From a virus, in IMG/VR virus record IMGVR_UViG_3300032326_001081, positions 1-37,734 of that record: DNA of 37,734 nt; one strand, given 5' to 3'. Shown here in pieces: positions 1-37,734 of this stretch (position 1 is its first letter; each line of letters starts with the position of its first letter). Position numbers and translations under genes: made by a program. The notes below the pieces were generated by a model. That model ran no database searches. It worked only from the letters and a program-made list of their open reading frames with translations, and was not told where the DNA came from.

Positions 1-36
1 GAGGCCGTGGGTTCGAATCCCGCTACCCCGACCAGC
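1..36 (+). repeat. attL: attL: 36-bp direct repeat, 3' end of a tRNA gene (probably tRNA-Pro)
   Basis: These 36 bases recur exactly at 37699-37734. They fold as a tRNA 3' end: T-stem 7-11 pairing with 19-23, T-loop TTCGAAT at 12-18, acceptor strand 24-30 (TACCCCG), discriminator A31 and encoded CCA at 32-34. The matching 5' acceptor strand would be CGGGGTA. A C1-G72 pair with A73 is typical of bacterial tRNA-Pro, so proline is the best guess, but the anticodon lies outside the window. The intact tRNA should continue to the left of base 1, which makes this the copy that keeps the host tRNA functional. Confidence 0.9.
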
Positions 37-159
37 GCAAGCGATTGACGGGCAACGAGCGGCGAGAATTTGGGGATGTGGTGCGGGCGGCGTGTGACAG
101 GCTTTGTGCCAATCGATTTCGAAATTGCAGGTTTGTTGGAAATGCGGGAGGGTGCGCGC

Positions 160-384
160 ATGGAAGAGTTTGAGAACCCGATGCGGCCACGGAACCCGGT
201 TGGGAAACGAATGGCCAAGGCATTGTTGGCCTGCTTCGTGGCAATACTTGGCGGGTTGGGAGTGGTCTGGGTGTTAGGTCTATGTGGGCTTCCTGGGAAA
301 ATGGTTAGCGCCGCCGTGTCGGTGTTGCCAATGGTCGGAATCGGCGCTGCGGTGATCGCTTGGAAAGAGACTGCGCCAAAGTGA
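160..384 (+). CDS. small two-TM membrane protein
   Basis: A 74-residue protein with two hydrophobic segments, one around residues 20-40 (AKALLACFVAILGGLGVVW) and one around 50-68, and a charged N-terminus. I chose the ATG at 160 because GGGAGG sits 8 bases upstream; an in-frame ATG at 70 lacks such a site. The stop overlaps the next start (TGATG), so the two genes form a pair. They lie between attL and the repressor, outside the lytic modules, where lysogenic-conversion or superinfection-exclusion genes often sit. I recognise no family; a role at the host inner membrane in the lysogen is inference. Confidence 0.55.
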   Translation: MEEFENPMRPRNPVGKRMAKALLACFVAILGGLGVVWVLGLCGLPGKMVSAAVSVLPMVGIGAAVIAWKETAPK

Positions 385-773
385 TGAACAAGCCGCTTTT
401 CATTTTGCTGGCGGTGATGGGTTCAATCGGAGTGGCGGCATCGATTCATTTCGCATTCTGGCCTGTTTGGTGGATTGTGGAACGCGCAAGATCCCGGAAA
501 GTGCGGGCCATCAGCACGCTGTTAGGAGTGTGCGGAATGGCTGGATGGTGTCAGATATTCACGCTGTTTGAGGAGCGAGCATTGCCGCGGAGCTTTGGCT
601 TAAATGTTTGGCTTACTGCTGGTGTTTTAGGGGTGATTTGCGCGGCTGCGCAAAGGGCGGAAACATTGGCTGAGCTTCAAGGCAAGATCGAGTATCGAAG
701 CGGGAAGCCTCAATGGAAGAAGAAGCCGAGATATAGGGAGCCGTTTCAACCTGGAACGGACCGCGGGCAATAA
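384..773 (+). CDS. membrane protein, about three TM segments
   Basis: A 129-residue protein that starts inside the stop codon of the preceding gene (TGATG), which suggests translational coupling. Hydrophobic stretches lie near residues 4-28, 42-62 and 76-94, followed by a basic, hydrophilic tail rich in Lys, Arg and Pro that is probably cytoplasmic. It faces the leftward repressor gene tail to tail, with 45 bases between and no clear terminator. I do not recognise the family. Its place beside attL, away from replication and virion genes, suits a gene expressed in the lysogen, but no promoter is obvious. Confidence 0.55.
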   Translation: MNKPLFILLAVMGSIGVAASIHFAFWPVWWIVERARSRKVRAISTLLGVCGMAGWCQIFTLFEERALPRSFGLNVWLTAGVLGVICAAAQRAETLAELQGKIEYRSGKPQWKKKPRYREPFQPGTDRGQ

Positions 774-818
774 CGGCACGGGTGGAACGGGATTGGAGCC
801 GGTGGGAGGCCCGGCAAA

Positions 819-1190
819 TCACTCTCCCCGGCGCTTGGCGCGGTAGTCGGCTGGATCTTCGGCCACTTTGAGCGTGCGGGGAGTAATCTCCTCGGCCAAG
901 GTGTTGAGCCCTTCAATGGCCCAATCTTCGATCAGCAGGCCAGCGTCCAGGGCGGCTTGATTCCATGCGCGCAACTCCTCGGGCGTCGGGCGGATGATGA
1001 GACCCGACAAGCGGCCGGAAGCGTGTGCATCCCATTCCGCCATGATCTGGCGGAGATGGTCGAATTTTCGAGCCGGAACGCCACTGGACCGCCAGTTGCG
1101 GATGGTTTGCGCCTGAACTCCGAGGCGCGCGGCTACTTCCGCCGCCGTCAGGCCCTTGGCGTCCATCCATTGAATCAATTCGTGGGTCAC
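819..1190 (-). CDS. helix-turn-helix repressor (CI-position)
   Basis: A 123-residue protein. The N-terminus has a clear helix-turn-helix around residues 14-38 (AAEVAARLGVQAQTIRNWR) of the Cro/CI or MerR-like type; the rest is acidic and alpha-helical, with no Ser-Lys LexA-type peptidase domain visible. The only leftward gene of the left arm, it faces a rightward early operon across a region with operator-like inverted repeats, which is the layout of a lysogeny repressor. The start is uncertain: I take GTG at 1190 because it keeps the first helix complete; an internal ATG at 1166 is possible and neither has a convincing Shine-Dalgarno site. Without a peptidase domain, induction may not be by RecA-driven self-cleavage. 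Confidence 0.7.
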   Translation of the reverse strand: MTHELIQWMDAKGLTAAEVAARLGVQAQTIRNWRSSGVPARKFDHLRQIMAEWDAHASGRLSGLIIRPTPEELRAWNQAALDAGLLIEDWAIEGLNTLAEEITPRTLKVAEDPADYRAKRRGE

Positions 1191-1200
1191 GCGGCTTGAG

Positions 1201-1259
1201 TATCCCGAAAAATGATTTCCCGCAAACTTTTTTGTTGCGCCGTGTCCGTTTTCGGGATA
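1201..1259. promoter_or_regulatory. operator-like inverted repeat in the repressor/early intergenic region
   Basis: TATCCCGAAAA at 1201-1211 is matched exactly by its reverse complement TTTTCGGGATA at 1249-1259. A related half-site, ATACCGAAAC, follows at about 1265-1274. These ATnCCGAAA-type sites lie between the leftward repressor (start 1190) and the rightward early operon (start 1287), where lambdoid operators sit. The matching arms are seen directly; binding by the 819-1190 protein is inference. A weak promoter-like TTGTTG lies at about 1232 with GATAGC about 18 bases downstream. Confidence 0.6.
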
Positions 1260-1286
1260 GCTCAATACCGAAACGATACACCAGCG

Positions 1287-1439
1287 ATGACTGCAACTCT
1301 CCAATTCGACCCGGAACTCTACAGCGAAAAGGCGCTCAAGCTGATTCTGGCGACGGCACAACGGGAAGGCTGCACGCCTGCGGAGGCCGTCGTGAAAATC
1401 CTCAACGAGTGGGCCAAGCGGAAAAAGCGCGCGGCCTGA
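1287..1439 (+). CDS. small protein at the cro position
   Basis: A 50-residue protein, first gene of the rightward early operon, directly opposite the repressor. It has an amphipathic helical core (residues 14-45, ALKLILATAQREGCTPAEAV) and a very basic end (KRKKRAA), a size and composition seen in ribbon-helix-helix or Cro-like DNA-binding peptides, although I cannot assign a family. I chose the ATG at 1287; an upstream in-frame ATG at 1212 would translate the operator region and is unlikely. There is no clear Shine-Dalgarno site, so translation could start close to the transcript's 5' end. Confidence 0.5.
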   Translation: MTATLQFDPELYSEKALKLILATAQREGCTPAEAVVKILNEWAKRKKRAA

Positions 1440-1467
1440 ACGAATCACCCGAACCCACACCCCTGCC

Positions 1468-1659
1468 ATGGAAGAGAAAGCGAAACTTGAAACGGCAATC
1501 CTCGAAAGCATCCAAGATCTGGACGCGGCCCGCGCGGCATTGGAATACACGCTGGCCCGGCTCAAGGCCGGCGAGATCACGACGGAACAGGCCACGACGC
1601 TGCGGGCGAATTACTGCCGGTGCCTCGCCCGCATCGCGAAAGAAGGGGGGGCGAGGTGA
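1468..1659 (+). CDS. small helical early protein
   Basis: A 63-residue, almost wholly alpha-helical protein (KLETAILESIQDLDAARAAL) with a coiled-coil-like pattern and a KAGEITTEQA turn in the middle. Its stop overlaps the next start (GTGA at 1656-1659). It contains two cysteines close together (CRCLA). I recognise no family; it is most likely a small regulatory or host-takeover peptide of the early operon. Confidence 0.5.
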   Translation: MEEKAKLETAILESIQDLDAARAALEYTLARLKAGEITTEQATTLRANYCRCLARIAKEGGAR

Positions 1660-1937
1660 AGGCTTTCCAGTGGGTGGAAACTTCCGGGCTGGTGGCGTCG
1701 GCGCGTGGGTGCGCGTCCGACATGACTTCATCTGCCATCAGCCCGGATACCGCCGTCTCCCTGGGCTTCGTGCCGTTGCTGCTGGCGCTGCTGGCCGTGG
1801 CATTGGCGGGCTTTGTGATCGGCTACGCCTTGAGCGATGCCCGGCAGCGTGAGCGCCGCCGCCGCCGGTGGTCAACGATGCAGGACCATTCCGACAAGTG
1901 GGCACCGAAGCGGGGCAGCTTCGACGGTGCCAAATAG
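1656..1937 (+). CDS. single-TM protein with basic cytoplasmic region
   Basis: A 93-residue protein with one strong membrane segment near residues 32-54 (LGFVPLLLALLAVALAGFVI), followed by a run of arginines (QRERRRRRW) that would anchor the C-terminal half in the cytoplasm. I start it at GTG 1656, which overlaps the previous stop and follows a purine-rich GAAGGGGGGG; an internal ATG at 1722 is an alternative and would begin just ahead of the membrane segment. The function is unknown. Confidence 0.45.
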   Translation: MKAFQWVETSGLVASARGCASDMTSSAISPDTAVSLGFVPLLLALLAVALAGFVIGYALSDARQRERRRRRWSTMQDHSDKWAPKRGSFDGAK

Positions 1938-1962
1938 AATCTCAATTGAAAGCGCATGAAAC

Positions 1963-2196
1963 ATGAACAAGCTACAGCTAACAGCACTCGGCCAAGCGGT
2001 TTGGCTGAGCAGGACGGCCGCTCAAATCTACTCGGGATTGTCCCGCGCAACGATCGATCGGGCGGTGTCTCAGAAGAAAATCGAGAGTATCAAGAAGGGG
2101 CGGAGGCGGTTGCTCCGGCGGGAATCTTTGGAGACCTGGATTCGCTCCGACGAATGGCTGGAACGGCCGGAGCCGGTGGCAGCGGACGGGGACTGA
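1963..2196 (+). CDS. excisionase/HTH_17-like DNA-binding protein
   Basis: A 77-residue protein matching the helix-turn-helix 17 (MerR/AlpA/excisionase) pattern: WLSRTAAQIYSGLSRATIDR for the helix-turn-helix, then a basic wing (IKKGRRRLLRRESLETWI). This is the usual form of phage excisionases and AlpA-type regulators. It could control integrase directionality or early transcription; it is the only good excisionase candidate in the window, although it lies far from the integrase on the prophage map. In the circular phage genome the two are about 2-4 kb apart across attP. The assignment to the fold is firm, the role is inferred. Confidence 0.7.
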   Translation: MNKLQLTALGQAVWLSRTAAQIYSGLSRATIDRAVSQKKIESIKKGRRRLLRRESLETWIRSDEWLERPEPVAADGD

Positions 2197-2462
2197 CCTC
2201 GGCCCGGCATCAAGTGGCACTGTGGCAGCGGCTGAATCGCCGGGAAATCCAACTGGAGGACGCGGAAGTGGAGCTGTCGCGCACTTGGCTGCTGGCGGAT
2301 GAGGATCGAAGCGAGGAACTGGCGCACGTGCGGCGGCTGCTATCGCGGGCCACGGCGCTGCGCGAGGCGGTGAACGGTCGGGAAGCGGTGACGCTGCCGA
2401 TCTGCAGGCCGTGCTGGGGGCCGATCTGCCTGGGCATGGGACAGGAAAGGGGGCTGCCATGA
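2154..2462 (+). CDS. hypothetical early protein, helical
   Basis: A 102-residue protein that overlaps the end of the excisionase-like gene by 43 bases and the next gene by an ATGA. The middle (residues 24-80) is a charged helix with coiled-coil character (LNRREIQLEDAEVELSRTW). The C-terminus has a short CxxCxGPIC pattern. No family recognised. Support comes from the ATGA junction at 2459-2462 and from filling the operon without a gap. The start at 2154 is the first ATG in frame after the preceding gene's core. Confidence 0.45.
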   Translation: MAGTAGAGGSGRGLTSARHQVALWQRLNRREIQLEDAEVELSRTWLLADEDRSEELAHVRRLLSRATALREAVNGREAVTLPICRPCWGPICLGMGQERGLP

Positions 2463-2725
2463 CGAAGCGTGACGCGGTGCGCGGCGGGTTTGTCCCGCCG
2501 GAGAATGGCAGCCATGAGGCGGTGGTGGCGGAATACTCTGACGAGCTGCTGGTGGCGGTGATCGCGGATTGCGGACGCCGGAACCTACGAGACCAGCGGA
2601 ACCACGAAACACGCTGGCTCTCCGAAAGGATGAGCGCGGCCCGATTCGAGCGGCGCAAGCGGCAGGCGGCGGGCACGTGGACGCTGGAACTTCCCAAGCG
2701 GGGTAAGAAAGGGGGAGGCAAATGA
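2459..2725 (+). CDS. hypothetical early protein, basic C-terminus
   Basis: An 88-residue protein joined by ATGA overlaps to the genes on both sides (2459-2462 and 2722-2725). An acidic/hydrophobic segment (AEYSDELLVAVIADCGRR) is followed by an arginine-rich helix and a lysine/glycine tail (KRGKKGGGK), suggesting nucleic-acid contact. I do not recognise the family. Confidence 0.5.
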   Translation: MTKRDAVRGGFVPPENGSHEAVVAEYSDELLVAVIADCGRRNLRDQRNHETRWLSERMSAARFERRKRQAAGTWTLELPKRGKKGGGK

Positions 2726-2988
2726 GCTGGCAGGCTTTCACGGTGGCAGCGGAGGCGGATGTGAGCGTGAACGGCGCGCGCATCCTCCTGCTGGTGGGGG
2801 AAGCACCCATGTTGCTCTCTGCTCTTTCGAAGAGCTTGGGAATCGTGCCGGCGTCGGTCGCCAACCTGGTGAACCGGATGGAAGGCATGGGACTGCTGGA
2901 GACGGTGCCGGCGACGGATGCACGCGCGCGGCCGGTCCAGGCCACGGCGGAGGGAATGAAACTTCGAACCCGACTTTTGGAGGCATGA
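2722..2988 (+). CDS. MarR-like winged-helix protein
   Basis: An 88-residue protein with a winged-helix layout: a helix, then SALSKSLGIVPASVANLVNR as helix-turn-helix, the MarR-typical follow-on MEGMGLLETV, and a wing with DARARPVQAT then AEGMKL. It is close to the core of MarR regulators but lacks their long flanking dimerisation helices, so it is a minimal version. It is coupled by ATGA on both sides. A role in regulating the early operon or in replication loading is inference. Confidence 0.6.
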   Translation: MSWQAFTVAAEADVSVNGARILLLVGEAPMLLSALSKSLGIVPASVANLVNRMEGMGLLETVPATDARARPVQATAEGMKLRTRLLEA

Positions 2989-3584
2989 ACGGCAAGCAGG
3001 AAAGCCCGGAACCCAAGCCGGAAAAAACGCGATACCCGGAAATTGTGGCGCTGCGCGTGGCGAGTGAAATCGGCGCGCGCCTGAGCCCTGCATGTGAGCG
3101 GATCGTGATCGCGGGAAGCCTGCGGCGGCGGAAGCCAACCGTGGGAGATATCGAGATCCTTTTCATCCCGCGCATGGTCACGGAACCCGTGGGGCTTTTC
3201 GACACGCGGGAGGTTCCGGCCACGGATGCGGTGCTTGACGCGATGCTGGCGGAAGGAGTGCTGGGCAAGCGTCCGCTGCAAACCAAGGCGGGGACGGCGT
3301 GGGGCGCGCTGAACAAGCTGGCGGTGCATTTGCCAAGCGGGATCCCGGTGGATCTTTTCCGCACGACGGCGGAAAGCTGGGCGAACTATCTCGTTTGCCG
3401 GACAGGCCCGGCGGATTCGAACACGCGGATTGCCACGGCGGCGCAGCGCCGGGGGTATCGGTGGCAGCCATATGGGGCGGGCTTTGTGGATCTTGGCACC
3501 GGGAAGCTGTTCCCGATGGCGAGCGAGCGGGAGGTTTTCGAGTTTGTCGGGATGGAATACCTCGAACCCTGGGACAGAAAATGA
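2985..3584 (+). CDS. PolX/Pol-beta-type nucleotidyltransferase
   Basis: A 199-residue protein with the hallmarks of the family X polymerase palm: GSLRRRKPTVGDIEIL at residues 44-59 (GS signature, first two carboxylates D55 and E57) and a third carboxylate in PVDLF (D123). The C-terminal part resembles the PolX thumb (YLVCRTGPADSNTRIA, then EREVFEFVGMEYLEP). It lacks the N-terminal 8-kDa/HhH lyase domain and the C-terminal PHP nuclease of bacterial PolX. The second carboxylate is Glu instead of the usual Asp. It probably adds nucleotides at gaps or ends during phage DNA processing. It is coupled by ATGA to a predicted nuclease downstream, suggesting a joint role. Confidence 0.8.
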   Translation: MNGKQESPEPKPEKTRYPEIVALRVASEIGARLSPACERIVIAGSLRRRKPTVGDIEILFIPRMVTEPVGLFDTREVPATDAVLDAMLAEGVLGKRPLQTKAGTAWGALNKLAVHLPSGIPVDLFRTTAESWANYLVCRTGPADSNTRIATAAQRRGYRWQPYGAGFVDLGTGKLFPMASEREVFEFVGMEYLEPWDRK

Positions 3585-4066
3585 ACCTGAGACCTGATCG
3601 GATACAAATCCCCCGGCGGAGAGCAAGCGAGCGAGGGGCACGCTACAAGGCGGAGCTGGCGCTGATCCTGCAAACCATTTTCGGCCGCGACAAGGTGCAG
3701 GCGGAATTCCGTTTCCACGAGGTCCGGCAATGGCGGTTTGACTGGGCGGTGCCGGAGCTGCGCGTGGCCGTCGAGTATGACGGGCACGGAACGACCGGGC
3801 GAATGAAGCGGAAGGGGCCACAAGCGGAGGCATCCGGCGACGCTGCCGGCGCCGCTGCCGGCGATGCGGTGGGAGGCCATGGAAGCGTGGGCGGGCTGGC
3901 GAAGGATGCTGAGAAGGGGAACGCGGCGGCACTGGCCGGGTGGCGTGTTCTGCGCTTCACGGCGCTGCATTTCTGCGGGCGGTCGAGGAACCGCCACAAG
4001 CTCCGGGCACCCATGGAGGTGATCGAGGAGCTGGCAAAAACTCTCCGGGAAACACCCGGGATCTGA
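3581..4066 (+). CDS. PD-(D/E)XK-like endonuclease
   Basis: A 161-residue protein. The core strand pattern FRFHEVRQWRFDWAVPEL then RVAVEYDGHG gives D54 and E65/D67, as in small phage nucleases of the PD-(D/E)XK/Vsr-like group, and GWRVLRFTALHF near 120-131 is the typical late strand. Residues 72-105 are a Gly/Ala-rich low-complexity insert with repeated codons, probably a disordered loop. The lysine of the motif is not in the standard position, so catalysis is likely but not certain. It starts within the stop of the PolX-like gene (ATGA). A Holliday-junction or nicking role would fit its operon but is inference. Confidence 0.65.
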   Translation: MNLRPDRIQIPRRRASERGARYKAELALILQTIFGRDKVQAEFRFHEVRQWRFDWAVPELRVAVEYDGHGTTGRMKRKGPQAEASGDAAGAAAGDAVGGHGSVGGLAKDAEKGNAAALAGWRVLRFTALHFCGRSRNRHKLRAPMEVIEELAKTLRETPGI

Positions 4067-4069
4067 AAC

Positions 4070-4462
4070 ATGAAAACGAACACGAAACCGAAAGACGAAA
4101 AGGCGGTGGATGAGCAATCCAACACGCTGGTGGACTTGCTCCGCACTCACCGAAAGGGCTGCGCCGCGGCGCTGGGCTCGAAATACCTCGATGCAGTGAC
4201 CGCCGCGGTGGTCGAGCGAGGAGGGACCGGGGAAATCACCATGACGGTGAAAGTCAAAGCCTGCTCTGAAAACGAGCTGCGCGTGGAGATCCAGGTGAAG
4301 CCGCCCAAGCTGCCCACCGAGAAACTGCCGGAAGGCGTCTATTTCTACGACGACACGGCGGAGCACCCGCGCCTGCTCAAGAGCGATCCCCGGCAAGCGG
4401 AATTGCCGCTGCGTGAGGTCGAGAAACCCAAGCAAGAACTTCGGGAAGTGGCCAACGGCTGA
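4070..4462 (+). CDS. hypothetical early protein
   Basis: A 130-residue hydrophilic protein starting 4 bases after the nuclease gene. The middle (residues 60-85, ITMTVKVKACSENELRVEIQ) looks like paired beta strands; the C-terminus is charged with a proline-rich stretch (KPPKLPTEKLPEGVYFYDD) and repeated REVEKPKQELREV. It directly precedes the DUF2303-like gene. A small DNA-binding accessory protein is possible; there is no recognisable catalytic motif. Confidence 0.55.
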   Translation: MKTNTKPKDEKAVDEQSNTLVDLLRTHRKGCAAALGSKYLDAVTAAVVERGGTGEITMTVKVKACSENELRVEIQVKPPKLPTEKLPEGVYFYDDTAEHPRLLKSDPRQAELPLREVEKPKQELREVANG

Positions 4463-4494
4463 ACCTTCCCGCCAACCAAGAAAGAAACGGAATC

Positions 4495-5346
4495 ATGAAC
4501 GATACAGACAACGCCATGCTGGCGGCATTCAAGGCCGGCGAGAAAGGGAGCGATCCTAAGATCTGCGAGGCGACGGAACAGATTTTCATGCGCGAGGGTT
4601 TTCGGGCCATCGATGTAAGCAAGGAGCTGCTTCGCGTCCGCAAGGCGGATGAACCCGGACCGACGAACGCGGCCGGAACGATGCAATGCCTGACGCCGGA
4701 GTCATTTGTGGCGGCGGTGAAAGACCACCACGATGTCCGCTCTGCGATCTTCGCGGATTCGGAAAACGGCGTGGTGGTCTGCGTCTTCGACTACCTCGAA
4801 CGCGGCGGCGCGCCGACGCATGGCGAGGATGAGCGGGATAAGGGCTGGGGCCAGCATCGCGCGGAAATCCGTTTTGAGCGGTCGCGCAAGCTCAAGGAGT
4901 GGCTCAAGCTGACTGAGGCTGTTTCGCAACTGTCCTTTGCCGAGTTTATCGAAGACCATCTGGACGATGTTGTGGACCCGAAAGGGGACGATCTGCTGGC
5001 GCTGGCAACGGATCTCGAGGCATCGTCGACCGGCTCATTCAAGGGCAAGGTGAACCTCGCCAACGGGAGCACCCAGCTTGCATTCTCGCACGACACGGAA
5101 ACGACCGTGGAAGTGCCCAAGGAAATCGCCCTGGGCATCCCGCTTTTCGAGCACCATGCGGGCTATCGGCTGCGCGCCCGGCTGCGCTGGCGGCATGCCC
5201 AAGGCACGCTGTCGTTCCGCCTGCTGTTCCCGACGCTGCAGGATGCGCTGGAACAAGAATTCGAACGCATCGTGCAGGAAATGGAAGCAGGCACCGGGCT
5301 TCCGTTCTACCGCGGGCGGCTGGCGCTGCCGTGGGATGCATCCTGA
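4495..5346 (+). CDS. DUF2303-like phage protein
   Basis: A 283-residue protein with the order of conserved features I associate with DUF2303, a family of phage and prophage early proteins: an early catalytic-looking SFVAAVKDHHDVRSAIF, a histidine-rich HRAEIRFERSRKLKEWLKL, then LSFAEFIEDHLDDVVDP, and the C-terminal half with IPLFEHHAGYRLRARLRWR and a closing FYRGRLALPW. The family is found near recombination and exonuclease genes in temperate phages, and here it lies before a DnaQ-like exonuclease. The biochemical function of the family is not established. A terminator-like hairpin follows. Confidence 0.75.
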   Translation: MNDTDNAMLAAFKAGEKGSDPKICEATEQIFMREGFRAIDVSKELLRVRKADEPGPTNAAGTMQCLTPESFVAAVKDHHDVRSAIFADSENGVVVCVFDYLERGGAPTHGEDERDKGWGQHRAEIRFERSRKLKEWLKLTEAVSQLSFAEFIEDHLDDVVDPKGDDLLALATDLEASSTGSFKGKVNLANGSTQLAFSHDTETTVEVPKEIALGIPLFEHHAGYRLRARLRWRHAQGTLSFRLLFPTLQDALEQEFERIVQEMEAGTGLPFYRGRLALPWDAS

Positions 5347-5374
5347 GCGATTGACGGGAATACCCGATTGACCC

Positions 5375-5406
5375 ACCCGCCGAGTCCGCAAGGGCCGGCG
5401 GGTTTT
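5375..5406 (+). terminator. terminator-like hairpin after the DUF2303-like gene
   Basis: ACCCGCCG (5375-5382) pairs with CGGCGGGT (5396-5403) around a 13-base loop and is followed by a short TTTT. The T-run is brief, so it is probably a partial terminator or attenuator inside the early operon. Confidence 0.5.
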
Positions 5407-5424
5407 GGGGTGAAGGCATGAAAC

Positions 5425-5643
5425 ATGAAGGAGACCATGGAACAATTGGCGCTGGCAACATACAGGCTAGCGGAGGGGCAAGCGGCAATCCGGAGGAACG
5501 AATGCCCGGCGAGGCATTTGCAAGCGGCGGCGGCAATTCTGGCGAAGGAGCATGCGCGACTGAAAGCGATCGAGGAGGCGAAGCCGAAGCCGAAGCCGGA
5601 CTGGCGACGGCTGGCGCTGCCCTCGGGTGGACGGATATCATGA
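5425..5643 (+). CDS. small helical protein upstream of exonuclease
   Basis: A 72-residue protein rich in alanine and charged residues, probably helical (LQAAAAILAKEHARLKAIEE) with a KPKPKP linker. I start it at ATG 5425, which has GAAGG 8 bases upstream; the ATG at 5437 has its purine run too close. The stop overlaps the exonuclease start (ATGA at 5640-5643). The function is unknown. Confidence 0.5.
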   Translation: MKETMEQLALATYRLAEGQAAIRRNECPARHLQAAAAILAKEHARLKAIEEAKPKPKPDWRRLALPSGGRIS

Positions 5644-6146
5644 TTGATCTGGAAACGCTGAGCACGTCCCCGGCGGCGGCGATCATTTCGGCGGCGGCGG
5701 TGCCGTTTCTCCTGCATGAAGGGCTGACCGGCGGCGGCGGTCATTGGCTGCTGGATGGCAATGACGGCGAGCGCGACGACGAGACGCTGGCATGGGCGGA
5801 GAAAAACGGGACTTGGCCGCACGCGGAAGGCGCGGCGCTTATCTCGGAAAAGGCGCTGCTGCTGGTGCTGCGTGAAGTGGTCTGCAAGTGGGGAGGTGAG
5901 TGGGCTCCGACGATCTGGATATGGGGCGCGGATTTCGACTCTCCCATTTTGAAGTCTGCGGCGGTGCGGCAAAATATGAGGATGCCGTGGCAATACTGGC
6001 ACGTGTCTTGCGCGCGCACGGCGTGGAAGCTCGCATTTGGCAACCAGCCCCGTCCGAAGCGCGATCATAACCCGCTCCGCGACTGTTACGCCGCGATCCA
6101 GGACCTGCGTTTGGCGGTGCAAAAGCTGGGAGGGCTGCGCGCATGA
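5640..6146 (+). CDS. DnaQ-like 3'-5' exonuclease (Rv2179c-like)
   Basis: A 168-residue protein opening with MIDLETLSTSPAAAIISAA, the ExoI DxE motif (D3, E5) of DEDD exonucleases in the form used by phage and Rv2179c-like exonucleases. The second acidic motif is in WGADFDSPILKSA and a late H/D motif is in DHNPLRDCYAAI. The length fits a stand-alone exonuclease domain. I start at the ATG in the ATGA overlap because the catalytic DxE must be N-terminal. It probably degrades single-stranded DNA or RNA ends during phage replication or recombination. Confidence 0.85.
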   Translation: MIDLETLSTSPAAAIISAAAVPFLLHEGLTGGGGHWLLDGNDGERDDETLAWAEKNGTWPHAEGAALISEKALLLVLREVVCKWGGEWAPTIWIWGADFDSPILKSAAVRQNMRMPWQYWHVSCARTAWKLAFGNQPRPKRDHNPLRDCYAAIQDLRLAVQKLGGLRA

Positions 6147-6703
6147 CGAGCATTCCCCATCCTGTGCGGGTCGAGGCGCTGGCGGATTTCATGCATCCGG
6201 ACCGGGAGCATGTTTTCGGGCAGGCGTTTCGATGGGGCCGGGATCACGGCGTGGCGAACGGATACCTTGCGCTGCGCGTGGAAACGGTGCTGGACTGCGA
6301 TCGGGAAAGCCCGGCGGCGGTGGCGCGGATCGAGGCGCTGCCGTGGGAGGATAGCGGCCCGAAAATGCTGCGGGACCCGGAGTGGAAAGCCATGGAGGAA
6401 CGCGCGCCCGGGCTGCGGAATGCCGGTGAAACGCGTTACTGGGCGAAGATGCCCGGCGAGGCCGGCGAGTGGTATCGGCGGACGCTCCGGCGGGTCAATA
6501 TCCGGCGGCATCAAGTATGCTTGGCGGAAGCGCAACTGATCGCGCGACTGCCGCGGGCGGAAGTGTGTCTGGATTCACCGCATGGCTGGCTGCGGTTTCG
6601 GTTCCGGGGCGGGGTGGGCTTGCTCCGGGCATTCTCGGGGAAGCTGGTGAGGGCGTGCGATTACACGCTGTGGAGGGCAAAGAATCAAAGCGAGCTTTTT
6701 TGA
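6143..6703 (+). CDS. hypothetical early protein
   Basis: A 186-residue protein joined by ATGA to the exonuclease gene and by TGAATG to the replication gene. It is tryptophan- and arginine-rich with several charged helices; the C-terminal region (RFRFRGGVGLLRAFSGK) is basic. No catalytic motif or family is evident. Its place between the exonuclease and the O-like protein suggests an accessory role in replication. Confidence 0.55.
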   Translation: MTSIPHPVRVEALADFMHPDREHVFGQAFRWGRDHGVANGYLALRVETVLDCDRESPAAVARIEALPWEDSGPKMLRDPEWKAMEERAPGLRNAGETRYWAKMPGEAGEWYRRTLRRVNIRRHQVCLAEAQLIARLPRAEVCLDSPHGWLRFRFRGGVGLLRAFSGKLVRACDYTLWRAKNQSELF

Positions 6704-7681
6704 ATGAGCGTTCAATGCACAACGGCGGCGTGGTTTGGTAGCGAGGCCAAAGGCGGGCGAAAGCTGGTCTTGCTGGCAATCGCGGACTGCGCCAACGATG
6801 AGGGCTGGGCGTGGCCCTCCCAGGCCACGCTGGCGGCAAAATGCGGGCTCGATGCGGAGCGTGGAATCCGGGAGCACGTGCGCGCGCTGGTCGAGCTGGG
6901 CGAGCTGGAGGAATACCCCCGGCCCGGCCGGACAACTCGCTACCTGGTGCGGCTGGATGTTTTAAAAAATCGAGCCGATGAACGCCAGAAACCCCGGAAG
7001 GATTCTGCCGGGGTGCAGAATTCTGCGGGGGTGAAGGATTCTTCCCATCCCCACCCCGGAAGGATTCTGCCGGACACCCCGGAAGGATTCTGCCGGACAC
7101 CCCGGAAGGATTCTGCCTACGATCCCAAAGGAACGGTAAAGGAACCCAAAGAGGGAGAACGCGCGGGCGCGGCGGGAAATCCCCCCTCCCCGGATTTTTC
7201 GGGTGGGCTGCCGGATCTCGAGCGGCAGGTTTGCGAGCTGTTTCCGCATGCCCTGCCGGTGCTCACGGATCGGGAACGGGTCGCGCTGCTCGGGGTGCAG
7301 TCGCTGCTGGCGCTGCTGACGGCGGACGATTGGCTGGCGCTGCGCGTTTGGTTCGTCGAGGCGGACGACGCGGCCCGGCGGCAAAAGCTCTGGCCCAGGG
7401 ACCGTGCGGAGTTTCTGGACCGTGCCGGCGAGGCGATCGAGAAGGCGCGGAAATGGTGGGATCTGCGGGGCCGGAGGTGGTGGGCGTATCGGTCGGGCGA
7501 GGTCGGGGCGGTGGAGGCTTACCGGGCTGGCGACGGGCTGGCGTGGCAGGATTTCCAGGATTTCGCAACGGAAACCGGCAAGGACCCGGGCGAGGTGGGC
7601 GACGCCTTCCGGGATGGGCGGTGGGCGCGCGAGTTCGTGGCCTGGGCGATGGGATCGAGCGAGGAAGGGGGGAACGCATGA
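6704..7681 (+). CDS. O-like replication initiator with N-terminal winged helix
   Basis: A 325-residue protein. Residues about 18-85 form an HTH_36-type winged helix: KLVLLAIADCANDEGWAWPS, then QATLAAKCGLDAERGIREHV and RALVELGELEEY, the standard opening of phage O-type and helix-turn-helix replication proteins. Residues 95-160 are a proline/basic linker encoded by repeated DNA (see 6991-7117). The C-terminal part is helical and tryptophan-rich, probably contacting helicase or loader, although no helicase gene is visible in the phage. The design matches lambda O, which binds iterons lying inside its own gene. It is joined by ATGA to a second winged-helix gene. Confidence 0.75.
   Translation: MSVQCTTAAWFGSEAKGGRKLVLLAIADCANDEGWAWPSQATLAAKCGLDAERGIREHVRALVELGELEEYPRPGRTTRYLVRLDVLKNRADERQKPRKDSAGVQNSAGVKDSSHPHPGRILPDTPEGFCRTPRKDSAYDPKGTVKEPKEGERAGAAGNPPSPDFSGGLPDLERQVCELFPHALPVLTDRERVALLGVQSLLALLTADDWLALRVWFVEADDAARRQKLWPRDRAEFLDRAGEAIEKARKWWDLRGRRWWAYRSGEVGAVEAYRAGDGLAWQDFQDFATETGKDPGEVGDAFRDGRWAREFVAWAMGSSEEGGNA
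6991..7117. repeat. ori: iteron-like repeats inside the replication gene (candidate origin)
   Basis: The motif ACCCCGGAAGGATTCTGCC occurs at 6991, 7053, 7076 and 7099. The last three copies are spaced exactly 23 bases apart, with two degenerate copies between (AATTCTGCG at 7019, GATTCTTCC at 7037). A perfect palindrome GCAGAATTCTGC lies at 7015-7026, and a TTTTAAAAAAT run lies just upstream at about 6960-6970. Because 23 is not a multiple of three, the copies are read in different frames, so the DNA rather than the protein is what is conserved. Iterons within an initiator gene are known from lambda O. Confidence 0.65.
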
Positions 7682-7962
7682 CCGCCGCGGATCTGCTGGA
7701 GCTGGCCTTGAGGGAAAAGCGCAAGGCTGCGCTGTCCGACACTCAGGCGCAAATCCTCCTGCACCTGGCGCGCGCCGGAGAACCCTGCCGACTGCATGCG
7801 CTGTCGGATGCGCTGTGTGTGACGAGGCAAAGCATTTATGAGGCGTTGGACGGCATGGACGAAGCGGTGAGCGTGGAACGGTCGCCGGGGAAAATGAAAG
7901 TGGCGCTGAAAGCGGAGGGCGTGCGGATGCTCATGCTGTTGCTGGGAGGGAGGAAACCATGA
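7678..7962 (+). CDS. small winged-helix DNA-binding protein
   Basis: A 94-residue protein with one winged-helix domain: LSDTQAQILLHLARAG, then LHALSDALCVTRQSIYEALD (helix-turn-helix) and a wing with VSVERSPGKMKVAL. The layout is MarR/ArsR-like but minimal. It is coupled by ATGA to the initiator before it and to the small terminase after it. It may regulate the switch from replication to packaging; this is inference from position. Confidence 0.6.
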   Translation: MTAADLLELALREKRKAALSDTQAQILLHLARAGEPCRLHALSDALCVTRQSIYEALDGMDEAVSVERSPGKMKVALKAEGVRMLMLLLGGRKP

Positions 7963-8441
7963 AGAAGCAGGCGAAAAAGAAGACAGCGCGCAAGGCGGCA
8001 AAGCGTGGGCGTGGTCGGCCGACTCCGTATCTTCCGGAGTATGCGGAACAGGCCGGGAAGCTCTGCAAACTGGGTGCCACCGACGAGGAATTGGCCGATT
8101 TCTTTGGCGTCGATGTTCGCACGATCGGCCGATGGAAAAACGCGCACGCTGAATTTTGTCAGGCCCTAAAAGATGGGAAGACTTTGGCGGACGCGACGGT
8201 GGCGGAGCGGCTTTTTTCCCGGGCCTGCGGCTATTCGTGCCAAGAGACGAAGTTTGCAACCTTCGAAGGCATGATCACGGATCAGAAGGAGGTCACGAAA
8301 CATTACCCCCCCGACACGACGGCGGCGATTTTCTGGTTGAAGAACCGCCAGAAAGACAAATGGCGCGACAAGGTCGACCACGAACACGGTTTCACCGGGG
8401 ACGTGCATGTGGTTCTTGGTGCCAACGCGGAGGATGCCTGA
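7959..8441 (+). CDS. terS: terminase small subunit (TerS-like)
   Basis: A 160-residue protein with a lysine-rich N-terminus, then a helix-turn-helix (LGATDEELADFFGVDVRTIG, RWKNAHAEFCQAL) followed by GKTLADATVAERLFSRACGY and the ending YPPDTTAAIFWLKNRQKDKW. That order is typical of podovirus and siphovirus TerS proteins, which recognise the packaging site and stimulate the large subunit. The large subunit is expected next to it but here lies 3.9 kb downstream, separated by accessory genes. Confidence 0.85.
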   Translation: MKKQAKKKTARKAAKRGRGRPTPYLPEYAEQAGKLCKLGATDEELADFFGVDVRTIGRWKNAHAEFCQALKDGKTLADATVAERLFSRACGYSCQETKFATFEGMITDQKEVTKHYPPDTTAAIFWLKNRQKDKWRDKVDHEHGFTGDVHVVLGANAEDA

Positions 8442-8755
8442 TGATGAGACCGGAGAGAGGAAACGAACCAATGAAGAAAGACACAAAAAAGCGGCCATCG
8501 GGGGGCATGTTTGCGCAGCTAGTTCGGGGCCTTGTGCACGCCTGGCAGGATTACCAACTTGGACGGTTGATCCGAAAACATGAAATCTCAGTGATGCGGA
8601 TCGAGTCGGGACTTGTCGGCGGCGCGGAATGGTCATCGTGCGATCAGCGGATGAGCGAGGATTTTGGACACGGGGGCAAGTGGGGATCCGGGGAAACGGC
8701 ACGCGATGCCGCGAAATCTATTTTAAACGCTAATATCCACCCACCCCGACCATGA
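8441..8755 (+). CDS. hypothetical protein, first gene of the accessory insert
   Basis: A 104-residue protein. I take the ATG at 8441, which overlaps the terS stop and has GGAGG 7 bases upstream; ATG 8471, with GAGAGG 10 bases upstream, is nearly as good and gives 94 residues. A lysine-rich start leads to an amphipathic helix (FAQLVRGLVHAWQDYQLGRL), then a polar C-terminus. Its stop overlaps the next start (ATGA at 8752-8755). The family is unknown. Base composition from here to about 10430 is less GC-rich than the genes around it, suggesting separate origin. Confidence 0.45.
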   Translation: MMRPERGNEPMKKDTKKRPSGGMFAQLVRGLVHAWQDYQLGRLIRKHEISVMRIESGLVGGAEWSSCDQRMSEDFGHGGKWGSGETARDAAKSILNANIHPPRP

Positions 8756-9084
8756 TCCCAAGACGCCTATCCGCCCTGTCATCCACCCTTGCCGCTGCCG
8801 CCTTATGCAGTGGCGGCAAGGGGTTGGCTCCAGTGCTATTGTTCGGCACTCGGCATTGGTCCGTCACTGTGGCAGTCGAAGGAATGGATGTCGTAACCAT
8901 CGAATCCAACTGTCTGAGCGGACTCGAAAACGTGACCGACTACCGCCCCGAGATCATCGAAGCCGCCGAGCACCTGCTGGCATTCATTGGCACTGGTGAC
9001 GATCCAGACTTCGACTTTGAGGATATGCCGAACGCCGATGTGGAGGCACCGCCGCGCAGGACTCCGAACCAAGAACAAGGCTGA
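8752..9084 (+). CDS. hypothetical accessory protein with possible signal segment
   Basis: A 110-residue protein with a signal-peptide-like start (basic MIPRR, then LSALSSTLAAAALCSGG), so it may be exported or membrane-anchored; an AALC-S lipobox-like site is present but not canonical. The rest is acidic, with RPEIIEAAEHLLAFIGTGDD then a run of Asp and Phe (DPDFDFEDM). No family recognised. It is joined by ATGA to the preceding gene and followed by a long perfect inverted repeat. Confidence 0.45.
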   Translation: MIPRRLSALSSTLAAAALCSGGKGLAPVLLFGTRHWSVTVAVEGMDVVTIESNCLSGLENVTDYRPEIIEAAEHLLAFIGTGDDPDFDFEDMPNADVEAPPRRTPNQEQG

Positions 9085-9112
9085 TCGGCGGTTGCCTCTC
9101 ACTCCTTGTTCT
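9071..9112. repeat. 9-bp perfect inverted repeat between accessory genes
   Basis: AGAACAAGG (9071-9079) is matched by CCTTGTTCT (9104-9112) around a 24-base loop that spans the stop of the 8752-9084 gene. No T-run follows, so it is not a standard terminator. It does not carry the GTTRRRY/RYYYAAC boxes expected of an integron attC site. Confidence 0.5.
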
Positions 9113-9129
9113 GCCTCTTACGAATTACC

Positions 9130-9438
9130 ATGAAAGCAACAATACTCGATACAGTGACCGGCGAAAAGATGACGGTCGATGGTCCCCGCTCTTGGGAGTG
9201 GGCTGTAAACAACTGGTCATGCGACTGCAACCGAAACCCTTGGGATGTGGACACGGGAAAGCCCGAGAACGTCTGTGAGGGCTGCGAACGCTTCTTGGTG
9301 GTCGAAGCGGTGATGGATGATCCCGACGACTACGAATACACGCTGGACGAGCTAAACGAGGGATACCCCGCAGAACTCCGCGCCAGTTTTCTTGGGCAGA
9401 ACGAAAAAGTGGTGGCAGCCCCACCCAAACCAGAATAA
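9130..9438 (+). CDS. small accessory protein with CxC...CxxC motif
   Basis: A 102-residue acidic protein. A cysteine cluster WSCDCNRNPW ... VCEGCERF (residues about 33-60) resembles a zinc ribbon or small zinc-binding knuckle; around it the sequence is rich in Asp and Tyr (MDDPDDYEYTLDELNEGY). I start at ATG 9130; an upstream in-frame ATG at 9106 would overlap the inverted repeat. I recognise no family. The gene stands alone, not overlapped by its neighbours, unlike most genes here. Confidence 0.5.
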   Translation: MKATILDTVTGEKMTVDGPRSWEWAVNNWSCDCNRNPWDVDTGKPENVCEGCERFLVVEAVMDDPDDYEYTLDELNEGYPAELRASFLGQNEKVVAAPPKPE

Positions 9439-9442
9439 ATCT

Positions 9443-9799
9443 ATGACAACAAAACTAGACTCAGAACTACCAGAAACGCCCGCCGAAGAGAAAGACTTGG
9501 TGGGGATTGCCACGCACGCATTGTTCGACGAGAGCAAGGTGGAGCTTGATCCAAATGCGGTCAAACCGGGGATGCACGTATCAATACTCAAGTGGAAATC
9601 CCATTACGACCGATCATGGGTTGGGGATGTGCTCCATGTGGTCAACGTCAATCCTCCATTCATCATCACTAATCGCCGACGGACACACGATACCTCTCGC
9701 CTGGTGATTGACGTGCGGGACGTGTCCTTGGTGCTACTGCGGGAAGACTTCGTGGCTGACTGCAACGTGTCGCCGTCAACTCTTCCGTCGAACTCATAA
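9443..9799 (+). CDS. hypothetical accessory protein
   Basis: A 118-residue protein starting 4 bases after the preceding stop. The N-terminal third is acidic and disordered-looking (SELPETPAEEKDLVGIATHA); from about residue 42 it becomes a beta-rich domain (GMHVSILKWKSHYDRSWVGD, then VIDVRDVSLVLLREDF) resembling small SH3-like barrels. No family recognised. Last rightward gene before a convergent leftward gene, with a terminator between that serves the leftward one. Confidence 0.5.
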   Translation: MTTKLDSELPETPAEEKDLVGIATHALFDESKVELDPNAVKPGMHVSILKWKSHYDRSWVGDVLHVVNVNPPFIITNRRRTHDTSRLVIDVRDVSLVLLREDFVADCNVSPSTLPSNS

Positions 9800-9848
9800 G
9801 CGATGGCTCCCCACCCGACACCGATGCTGACCACTGGACAGACCCACG

Positions 9849-9886
9849 AAAAACCCCACCGCGCCGATAGACGGCGGGGTGGGGTT
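9849..9886 (-). terminator. rho-independent terminator for the leftward gene
   Basis: AACCCCACC (9852-9860) and CGCC (9862-9865) pair with GGCG (9873-9876) and GGTGGGGTT (9878-9886), with one G-G mismatch and a 7-base loop. Read on the minus strand, the stem is followed by TTTTT (complement of 9849-9853), so it terminates transcription of the 9914-10216 gene. On the plus strand there is no T-run. Confidence 0.85.
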
Positions 9887-9913
9887 GCAATCCGCGACTT
9901 GTTCAGCTGGGTG

Positions 9914-10216
9914 TTAGGGCTGTGTCACTCTCCACGAAATTACCTTGCGGGCGTCGTTAATGTCCCGGTCATTCACTTCCACGATAGCGCCGAATCGGCG
10001 GAACTTCTGGGCCGTTGCGGCATCGAAAACGAGACCTGTCTCGGGATGAGCTTCGGTGGTGGTGTAGCGGTCGGAATTACCGCGCATTTTCAGGAGCATT
10101 TCGCTCAGGGTCATCTTCGGGCGTCCACCCTTAGCACCGTTTGTGCGGGACGCTTCGGAGCGGATGGTGGATGGGATCGAGCGGAGGGCTTGGGCGGCTT
10201 TGTTTTTGGTGGTCAT
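9914..10216 (-). CDS. leftward accessory gene, small basic protein
   Basis: A 100-residue protein, the only leftward gene between the repressor and the integrase. The N-terminus is basic with a glycine-rich SEASRTNGAKGGRPK patch like those of antitoxins and small DNA-binding proteins; the rest has a TTTEAHPETGLVFDAATAQK turn-rich region and an acidic C-terminal part. It has its own terminator downstream (9849-9886), and an intergenic region with two perfect inverted repeats upstream (10263-10311), so it is an independent transcription unit that could be expressed in the lysogen. The family is unknown; an antitoxin-like or immunity role is speculation. Confidence 0.55.
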   Translation of the reverse strand: MTTKNKAAQALRSIPSTIRSEASRTNGAKGGRPKMTLSEMLLKMRGNSDRYTTTEAHPETGLVFDAATAQKFRRFGAIVEVNDRDINDARKVISWRVTQP

Positions 10217-10262
10217 AGTATTCGGTGTTTGATCGGGGCTTCATCGCCTGCCGATGGGAAGA

Positions 10263-10311
10263 CAATAACCCCACGTCGGGTTATTGCAATGAAAATCTCA
10301 AATTATTTTCA
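10263..10311. promoter_or_regulatory. two perfect inverted repeats upstream of the leftward gene
   Basis: CAATAACCC (10263-10271) pairs with GGGTTATTG (10278-10286), and TGAAAAT (10290-10296) pairs with ATTTTCA (10305-10311). They lie in an AT-rich gap (10217-10432) between the leftward gene and the rightward methyltransferase, where divergent promoters are expected. Neither is followed by a T-run, so operators are more likely than terminators. The rest of the 216-base gap shows nothing else I can name. Confidence 0.5.
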
Positions 10312-10432
10312 CGGCCCGAAATCAGGGTCTTTTTCTCTGCTGAACGCCGAAGCTGTGGCGCATGGCGTCACTGCGGAGCCAAGCCCAGCCGAAGAAAAGC
10401 CTTAGCCATGTCGTCCACCAGCGTCTTGTTCC

Positions 10433-11329
10433 ATGCCCATCATCCAACCATCATCTCTTCATGAGCTGGCACTGTTCGCAGGCGCTGGTGGCGGAATACT
10501 CGGCGGGCTCCTCTGTGGATTCCGAACCGTGTGCGCCGTCGAGATCAACGAATACGCCAGGCGCTGCCTCATGGCCCGCCAAGACGACGGCAGCCTGGAA
10601 CCCTTTCCGGTCTGGGACGACATCTGCACCTTCGATGGAAAGCCATGGCGTGGACTGGTGGATGTCGTCACTGGCGGATTCCCGTGCCAAGACATCAGCG
10701 CCGCGGGCCGCGGGGCCGGGATCGACGGCGCCCGCTCCGGCCTGTGGGGCGAAATGGCAAGGATCATTGGCGAGGTGGGACCGCGATACGTGCTTGTGGA
10801 GAACTCCCCAAACCTCACTTCTCGCGGACTTGGACGTGTTCTCGGAGACCTGGCCTCGATGGGGTATGATGCGCGGTGGGGAGTGCTCGGCGCTGTCCAT
10901 GCCGGCGGGCCTCACAAGCGTGAACGAATCTGGATTCTGGCAAACGCCAGTGGCGGACGATGCGGTGGACCGCAAGGCGGGGAAATGGAACTCGCGGGGC
11001 GAGCCGAAACTGTCCGCCCAGGTGAAGCTCTGGCCGACTCCAACGGCCGTCACCAACACGGGTGGCGCCGCGCTGTGCAAGTGGGGAGGAAGTGGAGCGC
11101 GGGCGAAGCTGCGGACAATGGTGAGCGATGCGGAACTGAATGGTGCCCTGAACCCAACGTGGGTCGAGTGGCTCATGGGGTGGCCGCTCGGGTGGACCGA
11201 CTTACGGCCATTGGAAACGGCCAAGTGCCGCGAGTGGTGGCACTGGCATGGAGCATTTTACAAGCTGATGAAACCGCTGATGAAACGCCGGTAGGTCCGG
11301 CATGGAACAGTATTACTCAAGAACCCTAA
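10433..11329 (+). CDS. DNA C5-cytosine methyltransferase
   Basis: A 298-residue protein with the ordered motifs of C5-cytosine methyltransferases: motif I LFAGAGG (14-20), motif IV GGFPCQDIS with catalytic Cys85, motif VI ENS (123-125, usually ENV), motif VIII KRERIWILA (162-170) and motif X GNGQVPRVVALAW (261-273). The target-recognition part is short (about 171-240), as in phage enzymes. It transfers a methyl group from SAM to cytosine, most likely to protect phage DNA from host restriction; no matching restriction enzyme is in the window. No clear Shine-Dalgarno site precedes the ATG. The whole gene is overlapped by a long ORF in another frame (10461-11294). Confidence 0.9.
   Translation: MPIIQPSSLHELALFAGAGGGILGGLLCGFRTVCAVEINEYARRCLMARQDDGSLEPFPVWDDICTFDGKPWRGLVDVVTGGFPCQDISAAGRGAGIDGARSGLWGEMARIIGEVGPRYVLVENSPNLTSRGLGRVLGDLASMGYDARWGVLGAVHAGGPHKRERIWILANASGGRCGGPQGGEMELAGRAETVRPGEALADSNGRHQHGWRRAVQVGRKWSAGEAADNGERCGTEWCPEPNVGRVAHGVAARVDRLTAIGNGQVPRVVALAWSILQADETADETPVGPAWNSITQEP
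10461..11294 (+). CDS. overlapping ORF in a second frame of the methyltransferase gene
   Basis: A 277-residue frame (first suitable ATG at 10461; open upstream to 10362) that runs inside the methyltransferase gene. It is not a typical shadow: it reads SLARWDRDTCLWRTPQ, then FSETWPRWGMMRGGEC, WPTPTA and LNPTWVEWLMGWPLGWTDL, which I recall as conserved strings of a phage protein family often annotated as hypothetical or as part of cytosine methyltransferases. The same bases, read in the 10433 frame, give the methyltransferase's own conserved end. Either both frames are used, or one family arose from the other by an old frameshift. Whether this frame is translated is unknown. Confidence 0.4.
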   Translation: MSWHCSQALVAEYSAGSSVDSEPCAPSRSTNTPGAASWPAKTTAAWNPFRSGTTSAPSMESHGVDWWMSSLADSRAKTSAPRAAGPGSTAPAPACGAKWQGSLARWDRDTCLWRTPQTSLLADLDVFSETWPRWGMMRGGECSALSMPAGLTSVNESGFWQTPVADDAVDRKAGKWNSRGEPKLSAQVKLWPTPTAVTNTGGAALCKWGGSGARAKLRTMVSDAELNGALNPTWVEWLMGWPLGWTDLRPLETAKCREWWHWHGAFYKLMKPLMKRR

Positions 11330-11372
11330 GGCTGACGGAACAGGAAAAAGATAACATCAATTCTAAAAGCGC

Positions 11373-12389
11373 ATGAAAACGAACAAGATAAAAGAATTCA
11401 TCGATGAGATGAAACGGCGGAGGCTGGAGGCAGGGACGGTAGATGCTTACGCATCGCACGCGCGGGCGTTTGGGCGCTTCTGCAAGGGGAGGAGTTTCGA
11501 AACGCCCGGGCATGCGGTGGCGGGGTTTCTTTCGACATTCGCGAGCGAGAAGCTTTCGGCGTCATCGCAAAAGCAGGCGCTGAATGCTCTGGCGGGCAAG
11601 AACGGATTTTATGCCTGCTTTGGGGTGATGCTCGGCAGGCTGCCTGCGTGGGTTCGCCCGCCGGAATCGACATGGGTTCCGGAATGGCTGACGGCGGCTG
11701 AGGTCGAGGCCGTAGCGGTCCACCTGTCGGAAGATTGGGCGTTGATCGCGCGGCTGATGTTTGGGGCAGGGCTCCGCATCCATGAGGCGGTTTCGCTGCG
11801 GTGGAGGGATTTGGATTTCGAACGGATGACCATCACGGTGAAGCAGTCGAAAGGGCGAAAAGATCGCGTCACGTTCCTACCGCGAAGCCTGATTCCCGAA
11901 CTCCAACAACGGCAAACGAGGATCCGCGCGATATGGGAAAGGGATCGGAAGCGGAAACGGCCCGGGGTCGAGGTGCCGCCAGCCCTGGCGAACAAATCGC
12001 CCAAGATCGGCGAGACATTCGGGATGTTTTGGGTGTTTCCGGCGGCGGGGGAAAGTATCGATCCGGAAACGAAAATCCGCAGGCGTCACCATCTGCACAA
12101 GGGGAGCGCCAACCGGGCGGTGAGGGTGGCGGCAACGGCCGCGAAGCTGACGAAGCGGCCGACCGCGCACGCTTTCCGCCATGGCTTTGCCACGGCGTAT
12201 CTGATGGCAGGGGGGCTGCTGCCGGAGCTGCGCGATTTGCTGGGTCACGAATGCATCACCACCACGGAACGATATCTGCACTGCCTGCCGTCGTTTGTGG
12301 ATCGGGTGGGCTCGCCGCTCGATCACGTGGCCGCGGTGGTGCCATTCCGGCGAGACGGGGAAATGCGGGCGGATTCACGGGCTGGATGA
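11373..12389 (+). CDS. integron-integrase (IntI)-like tyrosine recombinase
   Basis: A 338-residue tyrosine recombinase, nearly the length of IntI1. The catalytic set is complete: R135 in GLRIHE, K163, H266-x-x-R269, H292 in LLGHE and Y301 in TTERYLH. Three stretches follow IntI rather than phage or Xer recombinases: LTAAEV...LMFGAGLRIHEAVSLRWRDLDF, then the extra IntI segment PGVEVPPAL...FWVFPA...DPETKIRRRHH (about 197-240), and the ending RVGSPLDHV. It is separate from the prophage integrase at the right end. It sits between the methyltransferase and terL and overlaps terL by ATGA, so it is co-translated with a packaging gene. I find no attI or attC site by eye. It may mobilise the adjacent small genes. 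Confidence 0.85.
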   Translation: MKTNKIKEFIDEMKRRRLEAGTVDAYASHARAFGRFCKGRSFETPGHAVAGFLSTFASEKLSASSQKQALNALAGKNGFYACFGVMLGRLPAWVRPPESTWVPEWLTAAEVEAVAVHLSEDWALIARLMFGAGLRIHEAVSLRWRDLDFERMTITVKQSKGRKDRVTFLPRSLIPELQQRQTRIRAIWERDRKRKRPGVEVPPALANKSPKIGETFGMFWVFPAAGESIDPETKIRRRHHLHKGSANRAVRVAATAAKLTKRPTAHAFRHGFATAYLMAGGLLPELRDLLGHECITTTERYLHCLPSFVDRVGSPLDHVAAVVPFRRDGEMRADSRAG

Positions 12390-13729
12390 AAAAACCGCAA
12401 GTCACGGTCGAGGTCCGCCCGCGTCGGGCGTTCCGGGAATACATGGAGCACGGCCAGCGGTTTGCTTGCCTGGTGGCGCATCGTCGCGCGGGGAAAACTT
12501 ATGGCGCGATTCAGCGTCTGCTGATGCGTGCGCTTTCGACCGTGCGCGGAGGAGCCGCGCCGCCACGATTCGGCTACTTGGCACCGACTCGGGATCAGGC
12601 AAAAGATATTGCATGGAACTACCTAAAAACCTTCACAAAACCAATCCCCGGGGTGCTGGTAAACGAAGCGGATTTGCGGATTACCCTCCCGAAAAAACAG
12701 ACCATTCGGCTTTACTCCGGCGAGAATTACGAGCGGATGCGGGGCCTGTATTTCGACGGCGTGTTGATCGACGAACCGGCGGATATTGACCCGAAAGCCT
12801 GGTCCACGGTCGTGCGTCCGTGCCTTTCGGACTATCAGGGATGGGCGGATTTCATTGGGACGCCGAAAGGAAAGAATGCTTTCTACAAGCGGCACCTGCA
12901 CGCGCGAGACCATCCGGACGAATGGTTTTCGTTGCTGCTGAAAGCTTCGGCGTCGGGCATTCTGCCGGAGCATGAAATCCGGTCGCTGCGCTTCGACATG
13001 TCGGAAGACGAATTCAACCAAGAGTATGAATGCGACTTCAACGTGGGCAGGCCCGGGGCGATCTACGCGGCCGATTGGGCGGCGGCGGTGAAGGCCGGGC
13101 GAGTGCTGCCGTTCCCGGTGGACCGGGCGGTGCCGGTGTGGACCACGTGGGACCTGGGCAGTCCGGCCAATACGGTGGTTTGCTACTGGCAGCGGGTGGG
13201 GTTCACGCATCGCCTGATCGATGTCGATCATCACCTTGTGACGGCGAGCGGGCACCCGATGAAAACGGGCGAGCGGGTGGCGCATATGCTCGGCAAGGGG
13301 TATGCGCTGGGCGGGCACCTGCTGCCGCATGATTCGCGGGCGGAGGGTTACGACGCCATGAGCGTGCGCGCGAGGCTGGAAGAAGCCGGACTGCGCAACG
13401 TCCAGGTGATCCCGCGCGGCGGGACAAACGCGGAGGAAAAACGGGTGCAAGTCATGCTGGATCTGTTCCCGTCCCTCTGGTTCAACGAGGAGAATCTAAA
13501 CGACGAAGGCGGATTTGCGGAAGCGATCGAGAACTACCATCGGAAGGAAAGCCGGAAGGATGGCTGGATTTCCAATGTGATCGAACACGATTGGACGAGT
13601 CACTTTGCCGATGCATTCGGGTATTACGGCGAGGGGTTGAAGCAGGGGATGATTCCTGCCGGGCCTGACTCGGCAATGCCTGGCGTGAAAACCCGGAAAA
13701 CATCCATTCGCAACTCCCCGTCCCGATGA
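12386..13729 (+). CDS. terL: terminase large subunit
   Basis: A 447-residue protein. ATPase domain: Walker A HRRAGKT (32-38), an adenine/arm motif GYLAPTRDQAK (63-73), Walker B VLIDE (126-130) and a coupling motif after it (FIGTPKG). Nuclease domain: TWDLGSPANT with D256, LPHDSRAEG, and the C-terminal HFADAFGY acidic motif. It cuts and pumps phage DNA into the prohead through the portal. The start overlaps the IntI-like stop (ATGA); this start keeps the N-terminus at a normal length before Walker A. TerS lies 3.9 kb upstream instead of adjacent. Confidence 0.92.
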   Translation: MKKPQVTVEVRPRRAFREYMEHGQRFACLVAHRRAGKTYGAIQRLLMRALSTVRGGAAPPRFGYLAPTRDQAKDIAWNYLKTFTKPIPGVLVNEADLRITLPKKQTIRLYSGENYERMRGLYFDGVLIDEPADIDPKAWSTVVRPCLSDYQGWADFIGTPKGKNAFYKRHLHARDHPDEWFSLLLKASASGILPEHEIRSLRFDMSEDEFNQEYECDFNVGRPGAIYAADWAAAVKAGRVLPFPVDRAVPVWTTWDLGSPANTVVCYWQRVGFTHRLIDVDHHLVTASGHPMKTGERVAHMLGKGYALGGHLLPHDSRAEGYDAMSVRARLEEAGLRNVQVIPRGGTNAEEKRVQVMLDLFPSLWFNEENLNDEGGFAEAIENYHRKESRKDGWISNVIEHDWTSHFADAFGYYGEGLKQGMIPAGPDSAMPGVKTRKTSIRNSPSR

Positions 13730-14235
13730 ATCCGGCAACGGCAGCTTGGCACGCATGGCACGATCCGGACGAACCGCCTGGCATGCGCTGGGAAACCATG
13801 TTGCGGCTGCACCTGTTTTGCCCGTGGGCGTGGGTGATTTCGACGCCGACCGTTTTTGCCTGCGCGCGATACGTGGGAGCAGACTGGAGCACGCCTGAGC
13901 GCATCAACCCGTTTCGAGTGACCGATGGGCCAACGGAGGAAATCCATCTGTCGATTGCGGCCGGGGACATGCGCGGCATGTGGGCGCTGCTTCCCCCCGG
14001 CGTGCGGTGGGTGTCGTGGCAGCGGCGAGGGTATCGGCTGCATCGGTGGCCGGTGGCGCGGCTGTCGCGGGTCGGTTTCCCTACCTTTCCGCCAGCGTGC
14101 CGGGTGGCATGGTGCCGGTATGGGCAAGGGCAAATCTTCTCCCCCGCCGGACATTCCGCCGCCGGTGACGACGACGGGAATCGAGGCCGGGCAACGCGCG
14201 GTCCTGAATCGTCGCCGCCGTCGTGGCCGCTATGA
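13726..14235 (+). CDS. podovirus protein next to terL, unknown function
   Basis: A 169-residue protein, coupled by ATGA to terL. The first 115 residues are tryptophan- and proline-rich (LFCPWAWVISTPTVFACARY, then LLPPGVRWVSWQRRGY) and resemble small proteins found between terminase and portal genes in other podoviruses, to my recollection. The last 50 residues are low-complexity and overlap the next gene in another frame, so they may be a random extension. The role is unknown; packaging or head assembly by position. Confidence 0.6.
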   Translation: MNPATAAWHAWHDPDEPPGMRWETMLRLHLFCPWAWVISTPTVFACARYVGADWSTPERINPFRVTDGPTEEIHLSIAAGDMRGMWALLPPGVRWVSWQRRGYRLHRWPVARLSRVGFPTFPPACRVAWCRYGQGQIFSPAGHSAAGDDDGNRGRATRGPESSPPSWPL

Positions 14236-14293
14236 TTCGCAAGACACGCTGCTGACCACCCGCGGCATGCAGAACATGGACCCGCAAGGATGA
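14120..14293 (+). CDS. short conserved-type protein before the portal
   Basis: A 57-residue basic protein that begins MGKGKSSPPPDIPPP and ends with an arginine-rich stretch and DSQDTLLTTRG. Short proteins with a Gly/Pro-rich start, an Arg-rich middle and a TLLT-type ending occur beside portal genes in podoviruses. It overlaps the end of the preceding ORF by 116 bases in another frame, and its stop overlaps the portal start (ATGA), which supports it. It may be a minor head-assembly component. Confidence 0.55.
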   Translation: MGKGKSSPPPDIPPPVTTTGIEAGQRAVLNRRRRRGRYDSQDTLLTTRGMQNMDPQG

Positions 14294-15942
14294 GCGTTGC
14301 TGAAAACATCCTCCGGCGCTGGTCGGAACTCGAAACCGCAATGTCACCTTGGCTGGCGTGGTGGCAACAGCTTGCCGATCACGTTTGCCCGCGCAAGGCG
14401 GAGATCACGGAACGCTCCGGCGATAGTCCGAACCGTGACAAGGTGGCGAAACTCTTCGACACCACGGCGATGGATGCGAATCAGGTTCTTGCCGCTGGGC
14501 AAATGGCCAATATCACCCCGATGGGCCAGCAATGGTTCAACATCGAACCGCCGGAGCGGCTGGCGAAAAACTACGCGGTCCGGCTGTGGTTTCAGGATGC
14601 ATCCCAACGGCTTGGGCGGGCTCTGATCCGGTCGAATTTTTATTCCGCGATGGATGAACTGTATCTGGACCGTGGGGGGTTCGGCACGGCCGCGGTGATC
14701 TGCCGGATGACGCCGGACAAGCGGTTGGTTTTCGAGACGCTGACGATTGGAGGATACGGGATTGGCGAGAACGACGAGCGGATGGTGGACACTCTGCACC
14801 GTCGTTACCGGCTCACCCCGCGCCAACTGGCGCAACGGTTCCGCGAACTGCCGGCGGATTTGAAAGCGCGCGCGGCGGACCCTCAGAAAGCCAATATCCC
14901 AGCGGATATCCTGCACGCGATCGAACCGCGCGAGGATCGAGACCCGTCCCGCGGGGATGAGGCGCGGCATATGCCGGTCCGGTCCGTGTTCATTCATCTG
15001 GAATCCAAGGAGGTGATTCACGAAGCGGGGTTCTTCGAATCTCCCTTTGCCTGCACCCGCTGGCGATTGTGGGGGGAATCGCCCTGGGGCTGGTCACCGG
15101 CCTGGTATGCGCTGCCGACTGCCGATCAGCTCAATTTCCTCGAACAATGCACGGACGTGCAGGTGGAGCGCGCGGCGTTTCCGGCCTGGCTGATTCCGTC
15201 CACGATGAAGGGCGAATTTGATCCGCGTCCGCATGGTCAATCCATCTACGACCCGCGAGGATCGGCGGCGGATGTGGCATTGCCCCGCGAGCTGGAAAGC
15301 CGCGGCCGCGTGGATTACGCCATGGAGCGCGCGGAGCAGAAGCGGAAGATGATTCGCGATGCGTTTTTCTATGACATGTTCCGGCTGCTTTCGAGTCGGG
15401 ACAAGCAACTAACCGCGCGCGAAGTGGTCGAGCTGTCATCGGAAAAGGCGAGCCAATTCCACCCGTTTTTTGCGCGTCTCACCACGGAGCTTTTGCAACC
15501 GCTCCTCAAGCGTGCCTTCGCGGAGGCGCTGCGCGGTGGGCTCTTCGAAAAGCCCCCGCTGGCACTTTTCGAGAAAGGGCCGTCTGGCTGGGTCATGGAT
15601 GATCCGGAAATCGCTTTCACGTCGAGGCTGGCGCAAGCGTTGGACATGCAGGAAACCAACGGACTCCTGCGGACCTTCGAGACGCTGGCACCGATGGCGC
15701 AACTGGATCCCGGGGTTTTCGATTTCATCGATTCGAGCAAAGTCGGCCCGGCCATCGCCCGGTCTCTTGGCGTGTCGGCATCGATCATGCTGGCGGAAGA
15801 GGATATTGAGGCCAAGAAGCAGGCGCGCGCGCAAGCGGCGCAAGCGGCGGCGGCGATGGAATCGGCGCAAATGGCCAGCCAAGCGGTGCGGAATGTCGGC
15901 GGAGTCGAGAAAGCCCGTGAGATCATGGGCGGCATGCCATGA
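14290..15942 (+). CDS. portal (head-tail connector) protein
   Basis: A 550-residue protein matching the T7 gp8/BPP-1-type connector family (Head-tail_con): WSELETAMSPWLAWWQQLAD at the start, then DTTAMDANQVLAAGQMANIT and an N-terminal QQWFNIEPPE, which is the usual 'W-F' strand, a central GGFGTAAVICR, and a C-terminal alanine/glutamine-rich helix. Twelve copies would form the ring at the capsid vertex through which TerL pumps DNA and to which the short tail attaches. This connector type, rather than an HK97 portal, is the best single evidence that the phage is a podovirus. Confidence 0.92.
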   Translation: MSVAENILRRWSELETAMSPWLAWWQQLADHVCPRKAEITERSGDSPNRDKVAKLFDTTAMDANQVLAAGQMANITPMGQQWFNIEPPERLAKNYAVRLWFQDASQRLGRALIRSNFYSAMDELYLDRGGFGTAAVICRMTPDKRLVFETLTIGGYGIGENDERMVDTLHRRYRLTPRQLAQRFRELPADLKARAADPQKANIPADILHAIEPREDRDPSRGDEARHMPVRSVFIHLESKEVIHEAGFFESPFACTRWRLWGESPWGWSPAWYALPTADQLNFLEQCTDVQVERAAFPAWLIPSTMKGEFDPRPHGQSIYDPRGSAADVALPRELESRGRVDYAMERAEQKRKMIRDAFFYDMFRLLSSRDKQLTAREVVELSSEKASQFHPFFARLTTELLQPLLKRAFAEALRGGLFEKPPLALFEKGPSGWVMDDPEIAFTSRLAQALDMQETNGLLRTFETLAPMAQLDPGVFDFIDSSKVGPAIARSLGVSASIMLAEEDIEAKKQARAQAAQAAAAMESAQMASQAVRNVGGVEKAREIMGGMP

Positions 15943-16226
15943 GTGTGGAGGACGACAACAAGGCGCGGATCCGCGCGATGGTGCTGCGGGATCGGCGCTT
16001 GGCGCGGTCGGCGCATGCGTTCTTTGTCGATACTCCGGACGGCCGCGAACTGCTGGGCCACCTCAAGGACCTGGCGTGTTACGACGAATCCAGTTTTTCC
16101 CCGGCCACCGGCTGGAATACCCACCATGCCGCCGTCATCGAAGGCGCTCGGCAACAAGTGCGCGTGATCCTCGGGCTGATCCAGGCCCATGAAACCAACC
16201 GAAAACAAGCAGAAGATGAAACCTGA
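15939..16226 (+). CDS. Bbp19-like phage protein
   Basis: A 95-residue protein coupled by ATGA to the portal. FFVDTPDGRELLGHLKDLAC and, later, HHAAVIEGARQQVRVILGLI match the pattern of Bbp19-type proteins described next to portal genes in BPP-1-like podoviruses: a short N-terminal helix, a conserved TP-GR turn, then a final EGxR-helix. The function of the family is not established; a minor structural role is assumed. Confidence 0.75.
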   Translation: MSVEDDNKARIRAMVLRDRRLARSAHAFFVDTPDGRELLGHLKDLACYDESSFSPATGWNTHHAAVIEGARQQVRVILGLIQAHETNRKQAEDET

Positions 16227-16671
16227 TGTGATTGTGAAAGGCGCGAAAGTATTGCGTGCCGACGATTCGAAATTACTGGCCACCGTCCAGGACGATGGGA
16301 CGGTGAAATTTGCCAATCCGGCCTATGCCTCCGGCGAATACCGCGAGGCGATCGAAAGCGCCGTATTGTCCGCCAACAAAGGCCCGGCGCCGGTCGAGAC
16401 CGACGACGACGAAAGCGACGAACCGGAGGGGCTTATGGATCGCGCCGTGGACGTGGTGGACGCGCGTGTGCCGTCTTCACCTCCTCCGCGTCACCCGGAG
16501 CTGGGAAGCTTCTCGGCGGCGCATGTCAACTTTGACCACGCCAACGCGAGCGACGAGGATTTCGCGGCGAAATACAAACCCTGCGCGGGCAGCATCCTTG
16601 AATTCATCGCCCGGTCACCGGATCTCTTCGCGGATCGCGAGGCGCTGGAAGTGCGATTGCATGCGCTTTGA
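16216..16671 (+). CDS. hypothetical protein of the head module
   Basis: A 151-residue acidic protein. The N-terminal half is a small beta domain (DVIVKGAKVLRADDSKLLAT, DDGTVKFANPAY), then a very acidic linker (ETDDDESDEPEG) and a C-terminal helix pair. Two starts overlap the previous gene: 16216 (used here) and 16189, neither with a good Shine-Dalgarno site. It lies between the Bbp19-like gene and the scaffold. The family is not recognised. Confidence 0.5.
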   Translation: MKPDVIVKGAKVLRADDSKLLATVQDDGTVKFANPAYASGEYREAIESAVLSANKGPAPVETDDDESDEPEGLMDRAVDVVDARVPSSPPPRHPELGSFSAAHVNFDHANASDEDFAAKYKPCAGSILEFIARSPDLFADREALEVRLHAL

Positions 16672-16700
16672 TGCGTGAACCCTAACGAAACCAGAAACAT

Positions 16701-17609
16701 ATGAAATATTCGTCGATGATGTGGCTTGGCCTGCTGATGAATGAAGCGGGCGGCGGTGGTGGCGGCGGTGGCGACGTGGGCGGTGGTGATGCCGGTGATG
16801 CCGGCGGCGCTGCGGATGCCACGCTCATGAAGCAGGCAACGGCCCCGGACTGGTCAAAACTCATTCAGCCGGACGGCACCTTTGCGCCGGAGGCTTACGA
16901 AGCGGGGCTGGATCGCCAGTGGAAATCCCTTGGCAGCATTACCGAGTCTTACAAAGAACTGCAGCGGTTTAAATTCAGCCGTCCGGCGGAAGACTGGGCC
17001 CCGGAGAGGGTGCAGCAATTCCGGCAAGCCATGGGAGTTCCGGAGGCCGGGACGGCGGAGGCTTACGGGCTGACGGTCCCCGATGAAATGAAGGACGTGC
17101 TGACGCCTGCCAAGCTCGATCGCATCGCAGCGAAAGCGAACGCCCTGCACGTGCCGGCGGATGCTCTCCAGCAAATCTTCGCGGAATACGTGGAGACGGA
17201 AAAGGAGGCCATGGCGGCGTGGAATTCGGAGCGCGAACAAGATATGATGTCCCGCCTGGAACGCCTGCGCAAAGCGCCGGAGTTTGCCGGAGATCGCGAG
17301 CAAGCTGCGAGGGAAACCGCGACGAATGCGACTCTCCACCTGGCCAACAAGCTGGGCGTGGACGCGCAAGACCCGGAGCTGCTGGAACTGACTCGCTCGC
17401 CGTTGTTCATGCGCATGATGCATCGCGTGGCGGATACCTTCGCGCAAGATTCCACCGGTGGTTTCCGCGTCGTGGCGGACCTGCGATCCAACGAGGAGAA
17501 GGCCACCGACATTATGACCAATCCCTCGAACCCAGAGTATAAGCTCTTCCACAGCCAAGACGTGGCGACGCGCCAGAAAGTCCTGCGACTCATGGGCGCG
17601 CCTGCGTAG
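16701..17609 (+). CDS. scaffolding-like capsid assembly protein
   Basis: A 302-residue protein with a glycine-rich start (residues 17-38), a DWSKLIQPDGTF segment, then acidic helices (DALQQIFAEYVETEKEAMAA) and a C-terminal region ending in PSNPEYKLFHS and a short basic helix. The mainly helical, acidic make-up, the absence of enzyme motifs and the location immediately before the capsid gene are those of a podovirus scaffold that directs prohead assembly and leaves or is degraded on maturation. No protease gene is nearby. Confidence 0.7.
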   Translation: MKYSSMMWLGLLMNEAGGGGGGGGDVGGGDAGDAGGAADATLMKQATAPDWSKLIQPDGTFAPEAYEAGLDRQWKSLGSITESYKELQRFKFSRPAEDWAPERVQQFRQAMGVPEAGTAEAYGLTVPDEMKDVLTPAKLDRIAAKANALHVPADALQQIFAEYVETEKEAMAAWNSEREQDMMSRLERLRKAPEFAGDREQAARETATNATLHLANKLGVDAQDPELLELTRSPLFMRMMHRVADTFAQDSTGGFRVVADLRSNEEKATDIMTNPSNPEYKLFHSQDVATRQKVLRLMGAPA

Positions 17610-17629
17610 TTGTAACGATTTCTGCACCC

Positions 17630-17830
17630 ATGCCATCGCTGGGACTAAATACCGAAGCACCTGCGTCTGATCGCCGTGGAGGCATTCGTGAAGGACGGCA
17701 AACTGCCTCGACCGGCCCCGTGCGCACGGGCGACCCGGCAAAAGACAACGCCGCCGCGTCCGTTGGCAGTCGGAAGACGAATCGCGGTCTTGGTGGCATG
17801 GGTGCAGACAACAGATTTGCGGTGCTGTAG
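17630..17830 (+). CDS. possible small hydrophilic protein
   Basis: A 66-residue frame, Gly/Arg/Thr-rich and disordered-looking (STGPVRTGDPAKDNAAASVG), ending MGADNRFAVL shortly before a strong hairpin. Its composition resembles small phage structural or scaffolding fragments more than a random GC-rich frame, but there is no Shine-Dalgarno site and no recognisable family, and competing ORFs overlap it in other frames. Confidence 0.3.
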   Translation: MPSLGLNTEAPASDRRGGIREGRQTASTGPVRTGDPAKDNAAASVGSRKTNRGLGGMGADNRFAVL

Positions 17831-17840
17831 CCGCAATGTG

Positions 17841-17878
17841 ACCGGCACGGGGCTTTGGCGCTTTCTCCCCGTGCCGGT
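17841..17878 (+). terminator. strong stem-loop before the capsid gene
   Basis: ACCGGCACGGGG (17841-17852) pairs perfectly with CCCCGTGCCGGT (17867-17878) around a 14-base loop. The following sequence, CTATTT, is only a weak T-run, so it could be a partial terminator or an RNA-processing or stability hairpin ahead of the capsid transcript. Confidence 0.55.
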
Positions 17879-18085
17879 CTATTTCCAGGCATCACGTAGG
17901 CGAGACTACCTAGCGCGCGGGATCGGATAGCGGGAAGGTGTGGCACGCTTCGAGGCGGACGGACAACCGGCAACGGACCCGCGACTGTTTCGGACGCTGG
18001 CCCGGCGGAATGGGTAGGCCGAGAAACCGCGCGGCGGAGAATCAGAGGCTGCTGAATCGACACCTCACGCAACCACTTCACTCCA

Positions 18086-19024
18086 ATGTCTGATATCATT
18101 ATCCCGGATGCATACACGAAGACCTTTTCCAAGGGATTCAAGCATCAAGCCCAGAAGAAAATGACCCGCATGAAACAGTATGCGGTCGTCACCACCGGCA
18201 TCACCGGCGAAAGCTACACGTCGAACACGATCGAGCCGGAGTCCATGGAAGAAACCACGGGGCAACGCTTCCCGAAAACGGTTCTCTCCGAAATCGGCGG
18301 GGAAATCCGCAACATGTTCCCTCGCACGTTCCGCAAGGCGAAGGGACAAGCCTGGAATGACGGTATCCTGCTCGGGGAAACCGTGCTGCCCGGTTCGCAA
18401 ATCTTCGAATCGCTGACGGCCGCTTACGCTCGCACCTGCGACACGGTTTTCATCGAAGGCATCACCGGCACCAACCGCGTGGGACCCAACGGCGGCGAGA
18501 ACGAGGAGCTGCACGCTTCCAACATCGTCCCCGTGGACTATGTGCGCACGGGCTCCGCCGTGAATTCGAACCTCACCACCGGGAAGCTTCGCTACATCAA
18601 GCGGCTTTTCGAGGAGCTGGAATTTTACGGCCAAGACCAGAAGGAAGCCGGCGCGAAAATCTGCGTGGCGATCAATGCGGCGATGAAAGACGCGCTGCTG
18701 GACGACGACAAGATTTCGGACGCCGACAAGTCCCGCTTCAACAAGTTCGACGACGGCGATCTGGTTTACTGGATGGGGATGTATTTCATCCGGGAAGAAG
18801 GGCTGCCTGTCAGTTCGTCCAACCCGCTGGTGAAAGCTGCCACCGCGTGGATCTCCAACCAGGTCGAATTCGGCGAGTGGGCCAACCTCCGCACCGCCAT
18901 CAAGGAACGTCCGGACCTTGACGACGCCATCCAATACTCTGCCAAGGGCATGGTCGGCGCGATGCGCCTTCAGCGCCGTGCCGTGGCAACCGCCTGGTGC
19001 CAGACCGACCTGTTGCCGGCCTGA
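18086..19024 (+). CDS. major capsid protein (Phage_capsid_2-like)
   Basis: A 312-residue protein. Its start (SDIIIPDAYTKTFSKGFKHQ), the mid-region FIEGITGTNRVGPNGGE, and the ending GAMRLQRRAVATAWCQTDLL, together with length and position (after the scaffold, before a cement-like protein), match the podovirus capsid family called Phage_capsid_2. It would build the icosahedral head. The high-copy role fits its isolation after a long leader and the strong terminator after the following gene. Confidence 0.85.
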   Translation: MSDIIIPDAYTKTFSKGFKHQAQKKMTRMKQYAVVTTGITGESYTSNTIEPESMEETTGQRFPKTVLSEIGGEIRNMFPRTFRKAKGQAWNDGILLGETVLPGSQIFESLTAAYARTCDTVFIEGITGTNRVGPNGGENEELHASNIVPVDYVRTGSAVNSNLTTGKLRYIKRLFEELEFYGQDQKEAGAKICVAINAAMKDALLDDDKISDADKSRFNKFDDGDLVYWMGMYFIREEGLPVSSSNPLVKAATAWISNQVEFGEWANLRTAIKERPDLDDAIQYSAKGMVGAMRLQRRAVATAWCQTDLLPA

Positions 19025-19059
19025 TCCTCCTGAACCTGAACCCCAACTAAATCACGATC

Positions 19060-19509
19060 ATGGCTCGCAAATACGCCTCTCACGCATCCGCCCTCCGCAC
19101 CGCTCAATCGAGCGGCGCGCGGACCGGCCATCTTCGCGGCACGCTCGCCCTGGCGGCGCTGCTCTGCTGCGAAACCGTTTACACCCTCGACGGCACGGAA
19201 GCTGTCGGCGATGTCATCGAACTGACCGCCCCGATCCCCGAGGGATTGGAGCTGGTGCCAGCACTGTCTCAAGTGGTAGTCGAAACCGATCCGGGGACGA
19301 CTTTCACCGGGAAATTCGGGAACTCTTCCGATGATGACGCTTACAGCGCCGCCAAGGCGCTGGCCACCGTGGGAGCATCCGCTTTGTCCACCAATCGCCC
19401 GGTGCAACATCCGGCCTCGGACAAGGTGCTGCTCACGCTCACGGCGGTGGACACGCTCACGGCCGGACGGGTGATTGCCTTCTATCTCGTCTTCCGCGCG
19501 GTGTCGTAA
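19060..19509 (+). CDS. capsid cement/decoration-like protein
   Basis: A 149-residue protein, the only gene between the capsid protein and a strong terminator. The sequence is beta-rich with no charged helices (YTLDGTEAVGDVIELTAPIP, VVVETDPGTTFTGKF, KVLLTLTAVDTLTAG). BPP-1-like podoviruses have a Bbp16-type cement protein in the same place with a similar pattern, so a capsid-stabilising decoration protein is the best call. Confidence 0.65.
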   Translation: MARKYASHASALRTAQSSGARTGHLRGTLALAALLCCETVYTLDGTEAVGDVIELTAPIPEGLELVPALSQVVVETDPGTTFTGKFGNSSDDDAYSAAKALATVGASALSTNRPVQHPASDKVLLTLTAVDTLTAGRVIAFYLVFRAVS

Positions 19510-19533
19510 CCGTTCGGTTTCATGTGCCCCCGA

Positions 19534-19573
19534 GGGGTCCGGCCCGGAGACGGACCGGACCCCTTTTCATTTT
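19534..19573 (+). terminator. rho-independent terminator after the capsid genes
   Basis: GGGGTCCGG (19534-19542) pairs with CCGGACCCC (19555-19563) around a 12-base loop and is followed by TTTTCATTTT. This would keep the capsid and cement transcripts high relative to the tail genes. Confidence 0.85.
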
Positions 19574-19588
19574 CATCACTGCCTGACC

Positions 19589-20242
19589 ATGACGCGCGTC
19601 GAATGCCTGAACCTCGCCCTTGCCAAGCTCGGCGTGGGCCTCGTCGTTTCCATGGGGGACGCGACGCTGCCCGCCTCACAATTTGGCGGCATCCTCTACC
19701 AGCCGACACTGGACCGCGTGTTGCGGGATTTCCCGTGGTGCTTTGCCGAAAGGGAAATCGCCCTGGCGCTCACCGGGGAGTCCCCGGAGAATGCGCACTG
19801 GGCTTTCACCTACCTGCTGCCGGAAGACTGCGCGCGGGTGGTGGCGATCAAGGGCGCGACGGAAGAAACGAATCAAGACCGATTCCGGCGCCAAGGGCGG
19901 AAACTTCACTGCAACGAATCGCAGGCGGTGCTGGTGTATATCACGAACAAGATCGAGCCGGACGACATGGACCCGGATTTCCGGGACGCCTTTGTGACTC
20001 TGCTTGCAAGCGAGCTTGCCGGGCCGGTAATCCAGGACCCTCGCTTGGCGGCCACGCTGCTGGAACATTACGAGACGGTGGCACGGCCCAAGGCGGAACG
20101 GAATGACGGCCGCGAGAATGCCAGCCGCGAGAATGCGGGGATTGCCGTGAGTATCGCGCGGTCTCCGTTGATCCGCCGTCGATTCGCCGGAATGGAACCC
20201 CGCGCCGTGCAAGGCTACGGCGATCTTCCCATGCCTGACTGA
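19589..20242 (+). CDS. tail tubular protein A-like (gp11-like) head-tail adaptor
   Basis: A 217-residue protein whose opening, TRVECLNLALAKLGVG, with LPASQFGGILYQPTLDRVLR and DFPWCFAERE, is that of T7 gp11-type tail tubular proteins, which join the portal ring and form the upper tail tube. LPEDCARVVAIKG and the C-terminal AELAGPVIQDPR-type region also fit. I start at ATG 19589 just after the terminator; the open frame upstream crosses the terminator hairpin. The next gene, the nozzle, starts within its stop (TGATG). Confidence 0.8.
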   Translation: MTRVECLNLALAKLGVGLVVSMGDATLPASQFGGILYQPTLDRVLRDFPWCFAEREIALALTGESPENAHWAFTYLLPEDCARVVAIKGATEETNQDRFRRQGRKLHCNESQAVLVYITNKIEPDDMDPDFRDAFVTLLASELAGPVIQDPRLAATLLEHYETVARPKAERNDGRENASRENAGIAVSIARSPLIRRRFAGMEPRAVQGYGDLPMPD

Positions 20243-22620
20243 TGCCCGTCCACGTAATCCAGAACGCCTTCAATGCCGGCGAGCTTTCCCGCTACGTTTC
20301 CGCCCGGAGCGAGCTGGAGGTTTATCAGGCCGGTGCGCGAACCTGCCGGAATTTCATCGTGATGGCTTACGGCGGCGCGAGGTATCGGCCGGGGCTGGAA
20401 TTCATCGCGCGGACGAAGGACGACGGGGCCGCGCGCCTGGTCGCTTTCGAGTTTTCCACCAGTGACCGGCATGTGCTGGAATTTGGCGACGAATACCTGC
20501 GGATCCACGCATGCGGGCTTTCCGGTTACGGGCCGGTGCTTTCCGGCGGAACGCCCGTGGAGGTCGTCACGCCATGGACTGCCGATGAGCTGAGGTCGCT
20601 GCAATTCGCGCAACTGAATGACATCGTGATCATCTGCCATCCGGATCATCCGGTGAAACGGCTGTCCCGGTTTTCGAGCACGTCGTGGGTGCTGGAAGAT
20701 TACCCTTTCGAGAATCCGCCCTTCCTCGATGTGAACGAGGACGAAGCGGACGCGATCACGGCCAGCGCGGTTTCCGGGACAGTCACGCTGACGGCCACGG
20801 CGGACGTGTGGACGGCTGCCAATGTCGGGAGCGTGTATGAACTTGCCTACCGGCGGACGCAGGCGGAAATCATGCAGTCGCTGCTGATTCAGACCGGCTC
20901 CGTGTCCATCTCCGTCATTCGTGGCCGCGGAGCCTCGCCGAGTTCGGAAACGGTCGCCAATGCGTCCACGACCTTCTTGCGCGTGGATGGGGAGTTTCTG
21001 ATTCAGACCTTCGGCACCTGGGAGGCCACGGTGGAGGTGCATCGGCGCGCGCTGGGTGCCACCGATTGGAACGATTTCCTTTTCTTCGAGTCCACGGTGG
21101 ACCGGAACGTGAATGAGACCTTCACCTTGGACGAACCCTCGGAACTCCGGCTGGTGGTGAAAGGCTACGTGTCCGCAACGTTCAAAAGCCGGGCGGTGAT
21201 TTCCGTCACCGATCCCTTCATTCGCGGGCGAGCGCGCGTGACGGGTTACACCAATGCGCGATCCGTCACGGCAGTGGTCGAGCGACGGCTTGCCACGGGG
21301 GGTTCCACGGAATGGAGCGAGTCGGCATTTTCCACGCGGCGAGGATTCCCGCGGGCGGTGGTTTTCCACGGCGGGCGGCTGTGGTTTGGCGGCACCAGCC
21401 ACAAGCCGGAATTGGTGTGGGGGTCGAGGATACAGGGCTTCGATGATTTCGCGCGGCCATTCGGCACCAGCGAGACGGCGGACGCGGACGCCCCCATGGC
21501 CATCCCGGTGGTGGCGGATGAGCAGAGCGCCGTCCAGTGGCTTTCCAGCGCGCGGGCGCTGCTGGTGGGCACGTCGTCCGGGGAATTCGTGATCGAAGGC
21601 GGCACGCAATCCGGCGCGGAAATCTCGCCGGAGGATCACACGGTGCGGCGTCACACGTCGAACGGATCGGAACCCATCATGCCCTTGGTGATGGATGCCG
21701 CGACGATGTTCGTCCAGCGCCAAGGCCGGAGGCTGCGGAAGCTCTCCTGGGTCTATGAGGAAGACGCTTACCTCTCCGATGAACTGAGCATTTACGGCGA
21801 GCACCTGACCCGCTCGGGGATCGTGGAAATCGCTTTCCAGCGTCAGCGCGATCCCGTGATATGGGGCATCACCGGCAACGGCGGGCTGGTCGGCTGGACC
21901 TATCGGCCGAAACAACCCTTCCTTGCCGGGCATCGTCACGATACGCCCGGCGGCACGTTTGAGTCAGTCGCCTGCGCTTACGGGGATGCGGACGAAGATG
22001 AAGTCTGGCTGGTGGTGAACCGCGACGGCATGCGCTGCATCGAACGCATGCGGCCGGATCAAATGGCCGCGCAAGAAAACGGGGATCTCGATGCCTTGTT
22101 TTTCCTCGATGGCGCGCGGATCTACGGGGCGGAGACGGAAACCTGCGACGGACTGGATCATTTGGAAGGACTCGAGGTGATGGTTTTTGCGGACGATGCG
22201 TTTGCCGGGATTGCCACGGTGGACGGCGGGGAAATCGAAAACCCGGTGCCGGATGCCACGCGCGTGGTCGTGGGACTGCATTACCGCGGCGAGCTGGAAA
22301 CCATGGATCTGGAACCGGGAGCGGAAAATGGCACCAGCCAAGTGCGGATGAAGTCGGCCGGGCGCGGGGCGATTCGGCTTTTCCAAAGCCTGGGCGGCGA
22401 GTGGTTCACCAGCCAAGCCCCGGACAAGGCCGCGCCGTTCCTGAGCCTCGGGCCGGACGATTCGCTGGCGATCGCCCGTCCGCTCTCGGATGTCGAGAAA
22501 GTCGTGGAATCCTATCCGGGCGCCACGCGGGCGCTGTCGATCGGTGTCCGCCAGACGCAACCTTACCCGATGACGGTCCTTGCCGTGGTCGTGCGCATGA
22601 ACATGAAGGAGGACGCATGA
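20242..22620 (+). CDS. tail nozzle protein (gp12/tail tubular B-like)
   Basis: A 792-residue protein with the opening VIQNAFNAGELSRYVSARSE, which is the usual start of podovirus stabilisation/nozzle proteins, and repeated beta-rich segments throughout (GGARYRPGLEFIAR, DRHVLEFGDEYLRI, HGGRLWFGGTS, DEVWLVVNRDG). Six copies form the tip of the short tail and hold DNA until infection. It is coupled to the tube protein (TGATG) and to the acetyltransferase-like gene (ATGA). Confidence 0.85.
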   Translation: MPVHVIQNAFNAGELSRYVSARSELEVYQAGARTCRNFIVMAYGGARYRPGLEFIARTKDDGAARLVAFEFSTSDRHVLEFGDEYLRIHACGLSGYGPVLSGGTPVEVVTPWTADELRSLQFAQLNDIVIICHPDHPVKRLSRFSSTSWVLEDYPFENPPFLDVNEDEADAITASAVSGTVTLTATADVWTAANVGSVYELAYRRTQAEIMQSLLIQTGSVSISVIRGRGASPSSETVANASTTFLRVDGEFLIQTFGTWEATVEVHRRALGATDWNDFLFFESTVDRNVNETFTLDEPSELRLVVKGYVSATFKSRAVISVTDPFIRGRARVTGYTNARSVTAVVERRLATGGSTEWSESAFSTRRGFPRAVVFHGGRLWFGGTSHKPELVWGSRIQGFDDFARPFGTSETADADAPMAIPVVADEQSAVQWLSSARALLVGTSSGEFVIEGGTQSGAEISPEDHTVRRHTSNGSEPIMPLVMDAATMFVQRQGRRLRKLSWVYEEDAYLSDELSIYGEHLTRSGIVEIAFQRQRDPVIWGITGNGGLVGWTYRPKQPFLAGHRHDTPGGTFESVACAYGDADEDEVWLVVNRDGMRCIERMRPDQMAAQENGDLDALFFLDGARIYGAETETCDGLDHLEGLEVMVFADDAFAGIATVDGGEIENPVPDATRVVVGLHYRGELETMDLEPGAENGTSQVRMKSAGRGAIRLFQSLGGEWFTSQAPDKAAPFLSLGPDDSLAIARPLSDVEKVVESYPGATRALSIGVRQTQPYPMTVLAVVVRMNMKEDA

Positions 22621-23015
22621 AAGTAAGGATCTTCCAGGCCAGTGATTACCCGGAGATTTCCCGCTGGTGGGAAGCTCACGGTTGGCCTGCGCTGCCTCTG
22701 GCGATCCTCCCGCCGCTCTCGGTGGTGGTCGAGGCCGACGATGGGCGCGGGCTGTGCGCGGCCTTCGCCTACATGGACAACGGCGGAACCGGAGTGGCCA
22801 TGATTGAGTGGATCGTGACCGCCCCGGAGAACTCCCCGCGCGAATCGTGGAGGGCGATTGGAACCGCGCTGGATTTCCTCAAGGGCGAGCTGAAAAGCTT
22901 GGGCTATGGCTGCGCGCTGACGACCTGCCGGGACGAATCGCTGGCGCGCGTGATCGAGCGCGCGGGTTTCCAGCGGACGGACGGCACAATGATTCACCTT
23001 CTCACCAATCTCTGA
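22617..23015 (+). CDS. GNAT-fold acetyltransferase-like protein
   Basis: A 132-residue protein with a GNAT-like layout: KVRIFQASDYPEISRWWEAH (strand-helix start), an AFAYMDNGGTGVAMIEWIVT central beta strand, then ESWRAIGTALDFLKGELKSL and a final ARVIERAGFQRTDGTMIHL. Similar proteins occur between nozzle and ejection genes in other podoviruses. The classic RxxGxG/A acetyl-CoA loop is not clear, so it could be an inactive structural copy. Coupled by ATGA to the nozzle gene. Confidence 0.7.
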   Translation: MKVRIFQASDYPEISRWWEAHGWPALPLAILPPLSVVVEADDGRGLCAAFAYMDNGGTGVAMIEWIVTAPENSPRESWRAIGTALDFLKGELKSLGYGCALTTCRDESLARVIERAGFQRTDGTMIHLLTNL

Positions 23016-23016
23016 C

Positions 23017-23502
23017 ATGGGCTGGACGACTGCTATCTCAATCGCACTGCTGGGGATCTCTACGGGGATTCAGGTTTACAGCACCCAGCAAACGAAGAAG
23101 GCGGCGGAAAACGCCGATGCCTACAACCGGAAGCTGGCGGAGAGCGAAGCCCAACGAAAGGAGGCGGAAGCGCATGAAAACATGCGCCGCCAGCGCGAGG
23201 AAAAGCGCCGCCGCATGGCCATGGCGAGATCGAGGCTTTCTGCGTCCGGTGTGGCGCTGGGCGAGGGCACCGGCGCGGATGTGCTGGAGGTCTTGGACGC
23301 CCGGCTGGAAACATCGATCCAGGATGCCTCCCGCATGGCGGAACTGGAAACCCGCGCGCTGCGTGCCGGCGCGGAAATGGACACGTGGAAAACGCGGCAG
23401 CAATCGGCCGCGCTGGATCTGCAAACTTACGGCAGCTTGCTGTCCTCGGCTTCGTCGATGGCCGGGAGCTTTTCGAATACTTCATATCGGACCCCTCGTT
23501 GA
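23017..23502 (+). CDS. internal virion (ejection) protein, gp14-like
   Basis: A 161-residue protein with one N-terminal hydrophobic segment (AISIALLGISTGIQVYS) followed by a long charged coiled coil (residues 26-75) and a helical alanine-rich end. The pattern, and the position before two larger helical proteins, are those of T7 gp14-type ejection proteins, which pass into the host outer membrane when infection begins. SRLSASGVALGEGTGADVLE in the middle is a typical sequence of that family. Confidence 0.7.
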   Translation: MGWTTAISIALLGISTGIQVYSTQQTKKAAENADAYNRKLAESEAQRKEAEAHENMRRQREEKRRRMAMARSRLSASGVALGEGTGADVLEVLDARLETSIQDASRMAELETRALRAGAEMDTWKTRQQSAALDLQTYGSLLSSASSMAGSFSNTSYRTPR

Positions 23503-23505
23503 GTT

Positions 23506-25161
23506 ATGCCACCGATCACCATCCCGGATCTGAACCTTGTGGGCTCCGGCCCGTCTCTCCCGCGCGCGGATGCCTCGGCGGCGATGGCTCCGGGCATGGC
23601 GCTGCGCTCCGTAGCGGAAGGCGTTACCGATGTCGCCGCACAACTGGAGGCGCACAACGCGCGAATCCTCGAGGTCGAGAACGCGCGGGCGATTACCGAA
23701 ATCAAGACGAAGGCCCGCACGGCTTACGCGAATTTCCAGGCGTCGTTGACGGAAGATCACGATTACCGGACCTATCAGGAGAAGTGGGAAAGCACGATGG
23801 GCCAACTCCGCGCGGAAATCGACAAGGGCGAGTATTCCGGGCTGGTGCGGGATCAAGCATCGATCTTTTTGGAAGACTTCGCCGGGGATACCCGGATCGG
23901 CGTTGCCGCGGCAATGCAGCGCAAGGCGGTGGAACGCGGGAAACTGGCTTTCTCGAATGCCTTCCAATCAACCGTTGACGGATACAACCCGATGGCAGGT
24001 CCGCCATCCATGGCACCGGTGGAAGAGCTGCTGGCCGATCAAGCGTGGATGCTGCCGGAGGAAAAGGACATGTATCGGCAAAAGTTCCAGGACGCGGCAT
24101 CGGCCAAGGCGAGAATCGCGGAAATCCACGCGGACCCGGAAGACTGGATGGAACGGCACCAAGATGCAGGGGACATGGATATATCTCAATGGTATGCCAT
24201 GAGGCAAACGGCCAAGGAATTGATCGGGCAACGTGCCGTAGAAGCGGCAATGGAGGCTCAAGACATGATTGCGTTGGGGCAACTCACGAATCCCGATGAT
24301 GTGGATGATGTGTTTGCTAATCTCCGGCCCTCTGCGCGTGAGCGGATCAAAGAGCAGATTATCAAGCGGAATTCCGCCATCGAGCAGGCGGGGGTCGAGG
24401 CGAAAAGAAATAATCCCGAATATCAGCAAGAGCTGGTCGGAACTTTGATTGAAAGGATCAAGGGATATGATCCTGACTTGAACGATTTTGACGCGGAGCT
24501 GGTAGATATTCAAATGATGATCGGAGAGGTCCGCGAAGCGCCGATCCGGGAGGAATTGGAAGCGCAATTGGCACGAATCAGGGGCACCGAGGAGACGGAA
24601 ATTCGAACCGCTCAAGATTTGGTATTGGATCAGTTGGATGATGCTTTTGACGCGAAAAAGATTGGCATTTTCACGGCTGGGCAATCGGTCGATTCCGCGA
24701 TTGCAGCGGGCCTGTTAGAAGATCGTGCTAAGCTGGAAGCCGCTGGTTTTTCGCCGGAACAGGTCGAGGAATTGACGGCGGTAGGGCTGGCCGGAACGAA
24801 GCGCAAGGCGTTGTTTCAACGGCTTTGGCCGCGCCGCCCTGGCAATAGCGCTGCGTTGCCACCTTACGAACAAGCCGCGTTTGAGGCGATCGCGTCCGGG
24901 AAAGAGAAATTTGAAACGATCGATGAAGCCGCTTTGGCAAAGGCAAGGCAGGCGCATGGACGCGCCCGCATCGAATTGAAACGGGTAATGCAGGCGTATC
25001 CTGACGATCCGGCCAAGTGGGAGGAAATGGCAAAATCTCTCGGGGTGGAGGTCGAGGCTGACACGATCCTGAACGACGAATTGGAGGAATGGAACACGCC
25101 CGGCGGTTTGGGCGGCGAGGAATGGGACACCGGGGGCGTGTTGCCTCCATTGCAAGACTGA
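23506..25161 (+). CDS. internal virion (ejection) protein, gp15-like
   Basis: A 551-residue, almost wholly helical and acidic protein with coiled-coil stretches, in the place of T7 gp15. No enzymatic motif. It starts MPPITIPDLNLVGSG, a common lead-in of podovirus ejection proteins, and ends GGEEWDTGGVLPPLQD. From about base 24170 to 25080 the DNA is noticeably less GC-rich than before and after, with more AAA, GAT and TTG codons, suggesting a recombined middle/C-terminal part. Confidence 0.7.
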   Translation: MPPITIPDLNLVGSGPSLPRADASAAMAPGMALRSVAEGVTDVAAQLEAHNARILEVENARAITEIKTKARTAYANFQASLTEDHDYRTYQEKWESTMGQLRAEIDKGEYSGLVRDQASIFLEDFAGDTRIGVAAAMQRKAVERGKLAFSNAFQSTVDGYNPMAGPPSMAPVEELLADQAWMLPEEKDMYRQKFQDAASAKARIAEIHADPEDWMERHQDAGDMDISQWYAMRQTAKELIGQRAVEAAMEAQDMIALGQLTNPDDVDDVFANLRPSARERIKEQIIKRNSAIEQAGVEAKRNNPEYQQELVGTLIERIKGYDPDLNDFDAELVDIQMMIGEVREAPIREELEAQLARIRGTEETEIRTAQDLVLDQLDDAFDAKKIGIFTAGQSVDSAIAAGLLEDRAKLEAAGFSPEQVEELTAVGLAGTKRKALFQRLWPRRPGNSAALPPYEQAAFEAIASGKEKFETIDEAALAKARQAHGRARIELKRVMQAYPDDPAKWEEMAKSLGVEVEADTILNDELEEWNTPGGLGGEEWDTGGVLPPLQD

Positions 25162-25165
25162 AACC

Positions 25166-28100
25166 ATGGCAATCACGATTCAAAACATGCAGGGGAGCGG
25201 GCTGGATCCGCTCATGGGGAATGCCATGGCGGGCATCCGCGCGGACGACGAAAACCCGCTGGATCTCGCGGAGGAATCCCGCCGCCGGGCGGTCGAGACG
25301 CGGACGGCATTCATGGGCAAGGTGAACGATCGGCTGGCGAACTTCGACGCCTTCGCCCCGCAGGCCAGCGAGGGCGCGCGCAAGCGGGCGCTGGTCGATG
25401 CCTACCTCTTCGGGGCCATGGGCTACAAACCCGCGCGGGGTCTGGCACGGGAACGCCAGCGGGCGCTCGTGGCCACGGAACTCTTGGGCGGTGCCGGGGC
25501 TGCATCCGATGACGAATTTTTCGCGGAAATCTCCGGCCGTGCCACGAAGCAGAAGGCGGAAGCGGAGCTGTGGAAGGAACTGAGCACGGCGGCGCGCAAC
25601 GAGGCGCTGCAAGTGCTGGGCGGCAAGGGTAAGCTGGCCGGGGACACGACGCCCGGCGGGGTCGATGAATGGATGATGCAAGTGGAGGCATCGCCGGGGT
25701 ATCGGCCGGATCTGCGCGCGGACTATCGGCTGGCCTGGCTGGAAGAGCGGGAAAACTTTTCGGCGGCGGTCGAGCCCTTCGAAACGGAAGTGCAAGAAGT
25801 CTGGCGCGGGATGCAGTCGGGGGAGTCGACCTTCCCGGAAATCTTTGACCGTCTCGAACCTGACCAGCGCGAGGGATTCAAGGAGGCATTGGCGGCGATG
25901 GCGCGGGCGATGCCGGCGAAAGATCGGCCGACGTTCCTCGCAAACTTGGCCAAGCAGGCCGGGCGGGATCTTTCTGCGCTGCCGGGGCAAGTGGATCGAG
26001 GCTTGGGCCGGGCGGTGCAGGAAGGCGGGACGATCAACTGGGAAGACTTCTTGGGCACGGAGCGGGCGAGGATGGCGCGCCGGGAGAAAGAAGCGGCCAC
26101 CGTGGCCGGGATCCGCGCGCGATGGGATTTCGTGGACGATGTGCGGCGGATTGCTGAGGAAGTCCGGGACCCGGTGAAACCGCTCACGGAAGCGCCGGGA
26201 TTCCTGCGCGCGGTGGAGATGGGGGCGTATGCCGCGCCGCAAGCCGTGGCCACGACCCTGACGGCCCTGATCCCCTTCGCCGGGCCTGTGGCGTCGTTCG
26301 GAATCATCCGGGAAGATTCCTATCAACAAATCAGGGGCGAGCTACTGCGCGGGGGAGCGGATGAGAAAAAGGCGCAACAATGGGCGGAAGGGCTTTCGGG
26401 AGTGGTGGCGGTGCCTTCTGCCGCTTTGGAGAGGCTGGGAGCTTCTGCCGTCATTGGGAAGCTGCCGGGGCTGAATCGGCTGCTCACAAAGCTGGCCGAC
26501 AAGGCCGGGCGCAATGCCCTGGCACGGGGGACAATTCGGACGCTTGGCGGCGGCGCATTTGAAACCGGCATCGAGCTATCGCAAGACCTGCTCAATCCTC
26601 TTTCCATCGAAACCGCGCGGGCCTTGGGGCAGGACCTCCCCGGCGTGGAATGGAGGAACGGGAAAGACGGCGTGCTGGATGGGTATTGGGCGAAGGCCAC
26701 GACCACCTTTGTGGCCATCCTTCCGCTGGCAATCATGGGCGCGGCCGGGGGCCGGATGCGCGATGAACGGAACCGGGCATTTTCGCAGGCGTCGGACCTG
26801 GAACTGCGCGCGCTCGGGCTGTCGGACTCCGCCATTGCCGAGATCCGCGGGGCGGAAGGGTATCAGAGCTTGGACGCGGCAGTTACCAGCGCCGTGGCGA
26901 CGGCTGACCCGGCGAGTGAAACCGCCATCGATGCCACGCAAGAACTGGCGGAGGAGATCGAGGCCCGCCGCAAAGCACTGGAAGACGCGCAAGCCTCCGG
27001 CGTGCTGCCGCGTTTCCGCGAGGAGAACGGGGAATGGACGGTCTTCGATGGCGTCACCGGCGAGGAAATCGGGAAAGCTCCGAACTATCGCGGGGCGGTC
27101 CGGCTGGCGGCGGCGAAAACGCAATCGATCGACCTGCAAGCGGCGGATGAGGTCGAGCAGGCGCGCGTGGATTTTCTGGAATCCACCATGGAAGCCATGG
27201 AGGCCACCGGCGGCGAGGGGCTGGCGCAAGACTTCCGCCCGGGCGAGCGAGTCACCACGGCGCAAGCGGCCGCGGAATCGAGTGATGCAGAAGCTCGGAT
27301 TGCCTGGCAGGCCCGGAGCCGGGAAACGGTCGAGACCGGAGACAGCGCCATGGCGGATCTGGTGCTTGGCCAGTCCACCACGGAAGTGGCCGATGGGGTG
27401 CGCCGGAGCGTGAACCGGATGAATCAGGGCGCGACGGCGCTCACGGTCCTGCACGAAAAAACGCACGTCGATTTCCGCCGGGCTCTGGCATCCGGGAAGC
27501 TCACCCAAGGCGAAACGCTGGCGGTGGTGCGCGCGGTCCAGAACGTCCTGCAAACCCGCGACACGCGGCGCGGTGCTGCCGGGAAAATCGCGTTCCATTA
27601 CCTGCCCGATGCGGATGCCGACGTGACGCTGGAACACTTGGACGAAGCGGTGGCGGAACTGGTCGAGGCGGAAATCCTCCGCACCCGCAAGACCGATGCC
27701 GGCGCGGTGCCTCCGGGAGTCATCACCCGGAACCTGCGGGCAATTGGGCGAGTGCTGGCCGGACGTGCTCCGCGCTTCATGGCCTTCCTGCGGGCGATGC
27801 GCGATCACTTCGGGCTGGTGTTCCGCCGTGCCGCGGCGGTCAACCGTGCGCTGCGCTCCGGCGAGATCCAGCGCGAGGAATACGACGCCTTCCTGGCCAA
27901 GCTACAGGGCCGCGAAGAACAACAGGATTTTGAGCAACTGGCCCGCGATGCCGAGGCGCGGATTTTGGCCGGGGAGCAAGCGGTGGATGAGCTGGACGAC
28001 ATGGAACCGTTTTCGGTGGGGCGGGCATCCGTCATGCCAACGGCGGACACGCGGGTTTTCCAAGGTGCGGAAGGCTCACCAAGCGTGATCGGTCCGGCGT

Positions 28101-31100
28101 CGTTTTCGATTTCCGCCTATCACGGCACCCCGCACAAAGTCCGCAAATTCAGCCTCGAAAAAATCGGCACCGGGGAAGGCGCGCAAGCGTATGGGTGGGG
28201 GTTGTATTTCGCGGATTCTCGGGCCGTTGCTGAGGATTATGCTTCCGCGCTTGCAAACATACCCGGAACCGCCCGCGATACCTTAAAAGTCGGAAAACAA
28301 GCCATTGCTGAAGCTATTGGGGAGGGATACCAAGGCCGTTGGATTGCTGATATTGCCAAGGAAAAGCTTCTGGCAAGAGCTGCGGCACTTGAATCCTATC
28401 CCGCGCGAGCGCTTCCATATAAAGATGCGGCAAAAAACATCCGAGAAGTTTACAAATCTAAAGGCGGCAACCTCTACACCGTCCGCCTGAACGTCGAAGA
28501 CGATCAACTCTTGGACTGGGACAAGCCGCTGAGTGAGCAAAGCGAGGCGGTGCAAGCGGCAATCGAAAAAGCCCAAAGGGCCATGAATGATTCCAAAGAC
28601 TGGTCCAACTGGACCGGGCAGAATATCCATGCGGCCATGGAGCTTTTCGCCATGAAATCCTTTCGAGAGAACACTCCAGAAGCGGTATCCCGCAGCATGG
28701 CGTCCATCGGCATCTGTGGCATTCGCTACCTCGACGGCAACAGCCGGAACAACCAATTTTCGGTGCGCGGCGCTGGCAACTATCACACCGTAATCAATTC
28801 CTCCAACGGCCAGAAAACAGCGGAGTTCGAAGGGCCGGATTCCTATGATCAAGCCACAGCAAAAGCCGCAGAGTTAAACGGCCAAGGCTCTTACAACTAC
28901 GTCATTTTCGACGATGCCGACATCGAGATCATCGAGGAGAACGGCAATCCGGTGGATTTGAAGGCACCCGGGGAAACGGCTTTCAGCGTCGGCTGGTCCG
29001 GCCTGGCCGATGCCTTGCGCGGCGATGCCATCGGGCGGATCAAGAACCCGCTCCGTCGTGCGGAAGCGATGAAGCGGGTGGCGGAGGCCATGGCGGAAGC
29101 CACGGCCGGGCTGGAACGGTTGGAGGTGCGCGTGGGATCGCGTCGACTCAAGAAGTCGCTGCAGAATGAAATGAAAGTCCGGCAGGCCCTCCGCGCGGAG
29201 GAGCTGGAAATGGAGGCGATGCGGAAACACCTGGGCGCGCTCATGGCACCGGAGGAAACCGCCATGCTCTTCGAACAGCCGGTGCATGCCGCTTTGACGA
29301 TCGAGAAGACGGACAAGAACGGCCGGAAGTATCGGGCCGGGCGCATCCTATCGAAAACCGCGGCGGTGAAGCGTCGCCCGGAACTCTTCGAAACGCAGGG
29401 GCTTGGGGGGCATTACGACGGCGCGGGCACCGCTCACCGGGGACTCTTCGGCGGGAGCATGGAGCCGGACGTGCTGGCGCAAGAACTCTTTGAGGAGGGG
29501 CTGATTTCCGAACCCTACGCGGATGCGATGTGGGAGGCGCTGGACCGCGAGGCCGTGAGCGTGACGAATGCCAAGGCGGCGATGGATGCCGCGCATGCGG
29601 CGATCAAGCAGGCCCGGCAGCAAGCGGCCACGGAAGCCAAGGAATGGATGGAAGGCGCGCTGGAAAATCAGGCGGTCCATTTTTCACCTGCGGATGAAAT
29701 CCGGCGCGCGCTGGCGCTGTTGGATGGCATTCTGAACGTGGTCCCGGCGGAGATTCGCGGCAAGGTGGGCGGTTACACGCAACTGGCCCGCCTGGGCGGC
29801 GAGGAAACCCGGCTGGCCTTCCTGCGGGATCGGCTGGCGCGGGTGGACGCGGAACTCGAAAAATGGCTGCGCGCTCAATACGATGCCGAATGGAAGCGAC
29901 TCCTTGCCCGGGCGAAACCGGACAAGGACGAAGCAGGCAAGCGCCCGGTGGGCAAAGCGGGCGCGAGTGTTCACGAGCTTTTCCGCACGCTGGAAATCGC
30001 CATGAACTGGACGCCAGCGGAGGCGGAGGCGGAGGCCATGAAGCTGGAAATACTGGCCAACGGCGGCGAGCTGACGGCGGAGGAAGAAGCGCACAACATG
30101 CTGCTGGCAAACATGCTGCCGATGGTGGCGGATTGGCGGAAGGCGGATGCAGCCCGGCGGGAATCGGCGGTGATCGAAGGACAGAAAATCTTCCTCGATG
30201 GCTACGCCCGATACACCATTCAAGTCTTGAAAAAACGAGAAGCCCGGGCGCGCAAGCGTGCCGTCCTGCAGGCCGATGCCGGCGGGGATACCTCGGCCGC
30301 GAAACGCCGGGAGAAAATGCGCGAGGGAGCAACGAAAACCGGGAGGTCTCTGGACGCGCTGCTTTCCCTGCTGTCCTTCGAGCAAGTGGTGGGGCTGGCA
30401 TTTGGGGAAAATTCCAAGGAGGGCAATGCCCTGGTGGATGCGGAACGCGCGGCCGCGGCGAGGAAATTCGACAACATCACGGCAGCGGAAAACGAGATCG
30501 AGCGACTGCTTGCCGACCTGGGCGGCGGGAAATACCGCGGCGAGTCCCTGCGCTATGCCATGGCACACACTCGCCGGGTGGAATGGACGGATTTCCGGGG
30601 CGAGAAACAGAACCTTTCGGAGCTGGAAGCGATCACCGCCATTCTGATGTGGCGGCAAGAAGACGGTCGCCGTCATATGGAAGGGCACCTGGACGACAGC
30701 GGCGCGCCGGTGGGGGAATGGCATTGGAGACAGCAGGATATCGACACGATCGAAAACCAGCTTTCTGACGCGGCCAAGGCCCTGCGCCTCCACCTTTCGA
30801 CCGCCTACGCGGCGGAATACGCGCGGTTGAATGCGATCTTTGAAAGCCTTTACGGCGTGAGCCTGCCAAAGCACAAGGATTACAGCCCTCTTTCCATGAA
30901 ACCCGTCCAGGTGCAGGCCGGGCAAATGCTGGATCCCGGCTCGGGCATGGCCATGAGCGGGGCGAGCCTCACGCCCGGCAGCCTGCGGAACCGGATGACG
31001 GCCGGAGTCGCCGAACCGGATTTCAAAGACGCGCTGCAACATTACCTCGCGCACGTCCGGCAAATGGAACACTGGATGGCTTATGCGCCTTTTGCCACGG

Positions 31101-32332
31101 AAAGCATGGCGCTCCTCAACCAGCGCGATGTCGGCAACGCGATCGAGGCTCACGCCGGGCCGGAGACAGTCAAGGTCCTGCGCGGCTGGGTCGATCTGTT
31201 CGCTGCCGGCGGTGTGCGTGATGCGGCGGCTCACCTCGGGCCTTCGAAGCTCTTCAACCGCATGCTAGGCCGCTTGTCGTCCGCCGTGCTGATCGGGCGC
31301 GTGTCGGTGCTGGCGATTCAATCGACGCAACTTGGGGCGGCACAAGCGGAGATGCCCGTGGGTGCCTACGTCACGCGGCTGGCCAAGCTCCTGACCGGGC
31401 AACTCGGGTGGGCGGATGCGCTGAAAAGTCCCTTCATCCAGCGCCGACTGGCATCGATGCCGCCCGCCTTCCGGCAGGCGATGGAAGGGCTGGCGGCGGA
31501 GAAGCCAAACCGTCTGAAATACGCGGTCCAGCGGATCGGCGAAAGTATCAGCGGGGCGGATGCGCTCTTCACCTCCGGGACCTACGCGATCATTTACGAT
31601 TACCAACTGAAACAGCTCCGCGCGGCCGGGGTGGCCAACCCGGAAGAAGCGGCGGCGGAAGCCGCGGAGAGGCTTGTGGAGCGTGTGGCGCAACCCGTCC
31701 GCATGGGAACCCGCTCGCTTTTTGAGAACCAGACCACCAACCCGATGGCGCGGGCGATGTGGGCCTTTGCCTCGGAACCCCGGCAGAAGTTTGCGCTCAT
31801 CGCTTACCGCATGATGCTGGCCAAGCAGAAAAAGGGCTCGGCGCTGTCCGCCCTGGGCGAGGTTCGTTTCTGGCGCGCGGCGGCGGTCACGTGGATCTGG
31901 GGCGGCGTCGTGGCGGCGATCATCCGCGCGGCCATGCGGGACGTGCGGGATGATGAGGATGACGAGTGGTTTGACGAACGGAACTGGGACCCGAAACGCA
32001 TGGGCATTGCGGCGCTGACTGGCCCCTTCTACGGCATTCCGATGCTGGGCGAGGAGATCGAATCCGGCGCGATGCTGGCCGCGGGCGAGCGTCCATTTTC
32101 CGGCACGCTGTTTTCGAGTGCATCGCAGGCCGTCCCCGCGGCCATGGATCTGGTCACGCTGGAAAGCATGGAAGGCGGGGCGGACGAAGTGCTGCGCGAT
32201 GTCGAATCGATCACCATGGCGTCCGCGTTTGTGTCCGGCACCGGCAGCGCCGCCACGTCCCTGATGCATATCGTCCGGGATCTTTACGGCTTGGTGACGA
32301 ATGCCATGGGCGGCGAGGAACCGGAGGAATAA
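25166..32332 (+). CDS. giant polyvalent internal virion protein (gp16-like) with peptidase and ART domains
   Basis: A 2388-residue protein, the largest gene. The N-terminal third is helical with two hydrophobic patches (about 352-375 and 513-530). At 763-767 is HEKTH, the HExxH zinc-metallopeptidase motif. Around 985-1255 is an ADP-ribosyltransferase-like domain of the polyvalent-protein type: YHGTPHKVRKFSLEKIGTGE, then GWGLYFADSRAVAEDYA and the closing NYVIFDDADIEII. A long helical region follows, with a final membrane-like segment near 2234-2256 (VTWIWGGVVAAII). It is probably ejected with the DNA, and the enzyme domains may act on host targets at once. No lysozyme or transglycosylase domain is visible, unlike T7 gp16. 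Confidence 0.8.
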   Translation: MAITIQNMQGSGLDPLMGNAMAGIRADDENPLDLAEESRRRAVETRTAFMGKVNDRLANFDAFAPQASEGARKRALVDAYLFGAMGYKPARGLARERQRALVATELLGGAGAASDDEFFAEISGRATKQKAEAELWKELSTAARNEALQVLGGKGKLAGDTTPGGVDEWMMQVEASPGYRPDLRADYRLAWLEERENFSAAVEPFETEVQEVWRGMQSGESTFPEIFDRLEPDQREGFKEALAAMARAMPAKDRPTFLANLAKQAGRDLSALPGQVDRGLGRAVQEGGTINWEDFLGTERARMARREKEAATVAGIRARWDFVDDVRRIAEEVRDPVKPLTEAPGFLRAVEMGAYAAPQAVATTLTALIPFAGPVASFGIIREDSYQQIRGELLRGGADEKKAQQWAEGLSGVVAVPSAALERLGASAVIGKLPGLNRLLTKLADKAGRNALARGTIRTLGGGAFETGIELSQDLLNPLSIETARALGQDLPGVEWRNGKDGVLDGYWAKATTTFVAILPLAIMGAAGGRMRDERNRAFSQASDLELRALGLSDSAIAEIRGAEGYQSLDAAVTSAVATADPASETAIDATQELAEEIEARRKALEDAQASGVLPRFREENGEWTVFDGVTGEEIGKAPNYRGAVRLAAAKTQSIDLQAADEVEQARVDFLESTMEAMEATGGEGLAQDFRPGERVTTAQAAAESSDAEARIAWQARSRETVETGDSAMADLVLGQSTTEVADGVRRSVNRMNQGATALTVLHEKTHVDFRRALASGKLTQGETLAVVRAVQNVLQTRDTRRGAAGKIAFHYLPDADADVTLEHLDEAVAELVEAEILRTRKTDAGAVPPGVITRNLRAIGRVLAGRAPRFMAFLRAMRDHFGLVFRRAAAVNRALRSGEIQREEYDAFLAKLQGREEQQDFEQLARDAEARILAGEQAVDELDDMEPFSVGRASVMPTADTRVFQGAEGSPSVIGPASFSISAYHGTPHKVRKFSLEKIGTGEGAQAYGWGLYFADSRAVAEDYASALANIPGTARDTLKVGKQAIAEAIGEGYQGRWIADIAKEKLLARAAALESYPARALPYKDAAKNIREVYKSKGGNLYTVRLNVEDDQLLDWDKPLSEQSEAVQAAIEKAQRAMNDSKDWSNWTGQNIHAAMELFAMKSFRENTPEAVSRSMASIGICGIRYLDGNSRNNQFSVRGAGNYHTVINSSNGQKTAEFEGPDSYDQATAKAAELNGQGSYNYVIFDDADIEIIEENGNPVDLKAPGETAFSVGWSGLADALRGDAIGRIKNPLRRAEAMKRVAEAMAEATAGLERLEVRVGSRRLKKSLQNEMKVRQALRAEELEMEAMRKHLGALMAPEETAMLFEQPVHAALTIEKTDKNGRKYRAGRILSKTAAVKRRPELFETQGLGGHYDGAGTAHRGLFGGSMEPDVLAQELFEEGLISEPYADAMWEALDREAVSVTNAKAAMDAAHAAIKQARQQAATEAKEWMEGALENQAVHFSPADEIRRALALLDGILNVVPAEIRGKVGGYTQLARLGGEETRLAFLRDRLARVDAELEKWLRAQYDAEWKRLLARAKPDKDEAGKRPVGKAGASVHELFRTLEIAMNWTPAEAEAEAMKLEILANGGELTAEEEAHNMLLANMLPMVADWRKADAARRESAVIEGQKIFLDGYARYTIQVLKKREARARKRAVLQADAGGDTSAAKRREKMREGATKTGRSLDALLSLLSFEQVVGLAFGENSKEGNALVDAERAAAARKFDNITAAENEIERLLADLGGGKYRGESLRYAMAHTRRVEWTDFRGEKQNLSELEAITAILMWRQEDGRRHMEGHLDDSGAPVGEWHWRQQDIDTIENQLSDAAKALRLHLSTAYAAEYARLNAIFESLYGVSLPKHKDYSPLSMKPVQVQAGQMLDPGSGMAMSGASLTPGSLRNRMTAGVAEPDFKDALQHYLAHVRQMEHWMAYAPFATESMALLNQRDVGNAIEAHAGPETVKVLRGWVDLFAAGGVRDAAAHLGPSKLFNRMLGRLSSAVLIGRVSVLAIQSTQLGAAQAEMPVGAYVTRLAKLLTGQLGWADALKSPFIQRRLASMPPAFRQAMEGLAAEKPNRLKYAVQRIGESISGADALFTSGTYAIIYDYQLKQLRAAGVANPEEAAAEAAERLVERVAQPVRMGTRSLFENQTTNPMARAMWAFASEPRQKFALIAYRMMLAKQKKGSALSALGEVRFWRAAAVTWIWGGVVAAIIRAAMRDVRDDEDDEWFDERNWDPKRMGIAALTGPFYGIPMLGEEIESGAMLAAGERPFSGTLFSSASQAVPAAMDLVTLESMEGGADEVLRDVESITMASAFVSGTGSAATSLMHIVRDLYGLVTNAMGGEEPEE

Positions 32333-32382
32333 AGTCGGACCCCCTACCTTGGCCCGGCGGTGATGCAGGGCCAGCGTGTGGC

Positions 32383-33276
32383 ATGGCCATCGGTGTGGAA
32401 ACGGCGGATCTCGCTTACACGGGGAACGGTTCGACCGTTTCCTTCCCGATCACGTTCACGTTTGAAGTCTCGAGTGACGTGGATGTGTATGTGAACGGCG
32501 CGGTTGTCACGTCGGGGATCACGATTTCCACGGGCGCGGTGGTGTTTGCCACGGCTCCGGCGGCGGGCGCGAAAATCCGCATCCTTCGGCAAACTCCGCT
32601 GGATCAACCCCGCCCCTTCGATGATCCGCAGAAAGTGACACTGGCCGAAAACGGCAGGGCTCTGGATCGCGTGGTGAGGCAAATGCAGGAACTCGAAAGC
32701 CGCCGGGCGGACACGGCCGCGCGTGCGGTGCTGGCACCTTTCGGCGAGTCGCTGGCCGCGCTGCCGGTGGTGGCGCAACGCGCTTCCCGGTATCTCGCCT
32801 TCGATGCCTCGGGCAACCCGACTGCTGGCGCACTGACGGATGACACGGCAGCGGATCGAGCGGAAGCCGCGGCGTCATTGGTGGCGATCACGGCGCTGCT
32901 GACCGTGTTCGGGGATTTCACGGTGGGATCGACGCACTACGGGAAATTGATCACCAGCGTCTTGCCCTGCGAAATCACTTTCCCGTCCGTCGCTCCGACA
33001 AATGCCGGCCGCTTTGCGGTCGATACGCTGGCGAGCGAATACACGATTTCCGGCTTCGTGTTTGCTGAGGGTGGCGGCTACGTCACCGAAATCCCGACAG
33101 GCTCGGGGATTTGGGTTTTTGAGATCGTCGCCGGGAATTGGGTGGCACGCGGATCCGCGATGAAAACCGCCGCCGCGCAGGCCGACAGCACCGCCGCCAA
33201 TGTCGCCGCCTTGGTGACCGATTTCAACGGTCTCCTCGCCAAACTCCGCACCGCCGGACTCCTCGCCTCCGCATGA
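32383..33276 (+). CDS. tail fibre protein with T7-like N-terminal adaptor
   Basis: A 297-residue protein. The N-terminal 90 residues (YTGNGSTVSFPITFTFEVSS, DVDVYVNGAVV, PAAGAKIRILRQTPLDQP) are the phage T7 gp17-type tail-attachment domain. Then come a coiled coil (LDRVVRQMQELESRRA), a beta-rich part and an alanine-rich C-terminal helix. It is short for a fibre and shares an ATGA with the SGNH hydrolase gene, so the receptor-binding function may be divided between the two proteins. Confidence 0.8.
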   Translation: MAIGVETADLAYTGNGSTVSFPITFTFEVSSDVDVYVNGAVVTSGITISTGAVVFATAPAAGAKIRILRQTPLDQPRPFDDPQKVTLAENGRALDRVVRQMQELESRRADTAARAVLAPFGESLAALPVVAQRASRYLAFDASGNPTAGALTDDTAADRAEAAASLVAITALLTVFGDFTVGSTHYGKLITSVLPCEITFPSVAPTNAGRFAVDTLASEYTISGFVFAEGGGYVTEIPTGSGIWVFEIVAGNWVARGSAMKTAAAQADSTAANVAALVTDFNGLLAKLRTAGLLASA

Positions 33277-34550
33277 ACCGCCGCTCCTCCACCTTCCGCA
33301 AACTCCTCATGGCCGGGGCATTTTCTGGCCGGGCTTTGCCGCCTGTCACCTCCCTTGCCATTTTCGGTGATTCGATCACGGATCAAAACTCGCTTGAGCT
33401 AACGGGTGATTTCGTGGATGCAAATGCCATCGGGTATTTCACTCAGGCGCAAATGATCATGGGGCACCCGATCACGTTGAGCAGGCGGACCGTGTCAGCG
33501 TATGGGGATGTCGGCGACTACACATTCGGTTACGGCAGCTATTCCCCCGCTGACCTCATCAATGGCAACCGCTCGGGGGATGGAGTCTATCCGTTGAGCG
33601 ACATCGCCACCGCCGATCCGGCCAACATTTTTTGCTTTTGCGGGTCCAACACCGGCAGCTCGACGGTGGAACAGCTCGTGGCGGACATCCTCACTCTTTG
33701 GGATACATTCCGCGCTGCAGGGCGTCGCGTATTTGCTGCTGAGATCCTTCCGCGCGCATCGTCCCCAAGCTACAATTCCACTTCGCTCGCCAACTGCTAC
33801 GCCGCAAATGCCCTCCTCAAAACCGCCGCCGCATCGCGGGGGATTCCGTTTCTCGAATGGGCGCACGTTGTGGCCTTGGGGCCGAATGATTTCGGTGATC
33901 CGGCTTTGCTGGGCGGTGTATCCGGCAGCGATGGAGTCCACCCCAACACGCGCGGGGCACAACGACTTGGCGCAGCATGGGCCGCGTGGTTCGCGCCTTA
34001 TGTCGGTCCGGCGTGGGAGCCGCCTGCATCCGGCGATGCCGCATGGCTCACCACAAACCCCTACATGAGCGGAGACGTGTCCGGCATCGCTACAGGCTGG
34101 ACGACAACGAATCCAGTAGGCGGCACCATTACACGGTCGAAGGTGACTGATCCTGACGGCACAGTATGGCAGCGACTTGCATGGTCACAGCCCGGCACCT
34201 ACAATTTCGGCACGTTTCGGCAAGCATCCGGCACGGGGACATTTCAGGCGGGCGACATCGTGGTTCCCGTCGCTCGCGTCAGCAGCCAAGCAAGCGGATG
34301 GGATTTCAAAGGATTGCGGCTCACCGCATACTCGACGATCAGCCCCGGGGCTCTAACAGCAAGAGCAAGCGCGCACAACATCACTAATCTAGCCGCCTCC
34401 GCGTCCAACGTCATCGACCCCGTCAACGGCCTGATCGTCGGCTTTCCGTTTGAAGTCGCCGCGAACACGACAGCAATGTTCACCTACATTCAGGCGTTCG
34501 GCTCAGGCACATTCGACGTGCGCCAAGTCGGGCTTGTGAAAATCGCATAA
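33273..34550 (+). CDS. SGNH/GDSL hydrolase-containing tail spike
   Basis: A 425-residue protein. AIFGDSITDQNS (S34 of block I), CGSNTGSS (block III-type) and SDGVHPNTRG (D220 and H223 of block V) define an SGNH/GDSL esterase in the first 240 residues. A beta-rich C-terminal half (about 260-425, with GTYNFGTFRQASGTGTF) looks like a carbohydrate-binding or trimerising module. Such enzymes on phage tails remove acetyl groups from capsule or O-antigen sugars. The start is fixed by the ATGA overlap with the fibre gene. The DNA here is less GC-rich than the head genes, as expected for host-range genes that are exchanged often. Confidence 0.85.
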   Translation: MNRRSSTFRKLLMAGAFSGRALPPVTSLAIFGDSITDQNSLELTGDFVDANAIGYFTQAQMIMGHPITLSRRTVSAYGDVGDYTFGYGSYSPADLINGNRSGDGVYPLSDIATADPANIFCFCGSNTGSSTVEQLVADILTLWDTFRAAGRRVFAAEILPRASSPSYNSTSLANCYAANALLKTAAASRGIPFLEWAHVVALGPNDFGDPALLGGVSGSDGVHPNTRGAQRLGAAWAAWFAPYVGPAWEPPASGDAAWLTTNPYMSGDVSGIATGWTTTNPVGGTITRSKVTDPDGTVWQRLAWSQPGTYNFGTFRQASGTGTFQAGDIVVPVARVSSQASGWDFKGLRLTAYSTISPGALTARASAHNITNLAASASNVIDPVNGLIVGFPFEVAANTTAMFTYIQAFGSGTFDVRQVGLVKIA

Positions 34551-34554
34551 CCCC

Positions 34555-35130
34555 ATGACCCGCATTTTCCCCATCACCGGCTATCTGCAAAAGGAGGGCG
34601 ACCCCACCGGGATCCACCGCATCCGGCGGGAAATCCTTGCGCCGTTGGAACAGGCGTTTGTGGAGTTTGATATCGAGCCCGTCCGCCCGTGGAAATCCGA
34701 TTGGTGCGAACTCGCCAAGCGCGCTTCCCTCGATGGTATATCTTCCGTGGTCATCGTCGCCTATTCCTGGGGCGCTGGATGGGCGGCCCAGGTCCTTGCA
34801 CGAGAACTCATGAAGCTTGGCATTCCCGTCCGCCTCATGGTCTTGATCGATCCCGTTTACCGCCCCCTCTGGCTCCCGGCCTGGGGCTTTGCCAATCTCC
34901 TCGGATTCCGCGCCATCGTTCCCAACTCCGCCACCATCGACGTGCCTCCCAATGTCTGGCGCGTCGTTGGCATCCGCCAAAACAAAACCGTCCCCTGCGG
35001 CCACCCCATCCGCTGGGATGGCGTCACCATGCGTCTACCGCTTATCGATTCCACCCACCTGACCATCGACGATTCCCCCGAAGCCTCCTCCCTTGTCTCC
35101 ACTGAAATCTCCAAACTGATCCACACATGA
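34555..35130 (+). CDS. alpha/beta hydrolase, possible second tail esterase
   Basis: A 191-residue protein with an alpha/beta-hydrolase layout: VVIVAYSWGAGWAAQVLARE around S71 (nucleophile elbow AxSxG instead of GxSxG), D99 in VLIDPVYRP and H168 in DSTHLTID as a plausible catalytic triad. It is short and has no signal peptide. It starts 4 bases after the SGNH gene and shares ATGA with the next gene, so it belongs to the tail/host-recognition group; substrate unknown. A cytoplasmic lipase or lysis role cannot be excluded. Confidence 0.75.
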   Translation: MTRIFPITGYLQKEGDPTGIHRIRREILAPLEQAFVEFDIEPVRPWKSDWCELAKRASLDGISSVVIVAYSWGAGWAAQVLARELMKLGIPVRLMVLIDPVYRPLWLPAWGFANLLGFRAIVPNSATIDVPPNVWRVVGIRQNKTVPCGHPIRWDGVTMRLPLIDSTHLTIDDSPEASSLVSTEISKLIHT

Positions 35131-35447
35131 CCACCATCAACATCCCCGGCGGCGCTTACGACGAAGTTTTCGAAACACTCCCCGGCCAGCCTTACCGCTT
35201 GGGGCTCTATTCGGCCACTGGCAATGATGCCGCCGACATGGCCGCCACCGCCCTCCAAGGTGAATCCACGGCCAGCGCATCCATCGCGCTGTTTGATATG
35301 TCATCCGGCGAGGCAATCGCATGGGACGCCGCCACCGCAGATACCGTCGGCAACTGGACCTTTGTAGCGCTGACCAAGTGGACGCGCATCACAATCTCCG
35401 GCACCGAAGGCGATGCCTTCAACCTCTCCCTCGTCGAAATCCGCTGA
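35127..35447 (+). CDS. small beta-rich protein of the tail module
   Basis: A 106-residue protein, coupled to the hydrolase by ATGA. Evenly spaced beta strands (EVFETLPGQPYRLGLYSATG, ASASIALFDMSSGEAIAWD, WTRITISGTEGDAFNLSLVE) suggest a single jelly-roll or galactose-binding-like domain. It may be a fibre tip or chaperone. The family is not recognised. Confidence 0.55.
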   Translation: MTTINIPGGAYDEVFETLPGQPYRLGLYSATGNDAADMAATALQGESTASASIALFDMSSGEAIAWDAATADTVGNWTFVALTKWTRITISGTEGDAFNLSLVEIR

Positions 35448-35457
35448 TCTCCAAAAT

Positions 35458-35516
35458 GCGCGGGCCGGTGGGGTTTTTATGGGTTTCCCCTCCTGCCGAC
35501 AGGACCCGGCCCGCGC
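35458..35516 (+). promoter_or_regulatory. predicted three-way-junction RNA just upstream of the endolysin gene
   Basis: GCGCGGGCCGG (35458-35468) pairs perfectly with CCGGCCCGCGC (35506-35516). Inside, GGGG (35470-35473) pairs with CCCC (35487-35490), and TCCTG (35491-35495) pairs with CAGGA (35500-35504) around a CCGA loop, leaving almost no unpaired bases at the junction. It ends 13 bases before the endolysin ATG at 35530, whose Shine-Dalgarno site is not evident, so it may control lysis-gene translation or terminate upstream transcripts. Confidence 0.6.
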
Positions 35517-35529
35517 GCCTTCCCCTGCG

Positions 35530-36129
35530 ATGAACATCCCGAAACAATATGAATGGTTGCCGCGGCTCCGCCGCCGCGAGGGCCTGCCCCGCACGATCAG
35601 CCTGGCGCTGGCGGAATACGGCGTGCGCGAGATCGTGGGCCGGGGAAGCAATGCGACGATTATCGCATGGCGGGATGAACTGAATCTGGCAGGCGTGCGC
35701 ATTGCCGGATTTTCTGACGATGACACCGCATGGTGCGGGCTGTTTGCGGCCATCGTGTGCTATCGCCGGGCAGGGCGGGCGGCGGAGGTGGTCAAGGAAC
35801 CGTTGTGGGCGCGACACTGGGCGCGCTATGGCACAGCGGTAGCGACACGCCGACAAGGGCGACTGGTGAATGCCGGCGAGCTGCGGCCAAGCCTCGGGGA
35901 CGTGCCGGTTTTCGAGCGGGGCGACGGTGGGCACGTCGGGTTCTATGTTGGCGAGGATGCCGGTCATTTCCACGTCATCGGCGGGAATCAGGGCAACCGG
36001 GTGTCCATCATGCGCATGGAGAAACGGCGCTGCCTTGCCGTGCGTCGTCCGCCTTACTTCAAGCCCCCCGCATCGATGCGGCCTTTCTATCTTGCTGCCT
36101 CCGGCATCGTCTCAAAAAACGAAGCGTAA
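35530..36129 (+). CDS. endolysin, TIGR02594-like (NlpC/P60/CHAP-type)
   Basis: A 199-residue protein with a cysteine-peptidase pattern: SDDDTAWCGLFAAIVCYRRA with Cys69, then GDVPVFERGDGGHVGFYVGE with His135, and GGNQGNRVSIMRM following. This is the TIGR02594 family found as endolysins in temperate phages. It would cut peptide or amide bonds in host peptidoglycan at the end of infection. No signal peptide, so it probably needs the adjacent membrane protein as holin. I start at ATG 35530, after the stem-loop; the open frame upstream runs through the structured region. Confidence 0.8.
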   Translation: MNIPKQYEWLPRLRRREGLPRTISLALAEYGVREIVGRGSNATIIAWRDELNLAGVRIAGFSDDDTAWCGLFAAIVCYRRAGRAAEVVKEPLWARHWARYGTAVATRRQGRLVNAGELRPSLGDVPVFERGDGGHVGFYVGEDAGHFHVIGGNQGNRVSIMRMEKRRCLAVRRPPYFKPPASMRPFYLAASGIVSKNEA

Positions 36130-36131
36130 CC

Positions 36132-36428
36132 ATGGCCACCGCGAAACAATCCTCCCTCAACACGGTGCTGCTGGTGCTGTCGATCCTCGGCGGTGCCGTG
36201 ACTGTGATCAAGTTCGTGGCTCCGCTGTCCACGATGCCGGCGGAACTCGAGAACGTGCAGAGCGACGTGCGCGACATGGCGCATGTCCAGGCCGTGCAGA
36301 CTGAGGCCCTGAAAACGCTGGCGGAGGTTGCCACGGATTCGAAACAGCTCCGGCGCGATGTCGATCGGCACGAAGGCGAGCTGCAGGGCGTCAAGGAACG
36401 GCTTGGCCGACTGGAGAAAGTGCCGTGA
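36132..36428 (+). CDS. holin-like membrane protein with coiled coil
   Basis: A 98-residue protein: an N-terminal membrane segment (TVLLVLSILGGAVTVIKFVA, about residues 10-30), then a long coiled coil (MPAELENVQSDVRDMAHVQA) to the end. It starts 2 bases after the endolysin stop. Proteins of this shape and position serve as holins or spanin-like lysis accessories; DUF2730/XhlA-like phage proteins look similar. It overlaps the end of the convergent integrase gene by 38 bases, and there is no terminator between. Confidence 0.6.
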   Translation: MATAKQSSLNTVLLVLSILGGAVTVIKFVAPLSTMPAELENVQSDVRDMAHVQAVQTEALKTLAEVATDSKQLRRDVDRHEGELQGVKERLGRLEKVP

Positions 36429-37617
36429 TTTCAGGAAGGGCGTGGATCGCATCGGCCAGCGCTTTCTGGTGGTGCGTGTAAAGCCGGTGAATCTTCGCGT
36501 CGGAATGTCCGGCGAGGGACTGGCGAACATCGGCCGGGATTCCCGCCTCCGCGAGCTGGGAAACGAACGTGTGGCGGAGGCTGTGAAACGACCGCACGGC
36601 AGGCGTGCCGCATGGCAGGACGATTTGGCGAGGCACACCGGCGCGGTCGCATAGCTGCGCGAACAGGCGGGAAATCTCCCCTTTCGGCAAACCGGCAAGA
36701 GTCGGGAAGAATTCCGGGCCGGGCTGCGCGTTCAGCCATGCGGCGAGGTCTGCCGCCAGCGGGATTTCCACGCGAGTCTGGCGCCGCGCGGTCTTCTTTG
36801 GCAGGGCGTAGAGGGTGCCCCCGCGGAGCTGGTCGGGCGTGACCGCGAGGCAATCCATCATCCGGAGCCCGGTGCGCACGGCGAGCAAGATCAGGCCATG
36901 CCATGGATTCCCGGCGGAGTAGTCGAGCAAGGCCCGCACCTCGGCGTCCGTGAAGCGTGTCCTGACCTGGCTATCGGTTTCCGGCAGCGGGCGAATCCCT
37001 GCGGCCGGATTGACCCGGCAATGGCCGGACAGGACCGCGCCGTGAAGGGACTGGCGGAAGCATCGAAGGAGCTGATTTACCGTGGACGCGCGGCGTCGGC
37101 GTCCTTTTGACGAAACCGATTCCGTGGCGAGCCGTGCCACGGCTGCCTCGATGTGCTGGGCGGTGAGATCCGCCACCGGGCCAAGCCATACCTTCCGGGG
37201 GAGCACCCGGGCGAATTCCCGCTTGGTTCTGTGGTATATTTCGCCGGTTGCGCTGCTCACTCTGCGGTCCCTTTCGGCAAGCCATTCGTCCACCTGCTCG
37301 GCAACCGTGACGGGTCGCCAAGACGGATCGGCAAGGCGGCGGATATCCTCCAGGTGCATTTGGGCGCGATCGAGATCCAGCCGCCCGGCCGTGGCGTCTT
37401 CTCCGGCACGCTCCAGGATGCGAAGAACGGCAAGCCCCATGCCGGCGGATCGATCATAAGCCCGTCGCGCGTCTGCTTCCATCGTGGCGGCAATCCTAAT
37501 TGCTTCCCTTCTTGCCGATGTTTTTAGGGAGTGACGGCAACGCTCGCCGCTGGGTAGCATGAAGGACGCCCAGTAAGTGCGCCCGCGTAAGTAGATCGAA
37601 GCCATTTGTGCCCGCAT
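36391..37617 (-). CDS. int: prophage tyrosine integrase
   Basis: A 408-residue tyrosine recombinase next to attR. Catalytic motifs: RTGLRMMD (Arg I), PKKTARRQ (Lys), HSLRHTF (H-x-x-R), AGHSDAK and the nucleophile in HRLYTHHQ. The N-terminus has an arm-binding domain (SIYLRGRTYWASFMLPSG) and a SAM-like core-binding domain (AEQVDEWLAERDRRVSSATG). I start at ATG 37617, with GGGAG 8 bases upstream; the frame is open to 37695, at the att repeat, but has no such site there. It catalyses recombination between phage attP and the host tRNA gene. Its 3' end overlaps the holin-like gene. Confidence 0.95.
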   Translation of the reverse strand: MRAQMASIYLRGRTYWASFMLPSGERCRHSLKTSARREAIRIAATMEADARRAYDRSAGMGLAVLRILERAGEDATAGRLDLDRAQMHLEDIRRLADPSWRPVTVAEQVDEWLAERDRRVSSATGEIYHRTKREFARVLPRKVWLGPVADLTAQHIEAAVARLATESVSSKGRRRRASTVNQLLRCFRQSLHGAVLSGHCRVNPAAGIRPLPETDSQVRTRFTDAEVRALLDYSAGNPWHGLILLAVRTGLRMMDCLAVTPDQLRGGTLYALPKKTARRQTRVEIPLAADLAAWLNAQPGPEFFPTLAGLPKGEISRLFAQLCDRAGVPRQIVLPCGTPAVRSFHSLRHTFVSQLAEAGIPADVRQSLAGHSDAKIHRLYTHHQKALADAIHALPEITALSPVGQAVP

Positions 37618-37631
37618 TGTGACAACTCCCA

Positions 37632-37653
37632 AAGACTCCGCAAGACTCAAGAC
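37632..37653. repeat. AAGACTC direct repeats upstream of int (candidate arm sites)
   Basis: AAGACTC occurs at 37632-37638 and 37642-37648, followed by AAGAC at 37649-37653, about 45 bases from the att repeat and just upstream of the int start. Short direct repeats at this spot are typical of integrase arm-binding sites. The same motif was not seen beside attL. Confidence 0.35.
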
Positions 37654-37698
37654 GAGGGAAACCAAGGAATCCAAGCCCCGCCGGGCCGTGGTCACTTC

Positions 37699-37734
37699 GA
37701 GGCCGTGGGTTCGAATCCCGCTACCCCGACCAGC
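37699..37734 (+). repeat. attR: attR: 36-bp direct repeat, tRNA 3' end copy
   Basis: An exact copy of bases 1-36, including the T-arm, acceptor strand and CCA. The sequence before it is phage DNA, not a tRNA body, so this is the orphan copy left by integration. Together with attL and the adjacent int gene it delimits a prophage of about 37.7 kb. Confidence 0.9.

Follow-up and report, generated by a model that had tools for sequence, protein, structure and literature searches.

What does a phage that has an integrase of its own do with a second tyrosine recombinase, encoded between the two subunits of its terminase? Integrons are bacterial gene-capture devices, best known for antibiotic resistance, and the recombinase in question had been described in an original prediction as resembling their integrase, IntI. 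The gene lies in IMG/VR virus record IMGVR_UViG_3300032326_001081, analyzed here over its full 37,734 bases (the window).

The recombinase gene and its place in the packaging operon

The genes that frame the locus, with the profile matches on which the names rest, are

7959-8441, plus strand: terS, terminase small subunit (phrog_309, E 8e-54), the left border of the insertion
11373-12389, plus strand: integron integrase IntI, 338 aa (TIGR02249, 2a3v, trees, catalytic residues and fold model)
12386-13729, plus strand: terL, terminase large subunit (phrog_2, E 1e-37), in ATGA overlap with the integrase gene (int)
14290-15942, plus strand: portal / head-tail connector (PF12236, E 2e-103)
36391-37695, minus strand: second tyrosine recombinase, an ordinary phage integrase (phrog_1, E 8e-42; only 34 bits with the integron model)

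The start of terL at 12386 lies inside the int reading frame, so that the predicted ATGA overlap is real, as is the predicted presence of a separate phage integrase. In the closest TerL relatives, L006 and L007 (TerL 67% identical), terS and terL are only 68 bp apart and the integron is absent, establishing the 3.9-kb array and int as a lineage-specific insertion; the content of the interval, whose comparison among relatives had been suggested, is thus not invariant. The block of small genes before int does have the distinct base composition noticed earlier, with a G+C content of 0.583 for 8442-11301 and 0.556 for 8725-10338, as compared with 0.626 for the rest of the window. A search of viral contigs with the portal protein found no relatives.

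The best curated NCBIfam model for the predicted product is that of the integron integrases, TIGR02249, with 234.7 bits over positions 3-314; the curated cut-off of 265 is missed, and the Xer models trail by more than 100 bits (XerC 88.3 bits, XerD 77.7 bits). Among solved structures the nearest by sequence is 2a3v, a complex of Vibrio IntI4 with attC (E 1e-34), in an alignment that spans the internal segment with RRHH, so that the protein satisfies the definition of the IntI family by its specific segment even with a score under the TIGR02249 cut-off. The catalytic set, which had been recognized as complete, comprises R135, K160, H266, R269, H292 and Y301, all invariant in an alignment of nine clade members. 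An AlphaFold model of the protein is of modest quality (pLDDT 74.5, with residues 304-338 low), and its best fold match is again 2a3v (E 1e-19), versus 1.6e-12 for XerA.

In a tree of 166 rows the window integrase falls among 48 viral rows (local support 98), within the diversity of IntI and apart from Xer. A second tree (IQ-TREE, 82 rows) places the clade on one side of a branch with SH-aLRT 92, and the 24 rows around the window with 97. XerC and XerD form the outgroup in both trees and the window integrase clusters neither with Xer nor with phage integrases; clustering with either, or absence of the IntI-specific segment, would have refuted the IntI assignment. The predicted product is thereby confirmed as an integron-type IntI and as neither a Xer protein nor a phage integrase of the ordinary kind. 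Only viruses make up the clade in these trees, for which genome sequences were limited to the best 80 of at least 500 matches. Its members may nonetheless occur in bins or as prophages, since a 3.7-kb contig of a Verrucomicrobiota bin carries a clade integrase at 48% identity; the contig is too short for a host to be assigned to the window phage. L004 (Virus Rctr41k, from a methane-oxidising enrichment) has an IntI-like gene at 4680-5678 that is annotated xerD and lies near Chloroflexota IntI, with a single attC-like site downstream at 8415-8545.

The position of a tyrosine recombinase inside a packaging operon invites the thought that an IntI-like enzyme has been retasked, a possibility raised already in the original prediction; it might serve as a lysogeny integrase or as a resolvase of concatemers, and any attC-like hairpins nearby would be incidental. 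Another integrase may be missing from some relatives. The window, however, has its own phage-type integrase at 36391-37695, and IntI is neither the sole nor the terminal integrase of phrog_1 type that a lysogeny function would lead one to expect.

In several phages the next gene of the operon comes immediately after int; it encodes TerL in the window, a TerL-like protein in L038 (again with a 4-base overlap) and a primase-like protein in L032. In the L038-L072 group the gene after int (662-679 aa) is called TerL-like on the strength of Walker A and B motifs and one weak phrog_2 match; because neither a PDB search nor a comparison of profiles with the window TerL gave anything, the label remains tentative. 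The gene after int in L037 (1210-2172) and L195 (396-1466) encodes an AAA ATPase that may be of MuB type, in which case some clade members may be transposable phages. L036 encodes an 894-aa TerL with a Hint domain (12844-15528), probably a terminase intein.

attC sites, attI and cassettes

No attC or attI site had been found by eye in the window, and a strict pattern scan (RYYYAAC...GTTRRRY plus an L-box helix) gave none there even when relaxed. The scan was blind to the sites because their core is GTTC; the GTTRRRY core, which is typical and not absolute, is not what this array uses. Rfam likewise has no family that matches the window, L086 or L104. An initial search with the core pattern of bacterial sites did identify canonical arrays next to a number of viral and chromosomal IntI genes; the matches lay upstream of int and on the opposite strand in 29 of 34 viral and in 37 of 43 chromosomal cases. 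From 43 of the attC sites so found we built a covariance model (R1), run on the window with filters off, and from 150 viral sites, with the window sequence excluded, a further one (R2). The sites in the window, each with its top strand on the minus strand, are

8722-8847, minus strand: candidate fifth attC (X), degenerate, with a good R''-L'' arm (8818-8847) and a poor 3' arm
9027-9114, minus strand: attC A (R1 35.9 bits; R2 48.3 bits, E 1e-10), with a bottom-strand hairpin; R'' GCAGAAC equals the core at 9396
9396-9529, minus strand: attC B (R1 25.0, R2 40.7 bits); R'' GTCGAAC equals the core at 9787
9787-9907, minus strand: attC C, the weakest of the four (R1 15.2 bits; R2 27.5 bits, E 2.7e-5); R'' GCTGAAC equals the core at 10339
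10339-10434, minus strand: attC D (R1 20.0 bits; R2 38.6 bits, E 3e-8); R'' ATGGAAC equals the attI core at 11302

The four best R1 matches in the window are attC A-D, all on the minus strand and all inside the block, so that the covariance-model search proposed with the original prediction returned four sites over 9027-10434. With R2 the next best match anywhere in the window reaches 14.9 bits, versus 27.5-48.3 for the four sites, and 249 kb of TerL-related phage contigs, serving as a control, gave maxima of 14.7 bits (R1) and 11.9 bits (R2). Single-strand folding of the four sites produces an attC-like hairpin in three. The features that an attC array demands, paired R and L boxes, a spacer and extrahelical bases on the R''-L'' arm, are all present; the orientation rests on these extrahelical bases, following the definition in PMC2727003. 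Site X was missed by the covariance models. Its R'' box, GCCGAAC (8841-8847), is identical to the core at 9027, and it bears, at 8837, the fifth copy of a motif, NNTTGTTCNNN; of the six plus-strand copies in the window, five lie within the block. The earlier statement that neither attC nor attI is present must therefore be withdrawn, four attC sites and attI being found; with GTTC cores, and lying partly inside reading frames, the attC sites are hard to spot by eye. A strong GC-rich terminator-like hairpin (9850-9890) lies within attC C, just past the end of the possibly opposite-strand reading frame of cassette C.

attI and the reading frames of the cassettes are located as follows.

11302-11318, minus strand: attI, core ATGGAAC followed by AGTATTACTC (clade consensus [GT]AACAGTGATTATC)
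8752-9084, plus strand: cassette X, 110 aa, no family; stop inside attC A
9130-9438, plus strand: cassette A, 102 aa, function unknown; stop inside attC B
9443-9799, plus strand: cassette B, 118 aa, function unknown; start inside attC B, stop inside attC C
9914-10216, minus strand: cassette C, 100 aa, canonical polarity, overlapped by a 200-aa frame at 9803-10405 (plus strand); which one is real is not settled
10433-11329, plus strand: cassette D, C5-cytosine DNA methyltransferase (PF00145, E 3e-29)

Every cassette of an integron has an R'' box whose pairing partner is the core at its opposite end. All four window cassettes obey this rule with 7/7 identical bases (background 4-mer identity 0.010), the last of them ending at the attI core (11302-11308). 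R'' and R' differ in each of the attC sites, so that the match follows the cassette and not the site. Over 101 viral cassettes the match is complete in 79%, versus 9% within one attC and 5% in random pairs; for chromosomes the value is 93%. The boundaries delimit at least four cassettes with one attC each, 9027-9395, 9396-9786, 9787-10338 and 10339-11301, and a partial fifth (X) also fits, its R'' being equal to the core at 9027. Reading frames of cassettes frequently start and stop inside attC, and for three of the four window cassettes no function is known. The sequence [GT]AACAGTGATTATC, or a near variant, is found 50-90 nt before int in nearly all clade members; the assignment of attI beside int rests on this conserved motif, on the R'' match of cassette D and on use of the junction in relatives, with no experimental data.

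Small, unrelated genes of lower G+C might also have come in by illegitimate recombination, as an ordinary block of morons that happens to sit beside an unrelated recombinase. That account is effectively refuted by the attC sites between successive genes and by the exact core matches, and five of the six R'' motifs found on that strand in the whole window fall in the block. Nor can the hairpins readily be called incidental, as a retasked enzyme would require, for model score, polarity, spacing and R''-core identity all mark them as attC, and they are sites of recombination in relatives; retasking is very improbable and, given attC, attI and the exchange described below, unneeded. Judged by its boundaries, then, the block before int is a genuine cassette array. 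We are confident that the interval from terS to terL is a phage-borne integron, with IntI, an attC array, attI and at least four exchangeable cassettes, the weak points being a TIGR02249 score below cut-off, the ambiguous strand of cassette C and the weakness of attC C.

Cassette exchange, cargo and reading direction in the clade

Every one of the 40 clade contigs that extend 700 nt or more 5' of int has attC matches, and related phages whose DNA is 93-100% identical differ by whole cassettes, the junctions falling precisely at AAC cores. L058 and L060 agree base for base over 1,701 positions that end in ..GGCGAAC, whereupon L060 resumes as L058 does after the next core; it is without one cassette of about 306 bp that L058 has, the junction being exactly at AAC. 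In L058, L059 and L060 different cassettes lead to the same attI (..AAC|AAGAATTATCC). At attI, L046 carries an insertion of about 1.8 kb of further cassettes, on both sides of which it is identical to L044, and L047 and L043 share a 1-kb stretch of cassettes at 100% that breaks at cores, with integrase genes of 81% nucleotide identity. An assembly artefact can be ruled out, since the breaks fall exactly on the 7-nt cores in independent samples. These junctions document site-specific gain, loss and transfer of cassettes in phage populations, so that the clade recombines in nature. That a phage collects cassettes is thus supported beyond the caution with which it had been proposed: attC, attI and cassette boundaries are in the window and relatives exchange at exact cores, which together with the perfect R''-core matches makes the cassettes discrete units. 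The turnover is documented for clade relatives and not for the window phage, for which there was no near-identical relative among the sequences compared.

In phages of the L048/L063 group cassette clusters seem to be present at more than one location, with second and third groups of attC far from int, at 57-1650 (plus strand) and 13582-14100 (minus strand), on the other strand and downstream. In L104 nearly the same protein of 77-93 aa (MKPNKTTKLASSRIPRQVRRVVRRLRW...) is encoded in two cassettes (7577-7858 and 9728-9961), a cassette duplication.

The same observations bear on whether a host integron was captured by accident and is carried, inactive, as a fossil or passenger. Host-chromosome integrons caught in phages have been documented (PMC9892861), and the degenerate attC of the terminal cassette X speaks in favor of this reading. 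Yet the integrase belongs to a virus-only clade and its catalytic residues are intact, the R''-core matches are perfect and clade members exchange cassettes, so that we consider mere carriage unlikely, if less so than retasking.

Pfam families could be assigned to a minority of 108 cassette reading frames: N6/N4 methyltransferases (5), C5 methyltransferases (4), Acb2/Tad1 (2), RNA ligase (2), and Dam, Mom, Lar and HNH. In the same contigs, 99 genes outside the cassettes yielded 34 families, of which 25 were listed; no methyltransferase or anti-defence family is among those 25. Acb2/Tad1-like cassettes are found in L047 (6798-7178) and L032 (9601-9903), in the latter, the nearest relative of the window, in the attI-proximal place, and homologues of the window methyltransferase (55-59% identical) adjoin attC in L045, L074 and L099. 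Clade cassettes are thus enriched for counter-defence-like genes, a role that we infer from family names.

Reading frames between attC sites run with int in 43 cases and against it in 4 in the clade, as compared with 6 and 42 in chromosomes (p 8e-16). The counts use a longest-frame rule, by which 21 clade intervals, window cassette A among them, are ties. Cassette frames typically, if not absolutely, point away from attI; in the window cassette C alone may do so. Cores are GTTC in 66 of 108 clade sites, versus 9 of 105 chromosomal sites, where GTTA or GTTG prevails (Fisher p 1e-16). Other viral integrons outside the main phage clade (L086/L090, 6808-9748; L102, L099 and L081) also have frames running with int, 12:2, so that the inverted polarity arose more than once or cassettes were shared.

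A proposed mechanism and its relation to known systems

What is established here at the level of sequence is the homology to IntI, the attC array, attI, the boundaries of the cassettes and their turnover or transfer in related phages; recombination by the window enzyme itself, including attC x attI, is inferred. We propose that IntI would recombine the folded bottom strand of attC with attI (11302-11318), just 5' of int, presumably acting on bottom strands that fold during replication. Cassettes would enter at attI beside int and could afterwards be excised or reordered. Since most cassette frames run with int, they may be expressed as part of the phage operon (terS - cassettes - int - terL) and not from a cassette promoter at attI, for which we have neither promoter nor expression data, and selection would then retain cassettes oriented in the direction of the operon. 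Such a platform would let a phage lineage swap small accessory genes, notably those putatively directed against host defence, with the packaging genes undisturbed. The wider proposal, which we favor with distinctly more reserve than the presence of an integron, is that a virus-only integron lineage, present in several types of metagenomic phage, acts as a bank from which counter-defence genes are exchanged, with reading frames inverted for expression from the phage operon and cassettes traded between different phages.

If there is such a dedicated lineage, viruses use the same device as bacteria, apparently shuffling genes that counter restriction and other forms of defence. New counter-defence genes could then be sought in any reading frame between phage attC sites, genes would have a new route linking phages with the integrons of bacteria, and IntI would include a clade that prefers a different core site.

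Phage integrons as such are already known. Qi et al. 2023 (PMC9892861) described integrons and attC clusters (CALINs) in phage genomes, including DNA methyltransferase cassettes, and phage attC sites proved functional with IntI1. Their four integrase-bearing cases are near host integrons (Vibrio IntIA, class 1, Shewanella IntI) or without cassettes, the lytic phages had attC clusters without integrase, and the Vibrio and Shewanella prophage integrons were proposed to be captured passenger cargo. In the open-licence papers available to us, preprints not included, we found no description of an IntI lineage confined to viruses that has an attI of its own, an altered core, inverted polarity and a place in a packaging operon, and both lineage and layout look new. 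IntI, attC, cassettes and methyltransferase cassettes in phages are thus common to that study and to the present clade, which differs in its virus-only IntI, its own attI motif, mostly GTTC cores, inverted reading frames and terminase-adjacent place. With the sedentary chromosomal integrons (controls L120, L134, L129 and L137) the clade shares the internal segment of IntI, attI 5' of int, the attC top strand opposite int and R''-core matching, whereas chromosomal frames run away from int (42:6, versus 43:4 with int in the phages) and cores are GTTA/GTTG in place of GTTC. XerC and XerD have the tyrosine recombinase fold and catalytic residues in common with the window enzyme but are the outgroup, with lower model scores and without the IntI-specific segment. 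The reverse-orientation integrons of Spirochaetota (PMC9668308) likewise depart from the usual relation between the directions of int and cassettes; there it is the integrase gene that is described as reversed, whereas in the phage clade int, attI and attC are canonical and the reading frames within the cassettes are turned around.
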